Source of the DNA: Frigoribacterium sp. PhB24
Lineage (GTDB): Bacteria > Actinomycetota > Actinomycetes > Actinomycetales > Microbacteriaceae
Length of the DNA: 64,000 nt
Reading direction: 5' to 3'
Assembly: GCF_003755185.1 (NCBI RefSeq)
Contig: NZ_RKIC01000014.1
Span: 1-64,000, forward strand
A model generated the notes under the pieces. That model ran no database searches and was not told the DNA's origin. It saw only the letters and a list, made by a program, of their open reading frames with translations. The translations under genes and the position numbers were made by a program. Below, piece after piece: positions 1-64,000 of this stretch (the first letter of the stretch is position 1; each line of letters opens with the position of its first letter).

Positions 1-132
1 CCCCCGCGGGGGCCCCCCGGGGGGCCCCCCCCCGCCCCCCCCCCCCCCCACCACCCCCCCCCCCCCCCCCCCGGCCCCCCCCCCCCCCCGGGGGCCCCCC
101 GGGGGGGGGGGGGGCGGGCCCCCCCCCCCCCC
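1..132. other. C/G homopolymer stretch, probable assembly artefact
   Basis: This stretch is almost entirely runs of C interrupted by runs of G, with only three non-C/G bases before about position 132. It has no codon structure, no promoter and no repeat unit. Such blocks are typical of low-quality read ends at a contig edge, so no biology is assigned. Confidence 0.7.
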
Positions 133-153
133 GCCTCCCCGTCGGTGGTCGCC

Positions 154-759
154 TCAGCGGACGAAGGCCAGCGAGGCGTCGACCATCTGGTCGGTGTCGA
201 GCCGTGTGGCGCTCCCGGCGGGAGCGGCCGCGAGGACGCCGACGGTGCCGTGGGGCGTGATGATGACCGCTCCGCCTCCGGACACCGGGGCGTCCGGCGT
301 GGCCGAGCCGACGTAGAGCCGACCCCCGAGGGAGTCGACGTCGTCGTTCTCGACGCGTTCGAGCGACAGACCGTCCGAGTCGGGCAGCGCTGCGTCCATC
401 TCGGCCTCGGTGTACTCGGCCACCTGGGCGTAGAAGCCGATGCGCGTCCGGTCCACCTCGCTCGTCCACGTGCAGGCCGCTTCACCGTCCTCGACGCGGG
501 AGGTCGTCGAGTCGAGCGTGAGGCCCTCGACGGCCCCGCCGAGCGCCGTCGCGACGGTGTCGCAGTCGGCGGGCAGGGCGACGTCGCCCCGACCGGTCTG
601 CTCGTCGGCGTCGGCCGTGGCCGTCGCCCGTCCCGCCGACGACGAGGGGCCCGCGTCGCCGGGGTCGTCGTCCCCGCCCGTGCAGCCGGCGAGCAGCAGC
701 ACGAGGGCGACGGCCCCGGTGATAGTGGTGAGTGCGGTCTTGTCGCTTCTCGAGCGCAT
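154..759 (-). CDS. putative secreted lipoprotein of unknown function
   Basis: The 201-residue product begins with a basic stretch and a hydrophobic segment ending in the lipobox LLAGC, with Cys26 as the predicted lipidation site, so it should be anchored on the outer face of the membrane. A Thr/Ala/Asp-rich linker (about residues 27-55) leads to a domain with two further cysteines (near residues 65 and 95, in ADCDT and EAACTW), which could form a disulfide. I do not recognise the domain family. It lies downstream of the Asp23 locus on the same strand with a gap of about 75 bases, so it may or may not share that transcript. Confidence 0.7.
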   Translation of the reverse strand: MRSRSDKTALTTITGAVALVLLLAGCTGGDDDPGDAGPSSSAGRATATADADEQTGRGDVALPADCDTVATALGGAVEGLTLDSTTSRVEDGEAACTWTSEVDRTRIGFYAQVAEYTEAEMDAALPDSDGLSLERVENDDVDSLGGRLYVGSATPDAPVSGGGAVIITPHGTVGVLAAAPAGSATRLDTDQMVDASLAFVR

Positions 760-836
760 GGTGGCCCCCCGGTCGCGCGCCGGGGCGCTCCCGGCGACGA
801 CGTCAGCCTAGACCGGTCGGTCCACCCGGGTCCGGG

Positions 837-1253
837 TCAGTTGCCGGGCCAGAAACGGGCGATGAGGTCCTGGATGAACGGGATCAGATCCCCCACCTGG
901 TCGACTCCGGAGAGGGCGACGGCCACGAGGGGCCAGAGCGACACGACGAGCGTCGAGATCACGGCGGCGACCCCGAGCACCCAGGCCAGGGCGCCGTTGC
1001 GCACCGTCACGATGAGCAGCAGCAACAGCAGCGCCAGGACGTAGCCGATGGCGATCGCCGCGGCGATCGAGCCGACGGGCACGTCGAGGGCACCGGCCGT
1101 GCCACCGTCCGCCGCACCGATCAGGGTGAGCACGGGCAACAGCACGCCGACCACGATCAGCAGGCAGAGCACGACCGAGGTCACCAGGGCGGCCCAGACG
1201 GCCCGCGACCGAGGGCGTCGGGTGCTCGTCGAGGCGCGACGGCCGAACATCAT
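837..1253 (-). CDS. small membrane protein of the Asp23 locus
   Basis: The product is 138 residues with three to four hydrophobic segments (about residues 18-48, 60-84, 88-112 and a weaker one near 115-130) and a basic N-terminus, so it is an integral membrane protein. I choose the ATG at 1253 because its ATGA overlaps the stop of the upstream Asp23 gene and GGAGAG lies just before it; the frame stays open far upstream only as an antisense shadow. It ends the minus-strand Asp23 operon. No family is recognised. Position suggests a role at the membrane alongside the Asp23 proteins, but that is inference. Confidence 0.75.
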   Translation of the reverse strand: MMFGRRASTSTRRPRSRAVWAALVTSVVLCLLIVVGVLLPVLTLIGAADGGTAGALDVPVGSIAAAIAIGYVLALLLLLLIVTVRNGALAWVLGVAAVISTLVVSLWPLVAVALSGVDQVGDLIPFIQDLIARFWPGN

Positions 1254-2317
1254 CTCTCCGTGGTCGCGACGTCGTCGCCGTCGACGACGACCTGGGCGTC
1301 GCTGTCGGAGTCGACCTCGACGGTGACGGTGCCGCCGTCGACCGTGACGGTCACATCGGCGCCGTCGGACGCGTCGGCCGCGCGGGCGTCGTCCGAGGAG
1401 GCGCGGGTGGCGTCGTCGTCGGAGGCGCGGTTCTCGTCCACCGCGTCGGCCACGCCGTCCACGGCGTCGGCGGCCTTCTCCCGAGCACCGTCGACGATCT
1501 CGGACGTCTTGTCGAGTGCGGCGTCGGTGGCGTCCGCGGTCTTCTCGCGGGCGTCGTCGCCACGGTCCGCCGCGGAGTCGCGTGCGTCGGCGGCGGCGTC
1601 CTTCGCCTGGTCGGCGACGTCGCGCGCCTTGTCGGCGACGTCGTCGGCCTTGTCGGCCGCCTTCTCGCCGACCTCGGCCGCGGTGGCCTTCGCCTGCTCG
1701 GCGAGCTCGCCGGCCTTGCCGCCCAACTCGCGGGCCTTGTCGGACAGGTCGGCCGCAGCGGACTTCGCGCGGTCGCCCGCCTCGGCGGCGGCCGCCTTCG
1801 TCCTCTCGCCGGCCTCCTTCGCGCGGTCGCCCGCCTCGGAGGCCGCGGCCCCGACCGTGTCGCGCGCGTCCGAGACGGCCTGCTTCGTCTTGTCGGCGGC
1901 CGCGTTCACCTTGTCGGCGGCGTCCTCGTCGGAGTCGAACGGGCCGTGCACGTCCGTGACGGTCACGTTGACCGTGACCTTCTCGCCGTCGAGCTGCCCG
2001 ACGGCGTGCTGGACCTGGGTGCGGACGGTGTCGGCGAGCGCGCTGACGTTCGTCGGGTACTCGGCGACGACGGCGATGTCGACCACGAGGCCCTCGTCGG
2101 TGGTGCCGGCCCGGACGCCCGGGACGGAACCCGTACCGATCGCCGTGCGCAGGGCACCGGCCAACCGCTGGGGTGCGCTGCCGAGCGCGTGGACGCCCGA
2201 GACGCCGAGGACGGTGACGCCGATGGTGTGCTCGAGGACCTCCTCGGGCGAGGTGGCCTGGGTGGACGCCGCGGCGTCGATGTCGATGGGGGTGACGTGG
2301 TGGGTGGACTCGCTCAT
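1250..2317 (-). CDS. Asp23/Gls24 family protein with long LEA-like C-terminal repeat region
   Basis: Residues about 25-128 form an Asp23/Gls24 domain (IGVTVLGVSGVHALG, then DIAVVAEYP and VTVNVTVTDVHGP, the usual family blocks). From about residue 130 to 300 the protein becomes a repetitive Ala/Lys/Asp/Glu segment with recurring units such as AGDRAKEAGERTK and ADKARDVADQAKD, resembling group 3 LEA or apolipoprotein-like amphipathic helices. The last 50 residues are Asp/Val-rich (VTVTVDGGTVTVEVD). Ordinary Asp23 proteins are 110-200 residues; this one has 355. Asp23 proteins are envelope-stress proteins held at the membrane by AmaP-type anchors. The extension could shield membranes or proteins under stress; this is inference. 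Confidence 0.85.
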   Translation of the reverse strand: MSESTHHVTPIDIDAAASTQATSPEEVLEHTIGVTVLGVSGVHALGSAPQRLAGALRTAIGTGSVPGVRAGTTDEGLVVDIAVVAEYPTNVSALADTVRTQVQHAVGQLDGEKVTVNVTVTDVHGPFDSDEDAADKVNAAADKTKQAVSDARDTVGAAASEAGDRAKEAGERTKAAAAEAGDRAKSAAADLSDKARELGGKAGELAEQAKATAAEVGEKAADKADDVADKARDVADQAKDAAADARDSAADRGDDAREKTADATDAALDKTSEIVDGAREKAADAVDGVADAVDENRASDDDATRASSDDARAADASDGADVTVTVDGGTVTVEVDSDSDAQVVVDGDDVATTER

Positions 2318-2353
2318 GAGACCGGCCTTTCATCGTGGAACGTGGGTGGAGCG

Positions 2354-2395
2354 GCGGACGGCCCCCGTCCTCGGTCGAGGGCGAGGGCCGTCCGC
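2354..2395 (-). terminator. intercistronic hairpin inside the Asp23 operon
   Basis: GCGGACGGCCC at 2354-2364 pairs perfectly with GGGCCGTCCGC at 2385-2395 around a 20-base loop. It lies between the stop of the AmaP-like gene (2414) and the start of the Asp23-LEA gene (2317). No U-tract follows, so it may be a partial terminator, an attenuator or an mRNA-stabilising hairpin. Confidence 0.5.
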
Positions 2396-2413
2396 GCGGT
2401 GGGTCGACGGTCG

Positions 2414-3016
2414 TCAGTCGAGGCGGGTGGCCGACGACATCTGGCTGCGGAGGCCGCCGTTGATCTGGATCACGACGGGGGTCTCGGTGCCGAGGACGCC
2501 GTCCCAGTGGGCGACGGCCTGGTCGATGCTCCGACGGATCTCGGTCGGCGAGACGCCGCGACGGGCGTTCGCCGTGACCCGCAGGACCGATTCGCGCTTG
2601 ACGCGGAAGGCGGTGACGTCCACCGAGACGATGCCCGGGGTGTCGGCCAGCGCCTCCTCGAGGACCTGTTCGGCGACCTTCGCGTCGATCACGAGGCGAC
2701 CGCCGGTGGTCTGGTCGTTCCGCGAGCCCTCGTCGACGGTGAGCAGCGTGCCGGTCTGGCCGTGCCCCTGTCGCAGGGCGAACCAGGCGAGCAGGACGAT
2801 CAGCACGAGGCTGGCCGCCGCGACGACCCAGAGGATCCACGGCTGATCGGTGAGGGCGTCCGTGGTCGGGCCCTTCACGTCGGAGGCGCCCTGCGAGACG
2901 GTCTGCTGGACGTCGGGCCAGAGGGCACCGACGGCGACCGCTCCACCGGCGAGCAACAGCACGAGACCGATGACGAAGACGACGATGCGGTTCAGGGCGC
3001 GATTGGTGCTGTTCAT
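2414..3016 (-). CDS. AmaP-like membrane anchor protein of the Asp23 locus
   Basis: The 200-residue product has two hydrophobic helices (about residues 11-33 and 59-81) separated by a short extracytoplasmic loop, followed by a soluble domain of about 115 residues. This is the architecture of AmaP, the alkaline shock response membrane anchor that tethers Asp23 in staphylococci. The soluble part alternates hydrophobic strands (GIVSVDVTAFRVKRES) in an Asp23-like way. The start overlaps the DUF6286-like gene stop by four bases, so the two are translationally coupled. Anchoring the Asp23 proteins encoded nearby is the likely job; the assignment rests on topology and context. Confidence 0.75.
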   Translation of the reverse strand: MNSTNRALNRIVVFVIGLVLLLAGGAVAVGALWPDVQQTVSQGASDVKGPTTDALTDQPWILWVVAAASLVLIVLLAWFALRQGHGQTGTLLTVDEGSRNDQTTGGRLVIDAKVAEQVLEEALADTPGIVSVDVTAFRVKRESVLRVTANARRGVSPTEIRRSIDQAVAHWDGVLGTETPVVIQINGGLRSQMSSATRLD

Positions 3017-3591
3017 GCTCCGACCGTTCCTTTCTCGGACAGCTTGACCTTGTGACGCAGGGCCGGGCTGAAGTCGTAACCGGCGAGTTCGTCGCGGACG
3101 GCCTCGTCGATGCTGCGGACGTCGGTCTGACGACCGGAGGTGCGGGTCACCTCGACGAGGGCGCTGCGCTTGCCGACGCTGACGCTGACCTGCGAGGGGT
3201 CGACGTCACCGGCGTAGCTCGCGGTGCGGGCCAGCGAGCGGGCGATGACCCGGTCGTCGACCACGGCCACGGTGCGCTCGGCCTTCGCCCCGCGACGACC
3301 CCGGCGGCCGGGGGCGAGCGACACGATGATCAGGACGAGCCCGATCAGCGCGACGACGACCGCGACGGCCGTGAGCACGCCCACGGGGGCACTCGCGGCG
3401 TCCAGGGTCGACCCGACGAGGTCGGTGGGCGCGAGGAGGAGCGGGGCCGTCCCGACGGCGGCCAGGACCGCCTCGGTGCCGATCCACGCCAGAGCGACGA
3501 TCAACAGGACGGCCAGGGTGATGGCGATGCCGGCCCGGGACGAGTGCGTCTCACGGCGCACGATGCGCTTGTAGAGCGATGCGGTGCTCAT
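3013..3591 (-). CDS. DUF6286-like membrane protein of the Asp23 locus
   Basis: The product is 192 residues. A basic N-terminus is followed by membrane helices at about residues 21-45 and 70-92, a basic patch (PGRRGRRG), and a C-terminal cytoplasmic domain (DRVIARSLARTASYAGDVDPSQVSVSVGKRSALVEVTRT) of the type found beside actinobacterial asp23 genes and catalogued, as far as I recall, as DUF6286. It overlaps both neighbours by four bases (3013-3016 and 3588-3591), so it is part of a tightly coupled operon. The molecular function is unknown; a second membrane anchor or scaffold for Asp23 proteins is plausible. Confidence 0.75.
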   Translation of the reverse strand: MSTASLYKRIVRRETHSSRAGIAITLAVLLIVALAWIGTEAVLAAVGTAPLLLAPTDLVGSTLDAASAPVGVLTAVAVVVALIGLVLIIVSLAPGRRGRRGAKAERTVAVVDDRVIARSLARTASYAGDVDPSQVSVSVGKRSALVEVTRTSGRQTDVRSIDEAVRDELAGYDFSPALRHKVKLSEKGTVGA

Positions 3592-3941
3592 GCGACGCGC
3601 TTCCTCTCTCGGATGTCGGCGCCCGTGATCTGCAGGTCGACCGTGTCGATGCTCGACCCGGTGAGCTGCAACACGCGGTCACGGATGGTGGACTGTGCCG
3701 TCGTGAGACGGTCCAGCAGAGTGCCCGAACGGCGTTCGGAGACACCCAGGGGTGAGACGCGGATGGGCGTCTTGGCGATCACGCTGAGGGCGCCGTCGTG
3801 GTCGGCCAGCTCGACCGACACCTTCGACGCGGAGACCTCGAGGGCCTCCGCGGTGACGGCCGAGACGACCCGACGCACGGCACGTGACGTGATCTTGTTC
3901 CGGCCGTGGAGGGCCTGGTCGGCCGTCACCGCCGCGGTCAC
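3588..3941 (-). CDS. short Asp23-like protein
   Basis: The 117-residue soluble product begins with KITSRAVRRVVSAVTAEAL and continues with strands (VSVELADHDGALSVIAKTPIRV) that resemble a minimal Asp23/Gls24 fold, with no signal peptide or membrane helix. It has a Ser/Thr-rich middle (SERRSGTLLDRLTTAQST). Four-base overlaps on both sides place it between the small membrane protein gene and the DUF6286-like gene. Family assignment is moderate because the usual EYP motif is absent. Confidence 0.7.
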   Translation of the reverse strand: MTAAVTADQALHGRNKITSRAVRRVVSAVTAEALEVSASKVSVELADHDGALSVIAKTPIRVSPLGVSERRSGTLLDRLTTAQSTIRDRVLQLTGSSIDTVDLQITGADIRERKRVA

Positions 3942-4126
3942 GACGACCGCCGCCCGCGGAGTGCGTCGGCGAGGCCTCGGACGTCGAGCTTGCCCTCGAC
4001 GACACGGCCGACGCCGAACCCGATCGCCATGGCGATCGCGACGAACACGAAGGCCCAGAAGCCGAAGGCCAGGGCGGTCAGCGCCAGGACGGCGCCGACC
4101 AGCATGCCGGTGGTCGTGGCGGTCAC
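3938..4126 (-). CDS. small membrane protein of the Asp23 locus (DUF2273-like)
   Basis: The 62-residue product has a continuous hydrophobic stretch from residue 6 to about 42, enough for one long or two short helices, and a basic tail (ADALRGRRSS). Small membrane proteins of this kind (DUF2273-type) accompany asp23/amaP genes in Gram-positive bacteria. Its ATG overlaps the stop of the upstream Asp23 gene (ATGA at 4123-4126) and its own stop overlaps the next start, showing translational coupling. Function is unknown. Confidence 0.75.
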   Translation of the reverse strand: MTATTTGMLVGAVLALTALAFGFWAFVFVAIAMAIGFGVGRVVEGKLDVRGLADALRGRRSS

Positions 4127-4569
4127 TTGACGCGGCTGTCGTCGGTGTCGTCCTTGTTGTCGTCCTCGGAGGGGATGTACACGTCGGAGACGGTGACGTT
4201 GACCTCGGTGACCTCCATGCCGACGACCTGCGAGATGGCGTCGGTGACGGACTTGCGGACGTCGTCGGCGACCTTCTGGAGCTCGACGGGGTACTCGGCG
4301 ACGATGACGATGTCGGCGGCGACCTGCTTCTCGCCGACCTCCACCGAGACGCCCTGGCCGCGGTCCTGCTGGTTGATCACGTTGCGGATCGCGCCGATGG
4401 CACGAGCGGCGCCGTTGCCCAGGTCGTGGACGCCACGGACCTCGCGGGCGGCGATGCCGGCGACCTTCGAGACGACGCCCTCGGCGATGGTGTTCTTGCC
4501 GGCGGCGTTCGCCGAGGTGGTCTTCGCGGCAGCGGTGCTGGTGCTGGTGGCCGGGGTCACGTTGCTCAT
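4123..4569 (-). CDS. Asp23/Gls24 family envelope stress response protein
   Basis: This 148-residue protein is a canonical Asp23/Gls24 member. A low-complexity Thr/Ala/Ser N-terminus (residues 1-25) leads to TIAEGVVSKVAGIAAREVRGVHDLG, then VEVGEKQVAADIVIVAEYPVEL and VTEVNVTVSDVYIP, the three diagnostic blocks, and an Asp-rich tail. I choose the ATG at 4569 because AAGGAG stands six bases ahead; the frame is open further upstream but there is no ribosome site there. It is the first gene of the seven-gene minus-strand operon and would be the most abundant product. In firmicutes Asp23 coats the membrane and counters cell-wall stress. Confidence 0.9.
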   Translation of the reverse strand: MSNVTPATSTSTAAAKTTSANAAGKNTIAEGVVSKVAGIAAREVRGVHDLGNGAARAIGAIRNVINQQDRGQGVSVEVGEKQVAADIVIVAEYPVELQKVADDVRKSVTDAISQVVGMEVTEVNVTVSDVYIPSEDDNKDDTDDSRVK

Positions 4570-4851
4570 GGTTTCTCCTTGCGCTGGGGCCGGGTGTCTT
4601 CCGGCCGGTGTCTGGGTGCCCGTGAAGCGGGTCACATCATTCAGACGCATCGGTCACGCCGCATGTCATGGTGGGTCAGCCAGCTCTCAGCGAACGATCC
4701 GTGACCACTCACTTTTCGGCCACGACGTCCCCCGATCCTCGCGCAGGGTGGTACTCACGTAGTCAGGGCACGTGCCCGTCCCATCGTCGATCACAGGCAG
4801 GAGGTCGTCATCACCACCGACGACCCGCTCCTCGAGGCGGCCGACGCGACG

Positions 4852-5367
4852 TTGGCCGTCCGGGCCCGCGACGGCGACGTCCACGCCTACGAGGTGATCG
4901 CCCGACGACACGGCCCGCTCATGCGCGTCTACGCCGCGCGCCTCCTCGGCTCCGAGCTCGAGTCCGACGACGTCGTGCAGGACGCGTTCCTCACCGCGTG
5001 GCGGCGCCTGCCCGACCTCGACGACCCGTCGCGGGTGCGCAACTGGCTGATGCGCATCGTCAGCAACAAGGCCGTCGACCGGCTCCGCGTCCGACGCGAC
5101 CACGACGACGTCGACCGGCTCGAGGTCGCGGCACCCCGGCACGAGACGCCCGAACGCGTGGTCGAGGCGCGACTCCAGCTCGACGCGATGTGGTCGGCGC
5201 TCGACAAGCTCCCCCTCGACCAGCGACGGTGTTGGCTGTTGCGAGAGACGGCCGACTACTCGTACGCGGACATCGCCGAGGCCCTCGATCTGCCCGTCTC
5301 GACGGTCCGGGGCAAGATCGCGCGGGCCCGGACGTTCCTGATCACCGAGATGGAGGCGTGGCGATGA
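4852..5367 (+). CDS. ECF-type RNA polymerase sigma factor
   Basis: Region 2 (YAARLLGSELESDDVVQDAFLTAWRRL, with the DDVVQDAF core) and region 4 (LDQRRCWLLRETADYSYADIAEALDLPVSTVRGKIARAR, an HTH) are both clear, so this is a sigma-70 ECF family factor. The first standard start in frame is TTG 4852, which has no ribosome site. Coding-like sequence (TTDDPLLEAADAT) extends further upstream, and AGGAGG at 4799-4804 is spaced for an ATC codon at 4810, so the true start may be there. It overlaps the next gene by ATGA and is divergent from the Asp23 operon, which it probably controls. Confidence 0.85.
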   Translation: MAVRARDGDVHAYEVIARRHGPLMRVYAARLLGSELESDDVVQDAFLTAWRRLPDLDDPSRVRNWLMRIVSNKAVDRLRVRRDHDDVDRLEVAAPRHETPERVVEARLQLDAMWSALDKLPLDQRRCWLLRETADYSYADIAEALDLPVSTVRGKIARARTFLITEMEAWR

Positions 5368-5972
5368 GCACCGACGACCGCTCCCCCCTCGACGCCCCCG
5401 AGCCCGACGACACCGTCGACGGCATCCCGGTGGACCGGCTGAGCGACTACCTCGACGCCGGCCGCGAGCCGCGCGACCCGGACATCGAGGGGTCGGCGGC
5501 CTGCCGCCTGTACCTGCAGTCGCTGGCCCGGGTGCACGACCTGTCCCGCGCCTCCCTCGAGCACGAGGCCGCCCGTGAGCCCGACCGTGACGGCGCCTGG
5601 ATCGACGGCCTGCTGGACTCGATCAAGCGCGAGGTCGTGGGCGGCCGCGAGATCCCGGTGAGCCATCCCGACCCCGCCGTGCGACTGAGCGTCACCGAGG
5701 CCGCGGCGCGCGGGCTGGTGCGACGGGCGGGCGACGGGCAGTCCGGCGTCGTGCTGGGCTCGACGACCTTCGAGGGCGACCTGTCGACCGCCGGCGCCAC
5801 CGTGAGCGTCCGCGTGACGGCCGCCGCACGCTACGGCCTCGACCTCGGTGTCGTGTCGGACGAACTGCGCGGACGCATCGCCGAGACCCTGACCAGACAC
5901 ACCGGGTTGGACGTCACCCGGGTCGACGTGCACATCGACGACGTGTTCCTGCCCCTGGAGGACGACCGATGA
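5364..5972 (+). CDS. Asp23/Gls24-like protein, possible partner of the ECF sigma factor
   Basis: The 202-residue product starts with an acidic region, then DRLSDYLDAGREPRDPDIEGSAACRLYLQSL, a block seen at the N-terminus of larger actinobacterial Asp23-family proteins. Its C-terminal half (VRVTAAARYGLDLG and VTRVDVHIDDVFLP) matches the last two Asp23 blocks, with AARYG in place of AEYP. No membrane helix is visible. Its ATG overlaps the stop of the sigma gene, which is the classic arrangement of an anti-sigma factor. It may therefore sense or sequester the sigma factor; this is inference from position. Confidence 0.75.
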   Translation: MSTDDRSPLDAPEPDDTVDGIPVDRLSDYLDAGREPRDPDIEGSAACRLYLQSLARVHDLSRASLEHEAAREPDRDGAWIDGLLDSIKREVVGGREIPVSHPDPAVRLSVTEAAARGLVRRAGDGQSGVVLGSTTFEGDLSTAGATVSVRVTAAARYGLDLGVVSDELRGRIAETLTRHTGLDVTRVDVHIDDVFLPLEDDR

Positions 5973-6304
5973 GCGACGACACGCTCTCGCGAGAGCTGAC
6001 CGACCTGCTGCGGGGAGTAGCGGGCGTCGTGGACGTGTTCGACGCGCACCCCGTCGTCGAGGGCGCGGTCCGGGTCGTCGCCGCCGGGCTCGACCTCGCG
6101 GCCTCGACGGGGCTCGTCGAGATCTCACGGGGGCCCGGCTCGGTGTCGGTCACCGCCCACGTGGCCACCGCCCTGGACGCCCCGACGCCCGAGACGCTCG
6201 CCCGGGCCGCCGACGCGCTGCGCCGACGGCTGGTCGAGGCCGGCCTGGCGGGTGACGACGTCGTGGTGTCGGTCTCGTCCCGCCTGGTCGACGCGCCCCG
6301 CTGA
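5969..6304 (+). CDS. hypothetical protein of the Asp23 locus
   Basis: The product is 111 residues, soluble, with no signal peptide. A helix near the N-terminus (LSRELTDLLRGVAGVVDVFDAHP) is followed by alternating strands (LVEISRGPGSVSVTAHVAT) and a helix rich in Ala/Arg, a layout compatible with a reduced Asp23-like fold. It overlaps the upstream gene by ATGA, so it belongs to the sigma operon, and it ends just before a strong bidirectional terminator. I do not recognise a named family. Confidence 0.65.
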   Translation: MSDDTLSRELTDLLRGVAGVVDVFDAHPVVEGAVRVVAAGLDLAASTGLVEISRGPGSVSVTAHVATALDAPTPETLARAADALRRRLVEAGLAGDDVVVSVSSRLVDAPR

Positions 6305-6310
6305 CGGACG

Positions 6311-6349
6311 AGGAGGCGCGGTGCCGGTCCGACCGACACCGCGCCTCCT
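6311..6349. terminator. bidirectional hairpin terminator
   Basis: AGGAGGCGCGGTG at 6311-6323 is perfectly complementary to CACCGCGCCTCCT at 6337-6349 with a 13-base loop. It sits between convergent genes, 7 bases past the stop of the sigma operon and 48 bases past the stop of the hexulose phosphate synthase gene, so it can serve both strands. There is no U-tract. Confidence 0.7.
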
Positions 6350-6396
6350 GAGCGTCACCGCTCTCTCGTGAGCTGCGACGCGTGTTGCCGGTACTG

Positions 6397-7020
6397 CTAC
6401 TTGATGGCGGCGCGGATCTCGGCGGCGGCACCGGCGACGTCGTCGGCCGAGTAGATCGCGGCACCGGCGACGGCGACGTCGGCCCCGGCGTCCTGGACCG
6501 ATCCGACGGTGGCGGCCTTGACGCCACCGGCGACCGAGAACGGCACGCCCGAGGCCTTGCCGGCCTCGAGCAGCTTCTCGAACGTGAAGCCCTCTTCGGC
6601 CTGCTCGTCGAGCCCGGCGTGCATCTCGACGAACTCGGCGCCGAGCGCGACGACCTCCTTGGCGCGGGCGGCCTTGTCGCCGACGCCGATCAGGTCGACG
6701 ACGATGCCCTTGCCGTGCGCCTTGGCGGCCTTGACCGCACCGGCGATCGTGCTGTCGCCGGCGACGCCGAGCACGGTCACCAGGTCGGCACCGGCTTTGA
6801 ACGCCTCGCCCGCCTCGAGCTCACCGGCGTCCATCGTCTTGAGGTCGGCGAAGACGATCTTGTCGGGGTGGGCCTCTTTGATCGCGGTGATGGCGCGGAA
6901 GCCCTCTGCCTTGATCAGCGGCGTGCCGAGCTCGATGATGTCGACGCTCGGCGCGGCGGCGGCGGCCAGCTCGAGGGCGGCGTCGGTGGTCAGGGTGTCC
7001 ATGGCGAACTGCAGCTTCAT
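6397..7020 (-). CDS. hxlA: 3-hexulose-6-phosphate synthase
   Basis: The 207-residue product is full length for this family and carries its signatures: QFAMDTL at the start, DIIELGTPLI, VFADLKTMDAGELEAGEAFKAGADLVTVLG, and VDLIGVGD. The enzyme is a cytoplasmic (beta/alpha)8 barrel of the OMP decarboxylase suprafamily; it joins formaldehyde and ribulose 5-phosphate to give hexulose 6-phosphate in formaldehyde detoxification, and the reverse reaction can supply ribulose 5-phosphate. GAGGAG lies just ahead of the ATG at 7020. The partner isomerase gene (hxlB) is not in this window, which is unusual. The related keto-gulonate 6-phosphate decarboxylase is the main alternative. Confidence 0.85.
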   Translation of the reverse strand: MKLQFAMDTLTTDAALELAAAAAPSVDIIELGTPLIKAEGFRAITAIKEAHPDKIVFADLKTMDAGELEAGEAFKAGADLVTVLGVAGDSTIAGAVKAAKAHGKGIVVDLIGVGDKAARAKEVVALGAEFVEMHAGLDEQAEEGFTFEKLLEAGKASGVPFSVAGGVKAATVGSVQDAGADVAVAGAAIYSADDVAGAAAEIRAAIK

Positions 7021-7185
7021 GTGGTGCTCCTCGTGGGGGCGACGGGGCCCGATCGGGCCTCTGGGTACGTCGTCGATCCCGTTGTCCTCGATCCTGGTCC
7101 GACCATGCTGTGAGGGCAGCCCCTCGACGGGGGCGTCCCACCCACCCGTTCGGGTAGGGACGGTGGCGGCGGGTAGGCGGACGCC

Positions 7186-7191
7186 TAGGGT
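7186..7191 (+). promoter_or_regulatory. -10 box of a probably leaderless promoter
   Basis: TAGGGT fits the actinobacterial TANNNT -10 consensus and stands six bases before the ATG at 7198. No ribosome-binding site lies between them, so transcription probably begins at or next to the start codon. Confidence 0.5.
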
Positions 7192-7197
7192 GGGCCC

Positions 7198-8049
7198 ATG
7201 AGTCGCACCCTGCACGACGGCCCCACCCGGCCCGGTTCCGACGCCCTCGCCCGGACCCTGGCGTCCGAGCACGCGCGCGCGACCGCCGACCTGGTCGACC
7301 GGCACGCGATGACGCTCGAGTCCGTCCTGGCCGCCCTGCGTTCGCGGCGCCTCGACGACCGGGCGGCGCGGGCGGAGGCCATCGACGTGGCGGCGGGGGC
7401 GTTGGTCGCGCTCCGGACCGGTTCCGACCGCGAGCGCGGCACGACCCTCGAGCCGGTGGTGGGGGCCTTCGCGCGCCTCCGGTCCGACCTGCGACCGCTC
7501 GTCCGCTTCGGCGACCTGGACGTGCAGTTCGTCGAGCCACCGGCGACGGGTCGCGCCCTACCGGGCGACGTGGCGCACGTGGCCCGGGCCGTCGTCCGGA
7601 ACGCCGTGCTCACCTTCGTCGACGCGGGCGACGCCCGACGGGTGCGCATCCAGTGGGACTGCGACGGCCTGAACCTGTTGATCGCGATCCGCGACGACGG
7701 AGCGGGCGAGTTGACGGCGCACGACGACGCCCTGCGGCCGATCACCGAGCAGGTCTCGGGCGTCGGCGGCGACCTGACGGTGACGTCGACGGTGGGGTGG
7801 GGCTCGGAGCTGACGGTGCGACTGCCGCTCGACCCGCCGCCGTCGAACGAGCCGTGGGAGCTGGTCGCGGCGCTCAGCGAGAGGGAGCGCGAGGTGCTGC
7901 ACCGCGTCGCGGCCGGAGACCGGAACCGAGACATCGCGACGGCCCTCGGCATCAGCGACAACACCGTGAAGTTCCACGTCTCGAACCTCTTGCGCAAGCT
8001 CGGGGCCCGCAGCCGCACCGAGCTCGCCGCCCTCGCCTCGTCCCCCTGA
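7198..8049 (+). CDS. LuxR-type regulator with histidine-kinase-like ATPase domain
   Basis: The 283-residue product combines an N-terminal helical region, a central domain resembling a HATPase fold (VVRNAVLTFVDAG as the N-box, IAIRDDGAGEL as the G1 box, VGWGSELTVRLPL at the end), and a C-terminal LuxR HTH (LSEREREVLHRVAAGDRNRDIATALGISDNTVKFHVSNLL). No receiver or obvious phosphorylatable H-box is visible, so it is a one-polypeptide sensor-like DNA-binding protein rather than an ordinary kinase. It is divergent from hxlA and may regulate it. A -10 hexamer six bases ahead of the ATG suggests a leaderless mRNA. Confidence 0.8.
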   Translation: MSRTLHDGPTRPGSDALARTLASEHARATADLVDRHAMTLESVLAALRSRRLDDRAARAEAIDVAAGALVALRTGSDRERGTTLEPVVGAFARLRSDLRPLVRFGDLDVQFVEPPATGRALPGDVAHVARAVVRNAVLTFVDAGDARRVRIQWDCDGLNLLIAIRDDGAGELTAHDDALRPITEQVSGVGGDLTVTSTVGWGSELTVRLPLDPPPSNEPWELVAALSEREREVLHRVAAGDRNRDIATALGISDNTVKFHVSNLLRKLGARSRTELAALASSP

Positions 8050-8140
8050 CCCGACGCCCGCGCTCGCCCGCCCGCGCTCGCCCGCCCGCGCCGCCGCCGG
8101 TCGAGTGGTCCCGAGACGGCCGTCGTCCCGGCACCTGGCG

Positions 8141-9088
8141 TCACGTGCTCAGGGCGAGGAAGACAGCGGGATTCCTGACCGTCAGAGCGCGGAGGAATTC
8201 GGCCCCCAGTTCCCGCTCGAGGCGTGGCATGAAACGGACCGCGAGGTAGTCGAGACCCGGCATCCCGCCATAGGCCCGGTAGCGGGACGCGCGCGCCACG
8301 TCTCCCCCGAGGAGTATCCGCTCGTCGCCGACCGCCTCGACCGTGCGCCGAAGACAGTCGATCAGGGCGGAGTCCGGCGCTTCCCGATGGCGGGCGGCGC
8401 CGTCGTAGCCGAGCCAAGCCCCCCTCTCCACGAGCGAGGCGTGCAGGCCGGCGTCCAGGTTCCGGTCCACGTGCGCCAGGACGACCCGATCGGCCGGGAG
8501 ACCGGAAGCCGCCAACCGGTCGAGCACCTCGTGGGCGGCGGAGCCGTGATCGAGGTGCACCATCACCGGCACCCCGGTCTGCCCTGCCGTCGCGGCGCAG
8601 GCCGACAGGACCCGCTCGCCGAAGGCGTCGATCGACCAGTAGCGTGCTGCCCCCTTGACGAGGCCCGCTCGGACCGGCGCGCCGTCGGGACCGATGGCGC
8701 GAGCGCCGGAGGGCCCGCGCAGGCCGTCGACGACGTCCCCGACGAAACGCTCGACGAGGTCGGCCTCGGAGGCGATCAGAAGGGGGTCCGAGTCACGATA
8801 GTGACCACGGTGGTGCGCCCCTGTGGCATGCACGACCTGGAGGCCCGTCCGGGCGCTGATCCGGGCCACCGCTTCCGGGTTGGCGCCGAGGCCCACGGGG
8901 GTGGCTTCGACCATCGAGCGGATGCCCCCGGAGACGAGCGACACCGCCTCTTCTGACGACAGGGCCTCGTCGTCGAGCTCGTCGCCCGGCAGGAGCGGCG
9001 ACACCTGGAACAGGTGCTCGTGGTAGTCGAGCGGCCCGAGGCTGCTCGCCGGCACGTCACCCAAGACGGTGCGGACCTCGCCGATCAT
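8141..9088 (-). CDS. phosphotriesterase-family metal hydrolase (possible lactonase)
   Basis: The 315-residue product shows the binuclear metal site of the phosphotriesterase branch of the amidohydrolase superfamily: DYHEHLF (HxH), LVKGAARYW (bridging, normally carboxylated Lys), VMVHLDHG (His), LAHVDRN (His) and LLGGDVAR (Asp). Relatives hydrolyse sugar lactones or phosphoesters. It has no signal peptide, so it acts in the cytoplasm. The start overlaps the kinase stop by ATGA (9085-9088), making it the last gene of the SDR-kinase-hydrolase operon. Opening of a sugar lactone made by the neighbouring dehydrogenase is a plausible step; substrate unknown. Confidence 0.8.
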   Translation of the reverse strand: MIGEVRTVLGDVPASSLGPLDYHEHLFQVSPLLPGDELDDEALSSEEAVSLVSGGIRSMVEATPVGLGANPEAVARISARTGLQVVHATGAHHRGHYRDSDPLLIASEADLVERFVGDVVDGLRGPSGARAIGPDGAPVRAGLVKGAARYWSIDAFGERVLSACAATAGQTGVPVMVHLDHGSAAHEVLDRLAASGLPADRVVLAHVDRNLDAGLHASLVERGAWLGYDGAARHREAPDSALIDCLRRTVEAVGDERILLGGDVARASRYRAYGGMPGLDYLAVRFMPRLERELGAEFLRALTVRNPAVFLALST

Positions 9089-10578
9089 CGCCCGGCGACC
9101 TCCTCGAACCAGGGTTCGAGGCGGCGGTACGCGTCCACGAACACCGGGTGCGCCGCGGCGTAGCGCGTGGCTCGCTCGAGGTCCGGCTCTCGACGGGCCG
9201 TGCGGCGCGACATCGTCCTGGCCACGTCGAAGCTGTCGAAGATGCCGACGCCCACGCCCCCGACGACCGCCGCGCCGACCGACGTGGCCTCGTCGACGAG
9301 GTCGCGCGACGAGATCGGCACGCCCCAGACGTCGGCGAAGACCCGCAGGAGGAGCTCCGCATGGGCGGCTCCGCCGATGGCGTCCACGCTCACGATCGGT
9401 ACGCCCGCCTCGGTGAAGGCACGGAGGCCGGTGAGCAGGTTGAAGGCGACGCCTTCGAGGACGGCCCGGACGAGGTGCCCTCTCTCGTGTTGCATCTGCA
9501 GGCCCACGAAGGCGGCACGTGCGTGGGCGTTCCAGTAGGGGGACCGTTCGCCGAGCAGGTGGGGCAGGAAGAACAGCCCGTCGAGGCCGGCCTCGACCTC
9601 GGCCGCTGCGAGCAGCTGCTCGTAGCGGTCCTGCTGCCCCGGTGCCAGTACGTTCGTGATCCATTGCAGCGAGGCCCCGCCGGCCTGCATGGTGGCGGTC
9701 GGCACGAAGCGGCCCGGGACGACGTGCGTGAACGTCATGGAGCGCATGAGGGGGTCGAGCACGGGGGCGTCGGTGCTGACCGACACCCACGACGACGAGC
9801 CGAGGTAGGCGTAGGCCCCGGAGTCGGCATCGACGATGCCGGCACCGAGCGCGGCCATGGGTCCGTCGCCGCCGCCCATGACGACCGGCGTGCCGACCGT
9901 CAGGCCCGTGGCGCGCGCCGCGTCGGTCGTGACGGTGCCGATGACGGTCGTGCTCGGCACGATCTCGGGCAGCAGGGAGCGGTCGACCCCGGCGGCCGCG
10001 AGCAGCTCGTCCGACCACTGCCCGCCGACCAGGTCGTACGCGTTCGTCCCCGAGGCGTCGGAGGGGTCGGTCGCGCGGACGCCGGTGAGCCGCTCGACGA
10101 CGAAGTCCTTCGGCAGGACGACAGCGGAGGCCCGGCCGAAGACGTCCGGCTCGTTGTCCCGCAGCCAGGCGATCTTGGGCAGGGTGTAGGTGGCGTTGAG
10201 CCGGTGCCCGGTCAGGGCGTAGGCGCGCTCCATGCCCACCCGCTCGACCAGAGCGTCCGCCTGCCTGGTGGCTCGGGTGTCGGCCCAGATCATGGCAGGC
10301 CGCAGCGGGTCTCCGCGCCCGTCGACGAGCACTGCACCCATCATCTGGCCGGAGAAGGAGACGACGTCGACGTCGGAGGCGTGTCGGCCCGGGCGGGCCA
10401 ACAACTGACCCGTCGCGGCGCAGACGGCTCGCCACCAGTCCTCCGGATCTTGTTCGGCCCTGCCACCCGGGCCGAAGTCGACGGGGTACGGGATCGTGAC
10501 GGAATCGACCAGTCGGCCGTCCGCGTCGACGAGGGTGGCCTTGTTGCCGGTGGTGCCGAGGTCGTGAGCGAGGATCAT
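9085..10578 (-). CDS. FGGY-family carbohydrate kinase (xylulokinase-like)
   Basis: This 497-residue protein has the FGGY kinase layout: an N-terminal ASKHA domain (ILAHDLGTTGNKATLVD, phosphate loop 1; FSGQMMG; WADTRA), and a C-terminal domain with VVMGGGDGPMAALGAG (catalytic Asp) and SVDAIGGAAHAELLLR. It phosphorylates a keto-sugar or polyol in the cytoplasm with ATP. The length matches xylulokinases. It lies 20 bases downstream of an SDR gene and overlaps the hydrolase gene, so the three work together. Sugar specificity cannot be read from the sequence. Confidence 0.85.
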   Translation of the reverse strand: MILAHDLGTTGNKATLVDADGRLVDSVTIPYPVDFGPGGRAEQDPEDWWRAVCAATGQLLARPGRHASDVDVVSFSGQMMGAVLVDGRGDPLRPAMIWADTRATRQADALVERVGMERAYALTGHRLNATYTLPKIAWLRDNEPDVFGRASAVVLPKDFVVERLTGVRATDPSDASGTNAYDLVGGQWSDELLAAAGVDRSLLPEIVPSTTVIGTVTTDAARATGLTVGTPVVMGGGDGPMAALGAGIVDADSGAYAYLGSSSWVSVSTDAPVLDPLMRSMTFTHVVPGRFVPTATMQAGGASLQWITNVLAPGQQDRYEQLLAAAEVEAGLDGLFFLPHLLGERSPYWNAHARAAFVGLQMQHERGHLVRAVLEGVAFNLLTGLRAFTEAGVPIVSVDAIGGAAHAELLLRVFADVWGVPISSRDLVDEATSVGAAVVGGVGVGIFDSFDVARTMSRRTARREPDLERATRYAAAHPVFVDAYRRLEPWFEEVAGR

Positions 10579-10597
10579 CCGTTCGTCCGTCGTCGCG

Positions 10598-11329
10598 CTA
10601 GCGCAACGACGACCCCCCGTCCATGAGCAGTTCGGCGCCCGCGAAGTAGCCGGCGTCCGGCCCGAGCAGGAACGCCACGGCTCCCGCGACCTCCTCCGGC
10701 GTGGCGAAGCGGCCGAGAACGGTGTCGCGCTTCCATCGATCGTGCATGTGCGCCTTGAGGTGATTGAGGGGCGTGTCGACGTATCCGGGAGACACCGTGT
10801 TCACCCGGACGCCACGCCCGCCCCACTCGACGGCCAGCGAGCGTGAGAGAGCGCTCACGGCAGCCTTCGACGAGTTGTAGGCGCTCTGCTTCTGAGGCCA
10901 GTTCACGAGTGCGTTGCCGCTCATCGACGCGATGTTGACGATCGAGCCGCCCCCGCGGGCCAGCAGCTCGCGACCGAACGCCTGTGACGTGATGAAGACA
11001 CCGCGGATGTTGACGCCGTGGACGGCGTCGAACTGGCCGACCGACATGTCCTCGGCGGGCACGTCGTCCTCCACGATTCCTGCCGAATTGACGAGGTCGA
11101 CGGCACGATCGTCGTCGGCGTACAGGGCGGACACGACCGCGCTGATCGACTCGGCGGACGTGAGGTCGGCCTCGAGTCCGGGGACGCCCTCCGGCAGGCG
11201 ATCGAGCCCTGTGACGTCGAGGCCGATGGGCTCGGCTCCCTCGGCCAGCAGACGCGTGACGATGGCGTGGCCGATGCCGCCAGCCGCTCCGGTGACCGCG
11301 ACACGGCGGCCTTCGAGGGTCGATCCCAT
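10598..11329 (-). CDS. short-chain dehydrogenase/reductase (sugar or polyol dehydrogenase)
   Basis: The 243-residue product is a classical SDR: the nucleotide motif TGAAGGIG at residues about 13-20, NSAG for the core, a catalytic Ser in NIASMSG, YNSSK as the YxxxK active site, and VSPGYVDTPLN after it. It should oxidise or reduce a sugar or polyol hydroxyl with NAD(P). The ATG at 11329 is preceded by AAAGGAG. It is the first gene of the minus-strand arm of the RpiR island and shares a divergent promoter region with the cupin gene. Confidence 0.85.
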   Translation of the reverse strand: MGSTLEGRRVAVTGAAGGIGHAIVTRLLAEGAEPIGLDVTGLDRLPEGVPGLEADLTSAESISAVVSALYADDDRAVDLVNSAGIVEDDVPAEDMSVGQFDAVHGVNIRGVFITSQAFGRELLARGGGSIVNIASMSGNALVNWPQKQSAYNSSKAAVSALSRSLAVEWGGRGVRVNTVSPGYVDTPLNHLKAHMHDRWKRDTVLGRFATPEEVAGAVAFLLGPDAGYFAGAELLMDGGSSLR

Positions 11330-11348
11330 TTCAGCTCCTTTGCTCAGG

Positions 11349-11361
11349 CTAGGCAGACTAC
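11349..11361 (-). promoter_or_regulatory. operator-like half-palindrome in the SDR promoter
   Basis: Read on the minus strand this is GTAGTCTGCCTAG, a degenerate form of the GTAGT-N3-ACTAC palindrome found elsewhere in the island. It includes a TAGTCT -10-like hexamer. The overlapping ACTACATGAAC (11357-11367) is an exact inverted copy of GTTCATGTAGT at 11427-11437, so both divergent promoters carry the same 11-mer. Confidence 0.5.
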
Positions 11362-11432
11362 ATGAACAGCTTCGTGCGGACGCACCCACGCGCACCGGAG
11401 GCCCCCGAATCCCCCATCTTGGTATCGTTCAT

Positions 11433-11445
11433 GTAGTATCGCTAC
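11433..11445 (+). promoter_or_regulatory. operator-like palindrome in the cupin-isomerase promoter
   Basis: GTAGTATCGCTAC is the GTAGT-N3-ACTAC palindrome with one mismatch, and the flanks extend it to TGTAG-N5-CTACA. It overlaps a TAGTAT -10-like hexamer at 11434-11439, so a bound regulator would block transcription of the downstream catabolic operon. The RpiR-family protein encoded at 14660 is the likely ligand-sensing regulator. Confidence 0.5.
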
Positions 11446-11470
11446 ACAAATTGCTCGAGGAGGATCGGTT

Positions 11471-12070
11471 TTGGTCAGCACAGTTCACACGCCCGCTCGC
11501 ATCGAGATCGCCCCGAGCGGCGAGATGACCGGTTCGACACGGGTCTACCGCAAGCACCTCGGCGACATGACCGCGGTCTACCGTGACACTGCCGCTCACG
11601 AGGCCGCCCTCCGTGAGCACGGACCCGACCACGTCGTCTACGAGGTCGCCGAGCACCGGTACGGCGACGAACCGGGCTCCCTCATCGTGGGGACGAGCAC
11701 GCTCCAGCCCGGCCGCTACGGCCACGAGTTCGCCGTGACCCGCGGGCACCTCCACGGCATCGCCGACCGTGCCGAGCTGTACCACTGCATCGGCGGGCAC
11801 GGCGTCATGCTCCTCGAGACCCTCGACGGCCGGTCCGAGGCGGTCGAGCTCCGCGCGGGGCAGGCCGTCGACGTGCCCGGCCACTGGATCCACCGCAGCG
11901 TGAACGTCGGCGACGAGCCCTTCGTCACGCTCTTCTGCTACGCGGCGGATGCCGGCCAGGACTACTCGGTCATCAGCGACGCCCACGGCATGCGCGACCT
12001 CGTCATCGCCGACGAGGACGCCGGGTGGCGAACCGTGACCAACCCGGCCCACACGGGGTACCGCCCGTGA
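11471..12070 (+). CDS. cupin-type phosphoglucose-isomerase-like protein
   Basis: The 199-residue product carries the cupin isomerase signature: TLQPGRYGHEFAVTRGHLH, then AELYHCIGGHGVMLLE, with the two His of GHLH, the Glu of AELY and His147 region as likely metal ligands. Archaeal cupin enzymes with this motif interconvert glucose 6-phosphate and fructose 6-phosphate. Here the gene heads a catabolic operon, so isomerising another phosphorylated sugar is likely. Start is TTG 11471, with AGGAGGA a few bases before. The stop overlaps the aldolase GTG start. Confidence 0.8.
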   Translation: MVSTVHTPARIEIAPSGEMTGSTRVYRKHLGDMTAVYRDTAAHEAALREHGPDHVVYEVAEHRYGDEPGSLIVGTSTLQPGRYGHEFAVTRGHLHGIADRAELYHCIGGHGVMLLETLDGRSEAVELRAGQAVDVPGHWIHRSVNVGDEPFVTLFCYAADAGQDYSVISDAHGMRDLVIADEDAGWRTVTNPAHTGYRP

Positions 12071-12726
12071 CCGCGCCCATCGACGCCGCAGCCCTGCGGG
12101 CCCTCCGCGTCGTGCCGGTCGTCGAGATCGCGAACGCCGCCGACGCGCTTCCGCTCGCCCGCGCCCTCATGGCCGGCGGCCTCCCCGCGATGGAGATCAC
12201 GCTGCGCACACCCGCGGCCCTCGACGCCATCGCCGCCGTCGCCGACAGCCTCCCCGACTTCGTGCTCGGCGCGGGCACCCTGCTGGGCCCCCTCGACGTG
12301 GAGGCCGCCGTGCAGGCAGGCGCACGCTTTCTCGTCTCCCCGGCACGCACTACCCTCCTCGACGACGCGGCCCGGGCCAGCGGGCTCATGTTCGTCCCCG
12401 GGGTGTCGACCGCGACCGAGGCCCTGACGGCCATCGACGCCGGGCACCGCCTCCTCAAGTTCTTCCCTGCGGAGCAGTCGGGGGGCGCCGCCGGGCTGCG
12501 CTCGCTGGCGACGCCGCTGCGGGCGAGCGGCGTCGGGTTCATGCCCACCGGGGGCATCCGCCCGGAGAACCTCGTCGACTACCTCGCCGTACCCGAGGTG
12601 GCCGCCGTCGGCGGCACCTGGATCGCGCCCAGGGACGTCGTCGACTCGGGCGACTTCGCCGAAGTCACGGCGAGGGCCGCTGCCGCGGTGCGGGTGGCGT
12701 CCACCGGGGAGGTGGCGGGCGCATGA
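12067..12726 (+). CDS. 2-keto-3-deoxy-6-phosphogluconate (KDPG)-type aldolase
   Basis: The 219-residue product is a class I aldolase of the Eda family: MEITLRT with the catalytic Glu43, VLGAGTLL, FLVSPA, FVPGVSTATEA, and LLKFFPAEQSGG with the Schiff-base Lys131, then GFMPTGGI. It cleaves a 2-keto-3-deoxy sugar acid (phosphate) to pyruvate and an aldehyde. The GTG start at 12067 overlaps the previous stop (GTGA) and the stop overlaps the next ATG. The substrate might be a KDPG-like acid made by its operon neighbours; 4-hydroxy-2-oxoglutarate is the other known family substrate. Confidence 0.85.
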   Translation: MTAPIDAAALRALRVVPVVEIANAADALPLARALMAGGLPAMEITLRTPAALDAIAAVADSLPDFVLGAGTLLGPLDVEAAVQAGARFLVSPARTTLLDDAARASGLMFVPGVSTATEALTAIDAGHRLLKFFPAEQSGGAAGLRSLATPLRASGVGFMPTGGIRPENLVDYLAVPEVAAVGGTWIAPRDVVDSGDFAEVTARAAAAVRVASTGEVAGA

Positions 12727-13691
12727 CCCCCGTCACCCTCACGCCGTCGACCTTGACGCCCGCCACCCACCCGACGTTCTACTTCGTCGGGGTGACCACG
12801 GGCTCGTCGTCGATCCGACGGGTGTTCCCCCGCTGGGCGGACGAACTCGGGCTCGGCGACGTCGAACTCGTGGGCATCGACATCGAGCCCCATGCCCCGG
12901 CCGACGAGTACCGCACGGTCGTCGACTTCCTCGCAACCGACGACCGGAGCCTCGGCGCGCTCGTCACCACGCACAAGATCGACCTCTTCCACGCTGCCCG
13001 GGAGAGCTTCGACGAGGTCGACCCGCTCGCGGCCCTGATGGGCGAGGTGAGCTGCCTCTCGAAGCGGCAGGGGCAGCTGCGAGCCTCGGCCAAGGACCCT
13101 TTCTCGTCCGGCCTCGCGATCGACGCCTTCGCGCCGCCCGCCGACTGGGCCGGCGCCCGCCGAGACGTGTTCGTCATGGGCGCGGGCGGGTCGGCGATCG
13201 CCATGGACTGGCACCTCTCCCGCCCCGAGCGAGGCGATGCCCGCCCGGCACGCGTGATCGTGTCCGACCGGTCAGCCGAGCGGCTGGCGACGGCGGAGGC
13301 CGTTCACGCGCAGGTCGCTCCCGATGTGCCCTTCACGGCGCTCCTCGTCGAGTCGGCAGCGGACAACGACGCGCAGCTCGCGTCACTGAACACCGGCGCC
13401 TTCGTCGTCAACGCCACCGGCCTCGGCAAGGACGCCCCCGGATCACCGCTCGGCTCGTCGGCGTTGTTCCCCGAGGCCGCACTCGTCTGGGAACTCAACT
13501 ACCGCGGCGACCTGGTGTTCCTCGAGCAGGCCCGCGCACAGCAGGAAGCGCGTCGGCTCGTCGTCGAGGACGGCTGGACGTACTTCGTCCACGGCTGGAC
13601 CCGAGTCATCTCCGAGGTCTTCGACATCGACATCCCTACGAGCGGTCCGCGCTTCGAGCGCCTCTCCGAGATCGCCGTGTCGACACGATGA
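12723..13691 (+). CDS. shikimate-dehydrogenase-like NAD(P)-dependent oxidoreductase
   Basis: The 322-residue product resembles shikimate dehydrogenase in order of blocks: LGALVTTHKID (Lys85, matching the catalytic Lys of the VTxPxK motif), GEVSCLSKRQGQLRASAKDPFSSG (Asp125, matching the substrate-binding Asp), and VFVMGAGGSAIA (Rossmann loop, residues 153-158). The N-terminal substrate-site Ser pair is replaced by TTGSSS. It is in a sugar operon, far from aromatic biosynthesis genes, and the domain is longer than the usual 270 residues. It probably oxidises a cyclic or sugar-derived hydroxyl; a true shikimate role is unlikely. Confidence 0.65.
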   Translation: MTPVTLTPSTLTPATHPTFYFVGVTTGSSSIRRVFPRWADELGLGDVELVGIDIEPHAPADEYRTVVDFLATDDRSLGALVTTHKIDLFHAARESFDEVDPLAALMGEVSCLSKRQGQLRASAKDPFSSGLAIDAFAPPADWAGARRDVFVMGAGGSAIAMDWHLSRPERGDARPARVIVSDRSAERLATAEAVHAQVAPDVPFTALLVESAADNDAQLASLNTGAFVVNATGLGKDAPGSPLGSSALFPEAALVWELNYRGDLVFLEQARAQQEARRLVVEDGWTYFVHGWTRVISEVFDIDIPTSGPRFERLSEIAVSTR

Positions 13692-14629
13692 AGGGCACGG
13701 TGCTCGTCACGCCGCGATCGATGACGGCCGCGGGCGTCCACGCGCTGCCCGCCCTCCGTCCCGTCACGGACGCGGGCTACGAACTCGTCTCCGGCCCGGC
13801 CGGTCGTCAGCCGACCCTCGACGACCTGCGCGAGGTCGGCGCCGGCGTCGTCGGGTGGCTCGCCGGCGTCGAGAAGATCGACGAGCAGGCGCTGGCCCTG
13901 TTCCCGGGGCTCCGTGTCGTCAGCCGCAACGGGGCAGGCGCCGACGCGGTCGACCTCGCTGCGGCGGAGCGCCGCGGCATCGCGGTCCTGACCGCCCGCG
14001 GCGCCAACGCGCGCGGTGTCGCCGAGCTCGCCTTCGCGCACGTGCTGAACGGGGTGCGGGGCATCCCCCTCGCGGACCGCGAGCTCCGTTCCGGACGATG
14101 GACGCGCACCATCGGGCGAGAGCTCCCCGATCTCACGGTCGGCATCGTCGGCTACGGGGCCATCGGCAGACACGTCGCCGCCTTCGCCACCGCCTTCGGT
14201 GCCCGGGTGCTCGTCTCGGACCCGTTCGCCCGGGTCGAGTCGACCTCCGACGCCGTCCGGCAGGTCGATCTTCCCGAGCTCCTCGCCGGCAGCGACGTCG
14301 TCACGCTGCACGCACCGCCGCCCGCCGACGGCAGCCCCCTGGTCGGGACCGACGAGCTCCGCACCATGCCCCACGGGGCCTTGCTGGTGAACACCGCCCG
14401 CTCGGCCCTGATCGACGACGCCGCCGTGCTGGCCGCGTTGTCGTCGGGAGCCCTCTCGGGCTATGCCGTCGACGCCTTCGACACCGAGCCGCCCGAGCTC
14501 ACGCCGCTCCTCCGTCACGAGCGCACCATCCTCACGCCGCACCTCGGCGGGTACACCGACGCGAGCGTCCGACGCGCGACCGAGCAGTCGGTGTCGAACC
14601 TGCTCGATATCCTGGACCGACCGGAGTGA
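13688..14629 (+). CDS. D-2-hydroxyacid dehydrogenase (phosphoglycerate-dehydrogenase-like)
   Basis: The 313-residue product has the family's split catalytic domain and Rossmann core, with GYGAIG at residues 155-160, Arg238 in NTARSALID, Glu267 in DTEPPEL and His285 in TPHLGGYT as the catalytic trio. It reduces or oxidises a 2-keto/2-hydroxy acid with NAD(H). There is no ACT domain, so it is not the biosynthetic SerA type. Its ATG overlaps the upstream stop. In this operon it may process a sugar-acid intermediate before or after aldol cleavage. Confidence 0.85.
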   Translation: MKGTVLVTPRSMTAAGVHALPALRPVTDAGYELVSGPAGRQPTLDDLREVGAGVVGWLAGVEKIDEQALALFPGLRVVSRNGAGADAVDLAAAERRGIAVLTARGANARGVAELAFAHVLNGVRGIPLADRELRSGRWTRTIGRELPDLTVGIVGYGAIGRHVAAFATAFGARVLVSDPFARVESTSDAVRQVDLPELLAGSDVVTLHAPPPADGSPLVGTDELRTMPHGALLVNTARSALIDDAAVLAALSSGALSGYAVDAFDTEPPELTPLLRHERTILTPHLGGYTDASVRRATEQSVSNLLDILDRPE

Positions 14630-14659
14630 CCGCGACCGTCGGCACCGGCTGAGGCTCAC

Positions 14660-15523
14660 ATGTCGTACGACCCCGGCGTTCCCCTCCTCGAGCACATCGC
14701 GAGCCAGATGTCGACGCTGCGGCGGTCGGAGCGCAAGGTGGCCGACATCGTCGTCGAGAACCCGACGCTCGTCGTCGAGTCGACGATGGCGACGCTGGCC
14801 GAGGCCGGCGGCGTGAGCGAGCCCACCGTCATGCGCTTCTGCACCAGCCTCGGCTTCGACGGGTTCCAGCAGTTCAAGCTCGCCCTCGCCCAGACGCTCG
14901 CCCTCGGGCTGCCCGCGACGCTCTCGACCATCTCGACGTCCGACGGCGTGCCCGAGCTCGCGACCAAGGTGTTCGACCACACCATCAGCAGCCTCGACCG
15001 GACGCGGCGCTACCTCGACTTCGGTGCCATCGACGCGGCCATCGAGGCCGTCCTCGCCGCGTCGTCCATGACGGTCGTCGGCCTGGGCACCTCGGCCATG
15101 ATCGCCCTCGACGTCGAGCAGAAGGCAGTCCTGTTCGGCGTGCCCTGCTCGGCCCCCTCCGACTCCCATCAGCAGTTCATGTCGGCCTCGACGGCTTCGG
15201 CGGGGCAGGTGTTCCTCGTCATCTCCAACACGGGCACGACGGCCTCGGTCGTCCAGGTCGCCCGCACGGCTCGCGAGCGGGGCGCCACCGTGGTGGCGAT
15301 CACAGGCGACGAGGGCAGCGCCCTGGCAGCCGAGTCCGACGTGGTCCTCTCGGTGAAGACCTTCGAGGACACCGACCGTTTCACCCCGACCGTCAGCCGG
15401 ATCGCCGCGCTCGTCATCGTGGACGTGCTCGCGACCGCGGTGTCGTTGCACCGAGGTGACGAGCACGCCCAGCGCCTCGCCTCGATGAAAGAACAGCTCG
15501 TGGCGTTCCGCCGCCTGACGTGA
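14660..15523 (+). CDS. MurR/RpiR family transcriptional regulator
   Basis: Residues about 1-75 form the RpiR HTH domain (RRSERKVADIVVENPTLVVESTMATLAEAGGVSEPTVMRFCTSLGF), and residues 110-255 a SIS sugar-phosphate-binding domain (MTVVGLGTSAMIALD, FLVISNTGTTASVVQVARTARERGATVVAITG). Such regulators sense a sugar phosphate and repress or activate a catabolic operon. It lies 30 bases after the hydroxyacid dehydrogenase gene on the same strand and is the only regulator gene inside the island, so it is the obvious candidate to bind the GTAGT-N3-ACTAC palindromes. Confidence 0.9.
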   Translation: MSYDPGVPLLEHIASQMSTLRRSERKVADIVVENPTLVVESTMATLAEAGGVSEPTVMRFCTSLGFDGFQQFKLALAQTLALGLPATLSTISTSDGVPELATKVFDHTISSLDRTRRYLDFGAIDAAIEAVLAASSMTVVGLGTSAMIALDVEQKAVLFGVPCSAPSDSHQQFMSASTASAGQVFLVISNTGTTASVVQVARTARERGATVVAITGDEGSALAAESDVVLSVKTFEDTDRFTPTVSRIAALVIVDVLATAVSLHRGDEHAQRLASMKEQLVAFRRLT

Positions 15524-15556
15524 CGACGGGCCGGCCCCGCAGGGCCGACCCGTCGT
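15523..15556. terminator. strong bidirectional hairpin terminator
   Basis: A 15-base stem with one mismatch (15523-15537 with 15542-15556) and a CGCA loop lies immediately at the end of the RpiR gene and 20 bases beyond the stop of the convergent sugar-binding protein gene. Confidence 0.7.
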
Positions 15557-15575
15557 CCGTGCCACGAGAACGGGG

Positions 15576-16574
15576 TCAGAACACGCTCTCGGGGTCGTAG
15601 TACTCGGCCACGTTGTCGCATCCGACCCCGGCCCCCTCGATGAACTCATCGGCGTCGAAGTCGTCGGCCGTGGCGTCGCCGGTCGCGAGCTGCACCGCGA
15701 TCTCGAGCGCACGGTCGGTCGCGTCCGACGGCGAGTTCAAGCCCGTGGCGATGTACTGGCTGTCGCAGCCGCCGTCCTGGATCGCCTGGAGCGCCTCCTT
15801 CTGACCGTCGACACCGGCCACGAACGTGTCGGTGTCGCCCTGGTCCTGCAGGACGGTGAGGGCACCGAGCGCCATCGCGTCGTTGAGTCCGAGGACGAGG
15901 TCGATGTCGGGGTTCGCAGCGAGCACGGACTCCGTCGCCGGGACCGCTTCGTCCTGGGAGTAGTTGCCCGTGGCCTCGGCGGTCACCTCGACGGTGAGCC
16001 CAGCCGATTCGAGGCCCTCGATGAAGCCCGACTGGCGCGCCGGCCCGACGATCTCGTCGTTCGGCCCCCCGTTGATCACGGCGAGCGAGACGTCCTCGCC
16101 CTGTTCGAAGCGCTTCGCCGCGATCTCGCCCGAGAAACGCCCGATGGCTTCGTTGTCCGACCCCACCGAGGTCACCCCGACGTCGGGGACGCCGGTGTCG
16201 ATGAACAGCAGAGGGACCTCGCCGGCGAGCGTCTCGAGCTGATCGCGCTCCGTCTCGGGACTGATGGCGTTCACGATGAGGACGTCCGCACCCTGCGACA
16301 GCATGGTCTGCGCCTGGTCGAGCTGGGTGACCGGGTCTCCGCTCGCGTTCTGGAAGAGGAGCGTGAAGCCCTTCTCCTGGGCGACCTCCTCGGCACGTGA
16401 CTGCATCGCCGCGTAGTAGGGGGCGTCCAACTGGCGCTGGAGGAATCCGACGGTGACGTCCTCGGGCGACTCGGCGTCGCCTCCTGCGCTGGCGCCTCCG
16501 TCGCCGACGGATCCGCAAGCGGAGAGGGCGAACACGCCCACGGTCGCGGCGATGATGCCGATGCGTCTCTTCAT
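15576..16574 (-). CDS. Rbs-type sugar ABC transporter substrate-binding lipoprotein
   Basis: The 332-residue product starts with a signal peptide ending in lipobox LSAC (Cys20) and continues as a periplasmic-binding-protein fold of the ribose/galactofuranose class: VTVGFLQRQLDAPYYAAMQ, GADVLIVNAISPE, LLFIDTGV, SLAVINGGPND, DLVLGLNDAMALGAL. It captures the sugar outside and delivers it to the permease encoded 38 bases upstream in the transcript. It is the last gene of the ATPase-permease-binding protein operon. Confidence 0.9.
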   Translation of the reverse strand: MKRRIGIIAATVGVFALSACGSVGDGGASAGGDAESPEDVTVGFLQRQLDAPYYAAMQSRAEEVAQEKGFTLLFQNASGDPVTQLDQAQTMLSQGADVLIVNAISPETERDQLETLAGEVPLLFIDTGVPDVGVTSVGSDNEAIGRFSGEIAAKRFEQGEDVSLAVINGGPNDEIVGPARQSGFIEGLESAGLTVEVTAEATGNYSQDEAVPATESVLAANPDIDLVLGLNDAMALGALTVLQDQGDTDTFVAGVDGQKEALQAIQDGGCDSQYIATGLNSPSDATDRALEIAVQLATGDATADDFDADEFIEGAGVGCDNVAEYYDPESVF

Positions 16575-16612
16575 GTCTTCGTTGACCTTTCTGCTGTGTG
16601 ATGCGAGGGGGA

Positions 16613-17608
16613 TCAGGTGGGCCCGACGCCCGTCCGCTTCGTGGCGAAGCGGAACGTGGTGAGGATCACGGCGAGCAGGATGAGCCCGCCGCGGAAGGCG
16701 TCCTGCAAGAACGTCGAGACGTTGAGGAGGACGAGCAGGTTCGTGATGACGCCGAAGATCAGCGTGCCCACGACCGCGCCGAACACCCGGCCCTTGCCGC
16801 CTGCGAGGGCGGCGCCGCCGATGACGACCGCGGCGATCGAGTCGAGCTCGTACAGGTTGCCTGCCGTCGGCGTGCCGGCACCCACGCGCGAGGCGAGGAG
16901 GAACCCGGCGAAGCCGACGAGGACGCCGGCGAGGGCGTAGACCGCGACCAGGGTGGTCCGCACCGGCACGCCCGAGGCGTGGGCCGCCTCCTTGCTGCTG
17001 CCGAGCGCGTAGATGCGACGCCCGAAGACGGTGCTGCGGGTGACGAACGCGAGGACGACGGCGAGGCCCAACCAGATGAGGCCGATGACGGGGAACCCGA
17101 GGACGGTCGACGTGGCGATCGCGCGGAAGTCGGCCGCCTCGGGGCGGACGGGGCTGCCCTCCGTGAAGGCGTAGACGAGACCGCGGGCCAGGGCGAGCAT
17201 GCCGAGGGTGACGATGAACGGCTCGAGCCCGCGGAACGCGACGAGGTAGCCGTTGACGGTGCCGATGAGCGCGCCGACGCACACGGCGACGAGGATCGCG
17301 ACGCCGACGCTCGTGCCACCGAAGAGCCCTGCGGCGAGGACGCCCGACAGGCCGACCACCGACCCGACGCTGATGTCGATGCCCCCGGTGATGACGATGA
17401 TGAACTGCGCGAGGGTCACGATGCCGATGACCGAGGTCTGCAGGACCAGGTTCGTGAGGTTGCGTGTGGTGAAGAAGGCGTCGGTGCTGAGGCCCGCGAC
17501 GACGAGGAGGACGACGAGGATGTAGAGCGGGTACTGCTCCTTGGCCCATCGGCCGACGACGGCCCAGTCGATGCCGCGCCGGGTGGACGCCGTGGTCAGG
17601 TCGGTCAT
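16613..17608 (-). CDS. Rbs-type sugar ABC transporter permease
   Basis: The 331-residue product has eight to ten membrane helices and RbsC family blocks: NLVLQTSVIGIVTLAQFIIVITGGIDISVGSVVGL, VNGYLVAFRGLEPFIVTLGMLALARGL, and the EAA-like cytoplasmic turn AAHASGVPVRTTLVAVYALAG. It forms the membrane channel of a CUT2 (ribose-type) importer. Its ATG overlaps the stop of the ATPase gene (17605-17608). Confidence 0.9.
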   Translation of the reverse strand: MTDLTTASTRRGIDWAVVGRWAKEQYPLYILVVLLVVAGLSTDAFFTTRNLTNLVLQTSVIGIVTLAQFIIVITGGIDISVGSVVGLSGVLAAGLFGGTSVGVAILVAVCVGALIGTVNGYLVAFRGLEPFIVTLGMLALARGLVYAFTEGSPVRPEAADFRAIATSTVLGFPVIGLIWLGLAVVLAFVTRSTVFGRRIYALGSSKEAAHASGVPVRTTLVAVYALAGVLVGFAGFLLASRVGAGTPTAGNLYELDSIAAVVIGGAALAGGKGRVFGAVVGTLIFGVITNLLVLLNVSTFLQDAFRGGLILLAVILTTFRFATKRTGVGPT

Positions 17609-19146
17609 GCGGTGTCTCCTCCGAGGGAAGCGCGGATCAGGTCGTCCGTGGTGCTGGTGGCGGGGTGGAACTCGTCGACGAGGCGTCCGTCGCGCATGAT
17701 GAGGACGCGATTGCAGAGCATCAGAGCCTCTTCCGCTTCGCTGGTGACGACGACGACGCCTGTGCCCTGGGAGGCCAGCCGGCGGACGATCTCGTAGATG
17801 TTCGACCGGGCGCCGACGTCGATGCCCTTGGTCGGCTCGTCGAGGATCATGACCTCGGGCGAGGCCTCCAGCCACTTGGCGATGATGACCTTCTGCTGGT
17901 TGCCGCCCGACAGCGTGCGCGTGAGGGTGTCGCCGCCGCCCTTGACCTGGAACTCGCGGATGAGCTCGGCGACGCGCGTGCGCTCGGCCCGTCGGCGCAA
18001 CACGCCACGGTACGAGACTCGACCGAGGGTCGAGAGGGTCATGTTCTCGCCGTTGGTGAAGTGGGGCACGAAACCCTCGCGTCGCCTGTCCTCGGTCAGG
18101 TAGGCGACGCCGAGCCTCAGGGCGGCCCGCGGACTGGTCGGACGCACGTCGCGGCCGTGCAGCCGCACCGTGCCCGAGTGCCGGGGCTGGTGGCCCGAGA
18201 TCGACCGGACCACCGACGACCGGCCGCTGCCGACCAGGCCGTAGATACCGACCACCTCGCCCGGTGCGACCCGGAAACTCACACCCTCGGCCGAGCCGGC
18301 GGCCAGGTCGACGACGTCGAGCACCGGGACGGCCGTCTCGTCGACCTGCACGGTGAGCGGTTCGAGCGCGGCGACCGCCTCGCCGATCATGAGGTCGATG
18401 ACGGCCCCCGGAGTGGTCTCGACGGTGCGCAGCACGTCCACCAGCACGCCGTTGCGCATGACCGCGATGCGGTCCGCCATGGCGAAGACCTCGTCCATGC
18501 GGTGCGACACGAAGACGACGCAGACCCCCGAGGCGCGTTCCCGGTCGACGAGGTCGAGGACGTCTCGGAAGTGCTCCTCCGTGGTGGAGGCGGTGGTCTC
18601 GTCGAGCAGCAGGACGCTGTGCTCGTTCACCTGGGTGCGGCTGAGGGCGAGCATCTGCCGCGGGCCGGGGCCGAGCTCGCGGGCCGGCGTCTCGGGAGCG
18701 AGCTCGTTCAGCCCGACCGCGTCGAGGGCGGAGCGTGTGCGTCCGGTGCGGTCCTTCCGGACGACGTCCCACGGTCGCACACCGCCGGCCGAACTGATTC
18801 GTCGTAGCCAGACGTTCTCCTCGACCGTGAAGTCGTCGATGACCAAGGGTTCTTGATGCATCATGAGGACGCCGGCCGCCTCGGCGTCCGCAGGCCCCGT
18901 GATGTCGCCCTCGTGGCCGGCGATCTCGACGGTGCCGCTCGAGGGCAGTTCCTGCCCGGCGATCATGCGGGCCATCGTCGACTTGCCGGCGCCGTTGGCC
19001 CCGCAGATCGCGAGGACCTCGCCGGGGAACGCCTCGAGGTCGACGCCGGAGAGCGCTGTGACACCGGGGTAGGTCTTGCTGATGCCGCGGAGCGCGAAGG
19101 CAGGCCGCCTGGCCTCGGTGTGCGTTCGGGTCGTCATGTGTGGCAC
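17605..19146 (-). CDS. Rbs-type sugar ABC transporter ATP-binding protein (double ATPase)
   Basis: Two fused ABC ATPase domains are present, as in RbsA/MglA. The first has Walker A GANGAGKS and Walker B VLLLDETTA, with a degenerate signature (LGPGPRQML). The second has the usual degenerate P-loop (GLVGSGRS), an intact signature LSGGNQQK and Walker B VMILDEPTKGID. It powers import by the neighbouring permease. I prefer the GTG at 19146, five bases after AAAGGAG, to the ATG at 19137. It is the first gene of the operon and lies beneath two operator-like palindromes. Confidence 0.85.
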   Translation of the reverse strand: MPHMTTRTHTEARRPAFALRGISKTYPGVTALSGVDLEAFPGEVLAICGANGAGKSTMARMIAGQELPSSGTVEIAGHEGDITGPADAEAAGVLMMHQEPLVIDDFTVEENVWLRRISSAGGVRPWDVVRKDRTGRTRSALDAVGLNELAPETPARELGPGPRQMLALSRTQVNEHSVLLLDETTASTTEEHFRDVLDLVDRERASGVCVVFVSHRMDEVFAMADRIAVMRNGVLVDVLRTVETTPGAVIDLMIGEAVAALEPLTVQVDETAVPVLDVVDLAAGSAEGVSFRVAPGEVVGIYGLVGSGRSSVVRSISGHQPRHSGTVRLHGRDVRPTSPRAALRLGVAYLTEDRRREGFVPHFTNGENMTLSTLGRVSYRGVLRRRAERTRVAELIREFQVKGGGDTLTRTLSGGNQQKVIIAKWLEASPEVMILDEPTKGIDVGARSNIYEIVRRLASQGTGVVVVTSEAEEALMLCNRVLIMRDGRLVDEFHPATSTTDDLIRASLGGDTA

Positions 19147-19165
19147 CCTCGCTCCTTTGCGGGAT

Positions 19166-19178
19166 GTAGTGGGACTAC
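19166..19178 (-). promoter_or_regulatory. operator palindrome at the ABC operon promoter (proximal)
   Basis: GTAGTGGGACTAC is a perfect palindrome with a 3-base centre. It lies just downstream of a possible minus-strand promoter (TTGCGA at 19211-19206, TAGGCT at 19187-19182, 18-base spacing), where a repressor would block initiation. Confidence 0.6.
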
Positions 19179-19248
19179 CGAAGCCTAGGTCACAATGGCG
19201 AACAATCGCAACGCAAAGGGTCGAGCAAGGCAAATGAAGCGCTCTTGC

Positions 19249-19261
19249 GTAGTTCCACTAC
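19249..19261 (-). promoter_or_regulatory. operator palindrome at the ABC operon promoter (distal)
   Basis: GTAGTTCCACTAC is a second perfect copy of the same palindrome with a different centre, 83 bases from the first and upstream of the possible -35 element. The paired arrangement suggests co-operative binding or looping by one regulator, most likely the RpiR protein at 14660. Confidence 0.6.
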
Positions 19262-19316
19262 CGAGGGGGCCTGTTCGGTGATCGGCCGCAGCCGCCGAGG
19301 ACGACGACCTCGCCGC

Positions 19317-20234
19317 TCACGATCCGCCCAGTCCTGACGAGGCGAGCCCGTCGATGAAACGACGTTGCAAGACGAGGAAGAGGATCAACATCGGCGCGAT
19401 CATGATGATGCCTGCCGCGCTGATGAGAGCGAAGTTCTGCGTGAAGCCCTGTTGAAAGGTGAAGAACGTCGTCGAGACGGGCAGGAGCGACCCGGTCTGG
19501 ATGAACGTGATGGCGAACAGGAATTCGTTGTAGGCGGACAGTGCTGTCACGAGCGCGATCGTGAGCATGCCGGGCAGCGCGTTCGGCAGGACGACCTTGA
19601 ACAGGACCCCGAGTTCGCTGGCACCGTCCATCCGTGCGGCCTCCTCGAACTCTTTCGGCATGGTGAGCATGAACGAGCGGAGCAGCAGGGTCGCGAACGG
19701 AGAGAACAGACCGACGTAGATGAGGATGAGCCCGACACGTGTGTCATAGAGGTTGAGGTCCGCCCAGAGATAGAACAACGGCACCAAGAACATCTGCGTC
19801 GGTAGTGAGCTCGTGACCAACAGGTACGTGACGAAGGTCGTCCCGCCGCGGATCTCGAGGCGAGCCAAGGCATAGGCGGCGCTGCTCGCGACGACGACCG
19901 TGACGGCGACGGTGCCGAGGACGACGATGGCGGAGTTGACCAGACCGGCTCCCATCGCCGCTTCGGTCCAGGCGGAGGTGAAATTGCCCCACTCCCAGAC
20001 CCGCGGGACACCGAGTGGGTTCGAGGCGAATTCCCCCTGTGACTTCACGGCGTTGAAGAAGAAGAAGAGAATCGGCCCCAGCGCGAAGATCGACAACGCG
20101 GTGAGGAGCACGTAGGTGAGCCAGCCGGCACGACGGAACGACCCACCCTGCCGCCGCCGCCCACCAGGGGCGACCGATCCGCGTTCGACCCGATGGAGGG
20201 AATCGGCCAGGGGAAGCTTTGTCGAGATGCTCAT
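19317..20234 (-). CDS. CUT1 sugar ABC transporter permease, MalG type
   Basis: The 305-residue product has a cytoplasmic basic N-terminus and six membrane helices, with the EAA loop EEAARMDGASELGVLFKVVLPNALPG that docks to the ATPase. It pairs with the MalF-type gene whose stop it overlaps by ATGA. No ATPase gene lies in the operon, so it must share a housekeeping MsiK/MalK-like ATPase encoded elsewhere. Substrate unknown; operon context (a LacI regulator and an ADP-ribosylglycohydrolase-family enzyme) suggests a glycoside or ribosyl compound. Confidence 0.9.
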   Translation of the reverse strand: MSISTKLPLADSLHRVERGSVAPGGRRRQGGSFRRAGWLTYVLLTALSIFALGPILFFFFNAVKSQGEFASNPLGVPRVWEWGNFTSAWTEAAMGAGLVNSAIVVLGTVAVTVVVASSAAYALARLEIRGGTTFVTYLLVTSSLPTQMFLVPLFYLWADLNLYDTRVGLILIYVGLFSPFATLLLRSFMLTMPKEFEEAARMDGASELGVLFKVVLPNALPGMLTIALVTALSAYNEFLFAITFIQTGSLLPVSTTFFTFQQGFTQNFALISAAGIIMIAPMLILFLVLQRRFIDGLASSGLGGS

Positions 20235-21166
20235 ATTTCCCAGTTCCTCACCTTGCGGATGATCAGGTAGGCCGCGACGACGACACCACTGATGAGTGCC
20301 ATGACGACGCCGATGGCCGAGGCGTAACCGGCTTGCAGATTGCCGAACGCGTTGCGGTACAGAAGGGTCGACAAGACGTCCGTGGAGCCGGCAGGACCGC
20401 CTTGGGTAAGGATGTAGACGTAGTCGAAGGACAAGAACGACCAGATGATCGTCATGAGTCCGAGGAAGGCGAAGGTCGGCCGGATGCCCGGCAGGGTGAT
20501 GGAGAAGAACTGGCGCGTCGGTCCGGCCCCGTCCATCGCGGCTGCCTCGTAGAGCGACGGGTTGATGCCCTGCATGGCGGCGAGGAAGACCACGACGAGG
20601 AAACCCCACCAGGCCCAGTTGTTGATGAACGCCACGGACGGCAGGGCGAGGGCACTGTCACCGAGGAAATTCACGGCGACGAATCGGCCGATCCCCGTGT
20701 CGGGCGAGAGGAGGCTCCGCCAGATGGATGCCGTCACGACGCTGGCGACGATGTAGGGCACGAAGAACGTGACACGGAAGATCAATTTGAACCTTCGCAC
20801 CCGGGTGAGCGCGTACGCCCCGAACAATCCCATCGTCATCGGGACGATCAGGAAGAACGCCGTCCAGAAGATGTTGTGCCCCAGGGCGTTGAGGAAGGCG
20901 GAGTCGCCGAACAACGTGCTGTAGTTCGACCAGCCGATGAAGGTGGCGTCTCCGATTCCCGTCCAGTCGGTGAAGGAGTAGCCGACCGCGGAGAGGCTCG
21001 GGATGAGCACGACGAGCACGTTCACGGCGAGCAGCGGAAGCATGAACAACCAGCCACTGACGCGACGATCGCGAAGGCGCGATCGCCACGACCGCCTCCT
21101 GGTCATCGCCCGGGCCGCCGGCCGGGGTGGGGTCCGAACCGGAGGAGCGAGGACGGGGGCGGTCAC
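20231..21166 (-). CDS. CUT1 sugar ABC transporter permease, MalF type
   Basis: The 311-residue product has a basic N-terminus (TRRRSWRSRLRDRR) and six predicted helices, with the EAA loop YEAAAMDGAGPTRQFFSITLPGIRP. The GTG at 21166 is chosen because it overlaps the stop of the binding-protein gene (GTGA); the open frame further upstream is antisense shadow. It forms a heterodimeric channel with the MalG-type protein encoded next. Confidence 0.85.
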   Translation of the reverse strand: MTAPVLAPPVRTPPRPAARAMTRRRSWRSRLRDRRVSGWLFMLPLLAVNVLVVLIPSLSAVGYSFTDWTGIGDATFIGWSNYSTLFGDSAFLNALGHNIFWTAFFLIVPMTMGLFGAYALTRVRRFKLIFRVTFFVPYIVASVVTASIWRSLLSPDTGIGRFVAVNFLGDSALALPSVAFINNWAWWGFLVVVFLAAMQGINPSLYEAAAMDGAGPTRQFFSITLPGIRPTFAFLGLMTIIWSFLSFDYVYILTQGGPAGSTDVLSTLLYRNAFGNLQAGYASAIGVVMALISGVVVAAYLIIRKVRNWEI

Positions 21167-22512
21167 GAGACCAGCTCCGAGGGCTTGGGCGCCACGGGCA
21201 CGCTTCCCGCCGCGAGCTCGCCCGCGAAGATGTCCTGCATCCCGGAGGCGAACTCGGCCGCGGTCATCGACCCCGTCAGCACTTTCTCGTACTCGTTGAT
21301 CATGTAGGTCTCCGTCTTCTGCGGGAAGAACGTCCACGTCGTGTACCCGATGGTCGTCGCGACCGGCAATTCGGTGTAGAGACGCACCATCCGTGGATCG
21401 GCGCTGGCGGTGAAGTCGGCGCGGGTCAGCCCGATGGGTGGGGGCTGGAAGCTCATCGCCTCCATGCTGGCCGTGATGGTCTTCACGTCGGTGGTCAGAA
21501 AGTTCAAGAATTCGACCGCCGCGGGAACGTTGCCCGACTGCGTGTTCACCCCGGTCGACTGGCCGATGCCGAGATCCCAGATGGTCGAGCCGACCCCGTC
21601 TCTGAGTGACGGGACGTTCTGGTAGTCCCAGTCGCCGGAGTTTCCCGACCCCTCTCCGAAGTACGGAGCGAGATTCGAGAACTCCCAGGTGCCCGAGATC
21701 ATGCTCGCCGCCTCACCGCTGGCGAGCTGCTGGTACATCTTCGGGAACTGGTTCGTGAAGTACGACTTGACGCCACCGCCGTACCAGCCTCTGCCGAAGT
21801 CGTCGGCGAGCCGCTGGAACGCGTCGACGAAGACCGGGTCCGTCCACTTCGTCTCACCCTGAAGTGCTCGGTACACCGCCTCAGGGCCTGCGTCATGGTT
21901 CAGGGCGATGGTGAGGTACCACTCGTTGGCACCCTTGTAGTCCGCGTTGCCCGCGGCGATCGGGACCAACCCCTTGGCCTTGGCCTCGGTGCAGAAATCG
22001 ACGAACCCGGCACGGTCGATCGGGACCGTGAGACCGTGCTGCGCCACGACCTCGGGCTTGAAGTAGAGGACCATCGACTCGTACGACGTCGGAAGCGTCA
22101 CGAGGCTGTCGCCGACCCGAGACGCGTCGAGCGCCCAGGAGCTGAATTTCTGGTCCCAGCCGTACTGCTCGACGTAGTCGTCGAGGTGTGCGATGTAGCC
22201 CGCTCCGTCGTACGCCGCGACGCCCGACGGCCCGGGCGTGACCACGAGGGCCGGGCCCTTGCCTGCCGCGAGCGCCACCTGGGTCAGCTGGTCGATCGTG
22301 GCACTCGACTTCACGGTGAGGGTCACCGGCACCGACCCGCGGTAATCGTCGATGAAGTGCTTCCTGAAGTAGTTCCGCTGGTCGAGGTCCTGGAAGTAGT
22401 ACCAATAGTCCAGCGATGCGGCGGCGCGACCCGGTGCCGCGCACGAGCTGAGGGCACCGAGCAGGGCGAGCGCGCCCCCACCGACGATGACTTCCCGTCG
22501 TGACAACTGCAT
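21163..22512 (-). CDS. extracellular sugar-binding lipoprotein (ABC family 1)
   Basis: The 449-residue product begins with SRREVIVGGG, a twin-arginine-like motif, a hydrophobic core and the lipobox LSSC (Cys24), so it is probably an exported lipoprotein, perhaps folded before Tat export. The mature part is a family 1 extracellular solute-binding protein (DYWYYFQDLDQRNYF, aromatic-rich ligand cleft, and a C-terminal helix MTAAEFASGMQDIF). It delivers substrate to the two permeases encoded immediately downstream. Confidence 0.85.
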   Translation of the reverse strand: MQLSRREVIVGGGALALLGALSSCAAPGRAAASLDYWYYFQDLDQRNYFRKHFIDDYRGSVPVTLTVKSSATIDQLTQVALAAGKGPALVVTPGPSGVAAYDGAGYIAHLDDYVEQYGWDQKFSSWALDASRVGDSLVTLPTSYESMVLYFKPEVVAQHGLTVPIDRAGFVDFCTEAKAKGLVPIAAGNADYKGANEWYLTIALNHDAGPEAVYRALQGETKWTDPVFVDAFQRLADDFGRGWYGGGVKSYFTNQFPKMYQQLASGEAASMISGTWEFSNLAPYFGEGSGNSGDWDYQNVPSLRDGVGSTIWDLGIGQSTGVNTQSGNVPAAVEFLNFLTTDVKTITASMEAMSFQPPPIGLTRADFTASADPRMVRLYTELPVATTIGYTTWTFFPQKTETYMINEYEKVLTGSMTAAEFASGMQDIFAGELAAGSVPVAPKPSELVS

Positions 22513-22580
22513 GTCGATCTCCTTCGATCAATTGATGGCTGTGGGGCGTCGGCTCATCGCCGTGCCGACTCTCGGTCGCG

Positions 22581-23966
22581 CTAACTCAGCCCGTTCGCCG
22601 CGAGCCGGTGGGTGCGTTCTGCGAGATCCGAGATGACGGAGTGGTCGTACCCGAAGAGGGCCGATCGCGTGCGGTCGTGGAGAGGTTCGACGAGGCGCGC
22701 GGGCAGGCCCGCGGTGCCGTGGAGGATGCCCGCGACGCTGCCGACCGTCGCTCCGTTGGAGTCGGTGTCCCAGCCGCCCATCACGGTCAGCGACAGGGAC
22801 TTCATGTAGTCGCCTTCGCCCCACAGGAGGCCGGCGACGATCAGCGCGGCGTTGTTGATCGTGTGGACCCAGGAGTAGTGCCCGTAGTGCTCGCGGATCG
22901 AGACGACGGCTTCGTCCCACGACGCTCCCTCGTCGAACAGCCGGACGACGTGGGTGATCGCCTCCGCGAGCCTCGAGGCGGGCGGGACGACGAGTGTCGC
23001 CGTGTCGATCGCCTCCCGGGCGTCCGCCGCCACGAAGGCCGAAGCGACCAGCGCGGCAGCCCACATCTCGCCGTAGATTCCGTTGCCGACATGCGACAGC
23101 GATGCGTCCTGGTAGGACTGCTCGGCGGCCGTCGCGGGGTCGCCCGGGTTCACGTAACCGAAGACGTCCCCGCGGATCAACGCGCCGATCCATTCGCGGT
23201 AAGGATTCCGATGCGTGGCCGTCTCCGGTGGCTCGACACCGTTCACCAGGTTGATGTAGGCCGCGCGTTCGGCCGTGAAGACCTGCACGATCGGGAAGAG
23301 TTCGAGCCACGCGTCGCCGACGTGTCGCGGATGGAGCTGCGTCCCGTGCTGCTCGAGGAGGTGCAGGGCGAGGATCGGGTAGTCGATGTCGTCGTCGCGG
23401 GCGGACCCGTCGACGAGCCCGCGCAGGGTGTCGGTCCAGTTGTCGCGCAGTTCGAACCCTTCGGGGGTCGGATCGATGACCGGGAAGTAGTCGTCGAGGG
23501 GGTAGGCGTCCGCGAGCTCGAGGTAGTCCCGGATGCGCTCGACGGTCCAGTGGGACCCCATCTCGACCGGCTTGCCGACGTTGCAACCAGCGATCCGCCC
23601 GAGCCACGCGGCGTGGAGCTGATCGTGGAGACGCGCGTCGTCCACGGGTACCCGGACCGGTCTCGAGGCCCATGTCGCCGTGATCGCCTCGAGGGCGTCG
23701 GGCTCGTGATGGGACCAGTCGTCGCGGCGCGTCGCGGTCGCCATCTCGTCGACGAGCGACAGGACGGCCTCGCGGTCGTCAGGGTCGATCGTCGCGGCGC
23801 GGGCGACGACGTCGTCGACGTCGTACCCGGACTCGCGGCGCTGCAGGATCTCGTCGAAGAGCAGGTCCTTCGCCTCGAGAGGGTCGAACGTCGTGTGGCG
23901 GAACGCCGCCGGAACGTCCGACGAGTGATCGGTCGACGGGACGGGGACTCTGCGGGTGTCAGGCAC
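22581..23966 (-). CDS. ADP-ribosylglycohydrolase-family protein
   Basis: The 461-residue product contains the metal-binding features of the ARH fold: an Asp-rich RDDDIDYPILALHLLE block near the middle (about residue 185) and the C-terminal GGWDTDSNGATVGSVAGILHG, which matches the family's GxDTDxxxAxxGxxxG signature. Known members remove ADP-ribose from proteins or dinitrogenase reductase, and others hydrolyse small glycosides. It lacks a signal peptide. GTG 23966 follows AAGGAG by six bases. Its place between a LacI gene and a sugar importer argues for hydrolysis of an imported N- or O-glycoside rather than signalling. Confidence 0.8.
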   Translation of the reverse strand: MPDTRRVPVPSTDHSSDVPAAFRHTTFDPLEAKDLLFDEILQRRESGYDVDDVVARAATIDPDDREAVLSLVDEMATATRRDDWSHHEPDALEAITATWASRPVRVPVDDARLHDQLHAAWLGRIAGCNVGKPVEMGSHWTVERIRDYLELADAYPLDDYFPVIDPTPEGFELRDNWTDTLRGLVDGSARDDDIDYPILALHLLEQHGTQLHPRHVGDAWLELFPIVQVFTAERAAYINLVNGVEPPETATHRNPYREWIGALIRGDVFGYVNPGDPATAAEQSYQDASLSHVGNGIYGEMWAAALVASAFVAADAREAIDTATLVVPPASRLAEAITHVVRLFDEGASWDEAVVSIREHYGHYSWVHTINNAALIVAGLLWGEGDYMKSLSLTVMGGWDTDSNGATVGSVAGILHGTAGLPARLVEPLHDRTRSALFGYDHSVISDLAERTHRLAANGLS

Positions 23967-24063
23967 GGGTTTCTCCTTCGATGGGGTGGTGGAGGGCAGG
24001 GCGGAGCGGAGCAGGCCTTCTGTGGGCCCGGCGGTCAGTCTTCGACGGTCACATCTCGGCGGT

Positions 24064-25050
24064 CTAGGCGGACTCTCGGACGACGAGCCTGGTGGGGAGC
24101 GCCAGCGACTCATAGGGCGAGGTTCCCCCGAGCATGCGGCCCAGGAGCGCGTGCGCCGCAGCGGAGCCGACGGCCGCCGCGAAGTTGTCGACCGTCGTGA
24201 GACGCGGGGTGACGAGGTCGGCCGTCTCGATGTTGTCGAACCCGACGACGGCGATGTCGTCGGGTATGCGCAGGCCACGAGCATGGATGACGTCCATCGC
24301 ACCGATGGCGATCAGATCGTTCGCACAGAGAACGGCCTGCGGAGGGGGGCCGACCTCGAGCATCCACGTCATGGCGCTGACGCCACCCGCACGCGTGAAC
24401 TCGGTCGAGGCCGTCCGGTTCGCTCCGATCTCGAGACCGGACCGCTTCGACGCCACCTCGAACGCCGCGAGCCGAGCCGAGCCGGCACCGTTGAGGAACG
24501 CGAGGTCCGTGCGCCCGGTGGAGCGAAGATGATCCACGGCTTCATGGATGCCCAGGGCGTCATCAGTCGACACCTGGTCGAACAGATGCTCACCACGACC
24601 ATCCCCGAGGACCACCAAGGGAGTCTCGTCGCCGACGATGTGACGGATCTCCTCCGGTCCGAGGGACATGGCCTGCACGATGACGCCGTCGACGCTTCGT
24701 GCCACGACCTCGTGCAAGTACGTCCTCTCTCGGTCCGCCGACCCGTCCGTGTTGAGGATGAAGGCGATGTAGCCGTCGACGGCCAGGACGTCGCCGACCG
24801 ACCTGGCGAGTTCGGGGTAGTAGGGGTTCGAGATGTCCGCGACGAGCAGACCGACCGTGTGGGTCCGCTGGCTGCGGAACCCCTTGGCGAGGAGGTTCGG
24901 TCGGTACCCGAGGCGATCCACCGCCTCGTGGATGCGAACCTTCGTCTCGGCTGAGACCGAACGCTTGCCGCTGAGGGCGTGCGAAACGGTCGTCGGACTC
25001 ACGCCCGCCTCTGCGGCGACCTGAGAGATGTTGGCGCCCATCCTCTTCAT
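24064..25050 (-). CDS. LacI family transcriptional regulator
   Basis: The 328-residue product has the N-terminal HTH and hinge (ISQVAAEAGVSPTTVSHALSGKRSVSAETKVRIHEAVDRLGYRPN) and a periplasmic-binding-like effector domain (VGLLVADISNPYYPELARSV, AVLCANDLIAIGAMDVIHARGLRIPDDIAVVGFDNIE). It is transcribed ahead of the glycohydrolase and importer genes and probably represses them. A perfect CAAATCGATTTG palindrome lies 47 bases upstream of its start codon. Confidence 0.9.
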   Translation of the reverse strand: MKRMGANISQVAAEAGVSPTTVSHALSGKRSVSAETKVRIHEAVDRLGYRPNLLAKGFRSQRTHTVGLLVADISNPYYPELARSVGDVLAVDGYIAFILNTDGSADRERTYLHEVVARSVDGVIVQAMSLGPEEIRHIVGDETPLVVLGDGRGEHLFDQVSTDDALGIHEAVDHLRSTGRTDLAFLNGAGSARLAAFEVASKRSGLEIGANRTASTEFTRAGGVSAMTWMLEVGPPPQAVLCANDLIAIGAMDVIHARGLRIPDDIAVVGFDNIETADLVTPRLTTVDNFAAAVGSAAAHALLGRMLGGTSPYESLALPTRLVVRESA

Positions 25051-25096
25051 GGCGTTCGGCCCCCTGTCTCGATCGGCGGTGAGAGAAAGATCGATA

Positions 25097-25108
25097 CAAA
25101 TCGATTTG
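25097..25108 (-). promoter_or_regulatory. LacI-type operator palindrome
   Basis: CAAATCGATTTG is a perfect 12-base palindrome with the central CG typical of LacI-family operators. It lies upstream of the LacI gene at 24064 and would allow autoregulation and control of the downstream importer operon. Confidence 0.6.
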
Positions 25109-25283
25109 CATGATCCGATTCATCAACACTGCGAGAGGGCGCTGTGCCTGTCAAGAAGCAAACGGTACTGATGACCGTTTGCACGAGGACGTGCGGCTGC
25201 TCTGACGATCAGGGGTTTCTCGTGCCACCAGCCGCGCCAGCGCCGCCGGGCCGCTGGGGGGTCATAGCCCCGGAGGGTGCACG

Positions 25284-25312
25284 AAAAAGGCGGCCCACGT
25301 CGTGGACCGCCT
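25284..25312 (-). terminator. rho-independent terminator of the former tRNA-Arg gene
   Basis: On the minus strand AGGCGG-N-CCAC pairs with GTGG-N-CCGCCT and is followed by TTTTT. It begins ten bases past the tRNA 3' end at 25322, as expected for a native tRNA transcript. Confidence 0.75.
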
Positions 25313-25321
25313 CGTTGTCTG

Positions 25322-25368
25322 TGCGCCTGGAGGGACTCGAACCCCCAACCTTCTGATCCGTGGTCAGA
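25322..25368 (-). pseudogene. 3' half of tRNA-Arg (ACG), truncated; possible attachment site
   Basis: On the minus strand the anticodon stem-loop (TCTGA-CCACGGA-TCAGA, anticodon ACG), variable loop, T arm (GGGGG-TTCGAGT-CCCTC) and the 3' acceptor strand CAGGCGC-A are all present. The matching 5' acceptor GCGCCTG and D arm are missing; the preceding sequence instead forms an unrelated TCGCC/GGCGA hairpin. Position 33 is C rather than the near-universal U. The native terminator follows. This is what remains of a tRNA after an element integrated in its 3' half, or after a deletion. Confidence 0.7.
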
Positions 25369-25581
25369 CCGTCGCCGAGCCCTTGGCGAGGCCGGGTCGT
25401 CGACAAACACGGGGGACGGACAACGTGCAGTTCACCGGCTTCTGCGATCGAGAACCATCGAGATGCATCTGAGTGGGGCCGTTTAGGGCGACCAAAAAGG
25501 CGAGCAAGGCCATCTGCCCGAAGGTCGGCGTGGTCTCGACCGTGTTGAGCAGTGACCGGATTGGTGATGTCCGTGCCCCGA

Positions 25582-25875
25582 TCACGGCGCCCCTGAGCCA
25601 CCGCGAGGTGCACGAGCGTGGATGGCCAAGAGCACGTTCGGGGACAGTTCCAACTCGTAGAGCAGGCGAGTCACGACGAAGACGCTCGGATGAGCCGTTT
25701 CGCCTCTTTCAATGCGGCGCAGTGTGGCCACACCGATGCCGACCAGAGAAGACAGGTCCTCTTGGCGCATTCCCGATGCCGACCTTGCCAGACGTATCTG
25801 GCGGCCGAGAAGCACGGCTTCTTGGTGCCCCGACCTGCCCGCTCCCGCGTCGACCGAGCCGTGGCTGTTGGACAT
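25582..25875 (-). CDS. small XRE-family HTH regulator
   Basis: The 97-residue product carries a Cro/CI-type HTH (LGRQIRLARSASGMRQEDLSSLVGIGVATLRRIERGETAHPSVFVVTRLLYEL) covering residues about 24-77, with short flanks. The start at 25875 lies nine bases after the stop of the lactate-oxidising enzyme gene on the same strand, so it could be cotranscribed with the rhamnose operon, but its codon use is less GC-biased and it borders the tRNA remnant, so it may belong to a mobile element. Target unknown. Confidence 0.7.
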   Translation of the reverse strand: MSNSHGSVDAGAGRSGHQEAVLLGRQIRLARSASGMRQEDLSSLVGIGVATLRRIERGETAHPSVFVVTRLLYELELSPNVLLAIHARAPRGGSGAP

Positions 25876-25883
25876 GTCAGGGC

Positions 25884-27119
25884 TCAGCGGGACCGCGGGA
25901 TGAGCCGCTCGAGCTGGGTCACGTGCCGCGGCTCGAGTTCCTCGAGCGAGTTGACGCCGAGCAGGCGCATCGTGCGGGCGATCTCGACCGAGAGGATCTC
26001 GATCGCGCGGTCGACGCCCTCGCGCCCGCCGGCCATGAGCCCGTAGAGGTACGCGCGGCCGACGAGCGTGAAGCGGGCGCCGAGGGCGATGGCGGCGACG
26101 ATGTCGGCACCCGACATGATGCCCGTGTCGAGGTGCACCTCGGTGTCGGCCCCGACCTCCCTCACGACGTCGGGCAGCAGGTGGAACGGGATCGGCGCGC
26201 GGTCGAGCTGACGCCCGCCGTGGTTCGACAGAATCAACGCGTCGACGCCCAGGTCGGTGACCCGGCGGGCGTCCTCGACGGTCTGCACGCCCTTGACGAC
26301 GAGCTTCCCGGGCCACTGCAACTTGATCCACGCCAGGTCGTCGTAGGTGACGGTCGGGTCGAACATCGTGTTCAGCAGCTCGGCGACGGTGCCCGACCAG
26401 CGGTCGAGCGACGCGAACGCGAGCGGCTCAGTGGTGAGGAAGTCGATCCACCACCAGGGCCGGGGCAGCGCGTCGACGATGGTCTTGGGCGTCAGCGACG
26501 GCGGGATCGTCATGCCGTTGCGTGAGTCGCGGAGGCGCGCACCGGCCACCGGCACGTCCACCGTCACCAGCAGGGTGTCGAACCCCGCCGCGGCCGCCCG
26601 GTCGACGAGGGCCATCGACCGGTCGCGGTCCTTCCACATGTAGAGCTGGAACCAGTTCCGACCGTCGGGCGCCGCCTCCGCGACGTCCTCGACGCTCGCC
26701 GTGCCCATCGTCGAGAGGCTGAACGGGATGCCCGCCGCCGCGGCCGCCGCGGCGCCCGCCTTCTCGCCGTCGGTCTGCATCATCCGGGTAAAGCCCGTCG
26801 GGGCGATCCCGAACGGCTGCTCTACCCGCGCACCCAGCACGTCCCACCCGGTGTCGACGGTTGCGACGTCGTGCAGGATCTCCGGGTTGAACTGCACGTC
26901 GCGGAACGCCTGCCGAGCCCGCCGCAGCGAGATCTCCGCCTCGGCCGAGCCGTCGGTGTAGTCGAAGGCCGCCGTGGGGGTGCGGCGCTTGGCGATCCGC
27001 CGCAGGTCCTCGATGGTCAGCGCCTCGCGCAGGCGCTTGGCCTTGAGGTCGAACGTGGGCTTCTTGAACTGCATGAGCGGCGCGAGGTCGTGGAACTTCG
27101 GCAGGCGGCGGTCGACCAT
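25884..27119 (-). CDS. lldD: FMN-dependent L-lactate dehydrogenase / alpha-hydroxyacid oxidase
   Basis: The 411-residue product belongs to the alpha-hydroxyacid dehydrogenase family: [48 protein letters not shown] (catalytic-site Tyr), [15 protein letters not shown] (FMN Lys), [12 protein letters not shown] with the catalytic His, and DTGIMSG/GRAYLYG for FMN phosphate. It oxidises L-lactate to pyruvate at the membrane or in the cytoplasm. As the gene after rhaB, it probably finishes conversion of rhamnose-derived lactaldehyde and lactate to pyruvate. Confidence 0.85.
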
Positions 27120-27156
27120 GGGGACGGTCCTTCCGGGTCGGTGGGGAGGGAGGAGA

Positions 27157-28704
27157 TCAGGAGGCGCGGGCGGCGGCTGAGGACGCTCCCGACCGCGGGC
27201 GGTACGTCACGGGGGCGGACGACGCGGCCACGAGCGCCCGGAGCGACTCGAGCGAGGACGCGCGTTCGACGAGCCCGGCAGCACGGGCCTGGACGAGCAC
27301 GTTGCCGAGCGCCGTCGCCTCGACCGGCCCCGCCAGCACGGTGCAGCCGGTGCGGTCGGCGGTCAGCTGGCAGAGCAGCTCGTTCTGCGAGCCGCCCCCG
27401 ACGACGTGCACGGTGCGGACCGTGCGGCCGGAGAGCCGCTCGGCGTCGCGGAGGGTCGCGGCGTAGGCCGCGGCGAGCGACTCGAGGATGCTCCGCACCG
27501 TCTCGGCCCGCCCGCGCGGCGGCGCGACGTCGTGCTCGACGCACCACGCCTCGATGCGCGCCGGCATGTCGCCGGGCGGCGTGAAGCGGGCGTCCGTGGC
27601 GTCGAAGACGGCGACGGGCCGGGTCACGGCCGCCGCCTCGGCGAGCAGGGCCGCGAGGTCGCTGCTGCGCTCGGCGGCCGAGGTGCCCGAGCGGCTCCAC
27701 GCACGAATCGACTCGCTCAGCAGCCACAGGCCCGACACGTTCTTGAGGAACCGCACCCGCCCGTCGACGCCGCCCTCGTTCGTGAAGCCGGCCGCTCGGA
27801 CGTCCTCGCCGAGCAGCGGCGACGGCAGCTCGAGGCCGACGAGCGACCACGTGCCGCTCGACACGTAGGCAGCGTCGTCGCCCGTGAGCGGCACGGCGAC
27901 CACGGCCGAGGCGGTGTCGTGCGAGCCGACCGCCGTGACCCCGAGCGACGCCGGGGCACCGATCGCCGCGGCGACCGACGGCAGCAGCGGACCGAGGGAG
28001 GTGCCCGGGTCGACGAGCGGCGCGAACAGGTCGGGCGACAGGCCGAGTCGACGCATCAGCTCGACGTCCCACTCCCCCGTCGCCGGCGACAGCAGACCCG
28101 TCGTCGAGGCGTTGGTGCGCTCGGTCGCGGCCGTGCCGGTGAGCCACCACGAGACGAGGTCGGGCACGAGCAGGGCACGATCGGCCGGGGCGAGGACGCC
28201 CGACGCGTGGTCGGCGGCGAGCTGGAACACCGTGTTGAACGGCAGGTGCTGCAGGCCGGTGCGCGCGAAGAGCTCATCGGGCGGCACGACGGCGTGCACC
28301 GTCTCGACCCCCGCTGCCGAGCGCTCGTCGCGGTAGTGGTACGGAGAGCCGAGGAGGCGGCCCTCACGCAGCAGCCCGTAGTCGACCGCCCAGGAGTCGA
28401 CGCCGATCGAGGCCACGCCCGGCTCGTCACGGAGAGCCTCGGCCAGCCCCGCGACGACCGACCGCCAGAGCCCCAGGACGTCCCAGTGCAGGCCGACGCA
28501 GCCCGCGCCTCCTGGGCTCTCGACGGCGCCCTCGCCGTCGCCCCGCCCCTCGGGCAGCGTGACCGGGTCGTTCGCGAACCGGGCGACGTGCTGCAGGCGC
28601 ACTCCGTCGGGGTCGACGTGGCCGAGCACGACGCGCCCGCTCGTCGCGCCGAGGTCTACCGCGGCGACGACGCCGCCCGTCGCGTTCGGCCCGGTGCCCG
28701 TCAT
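27157..28704 (-). CDS. rhaB: rhamnulokinase
   Basis: The 515-residue FGGY kinase has [15 protein letters not shown] at the N-terminus (RhaB-type, ATSGR rather than GTTxxK), [36 protein letters not shown] with the catalytic Asp, [13 protein letters not shown] and [15 protein letters not shown]. These are the rhamnulokinase motifs. It phosphorylates L-rhamnulose to L-rhamnulose 1-phosphate with ATP in the cytoplasm. The start overlaps the aldolase/dehydrogenase stop by ATGA, so the two are coupled. Confidence 0.92.
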
Positions 28705-30740
28705 CGCAGGAAGGCCGCGGCGACCCCCGCGTCGACCGGCACGTGCAGCCCGGTCGTGTGCGAGAAGTCGCTCGTGCAGATCGCGTAGACGGCGGCGGCG
28801 ACGTTCTCGGGCACGACCTCGCGCTTGAGGATGGTGCGCTGAGCGTAGAAGGCGCCGAGGTCCTTCTCGTCGACGCCGTAGGTCGCCGCGCGGTTGGCGC
28901 CCCAGCCGCTGGCGAAGATGCCCGAGCCGCGCACGACGCCGTCGGGGTTGATGCCGTTGACGCGGATGCCGTGCTCGCCGAGCTCGGCCGCGAGCAGCCG
29001 CACCTGGTGCGCCTGGTCGGCCTTCGTCGCGCTGTAGGCGATGTTGTTCGGGCCGGCGAAGACCGAGTTCTTCGACGAGATGTAGACGATGTCGCCGCCG
29101 AGGCCCTGGTCGACCAGCACGCGGGCCGCGTTCTTCGCGACGAGGAACGAGCCCTTGGCCATCACGTCGTGCTGCAGGTCCCAGTCGGCCTCGGTGGTGT
29201 CGAACAACGACTTCGACAGGCTCAGCCCGGCGTTGTTGACGACGAGGTCGAGCCCTCCGAAGGCGAGCAGCACCTCGGCGATCGACGCCTTCACCGCAGC
29301 CTCGTCGCTGACGTCGGCGGCGACCCCTCGCGCCACGTCCGGCCCGCCGATCTCGGCTGCGGCCGCCTGCGCCTTCGCGAGGTCGAGGTCGGCGATGACG
29401 ACGCAGGCCCCCTCGGCGGCGAGCCGGGTGGCGATGGCCTTGCCGATGCCCGACGCAGCACCGGTCACGAGCGCGACGCGGGTGGCGAGCGGCTTCGGCG
29501 CGGGCCGCCGCTGCAGCTTCGCCTCCTCGAGGGCCCAGTACTCGATCCGGAACTTCTCGGCCTCGTCGATCGGCGCGTAGCTCGAGACGCCCTCGGCGCC
29601 GCGCATCACGTTGATCGCATTGACGTAGAACTCGCCCGCGACGCGCGCCGTCTGGGCGTCGCCCCCGTACGAGAACATGCCGACGCCCGGCACGAGCACG
29701 ATCAGCGGGTCGGCCCCGCGGATCGCCGGGCTGTCGGGCGTCGCGTGCCGGTCGTAGTACGCCTGGTAGTCGAGGCGGTACTGCTCGTGCAGCTCGCGGA
29801 GGCGCGCGATCGACTCCTCGACGGTCGCGTCGGCCGGCAGGTCGAGGACCAGCGGCCGCACCTTCGTGCGGAGGAAGTGGTCGGGGCAGCTCGTGCCGAG
29901 CGCCGCGAGCCGTGGGTGCTCGGTGCTGGCGAGGAAGTCGAGCACGACGTCGCTGTCGGTGAACGAGCCGACCTGCGGCCGGTCGTGCGACGCGATTCCG
30001 CGGATGACGGGTGCGAGGGCCGCGGCCTTGGCGCGGCGCTCGTCGAGGGGCAGGGCCGCGTGGCCGGCGAGGGCTGGGCCGAAGGGCTCGGGCCTCGAGT
30101 GCTCGTCGAGCCAGGCCTGCGCGGTCTCGATGATCCAGCGTGAGGCGGCCTCCGCCTCCTCACTGGTGTCGCCCCAGGCGGTGATGCCGTGCCCGCCCAG
30201 GATCGTGCCGCGCGCCTCCGGGTGCTCCGCCTTGATCGCGGCTATGTCGAGGCCGAGCTGCCAGCCCGGTCGGCGCCAGGGCACCCAGACGACCGCGCCG
30301 CCGAAGATCTCGGCCGTGAGTCGTTCTCCGTCGGCAGCGGTCGCGATCGCGATGCCTGCGTCGGGGTGCAGGTGGTCGACGTGCGCCGCGTCGACGAGGC
30401 CGTGCATGGCGGTGTCGATCGACGGCGCCGCGCCTCCCTTGCCGTGCAGGGCGTAGTCGAAGGCGGCGACCATCTCGTCCTCGTGCTCGACGCCGCGGTA
30501 GACGCCCGCGAGGCCGCGCAGTCGGTCGAGGCGCAGCACGGCGAGGCCCTGCTCGGTGAGGGTGCCGAGGTCTCCCCCGCTGCCCTTGACCCAGAGCAGC
30601 TCGACCGGCTCGCCCGTCGCCGGGTCGGTCGCGGTGCCCTTGGCCGAGGTGTTCCCGCCGGCGTAGTTCGTGTTCGCCGGGTCGGCGCCGAGGCGGTTGC
30701 TGCGCGCGACGAGGTCGGCGGCGGTGGTGGTGCTGGTCAC
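28701..30740 (-). CDS. rhaD: bifunctional rhamnulose-1-phosphate aldolase / lactaldehyde dehydrogenase
   Basis: The 679-residue product fuses a class II aldolase domain (residues about 1-400: NYAGGNTSAKG, VKGSGGDLGTL, HVDHLHPDAG with zinc-binding His, ILGGHGITAWG) to an SDR domain (about 425-679: VALVTGAASGIG, NNAGLS, ISSKNS, YSATKA). This fused type replaces separate RhaD and lactaldehyde-processing enzymes in actinobacteria and some bacilli: it cleaves rhamnulose 1-phosphate to dihydroxyacetone phosphate and L-lactaldehyde and oxidises the latter. Start is GTG 30740; the ribosome site is weak. Confidence 0.9.
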   Translation of the reverse strand: MTSTTTAADLVARSNRLGADPANTNYAGGNTSAKGTATDPATGEPVELLWVKGSGGDLGTLTEQGLAVLRLDRLRGLAGVYRGVEHEDEMVAAFDYALHGKGGAAPSIDTAMHGLVDAAHVDHLHPDAGIAIATAADGERLTAEIFGGAVVWVPWRRPGWQLGLDIAAIKAEHPEARGTILGGHGITAWGDTSEEAEAASRWIIETAQAWLDEHSRPEPFGPALAGHAALPLDERRAKAAALAPVIRGIASHDRPQVGSFTDSDVVLDFLASTEHPRLAALGTSCPDHFLRTKVRPLVLDLPADATVEESIARLRELHEQYRLDYQAYYDRHATPDSPAIRGADPLIVLVPGVGMFSYGGDAQTARVAGEFYVNAINVMRGAEGVSSYAPIDEAEKFRIEYWALEEAKLQRRPAPKPLATRVALVTGAASGIGKAIATRLAAEGACVVIADLDLAKAQAAAAEIGGPDVARGVAADVSDEAAVKASIAEVLLAFGGLDLVVNNAGLSLSKSLFDTTEADWDLQHDVMAKGSFLVAKNAARVLVDQGLGGDIVYISSKNSVFAGPNNIAYSATKADQAHQVRLLAAELGEHGIRVNGINPDGVVRGSGIFASGWGANRAATYGVDEKDLGAFYAQRTILKREVVPENVAAAVYAICTSDFSHTTGLHVPVDAGVAAAFLR

Positions 30741-30799
30741 GAGGGGGTTCCGTTCGAGGTCAGGGGCAGGTCGAGGAGGCGCGGGCCAGGAGGTGCAGA

Positions 30800-31963
30800 T
30801 CAGGTCCAGCTGAGCTGCTTGCCGCCGACGCGCTCCGCGGCGAGGCGCTCGGGGGTGCCGCTGGCGAGGTAGGCCGACATCGGGTCGCGGGGCAGGCCGC
30901 GCGACTCGCGCCAGTCGGCCAGGGCCGGCCGCACGTCGGTGTAGAAGGCGTCCATCAGCACGGCGTTCGCGCCGAGCACGTCGTGGGAGGCGCGGGCCGC
31001 GTCGAGCGCCGGACGGTCGACGAGCAGGGCGCGCGCCGTCATCTCCTGCACGTTCAGCACGCTGCGGATCTGGCCGGGGATCTTGTCCTCGACGTTGTGG
31101 CACTGGTCGAGCATGAACTGCACCGGCGAGCCCTCGTCGAGCCCGCCGCCGTCGACGACCTCGAACAGGATGCGGAACAGCTGGAACGGGTCGGCCGCCC
31201 CGACGATGAGGTCGTCGTCGGCGTAGAAGCGCGAGTTGAAGTCGAACGAGCCGAGCTTGCCGAGGCGCAGCAGCTGCATGACGATGAACTCGATGTTCGT
31301 GCCGGGGGCGTGGTGGCCGGTGTCGAGGCAGGTCAGCGCGCGGTCGCCGAGGGCGCTCACCTGCGCGTAGCTGGTGCCCCAGTCGGGCACGTCGGTGTGG
31401 TAGAACGCCGGCTCGAAGAACTTGTACTCGAGCACGAGGCGCTGCTCGTCGCCGAGGCCGGCGTAGATCTCGGCGAGCGACTCGGCGAGGTGGTCCTGAC
31501 GCTGGCGCAGCGAGTCCTGCCCCGGGTAGTTCGTGCCGTCCGCGAGCCAGATCTTGAGGTCGCGCGACCCGGTCTCGTGCATGATCTCGAGGCAGCGGAG
31601 GTGGTGGTCGACCGCCTTGCGGCGGACAGCGGCGTCGCTGTGCGCGAGGCTGCCGAACTTGTACGCGTCGTCCTGGAACGTGTTCGAGTTGACAGTCCCG
31701 AGCGCGACGCCGAGCCCCTCAGCGTACGAGCGGAGGGCGCCGAAGTCCTCGACCTCGTCCCACGGGATGTGCAGGGCCACGCTCGGCGCCAGGCCGGTGT
31801 GCTCGTGCACACGGGCCGCATCCGCGATCTTCTCCTCCGCCGTGCGCGGCGTGCCCGGCGTGCCGAACACCTTGAACCGCGTGCCGGAGTTGCCGAAGGC
31901 CCAGCTGGGCAGCTCGATGGCCTGGCGCTCGAGGGTCGGCGCGATGGATTCGAAGGTTGTCAT
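30800..31963 (-). CDS. rhaI: L-rhamnose isomerase (RhaI type)
   Basis: The 387-residue product is a TIM-barrel sugar isomerase of the RhaI type: LPSWAFGNSGTRFKVF, VALHIPWD, LKIWLADGTNYPGQDS, VLEYKFFEPAFYHTDVPDWGT, LDTGHHAPGTNIEFIV and FDFNSRFYADDDL supply the metal-binding Glu, Asp and His residues. It converts L-rhamnose to L-rhamnulose. GGAG stands six bases before the ATG at 31963. It is the first gene of the rhamnose operon and faces a LacI gene across a palindromic operator. Confidence 0.92.
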   Translation of the reverse strand: MTTFESIAPTLERQAIELPSWAFGNSGTRFKVFGTPGTPRTAEEKIADAARVHEHTGLAPSVALHIPWDEVEDFGALRSYAEGLGVALGTVNSNTFQDDAYKFGSLAHSDAAVRRKAVDHHLRCLEIMHETGSRDLKIWLADGTNYPGQDSLRQRQDHLAESLAEIYAGLGDEQRLVLEYKFFEPAFYHTDVPDWGTSYAQVSALGDRALTCLDTGHHAPGTNIEFIVMQLLRLGKLGSFDFNSRFYADDDLIVGAADPFQLFRILFEVVDGGGLDEGSPVQFMLDQCHNVEDKIPGQIRSVLNVQEMTARALLVDRPALDAARASHDVLGANAVLMDAFYTDVRPALADWRESRGLPRDPMSAYLASGTPERLAAERVGGKQLSWT

Positions 31964-31985
31964 GGTGGCTCCGGCTCGTTCGACG

Positions 31986-31999
31986 TTGAATCGTTTCAA
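31986..31999. promoter_or_regulatory. LacI-type operator between rhaI and its regulator
   Basis: TTGAATCGTTTCAA is a palindrome apart from its centre, with the TGAA-CG-TTCA character of LacI operators. It lies 23 bases upstream of rhaI and 66 bases upstream of the divergent LacI gene, so it can regulate both. Confidence 0.6.
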
Positions 32000-32064
32000 T
32001 CTGACGATAGGGTTCGATCTGTGCCGCCGTCAAATCCCAACCACCACGAGCTCACGAGTCGCTC

Positions 32065-33069
32065 TTGAAACGAACGAGCATCCGAGACGTGGCGGCGGCC
32101 GCCGGCGTCTCGGTCGGCACGGTGTCGAACGTCCTCAACAACCCGGACCGCGTCAGCCCAGCGACCGTGGCCCGGGTGGCCCGGTCCATCGACGAGCTCG
32201 GATTCCTGCGGAACGACGCCGCGCGGCAGCTCCGGGGTGGTGACAGCCGTGCCATCGGCCTCGTAGTCCTCGACGCCAGAAACCCCTTCTTCGCCGACGT
32301 GGCGCGGGGCGCGGAGGCCGCTGCGGAAGAGCTGGGTCAGGTCATCCTCGTCGGGAACAGCGATCAGCGGACGGACCGCGAAGCCCACTACCTCAACATC
32401 TTCGCCGAGCGGCGCGTCATGGGCGTCCTCGTGTCCCCGGTCGGCGACGTCACCGTGCCCCTCCGGCGACTCCGCGACCACGGCATCCCTGCCGTCCTCG
32501 TCGACAGGGAGGCGGCACCCGGAACACTGTCCTCCGTGTCGGTCGACGACGTCGCGGGCGGGAGGATGGCCGTGGAGCACCTGCTCTCCCTCGGTCGGCG
32601 ACGCATCGCTTTCGTCGGCGGACCGGGCGGCCTCCGACAGGTCTCTGACCGTCTGTCCGGAGCGCGGGCAGCAGTGGCGGCCACGCCCGACGCCGTCCTG
32701 CAGGTGCTCGACACGCCCGATCTCACGGTCGAGGCAGGGCGTTCTGCGGCCCACACCCTCGCGCATGGTGGTCCGGGAAAGCGCCCTGATGCCGTCTTCG
32801 CCGCCAACGACCTCGTGGCCGTCGGCGTGCTGCAGGGCCTCGTCATGCAGAGCGCCCTCCGCGTGCCGGAGGACGTCGCACTCATCGGCTACGACGACAT
32901 CGACTTCGCACGAGCCACCGTGGTGCCCCTGAGCTCCATACGCCAGCCCCGAGAACTCATGGGCCGCTCCGCCGTCGAGGTTCTGCGCGCGGACGCGGCC
33001 GACCCCCACCGTGAACATGAACGCGTCATCTTCACTCCGGAACTCGTGGTGCGTGCCAGCACAGGTTGA
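32065..33069 (+). CDS. LacI family regulator of the rhamnose operon
   Basis: The 334-residue product has a LacI HTH (SIRDVAAAAGVSVGTVSNVLNNPDRVSPATVARVARSIDELGFLRN) and effector domain (IGLVVLDARNPFFADVARGAE, VFAANDLVAVGVLQGLVMQSALRVPEDVALIGYDDIDFA). It starts with TTG at 32065; no strong ribosome site precedes it. Being divergent from rhaI with a shared palindrome, it most likely represses rhamnose catabolism in the absence of rhamnose or rhamnulose. Confidence 0.88.
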   Translation: MKRTSIRDVAAAAGVSVGTVSNVLNNPDRVSPATVARVARSIDELGFLRNDAARQLRGGDSRAIGLVVLDARNPFFADVARGAEAAAEELGQVILVGNSDQRTDREAHYLNIFAERRVMGVLVSPVGDVTVPLRRLRDHGIPAVLVDREAAPGTLSSVSVDDVAGGRMAVEHLLSLGRRRIAFVGGPGGLRQVSDRLSGARAAVAATPDAVLQVLDTPDLTVEAGRSAAHTLAHGGPGKRPDAVFAANDLVAVGVLQGLVMQSALRVPEDVALIGYDDIDFARATVVPLSSIRQPRELMGRSAVEVLRADAADPHREHERVIFTPELVVRASTG

Positions 33070-33252
33070 GAAGGCCCTGCCCGTGAACACGCTCGCCCTC
33101 GCGGTACTGGTTCGAGTCTTCGGCGTAGTACTGCAGCTGGAGTAGCGGAACCGATTCACGCGGATGACGCACGAGCGACAGAGCGTCACGAGGCTGGTCT
33201 CCTCAGTACTTGGCCGACCGCGGACCAGGTCATCGACTTCTCGGAGACGACC

Positions 33253-34068
33253 ATGCCATCGAAGATGCCCCTCGTGCTCGCTCTCGCGGGCCTGACTGCA
33301 AGCTCCCTCTTCCTCACCGCTTGTTCCAGCACCAGCGACGAGGCCTCGCGACAGACCGGGGCACCGCCCTCCACTGGTCGGGCCCCGGCCCATTGGTCCT
33401 ACGAGGAGGTCGGCGGGCCCGAGGCGTGGGGTGGCCTATCGGAGGACTACGACCTGTGTGCCTCGGGAACTTCGCAATCACCGATCGACCTGCCGCGTAC
33501 CGTGCCTGACCTCTCAGACGACGTGAGCATCGGCACTCGGGTCGCTCCGGTGACGGAAGCGGACACCGGTCACGCCTCGCAGGTCGAGGTCGGTGCGGAC
33601 GGCTCTACGGTGCGCGCAGGTAGCCGTGACTTCGAGCTCCTCCAGATGCACGCACACACGCCGGCAGAGCACACCGTGGACGGCATTGCACCGGTCGCCG
33701 AAATGCACCTCGTGCACACCTCTGACGACGGACAGCTGCTCGTCCTGAGCGTCCTCGTCGACGAGGGCTCCGCGTCGGAGCCGTGGCAGACGTTCCTCGA
33801 CACGGCGACCGGCCCGGACGGCACCACTTCGACGATCGATGTCGCATCGCTTCTTCCGTCGTCGCTGCAGTACTGGTCCTACGACGGGAGCCTGACCACT
33901 CCGCCCTGCAGCGAGGGCGTCTCCTGGGTCGTCTTCTCCGAACCAGTCACGTTGTCCACGGAGCAGATCGCCCGCCTGGACGCCGTTCACGACCACAACG
34001 CCCGTCCCACTCAAGGCCTGAACGATCGTGTCGTCCGAGGAGGGGACGCGATGCTCAGGTCCGAGTGA
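33253..34068 (+). CDS. alpha-class carbonic anhydrase lipoprotein
   Basis: The 271-residue product has a signal peptide with lipobox LTAC (Cys24), then an alpha-carbonic anhydrase domain: AHWSYEEVGGPEAWGGL, SQSPIDL, the zinc ligands His133 and His135 in QMHAHTPAEH, His152 in AEMHLVH, and SLTTPPCSEGVSWVVF. It hydrates CO2 to bicarbonate outside the cell. GGAG is six bases before the ATG. It stands alone, unlinked to the flanking rhamnose regulator and SDR genes. Confidence 0.9.
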   Translation: MPSKMPLVLALAGLTASSLFLTACSSTSDEASRQTGAPPSTGRAPAHWSYEEVGGPEAWGGLSEDYDLCASGTSQSPIDLPRTVPDLSDDVSIGTRVAPVTEADTGHASQVEVGADGSTVRAGSRDFELLQMHAHTPAEHTVDGIAPVAEMHLVHTSDDGQLLVLSVLVDEGSASEPWQTFLDTATGPDGTTSTIDVASLLPSSLQYWSYDGSLTTPPCSEGVSWVVFSEPVTLSTEQIARLDAVHDHNARPTQGLNDRVVRGGDAMLRSE

Positions 34069-34094
34069 CCGACGTCGTATGCGTGGAGATGCAT

Positions 34095-34111
34095 GCCGTA
34101 AGACTTACGGC
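34095..34111. promoter_or_regulatory. perfect 17-base palindrome upstream of an SDR gene
   Basis: GCCGTAAGACTTACGGC is a perfect palindrome with a 3-base centre, 62 bases upstream of the SDR start. The size and symmetry fit a TetR-family operator; the TetR gene at 34947-35585, convergent with the SDR gene, is the likely partner. A 7-base hairpin (34136-34155) follows in the leader. Confidence 0.55.
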
Positions 34112-34173
34112 ACTTGATGCCACAATAGTTTCACCGGCGGGCCTCGAAGCCCGCCCCGAACGTAAGGGGAACC

Positions 34174-34938
34174 ATGTCTGAGAACACCACCGTCGCCGAC
34201 CGATTCGCTGGCAAGACCGTCATCGTCACCGGAGCTGGCAGCGGCATCGGCCGCGCGTCCGCCCTGCGTTTCGCCCGCGAGGGCGCTCGGGTGATCGCGG
34301 CGGACGTCGTCGCGCAGCGTCTCGACGAGCTCGTCGCCGAGCACCCCGACCTCGAGCTGATCACTGTGGCGGGCGACATCACCAGTCAGGAAGGCATCCA
34401 AGCGGTCGTCGAGGCCGCCGGAGGACGAGTCGACGCCCTCGCCAACGTCGCAGGCGTCATGGACGCGTTCGTGCCCGCCGGTGAGATCGACGACGCGGCG
34501 TGGGACTTCGTGTTCGCCGTCAACGTGACGGCGGTCATGCGCCTCACGCGCGCCGTCCTGCCCCTCATGCTCGAGGCCGGCCGGGGTGCCATCGTGAACG
34601 TCGCCTCCGAGGCGTCCCTCCGAGGCTCGGCAGCAGGGCTCGCGTACACCGCCTCCAAGCACGCCGTCGCCGGGATGACGAAGAACACCGCGGTGATCTA
34701 CGCCAAGCAGGGCATCCGCACGAACGCCGTCGCACCCGGACCCACCATCACGAACATCGAGGCTCCCATGAAGTCGCAGGTCGCCGCGGCGGTGCTCGGG
34801 CCGATCATGCAGGCGACCATCCCGACCCCCGTCGAGGCAGACGTCATGGCTGCGTCCATCACCTGGCTGGCCAGCGAGGACGCGTCGAACGTCAACGGCG
34901 TCGTCCTCGCTTCGGACGGTGGCTGGTCAGCGATCTGA
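34174..34938 (+). CDS. short-chain dehydrogenase/reductase
   Basis: The 254-residue product is a classical SDR with TGAGSGIG (residues about 20-27), NVAGVMDAF in place of NNAG, a catalytic Ser in NVASEAS, YTASK as the active-site Tyr and Lys, and VAPGPTITNI. It uses NAD(P) to oxidise or reduce an alcohol or ketone of unknown identity. It is preceded by a palindromic operator and is convergent with a TetR gene only nine bases away. Confidence 0.85.
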   Translation: MSENTTVADRFAGKTVIVTGAGSGIGRASALRFAREGARVIAADVVAQRLDELVAEHPDLELITVAGDITSQEGIQAVVEAAGGRVDALANVAGVMDAFVPAGEIDDAAWDFVFAVNVTAVMRLTRAVLPLMLEAGRGAIVNVASEASLRGSAAGLAYTASKHAVAGMTKNTAVIYAKQGIRTNAVAPGPTITNIEAPMKSQVAAAVLGPIMQATIPTPVEADVMAASITWLASEDASNVNGVVLASDGGWSAI

Positions 34939-34946
34939 GCGACGAT

Positions 34947-35585
34947 TCAGGAGGCGCTGGCCGGTCCGCACAAGACGGCGAGCGCCTCCAGCGCCTCCTC
35001 GACCGCCTCACGGAGCGAACGTTCGCCCCTCTCGTCGGGAGCCGTCGCCCACCAGCGCAGCGCCGCGAAGGATGCCGCACCGAGAGCCTCCGCCACGACT
35101 TGGAGTCCGACAGTCCCGGCCAGTTCCGGCCGCCTGTCCTCCACGAAACCGGACAGCACCTCCGCGGTCTCCGCGAGGTGCTGCGGCGCAGCGGCGCGGA
35201 GCTCCGCGTGCCGCACGATGAGCCGGAGGCGGCTGCGCGTCGCGACGAGGTCGACCGCGGCGGACTCCATCGCGCCGACGAACGCCTCGCGGTACGCGAC
35301 GAGCATCGGCACCCCCGCAGGCGCACATCGGAGACGCCTGCCCATCTCGTCGGCCGCGGGGCCCGCGCCGTCCCAGACGAGATCCGCTTTGCTCCTGGCA
35401 TGACGGAACAGGCTGCGCCGTCCGACCCCTGCAGCCTCGGCGATGTCGGCCATGCTCACGGAGTCGTACCCGCGCTCCTCGAAGAGGGCGAGGGCAGTCC
35501 GGCCGACCGCCGCGCGGTCGGTCGCGATCGGACGACCAACGCGTCGCGTCATGTCGGACGAGGAGGTGGACGCAGCTGTCGACAT
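34947..35585 (-). CDS. TetR family transcriptional regulator
   Basis: The 212-residue product has the TetR HTH near residues 25-70 (RTALALFEERGYDSVSMADIAEAAGVGRRSLFRHARSKADLVW) and a variable helical ligand domain. It is convergent with the SDR gene, so it probably controls that gene through the perfect palindrome at 34095. Ligand unknown. Confidence 0.85.
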   Translation of the reverse strand: MSTAASTSSSDMTRRVGRPIATDRAAVGRTALALFEERGYDSVSMADIAEAAGVGRRSLFRHARSKADLVWDGAGPAADEMGRRLRCAPAGVPMLVAYREAFVGAMESAAVDLVATRSRLRLIVRHAELRAAAPQHLAETAEVLSGFVEDRRPELAGTVGLQVVAEALGAASFAALRWWATAPDERGERSLREAVEEALEALAVLCGPASAS

Positions 35586-35655
35586 GTTGCGAGGCTAGCT
35601 CCCGGACGAACTCGACGACGCGCCTCGGATGTCTCGGGTCGTTTGCCCCTGCACC

Positions 35656-36795
35656 TCACCCGACCACGGCTGCTCCCACTGAGGGGCTGTTCCCATCAGC
35701 GTCGTGGTCGACGTCGCCCGCTGCGGAGCGCCGCCTGTCGCGTACCGTGACGAGCCCGACCAGCGCTGCGGCGCCCGCCGTCCAGATGAGCAGCTGCAGG
35801 AGCCAGCGGTGGCTGCCGTCACCGGCGAAGAAGAGGATGTTCCGCATCTGCTCGAAGGCTCCGGCCCCGAGCCATCCCTGGTGCAGCACCTGCCAGAACG
35901 GCGGGAGCATCGACTCAGGAGCGGTCCCGCCCGCGCTCGGGAAGTTGAGGGCGACCAGGAAGAGGATGACGAGCAGCACCCCGCCCTGGCCGGCGACCTT
36001 GGTGAAGAACGTCGCCAGCAGGCCCACGGTGAAGGCGTAGATCATCGCCACCCCGAGGACCGCGGCAACCGTGCCGAAAGTCACTCCGTAGTCCACGAAC
36101 AGACTGATCATCGAGAACGCGATGATCGGCACGAGCACGGCGGCACCCGCCGCGGTCGCCACGTACGTTCGCGTCCGCGCCTTCCGCAGGACCTGGCTGA
36201 TGGCCGTGATGCTGAGGAACGGGCCGACCGTGCAGGCGACGAGCAGGAAGAAGAGCACCGATCCTCCGGGGTCGTCGGCCGGCAGGGGCGATGCGTCCTC
36301 GACCGTGTTCACGCCGCCGAGCTCGTCCGCGATCTCCTGCCCTGCGGTCTGGACGACTTGCGTGGCCAGGGCACCGCCTCCGGAGGCGATGACCGTCGTG
36401 ACGTCGGAGCCGTCGACGACGACCGCTCCCACAGCCTCCCGCTTCGCCACGGCCTCGCGAGCATCGTCGGCACTGATCGTCTGCGTGACGTCGAAGGCTG
36501 CCGGGGCTTCGTCGTCGATCATCTCAGCGAGCGGGTCGGTGATCGAGGCCGGACCGCTGATGGTGAGCGCCAGGTCGTGTGGCACCGGCGCGTGTGAGGC
36601 ACTGACGTAGCAGATGGTGAAGGCCAGCAGGAAGAACAACGGCATGGAGACGACCGCGATGAGCGTGGTCTTGAGCGACGCACGCCGCGAGGTGTCGATG
36701 GACCCGGGCGACACGACGACGTCGAGGTGGTTCTCGGGCATCTCGAAGCGCTCCGGGAGGTGCGTGCCGTGCGGGCGCTGTTCGGAGGGGGTCAT
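35656..36795 (-). CDS. YhgE/SNG1-like (DUF3533-like) membrane protein
   Basis: The 379-residue product has one N-terminal helix (about residues 46-68), an extracytoplasmic domain of about 130 residues, then five helices (GSVLFFLLVACTVGPFLSI, AAGAAVLVPIIAFSMISLFVDYG, VAMIYAFTVGLLATFF, VLLVILFLVALNFPSAGG, and a last one near 345). This is the layout of the YhgE/Pip and yeast SNG1 group (DUF3533). FPSAGG is conserved with its neighbour, so the pair are paralogues and may form a heteromer. They are translationally coupled. Function is unknown; relatives are linked to drug resistance and virus receptors. Confidence 0.75.
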   Translation of the reverse strand: MTPSEQRPHGTHLPERFEMPENHLDVVVSPGSIDTSRRASLKTTLIAVVSMPLFFLLAFTICYVSASHAPVPHDLALTISGPASITDPLAEMIDDEAPAAFDVTQTISADDAREAVAKREAVGAVVVDGSDVTTVIASGGGALATQVVQTAGQEIADELGGVNTVEDASPLPADDPGGSVLFFLLVACTVGPFLSITAISQVLRKARTRTYVATAAGAAVLVPIIAFSMISLFVDYGVTFGTVAAVLGVAMIYAFTVGLLATFFTKVAGQGGVLLVILFLVALNFPSAGGTAPESMLPPFWQVLHQGWLGAGAFEQMRNILFFAGDGSHRWLLQLLIWTAGAAALVGLVTVRDRRRSAAGDVDHDADGNSPSVGAAVVG

Positions 36796-38090
36796 CGGGC
36801 CGTTCCTTCGGAAGTGGAGGGGTGACCGGCGGTGATCGAGCGGCGTGGCTCGCTCGTCGGTGCTTCGGCGTCGGGTTCGTCGTCCAGGACGTAGGCCTCG
36901 ACCTTGACGTGGCGGTGACGGTCGCCAGCCTCGTCGTCGACGAGGCGGTTCGCCTCGCGCAGCTCTCGCCGCGCGTCGACGTGCTGCGCATCGCGGTCGG
37001 TGAGCAGGGCGAGATCGACACGTTGCGCCCGCACCGTCTTGACGAGGTGCACGACCACCGTGGCGAGGACGAGACCGACCGTCCACGCGAGCAACTGCAG
37101 CACCCATCTCTGTGCCCCGGCGCCGTCGAAGTAGACGATGGACCGGAACGCCTCGTTCGCACCGGCGCCGAAGTAGAAGGAGTGCACCGCCTGCCAGAAG
37201 GGCGGCAGCATGGCCGACGGGCCCGCGCCTCCTGCGCTCGGGAAGTTCAGGAAGACGATGAAGCCCATGATCCCGAAGGTCGCTACGTTGCCGAGGAACT
37301 GCTGGATGAGGATCGCCGCCGCTCCCACGGTGAAGACGTAGAGGGCGTTGACGCCGAGCAGTCCCGCGATGGTGCCGAAGCTCGCGCCGTAGTCGCCGAC
37401 CCAGATCGACGACAGGCCGAAGACGATGAGCGGAGCGATGACCGCCGTGATCGCCGACGCGAGGTACCGGGTGCGGAGCCGGGCGCGAGGCTGGACCTGG
37501 GTCAGCACGATGATGACGAGGTAAGCCGCGAGCGACGTGTAGGTGAGCAGGTAGAAGAGCGTCGTGCCGAGCGTGTCGGTCGCAGCCAGCGGGGCGACGT
37601 CGACGGCCTCGGCCGTCGTGCCCAGCTGCTCGGCGACCTGGTCGCCTGCTGCTCGCACGGCTGACCCCACCGATCGCCCCTCGGCGTCAGCGTAGTAGGT
37701 GGTGACCACGAAGTCGGTCTGCTCCGTCGGGTCGGCAGCGGGCACGGGGGTGATCTCGATCGCCCCCTCGACGGTGCGGTCCTCGACGCTGCTGCGCGCC
37801 TCTTCGACGACGTCGGTGTGGGTCGCCCGGAACTCCCTGGTCTCGTCGAGCCCGTCGGCGATCTGCCCCACGACCTGAGCCGGCCCGACGACGATCAGCG
37901 AGAGGTCGTGGGGCGTGGGCGCGTGCAGGGCGGACACGAACATGACAGGGAACACGATGACGAAGTACAGCGGCAGGAGAAGAGCGAAGACGAGCTTCTT
38001 GGCGACGGAAGCGCGGCTTGGCTCAGCCACCGAGGGAGCAGAGGCCGTCTCGGCCCCCTGAGCCATCGCGGGGGCGGGGGTGTCGGTCAC
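36792..38090 (-). CDS. YhgE/SNG1-like (DUF3533-like) membrane protein, paralogue
   Basis: The 432-residue product has the same architecture as the downstream protein: a first helix near residue 35-55, an extracytoplasmic domain, then a five-helix block (TTLFYLLTYTSLAAYLVIIVLTQ, VIAPLIVFGLSSIWVGDYGASF, LYVFTVGAAAILIQQFLG, MGFIVFLNFPSAGG, VLQLLAWTVGLVLATVVV), and a charged cytoplasmic tail of about 70 residues (HVDARRELREANRLVDDEAGDRHRH) absent from its partner. GTG 38090 is preferred: GGAG stands five bases before it, and an upstream ATG at 38120 falls inside the operator. Confidence 0.75.
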   Translation of the reverse strand: MTDTPAPAMAQGAETASAPSVAEPSRASVAKKLVFALLLPLYFVIVFPVMFVSALHAPTPHDLSLIVVGPAQVVGQIADGLDETREFRATHTDVVEEARSSVEDRTVEGAIEITPVPAADPTEQTDFVVTTYYADAEGRSVGSAVRAAGDQVAEQLGTTAEAVDVAPLAATDTLGTTLFYLLTYTSLAAYLVIIVLTQVQPRARLRTRYLASAITAVIAPLIVFGLSSIWVGDYGASFGTIAGLLGVNALYVFTVGAAAILIQQFLGNVATFGIMGFIVFLNFPSAGGAGPSAMLPPFWQAVHSFYFGAGANEAFRSIVYFDGAGAQRWVLQLLAWTVGLVLATVVVHLVKTVRAQRVDLALLTDRDAQHVDARRELREANRLVDDEAGDRHRHVKVEAYVLDDEPDAEAPTSEPRRSITAGHPSTSEGTAR

Positions 38091-38108
38091 GGGATCTCCA
38101 CAGGTAGA

Positions 38109-38132
38109 TGTAAACAGCATTTACAATGTAAA
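38109..38132. promoter_or_regulatory. TGTAAA inverted-repeat operator
   Basis: Three TGTAAA/TTTACA half-sites lie in a row: TGTAAA at 38109-38114, TTTACA at 38120-38125 and TGTAAA at 38127-38132. They form TGTAAA-N5-TTTACA and TTTACA-N1-TGTAAA palindromes between the divergent TetR gene (38221) and the two-gene membrane operon, which the TetR protein presumably controls. Confidence 0.6.
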
Positions 38133-38220
38133 CGGCGTTGACAGTCAGGTCAAATGCGCCTGGCCCATCTCGGATGCGCGAGACTCTGACTGACGACGTC
38201 GCAACCCGAGAGAAGGCAAG

Positions 38221-38820
38221 ATGTCCGTTTCACCGCCGCCAGGCCGCATTGATCGCAGCGCTTCGGTGAAGGACGCGATCCGCGCCTCGGCGCGTCGCCT
38301 CTTCACCGCCGACGGCTTCGACGCGACCGGCATCCGTGACATCGCTGCCGACGCCGGCGTGAATCCGGCGATCGTCATCCGCCACTTCGGATCGAAGGAG
38401 GCGCTGTTCGTCGTCAGCGTGGACGGCGTCCAGGCGTGGCAGGCCCTGCTCGACGGGCCCGTCGAGCAGGTCGCCGAGCGGGCGGTGGCACGCATCATGG
38501 CGAGCCGCAAGAAGGGACTGCAGAGCTTCGGGGCGATCGTGCGAGCCTCCGGCCGACCGGAGATCCACGCACGCCTCCGCGAGTCGACGATCACGTTCTT
38601 CGCCGACCCGCTCGTCGCGAAGCTCGCCGGTCCGGACGCCCGCCTACGGGCGCACCTCTTCGCGGCCCAGCTGACGGGCCTCATGTCCGCGCTCGCGGTC
38701 TACGACGACCGCTTCCTCCGCGACGCACCTGCCGACGAGGTCGTCGCCCTCTATGCCCCTGGCCTGCAGCGCCTCCTCACCGGGACTACTGCAGACGGAC
38801 GAGGCGAGGACCGTCCCTGA
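38221..38820 (+). CDS. TetR family transcriptional regulator
   Basis: The 199-residue product has a TetR HTH at residues about 15-62 (KDAIRASARRLFTADGFDATGIRDIAADAGVNPAIVIRHFGSKEALF) followed by a helical ligand-binding domain. It is divergent from the two DUF3533-like genes with a TGTAAA palindrome array between them, so repression of that operon is likely, as is autoregulation. Ligand unknown; the membrane genes' possible role in drug tolerance suggests a toxic compound. Confidence 0.87.
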   Translation: MSVSPPPGRIDRSASVKDAIRASARRLFTADGFDATGIRDIAADAGVNPAIVIRHFGSKEALFVVSVDGVQAWQALLDGPVEQVAERAVARIMASRKKGLQSFGAIVRASGRPEIHARLRESTITFFADPLVAKLAGPDARLRAHLFAAQLTGLMSALAVYDDRFLRDAPADEVVALYAPGLQRLLTGTTADGRGEDRP

Positions 38821-38900
38821 GGACGACTCCGCCCCCGGCGGCGTCGGCGAGAGTGGTCCCATGAGCCGGCAGATGCCGGCGCCACGAGAAGGAGCCCATC

Positions 38901-39410
38901 ATGAGCACCACCACGGAACACGACCGAGCCACCACCCGCCAGATCCTCGCCGCGTCGTTCAGCACGCCCGATGGCGGCTCCCGTGCAGGCGCTGCCGTCA
39001 CGGTCGCGCACCCAGGCAAGATCGGGAACACAGCAATCCTCTCCGTCAAGTCGGACGGGACACCCCGCTTCATGGAGACCAAGGACTGGGGAGCCGGGCG
39101 GGGAACACTCGTAGGCGGAGCGATCGGCCTCATCGGAGGACCCCTCGGCGTGCTCGCAGGCAGCGGCATCGGCGTTCTGGCCTCGAAGCTCCGCGACGTC
39201 GGGTTCAAGGACGCGGAGCTGCGTGAGCTCGGCGCCTCCCTGGGGGCCCGTGAATCCGTCGTCGTGTTCGAGCTCGCGACGGACACCGTCGCCAGCGCAC
39301 GCCGAGTGCTCGAGTCCCTCGACGCCGAGCGGATCGTCGCCGTCCCCGTCGACACGAGCGTCGCCGACCTCTTCGCATCCGTCCCGGCTCCCGACGCCGA
39401 CCGCGACTGA
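38901..39410 (+). CDS. hypothetical glycine-rich protein, DUF1269-like
   Basis: The 169-residue product has a Gly-rich hydrophobic segment at about residues 70-95 (GTLVGGAIGLIGGPLGVLAGSGIGVLAS) flanked by DWGAGRG and by a domain KLRDVGFKDAELRELGASLGARESVVVFELA. This layout, a glycine-zipper-like segment before an alpha/beta domain, is that of DUF1269-type membrane-associated proteins. Function unknown. AAGGAG lies ahead of the ATG. It is followed 44 bases later by the Mbeg1-like gene on the same strand. Confidence 0.65.
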   Translation: MSTTTEHDRATTRQILAASFSTPDGGSRAGAAVTVAHPGKIGNTAILSVKSDGTPRFMETKDWGAGRGTLVGGAIGLIGGPLGVLAGSGIGVLASKLRDVGFKDAELRELGASLGARESVVVFELATDTVASARRVLESLDAERIVAVPVDTSVADLFASVPAPDADRD

Positions 39411-39453
39411 CCCGGCGTGACTGCGCCCACCGGTTCCGCTGCCCTCTGACCTC

Positions 39454-41130
39454 ATGCCGAACCTCCACGACTACGTGCGCTGGCGCGGCGACCTGCCGTT
39501 CGACGACGACGCCTTCAACATCGTCGACAATCTGGTGCTCGCCGCGTTGGCCAACGTCGAACTCGGAGACCTCGTCCCGCCCCTCGGGGGCGGGGCGGTC
39601 ACGCTCCAGGCCGTGGGACGGGCGCTGACCGAGCAGGAGGCGGGCACGCCACGTTCCCGGCGTCTCGTCTTCGTGCCCCCGGCGCTGGTCGTCGACGCGG
39701 GCTCGTCGCGGCGCTTCGGCGAGGCCCTCCTCTCCCGCGCCGTGGACATCACGGACGCGGTGACCGGCACCCAGTTCGCGGCCGTGACGGTGGCTCTGCC
39801 GGACGGCAGCAGCTACGTCGCGTTCCGGGGCACCGACAACTCCCTGGTGGGCTGGCGCGAGGACTTCACCCTGAGCTTCGACCGCGTGCCGGCCCAGACC
39901 TCGGCCGCCGCGTATCTCCGCGAGGTCCTGGCGACCACTTCAGGGCCCGTGCGCGTGGGCGGGCACTCCAAGGGTGGGCACCTCGCGGTCTTCGCCGCCC
40001 TGTCGACGACACCTGCCGATCGGGAGCGCATCGTCCATGTCTACGACAACGACGGTCCCGGGCTGAGCCCCGAGATCACCGATCTCGATGCCCGTGAGGT
40101 CCTCCGCTCACGGACCACGAAGATCGTGCCCGAGTTCGCCGTCATCGGACGGCTCTTCGAGAGCGGTCCCGCCTCGCTCATCGTGGCGTCGACCGGTAAG
40201 GGCATCGTGCAGCACGACATCATGACGTGGCAGGTCGAGGGCACGCACCTCGTGGAGCGGGCGACCGGTTCCGCCCGTGCCGCCACCGTCTCCGGCCTCA
40301 TCGACGCCTGGCTCGAGGACGCGGCACACGACGACCGTCGCGACTTCACCGACGCGCTCTTCACCGCCCTGGGGGCCGGAGGCGCCACCCTGGTCCAGGA
40401 CGTCGCCCGTCGTGACCACGGCAGCTTCGAATCGGTGCTCTTCTCCCTCGTGCGCAGCCGGAGCGAGACGCGTCGTTCCCTCGGTACGACGGTCCGCGTA
40501 CTGCGTCGCGCGGTGCGCAGGGTCGACACGTCCGAGCTGTTGCGCCGGGGCCAGATGGTGCGCGGTGCGCTCCTCGTCGTCGTGGGGGTCCTGTTCGTCG
40601 AGGCACCCGTCGTCGCGCTCCAGGTGCTGGGCGCCTTCGCCACGTTCGTCGTGAGCGTGGTCGTCGCCGTGCGCCTCCTGCGGTACGCGGCCCGGTACAG
40701 GAAGGAGCACGAGGTGCGCTGGCCCTGGATCGCCGGCGGCGTCTTCGCGTTCGCGCTCCTGCTGGTCGGCCTGGCGAACGTGGAGAGCCTCGTGACGCCG
40801 ACCAACCTGCTGCTCGGCGCGGCCCTGATCGCGGCCGGCTGCTCGAGCGCGAAGGACGGCTTTCCCTTGTTGTACCGTCGCCCTCGCCGTGGCATGCGCG
40901 GTGCACTCCTGCTCATCAGCGCTGCCGTTGCGGTGCTGATGGGGGTCGTCGCCCTCGTGACGGCCGACCGCGTCATGTCGCTCTTCGTGCTACAGGTGGG
41001 CCTGTACTTCATCGTCGCCGGGCTCGTCGAGATGCTGTTCACCGTCCATGACCGCGTCCGCCGCGCCTACGTCGACGAGTCCGCGATCGAGGACCTCGCC
41101 AAGTTCGGCGATGACGCTCGGGTTTCGTAG
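39454..41130 (+). CDS. Mbeg1-like (DUF2974) alpha/beta hydrolase with C-terminal membrane domain
   Basis: Residues about 1-300 match the Mbeg1-like/DUF2974 hydrolase group: LHDYVRWRGDLPFDDDAFNIVDNLVLA at the start, VAFRGTDNSLVGWREDF, and the nucleophile elbow GGHSKGGHLAVFAAL with Ser172, then YDNDGPGL. A further 200 residues follow with about six hydrophobic helices (about 365-545), ending in a cytoplasmic tail. It is probably a membrane-tethered lipase or esterase of unknown substrate. The fused membrane half is not part of the basic family and makes the protein nearly double the usual length. Confidence 0.8.
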   Translation: MPNLHDYVRWRGDLPFDDDAFNIVDNLVLAALANVELGDLVPPLGGGAVTLQAVGRALTEQEAGTPRSRRLVFVPPALVVDAGSSRRFGEALLSRAVDITDAVTGTQFAAVTVALPDGSSYVAFRGTDNSLVGWREDFTLSFDRVPAQTSAAAYLREVLATTSGPVRVGGHSKGGHLAVFAALSTTPADRERIVHVYDNDGPGLSPEITDLDAREVLRSRTTKIVPEFAVIGRLFESGPASLIVASTGKGIVQHDIMTWQVEGTHLVERATGSARAATVSGLIDAWLEDAAHDDRRDFTDALFTALGAGGATLVQDVARRDHGSFESVLFSLVRSRSETRRSLGTTVRVLRRAVRRVDTSELLRRGQMVRGALLVVVGVLFVEAPVVALQVLGAFATFVVSVVVAVRLLRYAARYRKEHEVRWPWIAGGVFAFALLLVGLANVESLVTPTNLLLGAALIAAGCSSAKDGFPLLYRRPRRGMRGALLLISAAVAVLMGVVALVTADRVMSLFVLQVGLYFIVAGLVEMLFTVHDRVRRAYVDESAIEDLAKFGDDARVS

Positions 41131-41201
41131 CGCCCTTCCAGTCCGGGTCGCTCACCGCTCCGAGTAGTCGTGGAAGCCCTTCTGCCAGCTGCGTCGACCG
41201 C

Positions 41202-42236
41202 TCAACCTCCGTTGGACTGCCTGATGCCCTCGGCGAGCGCCGTGAACTCGTACACGTACCCGCCGGCGGCCCCACTGACCATGATGTAGCCCTTGTCAGT
41301 TCCTGGCTCGATCGCGACGTTCGTGGCCGACGACAGGCCGGCGGCGACATCGTCCGCGGGGAGCTCGATCGCAGCCAGCTCGTCGCCGTCCGCGCCGTGC
41401 ACCACGATCCGTGGCGAGCCCTCGAACCCTTGGTAGATGTTGCCCTCGGCGTCGACCGCGTTCGAGTCGACGTGCGCCGACCCGGCGTCGACGTACACAG
41501 CCGGGTGCACGGATGCTGCGCCCTTTCCGTCCTCGGTCAGCGTCAGCAGGTCGATGCGGTTCGCCGCGTACTGGCTCAGCCAGAGACCTCTGAAGTCGTC
41601 GGTGAACGAGATGCCGTTCGGCGAGGCCAGGCCGTCCAGGACGACCGTGGGCTCGGCCGTCTCGGCGTCGAACCGCACGACGCGCCCCCCGAGGGAGGCA
41701 GCCTCGAGAGGCGCTCCGGGGAAGGCTGTGAAGTCGCTCACGTAGAGGTCACCGTGCTCGTCGAACGCCAAGTCGTCCGGGCTGAACCGTTGACCGTCTA
41801 CCTCACCCGCATGGAACACCTGGGGGTCCTCACCCTCCGGGGTGATGCTCGTGATGGCGCCGCCCGCGATGTCCGTGAGGTAGAGGCGGCCGTCGTACGG
41901 GCTGAACTGCGCCGAGGTGAACGCGCTGATGTCGTCGGTGTAGACCGGCGTGACGGCCTGGGTCTCGACGTCGATGCGGATCACCTTCGGCTCGCCCGCC
42001 GGTGCCGTGACGTCGACGACGTAGAGATCTCCGTCCGGCCCGAACGTCGGGCCTTCCAGCAACGTCGACCCGGTCTCCGGGTGGACGTCAGTGACCATGA
42101 GAAGCTGAGTGGCGGTCGTGACCTGCGTGTCGGGCGTGCCGCCGGGTCCTGGCTTCGACGTGGACGTACACCCGACCAGGAAGACGGTCGCACTGACGAA
42201 CGCGGCGAGGCCGCCCACGACGCGACGTCCAGTCAC
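41202..42236 (-). CDS. SMP-30/gluconolactonase-like lipoprotein
   Basis: The 344-residue product has a signal peptide with lipobox LVGC (Cys23) and a six-bladed beta-propeller pattern (EGPTFGPDGDLYVVD, DGRLYLTDIAGG, DDLAFDEHGDLYVSD, SPNGISFTDDFRGLWLSQYAANRI, SNAVDAEGNIYQGFEG) of the SMP-30/gluconolactonase group. Members open lactones using a divalent metal. Its start overlaps the stop of the Baeyer-Villiger monooxygenase gene by ATGA. A lactone-forming enzyme and a possible lactone-opening enzyme are thus cotranslated, although this partner is on the outside of the membrane. Confidence 0.75.
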   Translation of the reverse strand: MTGRRVVGGLAAFVSATVFLVGCTSTSKPGPGGTPDTQVTTATQLLMVTDVHPETGSTLLEGPTFGPDGDLYVVDVTAPAGEPKVIRIDVETQAVTPVYTDDISAFTSAQFSPYDGRLYLTDIAGGAITSITPEGEDPQVFHAGEVDGQRFSPDDLAFDEHGDLYVSDFTAFPGAPLEAASLGGRVVRFDAETAEPTVVLDGLASPNGISFTDDFRGLWLSQYAANRIDLLTLTEDGKGAASVHPAVYVDAGSAHVDSNAVDAEGNIYQGFEGSPRIVVHGADGDELAAIELPADDVAAGLSSATNVAIEPGTDKGYIMVSGAAGGYVYEFTALAEGIRQSNGG

Positions 42237-44056
42237 GAGCAGACCTCAGTCTCGACCCGGAGGACTTCGTCGAGGTGCTCCTCACGCCAAGCCTCGAGGA
42301 CCCGGTGGAACTCGACGGGACCGGGTCCGTACGTGAAGTCGTTCGGCCGCCCCTTGCCCTCGCTGTTGTAGTAGCCCGGTGTGCAATCGGCCTGGAACTG
42401 CTCGTTGTCGAAGGCCGATTCCTGGACCTCCCTCGTCCACTCTCGCTGCGCCTCCTCGCTGGGCTCGACGATCCCGGCACCCGCCTGACGCGCCGCGGTG
42501 ACGACCGCCGCGATGTGCTCTGCTTGGTCTTGCAAGATGTGGACGAAGTTCACCGAATTGGCGTTCTGCAGGGCCCCGAGCTGGAAGAGGTTCGGGAACC
42601 CGTGGCTGTAGAAGCCGTGCAGCGTCTCGGGCCCTCTCGCCCAAGCCTCGAGCAAGGTGCGGCCATCACGACCGTGCACGGGCATGGTCCCGCTGAGGAC
42701 GCCCGAGACCCCGACCTCGAAGCCGGTGGCGAAGATGACGCAGTCGACCTCGTACTCGGTGTCGCCGACGACGATCCCCGTCTCGGTCATGCGGGTGATG
42801 CCACCGTGGTCGGCCGCGTCGACGAGTGTGACGTTCTCGCGGTTGAAGGTCTGGAGGTACGTGTCGCTGAAGCCGGGGCGCTTGCACATGTAGCGGTACC
42901 AGGGCTTGAGCACCTCCGCAATGGTCGGGTCGTCGACGACGGCGTCCACCCGTGCCCGGATGGCGTCCATCTTCTGCGCGTCGAGGAGTTCGTCACGACG
43001 CTCGCGCTCCTGGGGCGTCAGGGCGGGGTCGAGCTTGCCCGTGATCATCGCGCGCTGGAGGTCGGGAGTCGACGTCCAGCCGTCCTGCGTGAGGTCGACA
43101 TCGACGTCCTCGCCGGAGACGACGGCCAGGAAGTTGTCTTGCCGCTTCTTCTGCCACCCGGGTCGGAGTGACGCGGCCCAGTCCGGGTCGGTGCGGCGGT
43201 TGTCCCGCACGTCGACGGTCGAGGGCGTGCGCTGGAAGACGAACGTGTGCTGCGCGTCACGGCCCACGTGCGGCACCACCTGCAGGCCGGTCGCTCCCGT
43301 CCCGATGACGGCCACCTTCTTGTCGGCCAGCCCGGTCAGGTCGCCGTCGGGCGTGCCGCCCGTGTAGCCGTAGTCCCATCGGCTCGTGTGGAAGGTGTGC
43401 CCGCGGAAGGACTCGATCCCGGGGATGCCGGGGAGCTTCGGCTGGCTGAGGGTGCCAGACGAGGTGACGACGAAGCGGGCACGCATCCGGTCGCCTCGAT
43501 CGGTGTTCACGATCCACTCCGCCGCATCGTCGTCCCAGGTGAGCTCTGTGATGCGGGTCTGGAAGACCGCGTCCCGGTAGAGGTCGAACGCCTCGGCGAT
43601 CGCGACGGCGTGTCTCCTGATCTCCTCCCCCGGTGCGTACCGCCACTCTGGCACCGTCCCCACCTCTTCGAGAAGGGGCATGTAGACGTAGGACTCGATG
43701 TCGCAGTGGACCCCGGGGTAGCGGTTCCAGTACCAGGTACCGCCGACGTCACCAGCCTCGTCCATGAGACGGAGAGAGTCGATCCCGGCCTGGCGGAGGC
43801 GCGCGGCCGTCACGAGACCGCCGAAGCCCGCACCGACGACCAAGACTTCCACCCGGTCGGTCAACGCCTGCCTCTCCGTCCACGGCGTGTAAGGGTCCTT
43901 CGCGTAGTAGCCGAACTCACCAGCAGCCCGGCGGTACTGGCCCGCCCCGTCGGGACGGAGGCGGCGGTCGCGTTCCGCCGCGTACTTGTCACGAAGGGCG
44001 TCGAGGTCGTCGGCGCTGGGGGCGAGGTCGAGGGTGTCGGACGTACGGTCGGTCAT
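42233..44056 (-). CDS. Baeyer-Villiger monooxygenase (type I, flavin-dependent)
   Basis: The 607-residue product has two Rossmann motifs (GAGFGG at residues 75-80 for FAD, GTGATG at 252-257 for NADPH) and the type I Baeyer-Villiger fingerprint FRGHTFHTSRW at 217-227. The GDVGGTWYWNRYPGVHCD block is typical of the cyclohexanone and phenylacetone monooxygenase group, and the N-terminal extension of about 60 residues fits that subgroup. It inserts one oxygen next to a ketone to make an ester or lactone. The gene is first in a two-gene operon divergent from a MarR gene. Confidence 0.9.
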   Translation of the reverse strand: MTDRTSDTLDLAPSADDLDALRDKYAAERDRRLRPDGAGQYRRAAGEFGYYAKDPYTPWTERQALTDRVEVLVVGAGFGGLVTAARLRQAGIDSLRLMDEAGDVGGTWYWNRYPGVHCDIESYVYMPLLEEVGTVPEWRYAPGEEIRRHAVAIAEAFDLYRDAVFQTRITELTWDDDAAEWIVNTDRGDRMRARFVVTSSGTLSQPKLPGIPGIESFRGHTFHTSRWDYGYTGGTPDGDLTGLADKKVAVIGTGATGLQVVPHVGRDAQHTFVFQRTPSTVDVRDNRRTDPDWAASLRPGWQKKRQDNFLAVVSGEDVDVDLTQDGWTSTPDLQRAMITGKLDPALTPQERERRDELLDAQKMDAIRARVDAVVDDPTIAEVLKPWYRYMCKRPGFSDTYLQTFNRENVTLVDAADHGGITRMTETGIVVGDTEYEVDCVIFATGFEVGVSGVLSGTMPVHGRDGRTLLEAWARGPETLHGFYSHGFPNLFQLGALQNANSVNFVHILQDQAEHIAAVVTAARQAGAGIVEPSEEAQREWTREVQESAFDNEQFQADCTPGYYNSEGKGRPNDFTYGPGPVEFHRVLEAWREEHLDEVLRVETEVCS

Positions 44057-44101
44057 GGTGCTCCTCGTGCGGTCTCGTGAACGCAGCCGACATGTGACAA
44101 C

Positions 44102-44122
44102 TGCTTAATGCGACCTTAAGCA
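44102..44122. promoter_or_regulatory. 21-base palindrome, MarR-type operator
   Basis: TGCTTAA-N7-TTAAGCA is a perfect palindrome between the divergent monooxygenase (start 44056) and MarR (start 44168) genes, 46 bases from each start. MarR dimers typically bind sites of this size. Confidence 0.65.
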
Positions 44123-44155
44123 TCTGGACCTGAATCGTGCCTGTCAGTTCTGCTC

Positions 44156-44161
44156 TAGTGT
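44156..44161 (+). promoter_or_regulatory. -10 box of a probably leaderless MarR promoter
   Basis: TAGTGT fits TANNNT and stands six bases ahead of the GTG start at 44168, with no ribosome site between, which is the actinobacterial leaderless layout. Confidence 0.45.
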
Positions 44162-44167
44162 GAGAAC

Positions 44168-44638
44168 GTGAACGCCGACGAGGGCACCGTGACCGAACGA
44201 GAGCGCATCGCGAGCGAACTCCGCGTCGTCACGACGCTCCTCGAGACGGCGACGCTGCCAGCCTCGGCCGCGCCCCTCTTGTCCCTAGGCCTGACCGTTC
44301 AGCAGCTCAAGGTGCTGACACTTCTCGTCACCGGTGACGGCGCCGCGACTGGTCGGGTTCTCGCGACGACGTGTGGGGTCTCCGAGGCCGCAATGTCCGG
44401 CCTGCTCGACCGCCTCACGGCACTGGGAGCGGTCGAGCGGGTCGAGGATCCGGCCGACCACCGTGTCCGGCGAGTGACGGCGACGACCCTAGGTCGCTCG
44501 GTCGTACGCGACATCGTCTCGGCCCGCCCCGAATTCCGGGACGACGTGCTGGAAGGCCTCAGTCTCCCGGAACTGCGAGGGCTCCTCAGAGGGATGACAG
44601 GGATCGCCCGCCAGATCACTGCTCTCGACCAGGCTTGA
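44168..44638 (+). CDS. MarR family transcriptional regulator
   Basis: The 156-residue product has the MarR winged-helix core (LTVQQLKVLTLLVTGDGAATGRVLATTCGVSEAAMSGLLDRLTALGAVERVEDPADHRVRRVTATTLG) at residues about 40-110, with the wing DPADHRVRR. It is divergent from the Baeyer-Villiger monooxygenase operon and faces a perfect 21-base palindrome, so it most likely represses the operon until a phenolic or ketone ligand appears. The GTG at 44168 fits a leaderless promoter. Confidence 0.87.
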   Translation: MNADEGTVTERERIASELRVVTTLLETATLPASAAPLLSLGLTVQQLKVLTLLVTGDGAATGRVLATTCGVSEAAMSGLLDRLTALGAVERVEDPADHRVRRVTATTLGRSVVRDIVSARPEFRDDVLEGLSLPELRGLLRGMTGIARQITALDQA

Positions 44639-44662
44639 CCGCCGCCTGCCCGGTGGGAGACG

Positions 44663-45484
44663 TCAGCCTTTCAGCCCACCGGCGAATCCGGCGACGATGT
44701 ACCGCTGCAGGAAGAAGTAGGCGATCAAGATCGGCAAGATGCTGATGATGATTCCGGCGAAGATGAGGTTCCACTGCGCCCCGTACTGGCCGACGAAACC
44801 ATAGACCGCGATCGTGATCGTCTGCTGCTGCGATCCAGAGAGGTAGAGCAGAGGCGTGAGGAACTCGTTCCACGTCGACACTGCCGTGAGGATGATCACG
44901 GTGCCCGTGATCGGACGGACGAGTGGGAACACGATGGACCGGAAGGCGCGCAACGCACTGGCCCCGTCGAGCGACGCCGCCTCCTCGAAGTCCGCCGGCA
45001 GGGCACGCATGAACCCGGCGTAGAGGAAGATCGAGAAGGGCATGCTCTGCCCGACCGTGACGAGGATGACACCCGCGAGGCTCCCCAGCAGGCCTAGGTC
45101 GCGGATCGTCTGGTAGAGGGGCAGCAGAGCGAGCTGGGCGGGGAGGAGCAGTCCGAGGAGGAACAGGTAGTAGGTGCCCTTGGACCATCGAGTGGCGAGC
45201 CTCGACAGAGGGTAGGCAGCGGCGGCGCTGAGAACGACGATGATCGTGATGGCCACGACCGAGACGACGGCGCTGTTGATCAGTGCCGTTCCCAGTCCAC
45301 CCTGGTTCCATGCGTCGACGAAGTTCTGGAACGTCGGCTCGAGTGGTGGCGCGAGGGTGGAGCTCTGGTCGCCTGGGGCCTTGAGCGCGAGGCTGACCAA
45401 GACATAGATGGGGAAGAGGAAGATGATGGCCACCAAGATCATGACCGCCTCGAGAACGGCTGTCCGCCATGTGTATCGGAACAT
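44663..45484 (-). CDS. CUT1 sugar ABC transporter permease, MalG type (rhamnoside)
   Basis: The 273-residue product has six membrane helices and the EAA loop EEAASLDGASALRAFRSIVFPLVRP that contacts the ATPase, and ends in QRYIVAGFAGGLKG, the usual MalG tail. It follows the MalF-type gene by one base. It is part of an importer whose binding protein lies upstream and which shares its control region with an alpha-L-rhamnosidase gene, so rhamnosides are the expected cargo. Confidence 0.88.
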   Translation of the reverse strand: MFRYTWRTAVLEAVMILVAIIFLFPIYVLVSLALKAPGDQSSTLAPPLEPTFQNFVDAWNQGGLGTALINSAVVSVVAITIIVVLSAAAAYPLSRLATRWSKGTYYLFLLGLLLPAQLALLPLYQTIRDLGLLGSLAGVILVTVGQSMPFSIFLYAGFMRALPADFEEAASLDGASALRAFRSIVFPLVRPITGTVIILTAVSTWNEFLTPLLYLSGSQQQTITIAVYGFVGQYGAQWNLIFAGIIISILPILIAYFFLQRYIVAGFAGGLKG

Positions 45485-45485
45485 G

Positions 45486-46412
45486 TCAGTTCTCCTGTCG
45501 TGACAGCAGCTTGTACTGGATGGCAGAGGCGATCGCGACGAACACGGTCAGGACCACGGCGAGGGTGACTCCGTACGAGAATCGGCCGAGCTGGAAGGCA
45601 TTCGAGTAGATCAAGGTCGAGATCGTGTTCGTGGCACCACCCGGACCGCCCTGGGTCATGGCGAAGACCTGGTCGAAGAGCTTGAAGCCCCCGATGATCG
45701 AGAGCATCACGTTGATCGTGATCGCCGGTGCGAGCATGGGCCGCACGACTGACCAGAATCGGCGAACCGGGCCTGCGCCGTCGATGGCGGCAGCCTCGAG
45801 CACTTCTTCCGGCACACCCTGGAGTCCGGCGAGGAAGATGACCATCGAGTACCCGACGAACTGCCAGATCACGACGATGATGATCGACCAGATCGCGACG
45901 TCCGGGTCGCCGAGCCAGTTCTGACGCAGCCCGCCCAGTCCGACCGCCTCGAGAGCGACGTTGATCCCGCCGGCGGGAGCGAAGAGGTTCTGCCAGAGGA
46001 AACCGACCGCGATCGACGTGATCACCACCGGGGCGAAGATGACGACGCGCAAGACGTTCCGTGACTTGATCTGCGAGTTGAGCCCCAGTGCGATCAGGAG
46101 TCCGAGGACGTTCTGGATGATGGTGACCGCGACAGCGATCAGCAGGGTGTTCCGGATGGCGACGACGGCATTGGGATCGTCGAGGATCGCGAAGAAGTTC
46201 TTCGCCCCTACCCACGCCCGCTCGGCCGACACGCCATCCCAGTTGGTGAACGCGAACAACGCACCCTGAACGCTGGGGACGATGACTGCGAACACGTAGA
46301 CGACGGCGGCAGGCAAGACGAACCACCAGACGGTTTGGGCATACCCGCGGTAACGGCGGCTCGGCTTTTTCTTTGGCAGGGTGCTCGCCGCGGCGGCAGG
46401 GGCGATGGCCAT
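45486..46412 (-). CDS. CUT1 sugar ABC transporter permease, MalF type (rhamnoside)
   Basis: The 308-residue product has a basic N-terminus (PKKKPSRRYRGYAQ), six helices, and the EAA loop LEAAAIDGAGPVRRFWSVVRPMLAP. The ATG at 46412 is chosen because GAAGAG precedes it. It forms the channel with the MalG-type protein encoded next. No ATPase gene is in the operon. Confidence 0.88.
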   Translation of the reverse strand: MAIAPAAAASTLPKKKPSRRYRGYAQTVWWFVLPAAVVYVFAVIVPSVQGALFAFTNWDGVSAERAWVGAKNFFAILDDPNAVVAIRNTLLIAVAVTIIQNVLGLLIALGLNSQIKSRNVLRVVIFAPVVITSIAVGFLWQNLFAPAGGINVALEAVGLGGLRQNWLGDPDVAIWSIIIVVIWQFVGYSMVIFLAGLQGVPEEVLEAAAIDGAGPVRRFWSVVRPMLAPAITINVMLSIIGGFKLFDQVFAMTQGGPGGATNTISTLIYSNAFQLGRFSYGVTLAVVLTVFVAIASAIQYKLLSRQEN

Positions 46413-46508
46413 GGTGCTCTTCTTCTCTCGGCGCAGTGACTGGCGTGGAGAGGCGGTGCGATGCGTCGGGTCCACGCGGGATCGCACCGCCTCGGGGGCG
46501 TCGCAGAA

Positions 46509-47774
46509 CTAGCCTGCGTAGGCGGAGTCCATGGCCGCCAGGGCGTCGTCGACCGAGGTCTGACCCCCGAGAAGCTTCTGCAGTTCGTCCTGGTACACCT
46601 TCGTGGTGTTGGAGTTGGGCCAGGTCTGGTCGGGGAACGCAGCGGTTTTGTCGCTCTGGGCCTGCTCGGAGACGCCCACCAGGGCAGGAGTCGGCTCGAA
46701 CCCGTCCACGGGGACGCTGGGGAAGATGGACCCGGTGTCGAGCGCCAGCTGGACGCCCTGCTCACTCAGGTAGAAGTCCATGAACTTGTTCGCGAGATCC
46801 TTGTTCTTGGCCTTCGCGTTCACGCCGTATCCGGATCCGAGCCCGACTGGCAGGACTGTCTCGGACGGGTCGTCCGTTGCGGGCAGAGGTGCCGTCTCGA
46901 AGGTCGAACCCTCCGGGGCGGCACGCTCGATGTCACCGATCTGGTTGCTGACGGTGACAATGCCGACGGCGTCGCCCGTCGCGACCTGACCCTGAGCGAC
47001 TTCGAGACTCGTCCCCAAGGCGTCGGCGGTGAAGCAGCCTGCATCCATCATCTCGAGGTACTTGTCGAGGACCGTCGACCACTCAGAGTCGGCGAATGTC
47101 GCATCCCCCGAGGCCTGCTCGGAGGCGAAGTCGGGGTCGGCGCCATCGACCAGCGTTGCCGACAGGGCGTAGGGGAGGTAGTTGAAGGTTCCGCCGGCGA
47201 GTCCCGCCAACGCGTAGGCGACCTTTCCCTCCGCCTTCGCAGCAGAACACAGGTCGAGAACTTCGGTCCACGTGGTGGGAGCTGTTGCACCGAGCGCTTC
47301 CAGGGCCTGCGTGTTGTAGGTGGCAGGGATGATGGTGAAGTTGTTGGAACCCATGAGGATCTTGCCGTCAGCGCCCATCACTGCCTTGTTGACGTCCGTG
47401 AAATCGCCCGTCCACTCGTCTGAGCTGAGGTCTTCGAGGAAGTTGCCCTTGGCGAGGGTCTGCGCCGTGATCGGGTTCCCGTTGCCCGGGAACACGACGA
47501 CGAAGTCGGATGCGGTTCCTGAGACCATCTCGGTGTTGATCTGCGTGAGGATGTTCGGCCACGGGAGCTCGGTGATCTCAACGGTGACGCCCGGGTTGTC
47601 ATCCTCGAACTGGCTCGCGAGGGCAGACATCACCTCGTCTCCACTCCACCCCGAGACGGTCAAGGTGTTCTCGTCGCCGCCACCGGCGGACTGTGGGCCG
47701 GCAGAACAACCTGCAAGGCCGAGTGCGAGTGCCGAGAGAACGGCCGCGGGCACGAGTGCTGCTGCTTTACGCAT
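46509..47774 (-). CDS. extracellular sugar-binding lipoprotein (ABC family 1, rhamnoside)
   Basis: The 421-residue product has a signal peptide with lipobox LAGC (about residue 23) and a family 1 solute-binding fold: TLTVSGWSGDEVMSALASQFEDDNPGVTVEI, FVVVFPGNGN, TTWTEVLDLCSAAKAEGKVAYAL, and FMDFYLSEQGVQLALDTGSIFP near the end. I use the second Met (47774) because GGAG lies six bases before it. It is the first gene of the importer operon and is divergent from the rhamnosidase gene across three operator-like repeats. Confidence 0.88.
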   Translation of the reverse strand: MRKAAALVPAAVLSALALGLAGCSAGPQSAGGGDENTLTVSGWSGDEVMSALASQFEDDNPGVTVEITELPWPNILTQINTEMVSGTASDFVVVFPGNGNPITAQTLAKGNFLEDLSSDEWTGDFTDVNKAVMGADGKILMGSNNFTIIPATYNTQALEALGATAPTTWTEVLDLCSAAKAEGKVAYALAGLAGGTFNYLPYALSATLVDGADPDFASEQASGDATFADSEWSTVLDKYLEMMDAGCFTADALGTSLEVAQGQVATGDAVGIVTVSNQIGDIERAAPEGSTFETAPLPATDDPSETVLPVGLGSGYGVNAKAKNKDLANKFMDFYLSEQGVQLALDTGSIFPSVPVDGFEPTPALVGVSEQAQSDKTAAFPDQTWPNSNTTKVYQDELQKLLGGQTSVDDALAAMDSAYAG

Positions 47775-48103
47775 GAAATGCTCCATTGGACTTCAAGGGT
47801 GAGTACCCGGACCGCGTTGGCCAGGCAGGTCGCCTGACGGTCACGAGAACGGCCACGAGGCGATGCGAGACCGACATTAGGGGCCTCGTCTTCTTTCGTC
47901 AATCAGTTGACGTAAATCGATTGACGCACGCGGGACGAGGTCCGTAAATCGATTGACACCTGAACTCGTCGGGAACTACCGTGAGTCGTTCGCTCGGCGC
48001 GGAGCTACGCGTCGGAGTGGGCCTGCGGCCGCTGCCAGAGCGATGTCCGCACCAGCACCGACTCGTCCGCAGACTCAGTCTGTGTGCCCTGAAAGAGACC
48101 CTC
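47775..48103. other. divergent control region between importer and rhamnosidase genes
   Basis: This 329-base gap has no supported gene. It holds the three LacI-type sites at 47897-47957 and the promoters of both divergent operons. An open frame running from 47981 into the rhamnosidase has no ribosome site and no family similarity upstream of the ATG at 48104. Confidence 0.6.
47897..47957. promoter_or_regulatory. cluster of three LacI-type operator sites
   Basis: CGTCAATCAGTTGACG (47897-47912) is a perfect 16-base palindrome around TCAG. GTAAATCGATTGAC occurs twice as an exact direct repeat (47912-47925 and 47944-47957), each a near-palindrome with a central CG. They share a TTGAC end. The LacI protein encoded at 50424 is the likely regulator of both divergent operons. 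Confidence 0.65.
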
Positions 48104-50389
48104 ATGACCTTCGGAACCGCTCGCTTCGTCGCTGCCGACGACGAGCCAGCAAGCGCACCACTGTTCCGCCGCGATCTGCAGCTCGACGACGGTCATGGAC
48201 TCGTGACGGCGGCCGTTCTGTCACTGAGCGCGCTCGGCATCTGCGAAGCCTGGATAAACGGGGTCCCCGTCTCCGACGCCTTGCTCACACCTGGGTGGAC
48301 CAGCTACGAGTGGCGGCTCCACTACGTCGATCACGACGTCACGACTTTGCTCGCCAAGGACTCGACCTTGGGCATCGCAGTAGGGAACGGCTGGTACCGG
48401 GGTCGACTCGGGTGGATCGAGACCGCCCGGTACGGCGAGGAGATCGCCGCCTGGGCGCAGCTGCGCATCTGCTTCGAGGACGGGCACGAGCAGGTCGTCG
48501 TCACAGATGAGACCTGGTCCGTCGGGCCCAGCGAGATCGTCGCGAACGACTTCTACGACGGGCAGATCATCGATGCCCGGCTCCGTGACGAGAGCTGGAA
48601 GATGCCCGGCTTCAGCAGCCCCGACTGGGGCTCCGTCCACGTAGTCGACTACGACCCTGAACAGTTCGACCTCGATCCCGCCGCGCCGGTCCGACGCATC
48701 GACGAGCTTCCCCCACAGAGGACGTGGTACGGCCCCTCCGGGACGACCCTGATCGACTTCGGCGAGAACATCGTCGGCTTCGTTCGTCTCGAGCTCAGGG
48801 GCACCCCGGGAACGACGATCACGGTCAGGCAGGCTGAAGTCCTGGAAGACGGAGAATTGGCCCTGCGCACCCTCCGGTCGGCGAAGTCCACCGACGTCTA
48901 CATCCTCTCGGGCGGGGACGACGTCTTCGAGCCGACCTTCACGTTCCACGGCTTCCGCTACGCCGAGATCATCGGCTGGGACGCACCCCTGCGAGACGTC
49001 GAGGCAGCGTCCTCTGCGATCGCCATCTCGTCCGACCTGCGACGCATCGGATCGTTCGAGTGCTCCGTGCCCGACCTGAACCAACTGCACGAGAACGTCG
49101 TTCGCGGCATGCGCGGCAACTTCGTCGACATCCCCACTGACTGCCCGCAACGAGACGAACGCCTCGGCTGGACGGGCGACCTGTCTGCATTCGCCCCCAC
49201 CGCCGCCTACCTCTTCGACGTGCAGGACTTCCTCGCCGACTGGCTCCGTGACGTCACCCTCGAGCAGGACCACCACGACGGCGTCGTCCCGTACATCGTT
49301 CCCGATGTCCTGAAGTACGCGACTGTCGCTCAGGAAGGCGCCGGCGCCGAGGAGATCGCCGCGTTCTGGAGCGATGCGGCCGTCTGGGTCCCGTGGTCGC
49401 TCTGGGAGGCGTACGGCGATCCGCGAGTGCTCGACGAGACCTTCGAGTCGATGGTCACCTACGGTCGCCGCCTACGATCCCTGTTGTCCTCGACAGGGGT
49501 GTGGGACACCGGTTTCCAGTTCGGGGACTGGCTCGACCCCGACGCGCCGGCAGATGAGCCCGGCGCCGCCAAGGCGCACCCCGGAGTCGTCGCGACCGCG
49601 TGTGCTTACCGCAGCGCTGCACGTATCAGCGCAACTGCGACCGTCCTCGGACATGCCGCTGAGGCAGCCGAGTTCAAGAGCATGGCAGACGGCCTTCGCG
49701 CCGCTTTCCACCGTGAGTACGTGCACTCTGGCATGATCCTCAGCGACTGCACGACCGTGTACTCGCTCGCCATCGTCTTCGGCCTCCTCGAACCCGAGCA
49801 GGAGGCGTGGGCAGGCGAGCGGCTCGCGGAACTCGTCCAGGAGAGCGGCTTCCACATCTCGACCGGCTTCGCCGGTACGCCCTTCATCAACGACGCCCTC
49901 ACGTCCACCGGCCAGACGGCCACGGCGTACAGGCTCCTGCTCCAGCGCGAGTGCCCCTCGTGGCTCTACCCGGTCACGATGGGCGCGACGACCATCTGGG
50001 AACGGTGGAATTCCATGCTCCCCGACGGGAGCATCAATCCCGGTGGCATGACCAGCTTCAACCACTACGCGCTCGGCGCCGTCGCTGACTGGATGCATCG
50101 TGTCGTCGGCGGCCTCGCCCCTCTGGAACCGGGTTACCGCAAGATCCTCATCGCCCCCGACATCGGCCCCGGCATCGACTGGGCGCGCAGCTCCCTGGTC
50201 ACCCCCCACGGCCACGCCGAGGTCAGCTGGGCGCGATCGGGCGACGACGTACGGTTCGACATCACGATCCCTCGCGGCTCGGTCGGCGTGTTCCGCCGGA
50301 GGGGACGACCTGACGAGGAACTGCCGCCAGGAACCCACCAGGTCATCGCACCTGTCCGTGAACCGATCGACGCCGCCCCAGTACAGTGA
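48104..50389 (+). CDS. alpha-L-rhamnosidase, GH78
   Basis: The 761-residue product begins with the rhamnosidase N-terminal beta domain (ICEAWINGVPVSDALLTPGWTSYEWRLHY), followed by an alpha/alpha barrel carrying the GH78 signature DCPQRDERLGW at residues 346-356 (with the likely catalytic acidic residues Asp351 or Glu352) and SFNHYALGAVADWMHR near the C-terminus. No signal peptide is visible, so it acts inside the cell on imported rhamnosides, releasing L-rhamnose for the rhaI-rhaD-rhaB pathway. It is divergent from the importer. Confidence 0.92.
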   Translation: MTFGTARFVAADDEPASAPLFRRDLQLDDGHGLVTAAVLSLSALGICEAWINGVPVSDALLTPGWTSYEWRLHYVDHDVTTLLAKDSTLGIAVGNGWYRGRLGWIETARYGEEIAAWAQLRICFEDGHEQVVVTDETWSVGPSEIVANDFYDGQIIDARLRDESWKMPGFSSPDWGSVHVVDYDPEQFDLDPAAPVRRIDELPPQRTWYGPSGTTLIDFGENIVGFVRLELRGTPGTTITVRQAEVLEDGELALRTLRSAKSTDVYILSGGDDVFEPTFTFHGFRYAEIIGWDAPLRDVEAASSAIAISSDLRRIGSFECSVPDLNQLHENVVRGMRGNFVDIPTDCPQRDERLGWTGDLSAFAPTAAYLFDVQDFLADWLRDVTLEQDHHDGVVPYIVPDVLKYATVAQEGAGAEEIAAFWSDAAVWVPWSLWEAYGDPRVLDETFESMVTYGRRLRSLLSSTGVWDTGFQFGDWLDPDAPADEPGAAKAHPGVVATACAYRSAARISATATVLGHAAEAAEFKSMADGLRAAFHREYVHSGMILSDCTTVYSLAIVFGLLEPEQEAWAGERLAELVQESGFHISTGFAGTPFINDALTSTGQTATAYRLLLQRECPSWLYPVTMGATTIWERWNSMLPDGSINPGGMTSFNHYALGAVADWMHRVVGGLAPLEPGYRKILIAPDIGPGIDWARSSLVTPHGHAEVSWARSGDDVRFDITIPRGSVGVFRRRGRPDEELPPGTHQVIAPVREPIDAAPVQ

Positions 50390-50423
50390 GGCAGCCCGAG
50401 GGCAGGACGCAGAGGGAGCGACG

Positions 50424-51461
50424 ATGACACAGGTCAACGAGCAAGGGCGTCGTCGTCGACCTTCGCTCGCCGATGTCGCCAGCCATGCGGGAGTGTCTCA
50501 GGGTGCTGTCTCCAAGGTCATCCGCAACGCCTACGGAGTCAGCCCCGCGATGCAGCAGCGGGTGCAACGTGCGATCGACGACCTGAATTACCGTCCGCGC
50601 ACCGGGGCGCGTGGCATGCGTGGTCAGACCTTCACGATCGCGATCGGCTCGGAGATGCCCCAGCTCGGCAACGACTTCTTCACGCAGGTCACCACGGGAG
50701 CGGCACATGGGCTGGCCGGCAGCGGCTACCAGCTCATCATCGCTCCGGCTCTCGACGGCGAGGGGGACAAGAAGGTCCTCGACGCCCTCGTCGACAGGCA
50801 GGTCGATGGCATCCTCGCGATCTCCCTCGAAGTCACTCCGAGCTACCTGGATCGGCTCGCCGAGTACGTCCCCATGGTGCTGGTCGGCCGCCACGACCGC
50901 CAGATCAACTACGACACGGTCACCAACGACGACCGTGCGGGAGTCACGTCGGCGATGGAGCACCTCCTAGCACTGGGCCACCGGGACATCGCACACCTCA
51001 CGGTGGGGTCCGGCCCGACCCGGGCCGATTCCTCCACCCCACACGCGATCCGGCAGGCGACCTACGAACGATGCATGCTCGAGAACGAGTTGCGACCCCA
51101 CGTCGTGATCTCGGACGCATCGGAGAACTCGGCCTACATCGCCACCCGACTCCTCCTGGATGACAGGGCCCGTCGCCCTACGGCGATCTTCGCCGGCAAC
51201 GACACCCTCGCCATCGGGGCCCTGCGTGCCGTCGCCGAACGGGGGCTGTCCGCCCGTGAAGTCTCTGTCGTCGGCTACGACAACATCGAGCTGGCGAGCC
51301 ACCCGCTCGTCTCGCTCACGACCGTCGATCAATACGGCGTCAAGATCGGAGCGACCGCGATCGAGCTGTTGATGGACCGCATCCGGGAGACACCGACGGA
51401 GCCACGCCACGTCGAGCTCGACCCGATGCTCGTGATCCGCAACTCGTCCGCACAGCGGTAG
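50424..51461 (+). CDS. LacI family regulator of the rhamnoside operons
   Basis: The 345-residue product has the LacI HTH (PSLADVASHAGVSQGAVSKVIRNAYGVSPAMQQRVQRAIDDLNYRPR) and effector domain (TIAIGSEMPQLGNDFFTQVTTGAAHGL, IFAGNDTLAIGALRAVAERGLSAREVSVVGYDNIE). GGGAG stands six bases ahead of the ATG at 50424. It lies 34 bases downstream of the rhamnosidase gene on the same strand and likely binds the three sites between rhamnosidase and importer. Confidence 0.88.
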   Translation: MTQVNEQGRRRRPSLADVASHAGVSQGAVSKVIRNAYGVSPAMQQRVQRAIDDLNYRPRTGARGMRGQTFTIAIGSEMPQLGNDFFTQVTTGAAHGLAGSGYQLIIAPALDGEGDKKVLDALVDRQVDGILAISLEVTPSYLDRLAEYVPMVLVGRHDRQINYDTVTNDDRAGVTSAMEHLLALGHRDIAHLTVGSGPTRADSSTPHAIRQATYERCMLENELRPHVVISDASENSAYIATRLLLDDRARRPTAIFAGNDTLAIGALRAVAERGLSAREVSVVGYDNIELASHPLVSLTTVDQYGVKIGATAIELLMDRIRETPTEPRHVELDPMLVIRNSSAQR

Positions 51462-51533
51462 CACGCCGGGCACACTGACCGACCATCGGTCGGAGCAGCG
51501 AGCCTGGTGGACCTAGGGTCGACGCTCCCGTCG

Positions 51534-52244
51534 TCAGTCCCGTGCGAGCTGCGGGTACAGCGCCTCGAGCGGTGCTGAGAGCGCCGCCCGCACCTGGCGC
51601 GAGGTCTCGTCCGCGAGCACCTCGTGCTCGCCGGCCTCGAGGGCGTCGAGCACGTCGGACACGAGCACTGCCGGGTCGGTCTTCGCGTCGGTGACGCCTG
51701 CGGCCATGGCGGTGTCGACGTAGCCGACGTGCACGCCGACGACCTGCACGCCCGCGGGCTGCAGCTCGAGGCGCAGCGAGTTGGTGGCCGACCAGAGCGC
51801 GGCCTTCGTCGCGGAGTAGATGCCGGCGACGGCGTACCAGGAGAGGGCGGAGTGGATGTCGATGATCGCGGTGCCGCCGCCGCGGGCCGAGAGGAGGGGC
51901 GCGTAGGCCCGGGCGAGGAACAGCGGCCCGAGGAAGTTGGTCTCGACGTTCGCACGAATCTCGTCGTCGGTGTGGCTGAGGATGCCCGGCGTGGGCGCGT
52001 TCGCGCCGGCGTTGTTGACGAGGATCGTCACGTCGGGGGCGGCCTCCACGACGGCCGCGATCGAGGAGGCGTCGGTCACGTCCAGGGTGAGGGGCACGAC
52101 GCGCTCGTCGTCCCAGGTGCGCGGGGTGCGGGCCGTGGCGTAGACCTTGGCGGCGCCGCGGGCGAGGGCGGCCTCGACGAACTGGGTGCCGATGCCCCCG
52201 TTCGCTCCGGTGACGAGGACGACGGAGCCGGTGATGTCAATCAT
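51534..52244 (-). CDS. short-chain dehydrogenase/reductase, twin 1
   Basis: The 236-residue SDR has TGANGGIG (residues about 12-19), NNAGAN, a catalytic Ser in DIHSALSW, YSATKAALW as the active site and VGVHVGYVDTAMAAG. It is strikingly similar to the SDR at 52981-53685 (shared ALARGAAKVYATAR, VHVGYVDTAMAA and DIHS blocks), so the two are paralogues from local duplication. It is divergent from the TetR gene at 52354 across an operator-like palindrome. Substrate unknown. Confidence 0.87.
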   Translation of the reverse strand: MIDITGSVVLVTGANGGIGTQFVEAALARGAAKVYATARTPRTWDDERVVPLTLDVTDASSIAAVVEAAPDVTILVNNAGANAPTPGILSHTDDEIRANVETNFLGPLFLARAYAPLLSARGGGTAIIDIHSALSWYAVAGIYSATKAALWSATNSLRLELQPAGVQVVGVHVGYVDTAMAAGVTDAKTDPAVLVSDVLDALEAGEHEVLADETSRQVRAALSAPLEALYPQLARD

Positions 52245-52305
52245 GGGTGTTCCTTTCGGGGGTGGTGCGAGGATGAGGCGGCTCGTGATCGAGTCGCCGT
52301 AGGTG

Positions 52306-52324
52306 ACTCATGTCATAATTGAGT
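52306..52324. promoter_or_regulatory. ACTCA-N9-TGAGT operator of the TetR regulator
   Basis: The 19-base palindrome lies between divergent SDR and TetR genes. Its minus-strand reading contains ACTCAATTATGA, which recurs exactly at 55668-55679 upstream of the quinone-oxidoreductase-like gene, suggesting one regulator for both. Confidence 0.6.
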
Positions 52325-52353
52325 TCAGTCAGTTTCTATTCCGGGAGATCCGA

Positions 52354-52959
52354 ATGACGCCGTCAGCCCCGCCCCCCGGCCGGCGCGAGCGCAACAAGCA
52401 GGAGAAGCTCGAGCGCATCACGCGCGCCGCCTCCGACCTGTTCGCCCGGCACGGGGTGGACGAGGTGACGACGCAGCAGATCGCCGAGGCGGCCGACGTC
52501 GGCGCCGGCACGCTGTTCCTCTACGCCCGCACGAAGGGCGAGCTGCTGCTGCTGGCGCAGAACGCGGCGTACGCGCGGTCCCTCGACGAGGGGATCCGCG
52601 CCTCCTCGGCCGCCTCGACCGCGCTCGACGCTGTCGTCGCCGTGCTCGAGCCGATCGTGCACTGCAACCGGGCCCAGGTCGAGAACGGCCGCACGTACCT
52701 CCGCGAGATGGCGTTCGGCGACGCGACGGAGCCGCACCACGCGGAGGCGCTCGCGATCGTGGCCAGGACCGAGGAGGCGGTGGCCGGGATCGTGGTGCGC
52801 CTCACCTCGGCGGCGCCCTCCGACGCGGCCGCGCTCGCCCACGTCGTGTCGGCGGTGATGATGCTCGCGATGTCGTCGGCGGTCGACGAGTCCGTGCCGG
52901 ACGACGAGATCGTCGCGGGGGTGCGACGTCAGCTCAAGGCGATCCTGCCGCCTCGGTGA
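52354..52959 (+). CDS. TetR family transcriptional regulator
   Basis: The 201-residue product has the TetR HTH (LERITRAASDLFARHGVDEVTTQQIAEAADVGAGTLFLYARTKGELLLL) at residues about 15-63 and a helical effector domain. The ATG at 52354 follows GGGAG by six bases; an upstream in-frame ATG at 52303 falls in the operator. It sits between the twin SDR genes and probably represses both, and the oxidoreductase at 54617. Confidence 0.88.
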   Translation: MTPSAPPPGRRERNKQEKLERITRAASDLFARHGVDEVTTQQIAEAADVGAGTLFLYARTKGELLLLAQNAAYARSLDEGIRASSAASTALDAVVAVLEPIVHCNRAQVENGRTYLREMAFGDATEPHHAEALAIVARTEEAVAGIVVRLTSAAPSDAAALAHVVSAVMMLAMSSAVDESVPDDEIVAGVRRQLKAILPPR

Positions 52960-52980
52960 GCCCAGCAGGCCCCCAGGCGG

Positions 52981-53685
52981 TCAGCTGGCGAGTTCGGGGT
53001 AGAGCTCTGCGATCGGTCCGGAGAGACCTGCTTTCACGGCCGCGCTGAGCTCGTCGGCGACGACCTCGAAGGCACCCGCCTCGACCCCGTCGAGGACGGC
53101 GGCCACTAGTTCGGCCGGGCGCATCTTCTCTCCGTCTGCATGCGCGGCCATCGCGGTGTCGACGTACCCGACGTGCACGCCCGTGACCAGCACCCCTCGG
53201 GGAGCCAGCTCGAGCCGCAGCGTGTTGGTGGCGGACCAGAACGCAGCCTTCGAAGCGCTGTATCCCCCGCCGAAGGCATACCAACTGGCCACGGAGTGGA
53301 TGTCGATCAGGGCTCCGTCGGCGGCAGCGACGAGAGCGGGGGCGAAGGCCTGGGCCATTCGGACAGGAGCGAAGAAGTTGATCTCCATCGTCTGACGGAG
53401 GTCGGCTTCTTCGATGTCGAGCATGCTCGCGGTAGCCGGCAGCCCGCCTGCGTTGTTGACGAGAACGGTCACGTCGGGCGCTGCGGCGGCCGCAGCGGCG
53501 ACCGACGCGGCGTCCGTCACGTCGAGCGTCAACTCGACGACGCGTTCGTCGCCCCATTCCCGAGGGGCCCGGGCTGTGGCATAGACCTTGGCTGCCCCAC
53601 GAGCGAGGGCGGCACGGACGAACTCGGTCCCGAGGCCTCCGTTCGCACCGGTGACAAGGACGACTGCGTTCTGGAGTGAGGTCAT
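52981..53685 (-). CDS. short-chain dehydrogenase/reductase, twin 2
   Basis: The 234-residue SDR has TGANGGLG, NNAGGLP, a catalytic Ser in DIHSVASW, YSASKAAFW, and VTGVHVGYVDTAMAAH. It is a close paralogue of the SDR at 51534-52244, with the same motifs in the same order and a similar C-terminus (LYPELAS against LYPQLARD). It follows an alpha/beta hydrolase gene by 30 bases on the same strand, so the two are likely cotranscribed with the downstream-encoded oxidoreductase. Confidence 0.87.
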   Translation of the reverse strand: MTSLQNAVVLVTGANGGLGTEFVRAALARGAAKVYATARAPREWGDERVVELTLDVTDAASVAAAAAAAPDVTVLVNNAGGLPATASMLDIEEADLRQTMEINFFAPVRMAQAFAPALVAAADGALIDIHSVASWYAFGGGYSASKAAFWSATNTLRLELAPRGVLVTGVHVGYVDTAMAAHADGEKMRPAELVAAVLDGVEAGAFEVVADELSAAVKAGLSGPIAELYPELAS

Positions 53686-53715
53686 GTGGGCTGCTTTCGT
53701 CGGAGAAAAGAGGGA

Positions 53716-54570
53716 TCAGTCCGTGAGGAATTTCGCCGCGGCCGTCGTGAACTGCTCCCAGTATTGGAAGATGCTGCCGTGGCCGGAGTTCGGGTAGATG
53801 ATCAACTCTGACCCGGCGATGCGGCGGTGCAGGTCATGCGAGAGCACCGTGGGAACCATGCGGTCGTGGTCGCCGTTGACGATCAGGGTCGGCTGCGTGA
53901 TGACACCCAGATCAGACGGTCTCGAGCGGCCGTAGCTCTGTATCGCCTTGAGCTGGGTGGCGAATGCTCGGAGGCTGATCTTGGCGTCGCGGTCGCGGGT
54001 GCGTTCCGCGAGGCGGGCCACGAACGCCTCGCCGGCGGTCTTGCCGACACGGTCTCGGTTGAAGAAGAGGAACTCCTTCGGGTCGGACCGCGTCAAGACA
54101 GATCGCAGGACGTCGTAAAAGGTGATGCCGGCGACCTTGTCGATGTCTTTCCCGCCACGCGGGCCGGTCCCGGTCAAGACGAGCTTGCGGATGAGCTCGG
54201 GGTGCGACACGACGAGGTCCTGGGCGATCATGCCGCCCATCGACAGCGCGAAGACGTCGATCGTGTCGTGACCGAGAGCACTGATGAAGGCGTAGGCGTC
54301 GTCGGCCGCCTGTTCCATGGTGTCCGGCACACGCCCCGACGAGGCGCCGACGCCCTGCTGGTCGAAGGTGATCACGTGCCGATGAGCCGCGATCGCGTCG
54401 ACGATGCGCGGGTCCCAGTTGTCGAGGGTAGCGGCGAGGTGCACGAAGAACACGACCGGGATGCCTCCCCGTGGCCCGAGCTCGCGGTAGGCGTAACGAA
54501 CGCCGTTCGCGGTGACGGTCTTCGAGGGGGCGTCAGCATACGAGCTGACAACGGGTTCTGAGGTGGTCAT
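53716..54570 (-). CDS. alpha/beta hydrolase
   Basis: The 284-residue product has the alpha/beta hydrolase order: VVFFVHLAATLDNWDPR (oxyanion-side loop), ITFDQQGVGAS, nucleophile elbow VFALSMGGMIAQ (Ser), an acidic residue in VNGDHDRMVP and a His in NSGHGSIFQY. The family includes esterases, haloperoxidase-like and C-C hydrolases; no signal peptide, so it is cytoplasmic. It is between the oxidoreductase and twin SDR genes on the same strand, suggesting joint action on an ester or ketone. Confidence 0.85.
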   Translation of the reverse strand: MTTSEPVVSSYADAPSKTVTANGVRYAYRELGPRGGIPVVFFVHLAATLDNWDPRIVDAIAAHRHVITFDQQGVGASSGRVPDTMEQAADDAYAFISALGHDTIDVFALSMGGMIAQDLVVSHPELIRKLVLTGTGPRGGKDIDKVAGITFYDVLRSVLTRSDPKEFLFFNRDRVGKTAGEAFVARLAERTRDRDAKISLRAFATQLKAIQSYGRSRPSDLGVITQPTLIVNGDHDRMVPTVLSHDLHRRIAGSELIIYPNSGHGSIFQYWEQFTTAAAKFLTD

Positions 54571-54616
54571 GCCGGTTCTCTTCCTAGGAGGCGACGCGGG
54601 TCTGTGGCGGGGCGAG

Positions 54617-55612
54617 CTACAGGAGGGTGATGACGGCCTTGCCGCGGATCCCGGCCTTGCCGAGCCCGTCGAGGGCGGTGGCGGTCTCGACGAACGGGTG
54701 CGTCGCGCCGACGACCGGGCGGATCGCGCCCGCGTCGACGAGTGTGGCGATCTCTCGGAGCTGGCTGCCGTCGGCGTGCATGAAGAGGAACTCGTATCGG
54801 ACCCCGAGCTTCTTCGCCTGGGCACGCACCTTGCGGCTGAGGCCAGCGATGGCGAGGCGCACGACGGGATTGAGGCCCGCGGCCTCGGCGAAGGCGGGCG
54901 TGGGCGGGCCCTGGATGCCGATCGCGAGGCCGCCCGGGCGCAGCACCCGGAGCGACTTCGCCAGGTTCTCACCGCCGAGGCTGTCGAGGACGAGGTCGTA
55001 GCCGGAAAGCTCCTCCTCGAAGTCCTGGGTGCGGTAGTCGACGACGACGTCGGCCCCGAGCTCGCGGAGGAAGTCGGCGTTCGACGAGGAGGCGGTGGTC
55101 GCGACGTGTGCGCCGAGGTGCTTCGCGAGCTGGATCGCGATCGAGCCGACCCCGCCCGCGCCTGCGTGGATCAGCACCTTCTGGCCGGGCTGCACGTCGC
55201 CGCGCTCGACGAGGGCCTGCCAGGCCGTCAGCGCGACGAGGGGCAGCGACGCGGCCTCGATGGTGCTGATCGTGGTCGGTGCGAGGGCGACGTCGGCCTC
55301 GTCGACGGCGATGCGCTCGGCGAAGGTGCCGATGCGGTGGTCGCGGGGGCGTGCGTAGACCGCGTCGCCGGGCTTCAGGCTGCGGACCGAGCCGCCCACC
55401 TCGATGACCGTGCCGGCCAGGTCGTGCCCGAGGGTCAGGGGTGCCTTGTACGGGAGGATGAGCTTGAACTCGCCCTCGCGGATCTTCGCGTCGAGGTGGT
55501 TGAGGCCGGCGGCCTCGACCTTGATGAGGACGTCGTGGATGCCGATGGTGGGCTCGGGGACGTCGGTCTCGTGCAGGGGCTGCTTGTAGGCGTCGAAGGC
55601 GAAGGCTCGCAT
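54617..55612 (-). CDS. zinc-free NADPH:quinone-oxidoreductase-like dehydrogenase
   Basis: The 331-residue MDR-superfamily protein has GHDLAGTVIEVG and AGAGGVGSIAIQLAKHLGA (nucleotide-binding) and VVDYRTQDFEEEL, without the structural zinc cysteines, as in quinone oxidoreductases. The ATG at 55612 is chosen because GGAAG stands eight bases before it. It shares its promoter motif ACTCAATTATGA with the divergent SDR/TetR region, so it probably belongs to the same stress or detoxification regulon. Confidence 0.85.
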   Translation of the reverse strand: MRAFAFDAYKQPLHETDVPEPTIGIHDVLIKVEAAGLNHLDAKIREGEFKLILPYKAPLTLGHDLAGTVIEVGGSVRSLKPGDAVYARPRDHRIGTFAERIAVDEADVALAPTTISTIEAASLPLVALTAWQALVERGDVQPGQKVLIHAGAGGVGSIAIQLAKHLGAHVATTASSSNADFLRELGADVVVDYRTQDFEEELSGYDLVLDSLGGENLAKSLRVLRPGGLAIGIQGPPTPAFAEAAGLNPVVRLAIAGLSRKVRAQAKKLGVRYEFLFMHADGSQLREIATLVDAGAIRPVVGATHPFVETATALDGLGKAGIRGKAVITLL

Positions 55613-55668
55613 GGTGGTCACTTCCGGGTCGTCGGGCTCTCGGAGAATCTACCGATTTACCGAGGAAA

Positions 55669-55680
55669 CTCAATTATGAG
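55669..55680. promoter_or_regulatory. operator-like palindrome upstream of the oxidoreductase
   Basis: CTCAATTATGAG is a perfect 12-base palindrome within ACTCAATTATGAG. The first twelve bases of this string are identical to the minus-strand reading of the TetR operator at 52306-52324. Confidence 0.55.
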
Positions 55681-55807
55681 CGTAGTCACTTTGAGTGTCA
55701 ACCATGCGAGCAGCGACTGCCGACCCCGATCGGCGACGGGGACTCTCGAGGCCCGAAGCGGTCGGAATGAAATGGTGCTGGCGCCCACGACATGCATTTG
55801 CTACCTT

Positions 55808-55819
55808 CTGTACGTACAG
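55808..55819 (+). promoter_or_regulatory. GntR-type operator CTGTACGTACAG, site 1
   Basis: This perfect 12-base palindrome lies 100 bases before the MFS transporter gene. Two further copies occur before the aldolase (57373) and the GntR gene (63632). The motif recurs only at the promoters of this cluster as far as I could read. Confidence 0.75.
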
Positions 55820-55919
55820 CATGGACAGACCGTATCTGAGGTCGTTCGCGAAGCACCTCGCCTTCGAGCTGCACTCAAAGCTCCCCCGATGACGCACGAG
55901 AAAACTTTGAAGGGTCACG

Positions 55920-57281
55920 ATGTCAACGACGACGACAATCCGCACCGGCGGTCCCGGCTCCAACGGCGTGATCGAGCGGATGGGCCTACCGAAACCGCTG
56001 ATCTGGGGCTTCGTAGGCCTCCTGCTCTTCATGATCGGCGACGGTGTCGAGTCCGGCTACATCGCCCCCTACCTCGCTGACAACGGCGCCGGGTCGGAGA
56101 CGAACGCAGCCGTCATCATCTCCGTCTACGGACTCATGGTCACCCTCGGGTCGTGGCTGTCCGGCGCCCTGTCCGACGTGTGGGGCCCGCGGCGGGTCAT
56201 GATCATCGGTCTCGTCCTGTGGGCCGCTCTTCAAGTTCTGTTCCTCGCTGTGGCCCTGCCGAGCGAGAGCTACCCCCTGATGCTCGTCATCTACGGCCTC
56301 CGAGGGATCGCTTACCCCTTCTTCGCCTACGGCTTCCTCGTGTGGATCCTGGGGGCCAGTCCTGCACACCGCCTGGGCTCGGCTGTCGGCTGGTTCTACT
56401 TCGCCTTCACCGGCGGGCTCCCCACCCTCGGATCGCTCGTCGCGAGCGGATCGATTCCGCTGCTCGGCGCCTACAACACCTTCTGGCTGTCCCTCGGGCT
56501 GGTCATCCTGGGTGGCATCTTCGCCCTCGTAGGGCTGCGGAAGGCCCAGGGCGGCGGCCGCCTGGCAGCACCCGGCGTCTCCACGGGGCACAGCTTGGTC
56601 AACAGCATCGCCATCGCCTTCACCAGCCCCCGCGTGGGCCTCGGCTGCCTGGTCCGCATCGTCAACACGGCACCGCAGTTCGGCCTGTTCGTCTTCTTCC
56701 CGGCGATCTTCGCCGACGACCTCGGCTTCGGCACGTCCGGCTGGCTGCAGCTGGTCTTCATCCTGGGCGCCTCGAACATCTTCGCCAACCTGTTCTTCGG
56801 AGTCCTGAGCGATCGGATGGGCTGGCACCGCACCCTCCGCTGGTTCGGCTGCATCGGCAGCGCCGTCGCCGTGCTGGCCTTCTACTTCCTCCCCCAGTAC
56901 GTCACTGACCAGTACTGGGTAGCCGCCCTGTGCGCCGCTCTCTTCGGCATCACGCTCGCCGGCTTCACGCCGATCTCGGTGCTGATGTCCCTCATGGCCC
57001 CCAACCAGAAGGGCAACTCGATCGCCGTCCTCAACCTCGGCGCCGGAGCCGCGACCTTCGTCGGCCCCGCCATCGTCGCCATCTTCCTTGCACCCCTCGG
57101 CGCCGGTGGCGTGACGATCATCTTCGCGGCCCTCTACGTCCTGGCCGGCATCTCGGTCCGCTGGCTTCGCGTTCCCGAGAGCGCTCAGCGAGTCGTCGAA
57201 CAAGGCGGGACGCTGCAGGGCGCCGTCGAAGAAGGCATCGTCGAGACTCCGAACAACGGCAAGGGCGCTGCGACCGCCTGA
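55920..57281 (+). CDS. MFS polyol/sugar transporter (RbtT/DalT/CsbX-like)
   Basis: The 453-residue product has about twelve membrane helices. Its start (LPKPLIWGFVGLLLFMIGDGVESGYIAPYLADNG) resembles the ribitol and D-arabinitol transporters RbtT and DalT and the CsbX group, with the MFS loop SGALSDVWGPRR after helix 2-3. It brings a sugar alcohol or related compound in by proton symport. It is followed by a strong terminator and then the aldolase and kinase genes, and carries its own GntR site. Confidence 0.83.
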   Translation: MSTTTTIRTGGPGSNGVIERMGLPKPLIWGFVGLLLFMIGDGVESGYIAPYLADNGAGSETNAAVIISVYGLMVTLGSWLSGALSDVWGPRRVMIIGLVLWAALQVLFLAVALPSESYPLMLVIYGLRGIAYPFFAYGFLVWILGASPAHRLGSAVGWFYFAFTGGLPTLGSLVASGSIPLLGAYNTFWLSLGLVILGGIFALVGLRKAQGGGRLAAPGVSTGHSLVNSIAIAFTSPRVGLGCLVRIVNTAPQFGLFVFFPAIFADDLGFGTSGWLQLVFILGASNIFANLFFGVLSDRMGWHRTLRWFGCIGSAVAVLAFYFLPQYVTDQYWVAALCAALFGITLAGFTPISVLMSLMAPNQKGNSIAVLNLGAGAATFVGPAIVAIFLAPLGAGGVTIIFAALYVLAGISVRWLRVPESAQRVVEQGGTLQGAVEEGIVETPNNGKGAATA

Positions 57282-57296
57282 TCTCGACCGCCACTC

Positions 57297-57339
57297 ACGA
57301 CGCACCACCCGGCCCGACACGGGCCGGGTGGTGCGTCGT
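57297..57339. terminator. 20-base perfect hairpin after the MFS gene
   Basis: ACGACGCACCACCCGGCCCG (57297-57316) pairs perfectly with 57320-57339 around an ACA loop. It should stop transcription from the MFS gene, so the downstream aldolase needs its own promoter, which the operator at 57373 supports. Confidence 0.75.
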
Positions 57340-57372
57340 CTCGTCGCTGCTCTCCGTGACTGATCGTTCGTT

Positions 57373-57384
57373 TTGTACGTACAG
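57373..57384 (+). promoter_or_regulatory. GntR-type operator, site 2 (TTGTACGTACAG)
   Basis: The site differs from the perfect palindrome in its first base only (TTGTACGTACAG). It lies 167 bases before the aldolase gene and beyond the terminator, so it is placed to control the aldolase-kinase operon. Confidence 0.7.
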
Positions 57385-57550
57385 ACTGGACGGGGCGTAC
57401 TGAACGCCCTAGGCTTGTCAAAAGCAGCAGATAGCTGCCCCCACGGGACAGGCGCCTCGCACCTCACTGCGAGGCGGCATCCTGACTCACTGCCGAGCAT
57501 CGCTCTGAGAATCGCTGGTGACCAGGTACCCACCATCGAAAGGACTCTCC

Positions 57551-58390
57551 ATGGCTCTCGTAAGCGGCATCGACGTCATCCAGGAGTGCTCCTCGCGAGG
57601 ACTCGTCGCCGGCGCGTTCAACACGACCAACCTCGAGACGACCCTCGGCATCCTCGACGCGGTCGACAAGGTCGGTGTCCCGACTTTCATCCAGGTAGCC
57701 CCGACGAACGTCTCCTTGTCCGGCTATGAATACATCTACGACATGGTCGCCCGCCGCCTGGAGTCCTCGAAGGTGCCGGTGGCGCTCCACCTCGACCACG
57801 GCAAGTCCCTCTCGGCCGTGCACGCCGCACTGATGGCCCGCTTCACGTCGATCATGATCGACGACTCCGAGGCCTCGTTCGAGGACAACGTCAAGACCTC
57901 GTCCATCGCCCGAGAGATGACACCTCGGAACCTCGCCCTCGAGGCAGAACTGGGCAGCATCGGCGGCAAGGAGGACGACGTCGCTCCTGAGTTCGCTGCG
58001 CACACGGACCCTGTCCAGGCCAAGGAGTTCGTCGAGGCAGTCGGCTGCGACATGCTCGCAGTCTCCGTCGGCAACCAGCACGGATTCGTCCCGAACGCGA
58101 AGATCGACTTCGAGCTCCTCGGCCAGGTCAGGGACGCGAGCCCCGTGCCCCTGGTCATCCACGGAGGATCCGGCCTCCCTGACGAGCAGCTCGCTCGTCT
58201 CCACGAGTTCAACGTCGTCAAGGTCAACGTCGCCAGCGACTTGCGAAACGCCATGATCCGATCCTTCGGCGAGGCGTACGCGGCCAACCCGCGAGAAGCA
58301 TCCCTCATCCGCGTGTCCAAGGACGCCGTCGCCGCGATCTCCGATGTCGTCGAGGGCCGCATCCGTACGTTCAACCCCGCCGTCAACTGA
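57551..58390 (+). CDS. class II fructose/tagatose-bisphosphate aldolase family protein
   Basis: The 279-residue product is a class II (zinc) aldolase of the KbaY/GatY/Fba type: GAFNTTNLETTLGILDA, VALHLDHG with zinc-binding His and Asp, SIMIDDSEASFEDN, LEAELGSIGGKEDD, DMLAVSVGNQHG and VIHGGSGLPDE with further ligands. It cleaves a ketose phosphate to dihydroxyacetone phosphate and an aldehyde. AAAGGA precedes the ATG at 57551. It lies 14 bases before the first of three kinase genes, so it probably splits the kinase product. Confidence 0.87.
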   Translation: MALVSGIDVIQECSSRGLVAGAFNTTNLETTLGILDAVDKVGVPTFIQVAPTNVSLSGYEYIYDMVARRLESSKVPVALHLDHGKSLSAVHAALMARFTSIMIDDSEASFEDNVKTSSIAREMTPRNLALEAELGSIGGKEDDVAPEFAAHTDPVQAKEFVEAVGCDMLAVSVGNQHGFVPNAKIDFELLGQVRDASPVPLVIHGGSGLPDEQLARLHEFNVVKVNVASDLRNAMIRSFGEAYAANPREASLIRVSKDAVAAISDVVEGRIRTFNPAVN

Positions 58391-58404
58391 GCGAGGATCT
58401 CGTC

Positions 58405-59850
58405 GTGCTTCCTACGATCACCGTCGATGTAGGGACCACCAGCATCAAGCTCTGCTTCTTCGATGCTGGAGGTCGCCTCCTCGAATCCGGGCGGGTCCCG
58501 ACGCCGACATTGCCAGACGCATGGGGCGAGATCTATGACGTGGACGCTGTCGTCGACGCTGTCCTCGCATTCGCCGGGGACCTGAGCGACCCGCAGCGCA
58601 CCTCGGTCGCCCGCATCGCCGTCACGGCCGTCGGCGAATCCGGCGGCCTCGTTCGATCAGACGGCACGCTGGCCTCACCGATGGTCCTGTGGCACGACCA
58701 TCGCGGCGCACCGTATCTGGACTCGCTCGACGCGTCGGCGCGGGCCCGCATCTACGAGGTGACGGGCCTGCCGGTGAACGCGAACTACGGCCTGTCCAAG
58801 ATCGCATGGGCTGTTCACCAGGCAGCAGGCGGCCTCGGGGACGCCCAGTGGCTGAACGTCGCCGAGTACCTGGCCGCCCGCATGACGGGACAGCGCTGGG
58901 CCGAGCCCTCCCTCGCCAGTCGCACCATGGCCCTCGACCTCGCCAGCAGCTCATGGTCGGAGGAGGTACTCGAGAAGCTGGGATTGCAGAAGTCGGTCCT
59001 CCCCGAGCTGCGCCCTGCTTCGTCCGGCTCGGGCATGGACCCGGCCTTCGCCGCAGCATCAGGGCTCTCGCCAGACGTCGTCGTGCACGTGGCCGGGCAC
59101 GACCACATGGTCGGCGCCGTCGGTGCAGAACTCCTGCCCGGTGAACTCCTCAACTCCACAGGAACGACCGAAGGCCTCCTCTTCCTCCGCGACTCTCCGA
59201 GCCTCGACGACAATTTCGCCGCTTCCAAGCTCGCGAACGGCATCTCCTGCACGGGAGAAGGCTTCACCCTGTTCGCGTCCATACCCACGGGTGGCTCCGC
59301 GTTCGCGACCCTGCAGACCATGCTGGACCTCGACGCCGAGACGATCACCGGACGCATCGCTGGCATCCACGCTCGATACGTCGCTGGGAATGTCGATCTG
59401 GATGCGGCGCCTCTGTTCCTGCCTCAGTTCCGGGGCAGCCCGCCTCCTACGAAGGATGCGTCGGCTCGAGGCATCCTCGCGGGGCTTTCTTCGACGACGA
59501 CCTCGGATGACATCATCCTCGGGTGCTTCCTCGGGATGGTGCTGCAGTTCCGGGACGTCCTCGAGCTGTTCAGGGCCGCTCCGACGCGCATCAAGGTCAT
59601 CGGGCCCGCGAGCCAGAACCTCCTCTGGCTGCAGCTCAAGGCCGACCTCCTCGGGACACCCCTGAGCGTGTCGACCTTTCCTGAAGTCGTCTCCCGAGGT
59701 GCGCAGTCGCTGGCTTCCGGGGAAGCGGGTGCCTGGCTCTCGTGTGACCCGTTCGAGGTGGCAGATGATCAGCAACGCAGCCTTCGCATCCAGGCATGGG
59801 CAGACCGAGTCCGTGAGCGGTGGGACTACCTCAAGGGCGTGCCCTCATGA
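58405..59850 (+). CDS. FGGY-family carbohydrate kinase 1
   Basis: The 481-residue product begins TITVDVGTTSIKLCFFDAGG (phosphate loop 1), has AVTAVGESGGLV, VNANYGLSKIAW, AGHDHMVGAVGAELL with the catalytic Asp and LLNSTGTTEGLL, then the C-terminal ATPase domain (VIGPASQNLLWLQLKADLLG). It starts with GTG at 58405, 14 bases after the aldolase stop, so they are cotranscribed. It should phosphorylate a polyol or ketose imported by the MFS transporter; exact substrate unknown. Confidence 0.85.
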   Translation: MLPTITVDVGTTSIKLCFFDAGGRLLESGRVPTPTLPDAWGEIYDVDAVVDAVLAFAGDLSDPQRTSVARIAVTAVGESGGLVRSDGTLASPMVLWHDHRGAPYLDSLDASARARIYEVTGLPVNANYGLSKIAWAVHQAAGGLGDAQWLNVAEYLAARMTGQRWAEPSLASRTMALDLASSSWSEEVLEKLGLQKSVLPELRPASSGSGMDPAFAAASGLSPDVVVHVAGHDHMVGAVGAELLPGELLNSTGTTEGLLFLRDSPSLDDNFAASKLANGISCTGEGFTLFASIPTGGSAFATLQTMLDLDAETITGRIAGIHARYVAGNVDLDAAPLFLPQFRGSPPPTKDASARGILAGLSSTTTSDDIILGCFLGMVLQFRDVLELFRAAPTRIKVIGPASQNLLWLQLKADLLGTPLSVSTFPEVVSRGAQSLASGEAGAWLSCDPFEVADDQQRSLRIQAWADRVRERWDYLKGVPS

Positions 59851-59911
59851 GCCGCCGCCCGTTCTGCCCGATCAACGAGATCTCATGAAGCCGCACACAC
59901 AAGGGGACGCA

Positions 59912-61327
59912 ATGGTGCTCGTCGCAGGAGTCGATTCATCGACGCAAGCATGCAAGGTGACGGTCAGGGACCTCCACAGCGGAGAGACCGTCAGGGAGGG
60001 CAAGGCATCGCACCCCCCAGGCACGATCATCGACCCGGAGTCCTGGTGGACGGCCCTGCTCACTGCCGTTCGCCGTGCGGGCGGTCTGGACGACGTCGCT
60101 GCGATAGCCGTCAGCGGTCAACAGCACACCCCGATCTTCCTCGACGGCCAGGGAGCGGTCGTCTGTGACTCACCCCTCTGGAACGACACAGGCTCCCACT
60201 CCCACATGGGCGATCTGAACGACGAGTTGGGCAAGGACGAGTGGATCAGGCGCACCGGCCTGCCTCTGACGTTGTCCGACACCGTGACGAAGCTGCGTTG
60301 GCTCCGCGATCTGCACCCCGAGGCAGCCCTCCGTACCGAGGCAGTGGCGATCGTGCATGACTGGCTGACGTGGCGGCTCATGGGATTCGGCGTCGGCGAC
60401 GGTGGGCTCGAACACCTGACGACCGACCGCTCCGAGGCGAGCGGCACGGGCTACTGGTCGGGAGAGACCAACGAGTACTGCATGGACCTCTTCGAGATTG
60501 CCTTGGGGAAACCAGCTCTTCTCCCCCGAGTTCTCGGCCCGCTCGACCGAGCAGGAGTGACAGGGACCGACATTCCCGGCATCCCTGCGGGCATCCCCAT
60601 CGGCGTCGGCAGTGGAGACAACGCTGCGGCCTCTCTCGCTCTCGGCCTCGACGAAGGCGACGCCGTGCTGTCCCTCGGCACCTCGGGAGTCGTCTACGCC
60701 AAGACCGCGACACCGGTCCACGACTTTGCCGGCTACGTATGCAGCTACGCCGACGCCACCGGGCACCATCTCCCCCTCGTGGCCACCCTGAACGCCGCCC
60801 GCAACTTCGACCTCGGCGCAGCCCTCCTCGGCTGCACGTACGACGAGCTCGCACAGCTGGCCCTCTCCGCACCCCCAGGCGCCGAAGGACTCACCCTCCT
60901 GCCGTACTTCGAAGGCGAGCGGACTCCCGACCTTCCCCACGCCCGCGGCTCGCTCCACGAAGCGTCCCTCACGAACTTCACGCGAGCGAACTTCGCTCGA
61001 GCAGTGATCGAGGGCACCCTGGCAAGCCAAGTCGAGATGCTCACAGCGCTGCGCTCCTGCGGCGTCGAACCTGAACGACTCCTCCTCATCGGCGGCGCAG
61101 CCCAGAGCGTCGCAGTCCAAGCCATCCTGAGCGAGATGGTGGACATCCCGGTCTACGTGCCACTGCTCGACGAGTACGTCACCAAAGGTGCAGCCATGCA
61201 AGCCGCCGCAGCGCTCACCGGCGACTTCCCCGCCTGGCCCATCTCCATCTCCGAACTCGTCCCTCGGCCCCTGGAGGAGCAGATCAACGAGCAACACGAG
61301 AAGGCGAAAGCCGCGTTGGGGTACTGA
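59912..61327 (+). CDS. FGGY-family carbohydrate kinase 2 (xylulokinase-like)
   Basis: The 471-residue product has VLVAGVDSSTQACKVTVRD (loop 1), IAVSGQQHTPIFLD, GSGDNAAASLALGL with the catalytic Asp, LSLGTSGVVYAKT, LLPYFEGERTPDLP and LLLIGGAAQSVAVQAIL, a xylulokinase-type order. I choose the ATG at 59912, which follows AAGGGG; an ATG at 59885 is also in frame. It stands 61 bases after kinase 1 and is only about a quarter similar by eye, so these are different subfamilies rather than a recent duplication. Confidence 0.85.
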   Translation: MVLVAGVDSSTQACKVTVRDLHSGETVREGKASHPPGTIIDPESWWTALLTAVRRAGGLDDVAAIAVSGQQHTPIFLDGQGAVVCDSPLWNDTGSHSHMGDLNDELGKDEWIRRTGLPLTLSDTVTKLRWLRDLHPEAALRTEAVAIVHDWLTWRLMGFGVGDGGLEHLTTDRSEASGTGYWSGETNEYCMDLFEIALGKPALLPRVLGPLDRAGVTGTDIPGIPAGIPIGVGSGDNAAASLALGLDEGDAVLSLGTSGVVYAKTATPVHDFAGYVCSYADATGHHLPLVATLNAARNFDLGAALLGCTYDELAQLALSAPPGAEGLTLLPYFEGERTPDLPHARGSLHEASLTNFTRANFARAVIEGTLASQVEMLTALRSCGVEPERLLLIGGAAQSVAVQAILSEMVDIPVYVPLLDEYVTKGAAMQAAAALTGDFPAWPISISELVPRPLEEQINEQHEKAKAALGY

Positions 61328-61463
61328 CGCCACTGACCCACCTCGATGACCGAAGAGTCTCCGTGGGCGGCAGACGCCTGATCGGTATCCTTGTCATCAG
61401 CCCTCGACCCTCACGCCCGAAGCACTTCTCGGCGACGAACGAGGACCCGAGGAAGGTGCGCTG

Positions 61464-62831
61464 ATGACCCATGGGGCGCGCACGGACGTCGTCTGCGGAG
61501 TGGACGTCGGCACGAGCAACGTCAAGGTGATCGTCCTGGATCGTCACGGCGCTGTCGTAGCTCGGGTGGTCCGCACGACGCCCCGCGATGAACTGGGGTT
61601 GTCCGTCGACGTCGACGGTCTCCTGAGGTGCATCGAGGACATGATCATCGAGGCGTGCAGCAGCCACTTCTCGGTCGTCGGGGTGTGCACTGCCGGCATC
61701 GGTGAGGACGGCATCCTCGTCGACCACGATGGTCACGGAGTCTCGGCCCCGCTCGCGTGGTTCGACCCGCGACGACAGTCGATCTTCCGCGAGCTCTCGC
61801 CGCTCCTAGGGTCCGACGAGAGCTTCGACGTCGACAGCGATCCGGCTCGCACGATGGTCGGGTGGGCATGGGCCCGCAGTGAGGCAGGTGCCGAGGACGC
61901 CGCCCACTGGGTCGCGCTCACGGATCTTCCCGCGGTTCGCTGGACGGGTCGCCCGTTCATGAGCGAGTCCCTCGCGTCGCGGACCGGTGCACGGCGTTCC
62001 CGAGAACACGTGTGGTCGTCGTCCAGGATCGGCTTCACGCTCGGGTCAGTAGATCTTCTTCCCCCCGTCCGCCCCACAGGACACCTGGCGGGACCGCTGT
62101 TTTCTCAGCGGCTGCGTGACGAGGGAGTCCTCGGACGCGACGCCGTCGTCGTCGTGGGTGGACACGATCATCTCATCGCCGGTTGGGGCGCAGAACAGCT
62201 GAGCGCAGGCGCTGTCCTCGATTCCATGGGGACAGCAGAAGTGATCGTTGCTCGGCCCACTCACTCGACTCACCCCGCGCGCCGTCACTTCGACATCGCC
62301 CCCAGCATCGACACCCCAGGATTCACCTTCCTGCGGGTAGAAGAACTAGCGAGGAACGTCCAGTGGGCGTCGCAAGACCCCGAGGTGGCGGGGCAGATCC
62401 AGCGCCTTCTCCACGGCGCCGCTCCCATCGACTCGATCCTGGAAGCCGGGCACTTCATTCCGGGCCGACGTGGCGGCGGGACGCCTGCCTACGCGCTAGA
62501 TGCCCCCAGCGATTCCCGCTCTCGAGCAACAGCCGTGCTCGGAGCACTCGCAGTGGCCGGCCGAGAGGCCGTCAGGGACATCCGACCAAGTGCTGACACG
62601 GATCGAACAGCGCGCTCCGATGTCTGGCTAGCCGGCGGGTGGGCTCGGTCGCCTGGTTGGGTCGCCATCAAGACCGCCGTGAACGGGTTCAGCCCGAGAC
62701 TCATCACCGAACCAGAACTCACGGGGGTGAGCGCTGCGCTCTTGGCCGCCACGGGGATCGGCTGGACCCCCGACGCTCAGGAGGCCTTGCAAGGTTCCGC
62801 TGGCGCCGCTGCTGGCCGTCAGGAGAACTAG
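61464..62831 (+). CDS. FGGY-family carbohydrate kinase 3
   Basis: The 455-residue product has VVCGVDVGTSNVKVIVLD (loop 1), GVCTAGIGEDGILVD, VGGHDHLIAGWGAEQL with the catalytic Asp, DSMGTAEVIVA and VWLAGGWARSPGWVAIKTAV. It is shorter than classical FGGY kinases and has TEP-containing C-terminal sequence (LITEPELTGVSAALLA). GAGGAAGG stands ahead of the ATG at 61464, after a 136-base gap. It ends on a CTAG shared with the convergent GntR stop codon. Confidence 0.83.
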   Translation: MTHGARTDVVCGVDVGTSNVKVIVLDRHGAVVARVVRTTPRDELGLSVDVDGLLRCIEDMIIEACSSHFSVVGVCTAGIGEDGILVDHDGHGVSAPLAWFDPRRQSIFRELSPLLGSDESFDVDSDPARTMVGWAWARSEAGAEDAAHWVALTDLPAVRWTGRPFMSESLASRTGARRSREHVWSSSRIGFTLGSVDLLPPVRPTGHLAGPLFSQRLRDEGVLGRDAVVVVGGHDHLIAGWGAEQLSAGAVLDSMGTAEVIVARPTHSTHPARRHFDIAPSIDTPGFTFLRVEELARNVQWASQDPEVAGQIQRLLHGAAPIDSILEAGHFIPGRRGGGTPAYALDAPSDSRSRATAVLGALAVAGREAVRDIRPSADTDRTARSDVWLAGGWARSPGWVAIKTAVNGFSPRLITEPELTGVSAALLAATGIGWTPDAQEALQGSAGAAAGRQEN

Positions 62832-63574
62832 CTGGCTGAGATGTGCACCTCGAGGGGAACGATGTCGGTCAACACCCACGTCTCGTAGTAGTCGAATCGT
62901 TTGTCGCCCTGAGCCCACGACGATGACCGCACACGAAGGACCGGGTCGCTGGACGTGACGCCCAAGTGCTTCGCGACGTTCTCGGGAGCCCTCATCGCCC
63001 TGAGGACGCGATGCCCGCCGTGCACCGTGAAGCCCGCAGCGGCAAGAGTCTCGTTCACCGATCCCGAACCATCGAGCACCTGGGGCGCCGTCGACATGAC
63101 TCGTGCCGGTTCCTCCGGGAACCAGTTGGTGCTGAACATGGTCACGCGCCCGTCCAGGGAACGAACACGCTGGAGGGCGAAGACCTTCGCCCCGGCGTCG
63201 ATGCCGAGGGCCTCGGCGACGTGCTGAGCAGGAACCACGAACGCGGCGTCGACGACCTTGGTCTCGATGCCAGTTCTGCCGTGATGGATCTGGGACTCCA
63301 GGAAGCCCTGCTCGACAGTCCACCCCGAGGGCTCAGTCGGGAGCGAGGCGAAGACACCTCGACGCGGGACACGCTTCGCGAAGCCCTCGGCTTCGAGGTT
63401 GGACAACGTCTGGCGGATCGTTGCTCGTGACAGAGCGAACTGCCGACCCAACTCGAGCTCACTCGGGAGTCGTTCCTCGGCCGGATACCTTCCACTGACG
63501 ATGTCGTCCCGAAGAATGCCGAATAGTTGCTCCCAGTACGGAACTGGGGACTGGCGATCGATGGTCTGCGTCAC
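62828..63574 (-). CDS. GntR family regulator (HutC/UTRA type)
   Basis: The 248-residue product has the GntR winged HTH (PYWEQLFGILRDDIVSGRYPAEERLPSELELGRQFALSRATIRQTLSNLEAEGFAKRVPRRGVFAS) at residues about 10-75 and a UTRA effector domain at 90-240. GTG 63574 follows AAAGGAG by seven bases. Its promoter region holds a perfect CTGTACGTACAG (63632-63643), the same site found before the MFS and aldolase genes, so it most likely autoregulates and controls the cluster in response to a sugar phosphate. Confidence 0.87.
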   Translation of the reverse strand: MTQTIDRQSPVPYWEQLFGILRDDIVSGRYPAEERLPSELELGRQFALSRATIRQTLSNLEAEGFAKRVPRRGVFASLPTEPSGWTVEQGFLESQIHHGRTGIETKVVDAAFVVPAQHVAEALGIDAGAKVFALQRVRSLDGRVTMFSTNWFPEEPARVMSTAPQVLDGSGSVNETLAAAGFTVHGGHRVLRAMRAPENVAKHLGVTSSDPVLRVRSSSWAQGDKRFDYYETWVLTDIVPLEVHISAS

Positions 63575-63631
63575 GGCCACTCTCCTTTGCCTGGAAGCGT
63601 ACAGGGCCATCAATCGCCCACGACGGCGGAA

Positions 63632-63643
63632 CTGTACGTACAG
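63632..63643. promoter_or_regulatory. GntR-type operator CTGTACGTACAG, site 3
   Basis: A perfect copy of the 12-base palindrome lies between the GntR gene (start 63574) and the alcohol dehydrogenase gene (start 63850), so it can control both. The bases after it (GCATCGACA) also resemble those after site 1 (GCATGGACA). Confidence 0.75.
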
Positions 63644-63849
63644 CATCGACAAGGCGGACAAGATCGGCTATTTTGGGATCACGCGGAAGCGAGTGTGCAG
63701 GCACATCTTCACGAGAACAGCGATGTCCTCGCAGGACAGTCAGAAGCATGCGGAACAAGCCCCGAGAAAGCGCGGCCCCGGCATCCCAGCGTCGTGACGC
63801 GCATCGAACTCGGCGGCCCCTCTGTCTCAGATCAAGTTTGGAGATCAAC

Positions 63850-64000
63850 ATGAGCAAGACGATGCGAGCCGCGGTGGCCGATGGCGCAGGTGGGATCGAG
63901 ATCCAGGACCTGCCCGTGCCTACGGCGCAAGAAGGATGGGTCGTCATCGCCCCTGTCGGCACGGGCGTGTGCGGCACCGATCTCCACCTCATCTCCGGTG
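63850..64000 (+). CDS. zinc-dependent alcohol dehydrogenase, 5' part (runs off the window)
   Basis: The first 50 residues read as the N-terminus of a medium-chain dehydrogenase, with MRAAVADGAGGIEIQDLPVP and GTGVCGTDLHLISG, where the Cys and Asp are the usual catalytic zinc-site context (CGTDLH). The gene continues past the window edge. The protein would oxidise a sugar alcohol to a keto-sugar in the cytoplasm, before phosphorylation by the three kinases encoded upstream. It is divergent from the GntR gene across site 3. Confidence 0.8.
   Translation, partial: MSKTMRAAVADGAGGIEIQDLPVPTAQEGWVVIAPVGTGVCGTDLHLISG

Follow-up and report, generated by a model that had tools for sequence, protein, structure and literature searches.

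The window, a stretch of 64,000 nucleotides that makes up positions 1–64,000 and thus the first part of contig C6 (255,972 bp), carries a tRNA fragment with sugar-use genes on both sides (Table 1). The fragment, hereafter the scar, corresponds to the 3′ 48 nt of the 74-nt tRNA-Arg(ACG). ARAGORN found no tRNA in the window, Rfam models at gathering thresholds gave no hit in it, and the 60 nt of the scar fold no better than shuffled sequence (z 1.11). A search of the genome's own sequence located an intact tRNA-Arg(ACG) further along contig C6, also on the minus strand. Apart from that copy, the best ungapped match to the scar 48-mer in 124 kb, both strands included, reaches only 28/48, so the resemblance lies far beyond chance, and chance similarity was rejected. 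A preliminary description of this locus had read the fragment as an intact 3′ half. At 48 of 74 nt it is rather more than half, but one base departs from the intact gene: an anticodon-loop base, which we take to be position 33 by standard tRNA numbering, is C in the scar and T in the intact copy. Behind the scar on the minus strand stands a strong terminator hairpin, followed by five U.

Table 1. Features of the window and of the island that extends beyond it. The prefix C6 marks positions given on the contig.
Feature	Position	Strand	Remarks
Left flank common to empty-site relatives	1-8108		Collinear, 88-94% with G005, G009, G010, G013 and G015, beside their tRNA-Arg(ACG) locus
Accessory sugar-gene block	8109-25244		Absent from empty sites; 11 of 16 predicted genes scanned
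Degenerate inverted copy of tRNA-Arg 3′ end, left of terminator	25245-25283	+	Found by eye; clearer in G003, G004 and G006
Terminator hairpin and U run after displaced tRNA 3′ part	25282-25313 (hairpin about 25287-25313)	-	Fold -22.1 kcal/mol, z -4.60
Perfect 44-bp repeat common to attR and attL	25318-25361 = C6:102591-102634	-	No mismatches
Displaced 3′ part of tRNA-Arg(ACG), attR core	25321-25368	-	47/48 nt identical to C6:102594-102641
Element end (att arm)	25369-25510	+	Motif at 25446-25467; 25245-25510 93% to G004
Rhamnose-operon block	25511-33044		Not in G004, where 25510 abuts 33045
Island cargo inside the window	33045-64000		Cargo runs on to about C6:91346, the island to C6:102641; 33045-68389 99% to G004
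Primase-like protein	C6:93200-96514		1104 aa
Tyrosine integrase	C6:98100-99335		411 aa; PF00589 at C6:98820-99281
GajA	C6:99579-101198		PDLC00098, 590.5 bits
GajB	C6:101188-102330		PDLC00140, 371.8 bits
Intact tRNA-Arg(ACG)	C6:102594-102667	-	Followed by GGCCCGG..CCGGGCC terminator

We compared the locus across 16 Frigoribacterium genomes, comprising the genome under study (G000) and 15 congeners, and searched a draw of 398 genomes of the family, 10 of them Frigoribacterium. Short repeats of tRNA-Arg ends occur in this genus. Beside its scar (L093 3540-3769), G004 has 105-bp tandem units (2.2 copies, 96%) each comprising a terminator plus an inverted tRNA-Arg(ACG) 3′ end; these lie between an older terminator and the scar, and single or degenerate units of this type adjoin the tRNA end in G003, G006 and G000. 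On contig C3 of G000, tRNA-Arg(CCT) (L003 1458-1530) is followed by 83-bp tandem units (L003 1522-1907; 3.4 copies, 98%), in each of which the tRNA end recurs. These units recall the rtT repeats after tyrT in E. coli.

The preliminary description had taken the fragment for the leftover of an element integrated in a tRNA gene, and had foreseen an intact tRNA-Arg(ACG) with a matching 3′ sequence and an integrase beyond position 64,000. Both are present, with the tRNAs matching at 47 of 48 positions and a tyrosine integrase gene (PF00589, 69.4 bits against a cut-off of 27.1) lying between scar and intact tRNA, 3.3 kb from the latter. Close relatives of this integrase were found only in Frigoribacterium sp. 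Leaf186 and sp. PhB160. At an E value of 1e-30, matches occur in 61 of the 398 family genomes, mostly at 30-39% identity. Outside the genus, G199 has the best match (39%), and a tRNA-Arg(ACG) stands 2.5 kb from it; among the 59 matched genomes this is the one non-genus neighborhood that was inspected.

Gene order in relatives, to which the preliminary description had pointed as a check, speaks for an insertion at this site, as both flanks meet at one intact tRNA. Three of the 15 congeners have a nearly empty site, in which the left flank ends 410 (G005), 183 (G009) or 77 bp (G010) from an intact tRNA and the right flank (C6:102,593 onward) continues after it. In G013 and G015 the two flanks are separated by 10.3 kb of other DNA, 9.9 kb of which resembles the island of G014 at 94.6%; no scar was seen there, and we count this DNA beside a scar-free tRNA against the island reading. 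The remaining 10 congeners, for which 4 to 60 kb of the left side was compared, are uninformative: G014 matches 5866-6304 at the edge of the compared stretch, and the other nine have no left-flank match. Six candidates were scored per genome in this comparison, and the contigs of G006 (11 kb) and G009 are short at the locus.

Scars of tRNA-Arg(ACG) are present in five of the 16 genomes, G000, G001 (two), G003, G004 and G014, each with 31 to 77 kb to the next tRNA copy; no relative combined a scar with the lack of an island among the scars found. C33 recurs in the scars of G000, G004 and G014 and in one of the two G001 scars, and is absent from the G003 scar and the other G001 scar. The intact tRNAs compared at the locus all keep T33, and this contrast places the strand exchange 3′ of base 33. 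Counting against the island reading, the two G001 scars and the G003 scar have no tyrosine integrase match on their contigs.

Just inside the scar, in the element arm, lies the motif CATCGAGAACCATCKAGATGCA. Allowing up to two mismatches, it occurs at seven places in six of the 16 genus genomes (a reversed control gave 0) and in four of the 398 family genomes, all four Frigoribacterium. Five of the seven places are tRNA-Arg(ACG) scars, namely the scar described here and four others in the genus; the G003 scar does not have the motif, which also counts against the island reading. The place in G015 (L178 225-1500), elsewhere in that genome, has a tRNA 3′ part flanked by an arm on either side, all in one piece; an integrase gene lies at a distance of about 0.1 kb, and ARAGORN found no tRNA in this 3-kb locus. 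This arrangement is the layout expected of an uncut attP, and we regard it as a candidate attP-like site. In G011 the copy is degenerate and stands at a different locus; 10 kb away is a protein that shares 94% identity with the primase-like protein of the island.

We consider it nearly certain that a genomic island of about 77 kb, inserted into the anticodon-loop region of tRNA-Arg(ACG) by a tyrosine integrase, has its far (attR) junction at the fragment. Seen directly are the repeat, the integrase gene between the two copies, the nearly empty sites, the island in a second species, the common end motif and the attP-like site. The incoming circle would have brought with it a copy of the tRNA 3′ part and, behind that, a terminator of its own. 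Exchange 3′ of base 33 would then have joined the chromosomal 5′ part to the 3′ part of the element, giving the tRNA that is now intact and backed by GGCCCGG..CCGGGCC, and the older 3′ part with its terminator would have been displaced by 77.3 kb to the position of the scar. We infer the exact crossover bases from the sequence. The integrase gene on the island presumably made the insertion, and the island may still be able to excise.

The terminator now behind the intact tRNA resembles that of G004 and is unlike those of the five scar-free genomes (G005, G009, G010, G013 and G015), so it most likely arrived with the element. The scar-free genomes share an empty-site type, CCCCTGCC..GGCAGGGG. 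The scar is followed by another type, GGCGGCCCACG..GTGGACCGCC, which also stands behind the intact tRNAs of G003 and G006 and in the scars of G001, G003 and G004. Since it differs from the empty-site type and occurs behind other intact tRNAs, the target probably carried it before the island arrived. The scar terminator had been described as native, which holds only in that it probably predates the island; it is not of the type found in the empty-site relatives. That difference had escaped the preliminary description, as had the accessory nature of the sugar genes on the lower-coordinate side.

These accessory genes (8.1-25.3 kb) include a phosphotriesterase-like gene, an FGGY kinase, a KDPG aldolase, an ABC-type binding protein and an ADP-ribosylglycohydrolase. 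Their absence from the empty-site relatives, together with the odd terminator and the two scars that stand in a row in G001, raises the idea that the scar 3′ part and its terminator already ended a second element within 8.1-25.3 kb, and that the island then inserted beside it, which would add to the main explanation. Against this, no integrase, end motif or further tRNA fragment was found in 1-25.3 kb (8.0-8.5 kb was also searched by eye), nor any scar belonging to the block itself, and in G006, whose contig spans 11 kb, an intact tRNA precedes the scar-type terminator and no scar was found. We judge such a tandem arrangement rather unlikely. That the fragment is a decayed tRNA copy or a duplicated tRNA end formed without integration, the sugar genes having arrived otherwise, is highly improbable: tRNA-Arg ends are indeed copied locally in this genus, as the 105-bp and 83-bp units illustrate, but integration is favored by the integrase between the copies, by the relatives with empty sites, by the occurrence of this island in G004 between the two corresponding sites and by an arm that is conserved on the element side only.

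From 25.9 kb to the end of the window the element carries sugar genes, on the higher-coordinate side where they had been anticipated. We worked with 56 island genes (55 from a simple gene caller, with GajB added separately), 38 of which were scanned whole against families and one in part. The block next to the arm, about 7.5 kb, encodes a rhamnose isomerase and a bifunctional aldolase/dehydrogenase, both exceeding curated cut-offs, a kinase-like protein that does not, and a LacI-type regulator. Stretches of the block match, at 93-94% identity, DNA to the left of the tRNA in G014 and G011. The block interrupts collinearity with G004, which we count against a simple island reading; either an insertion here or a deletion in G004 would account for the difference. 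Beyond it, the scanned genes encode alpha-L-rhamnosidases, GH1, GH2 and GH3 glycosidases, FGGY kinases, class II aldolases, GlpX and an SDR enzyme, along with a sugar-type binding protein, MFS transporters, LacI-type regulators, an MMPL protein and a histidine kinase. The rhamnosidases and the rhamnose operon suggest use of rhamnosides, perhaps plant-derived. Odd among the sugar genes is a flavin monooxygenase (window 42233-44056) related to neopentalenolactone D synthase, at 717.9 bits below the cut-off of 1100.

Near the tRNA, the integrase is accompanied by a primase-like protein, a weak sigma-factor-like protein and two adjacent genes, both matching whole profiles, for GajA and GajB. With GajA adjoining GajB, the pair is predicted to be a Gabija anti-phage system, here placed between integrase and attL. 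None of the stretches searched in relatives, the G004 island included, has a GajA counterpart. The primase-like protein matches PHROG 2478 weakly (E 1.1e-9, residues 56-210) and has no Pfam match. It occurs in seven of the 398 family genomes, including three of the 10 of this genus; the G011 copy lies at another locus within a module of which 7.1 kb is 92% identical. No match was found in phage records, none was confirmed in viral contigs searched for close relatives, and a profile of five sequences, one incomplete, retrieved nothing from solved structures. Two weak plasmid matches (30-32% identity over 14-15% of the length) include one annotated as a P4-family primase. The protein would presumably replicate an excised circle.

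By its sequence, we assign the island to the tRNA-targeted genomic islands of the Islander type, as a new example of an already known kind: an intact tRNA and a same-orientation 3′ fragment enclose an integrase gene, and relatives have the uninterrupted site. In its available text, the Islander catalogue (PMC4383910) covers islands that likewise combine an intact tRNA, a displaced 3′ fragment in the same orientation, a tyrosine integrase gene between the two and a crossover near the anticodon loop, and it includes an anticodon-centered crossover class, which an exchange 3′ of base 33 fits. Against the islands as that text presents them there is no difference in kind; the present case adds a genus hot spot with several cargoes, the primase-like protein and the Gabija pair. 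With actinobacterial ICEs the island shares the location of its integrase at a tRNA gene and a candidate replication protein. Unlike those elements, the island has no FtsK/SpoIIIE match (seven in the genome, none on C6), and PF03432, the one relaxase family searched and one that matched in one of 14 control genomes, had no match in the genome; on these grounds we consider a conjugative element (ICE/AICE) unlikely. No phage structural or packaging gene was found among the island genes scanned (38 of 56 whole and one in part, eight of them against PHROGs). The available part of the Frigoribacterium adelgis paper (PMC12823222) describes 10 islands predicted in other strains, of which one carries a tyrosine recombinase, and a literature search judged by titles and abstract openings, which is no proof of absence, found no published description of the island.

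The island recurs in G004, where 60,766 bp of its 77.3 kb lie between that genome's own scar and tRNA with a mean identity of 97.6% over all pieces that reach 200 bp and 80% identity. The right flanks of the two genomes are about 77% identical. The cargo at 33045-68389 and 73863-91346 is 99% identical, and the integrase module at 91970-99328 is 89% identical. A second type of cargo, 29.7 kb at 93.9%, is common to the 37-kb island of G014 and one of the two G001 islands, whose flanks are again at 77%. Cargo far more alike than the flanks around it, in both pairs, indicates that cargoes move between species at the tRNA-Arg(ACG) site. With the module at 89% and the cargo at 99%, the island did not simply move as one piece between the two species, which we again count against the island reading; on these identities the greater divergence of the module is not explained by whole-island transfer. 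A small near-identical gene pair (window 38901-39410 and C6:68549-69058) has its second member at the margin of the 5.5 kb (68.4-73.9 kb) that the G004 island does not have. The GlpX and class II aldolase genes (C6:64896-66942) have counterparts in G011 with 96% DNA identity, located about 8-9 kb from the primase-like module of that genome, a hint that cargo may be picked up beside such modules.

These results give the exact ends, the integrase and the nearly empty sites for a large sugar-use island of Frigoribacterium, with the same cargo in two species, and illustrate that a tRNA fragment in raw sequence can correctly foretell an intact tRNA and an integrase about 77 kb away. They also offer one locus at which to study the spread of sugar use between related bacteria. 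It is possible, if somewhat doubtful, that Frigoribacterium possesses a tRNA-Arg(ACG) island family of its own, in which large sugar-use cargoes (about 53 kb here) cross species almost unchanged, the integrase module staying diverged. If so, cargo would be swapped between resident islands of different species that have no transfer genes of their own, rather than carried by movement of whole islands.
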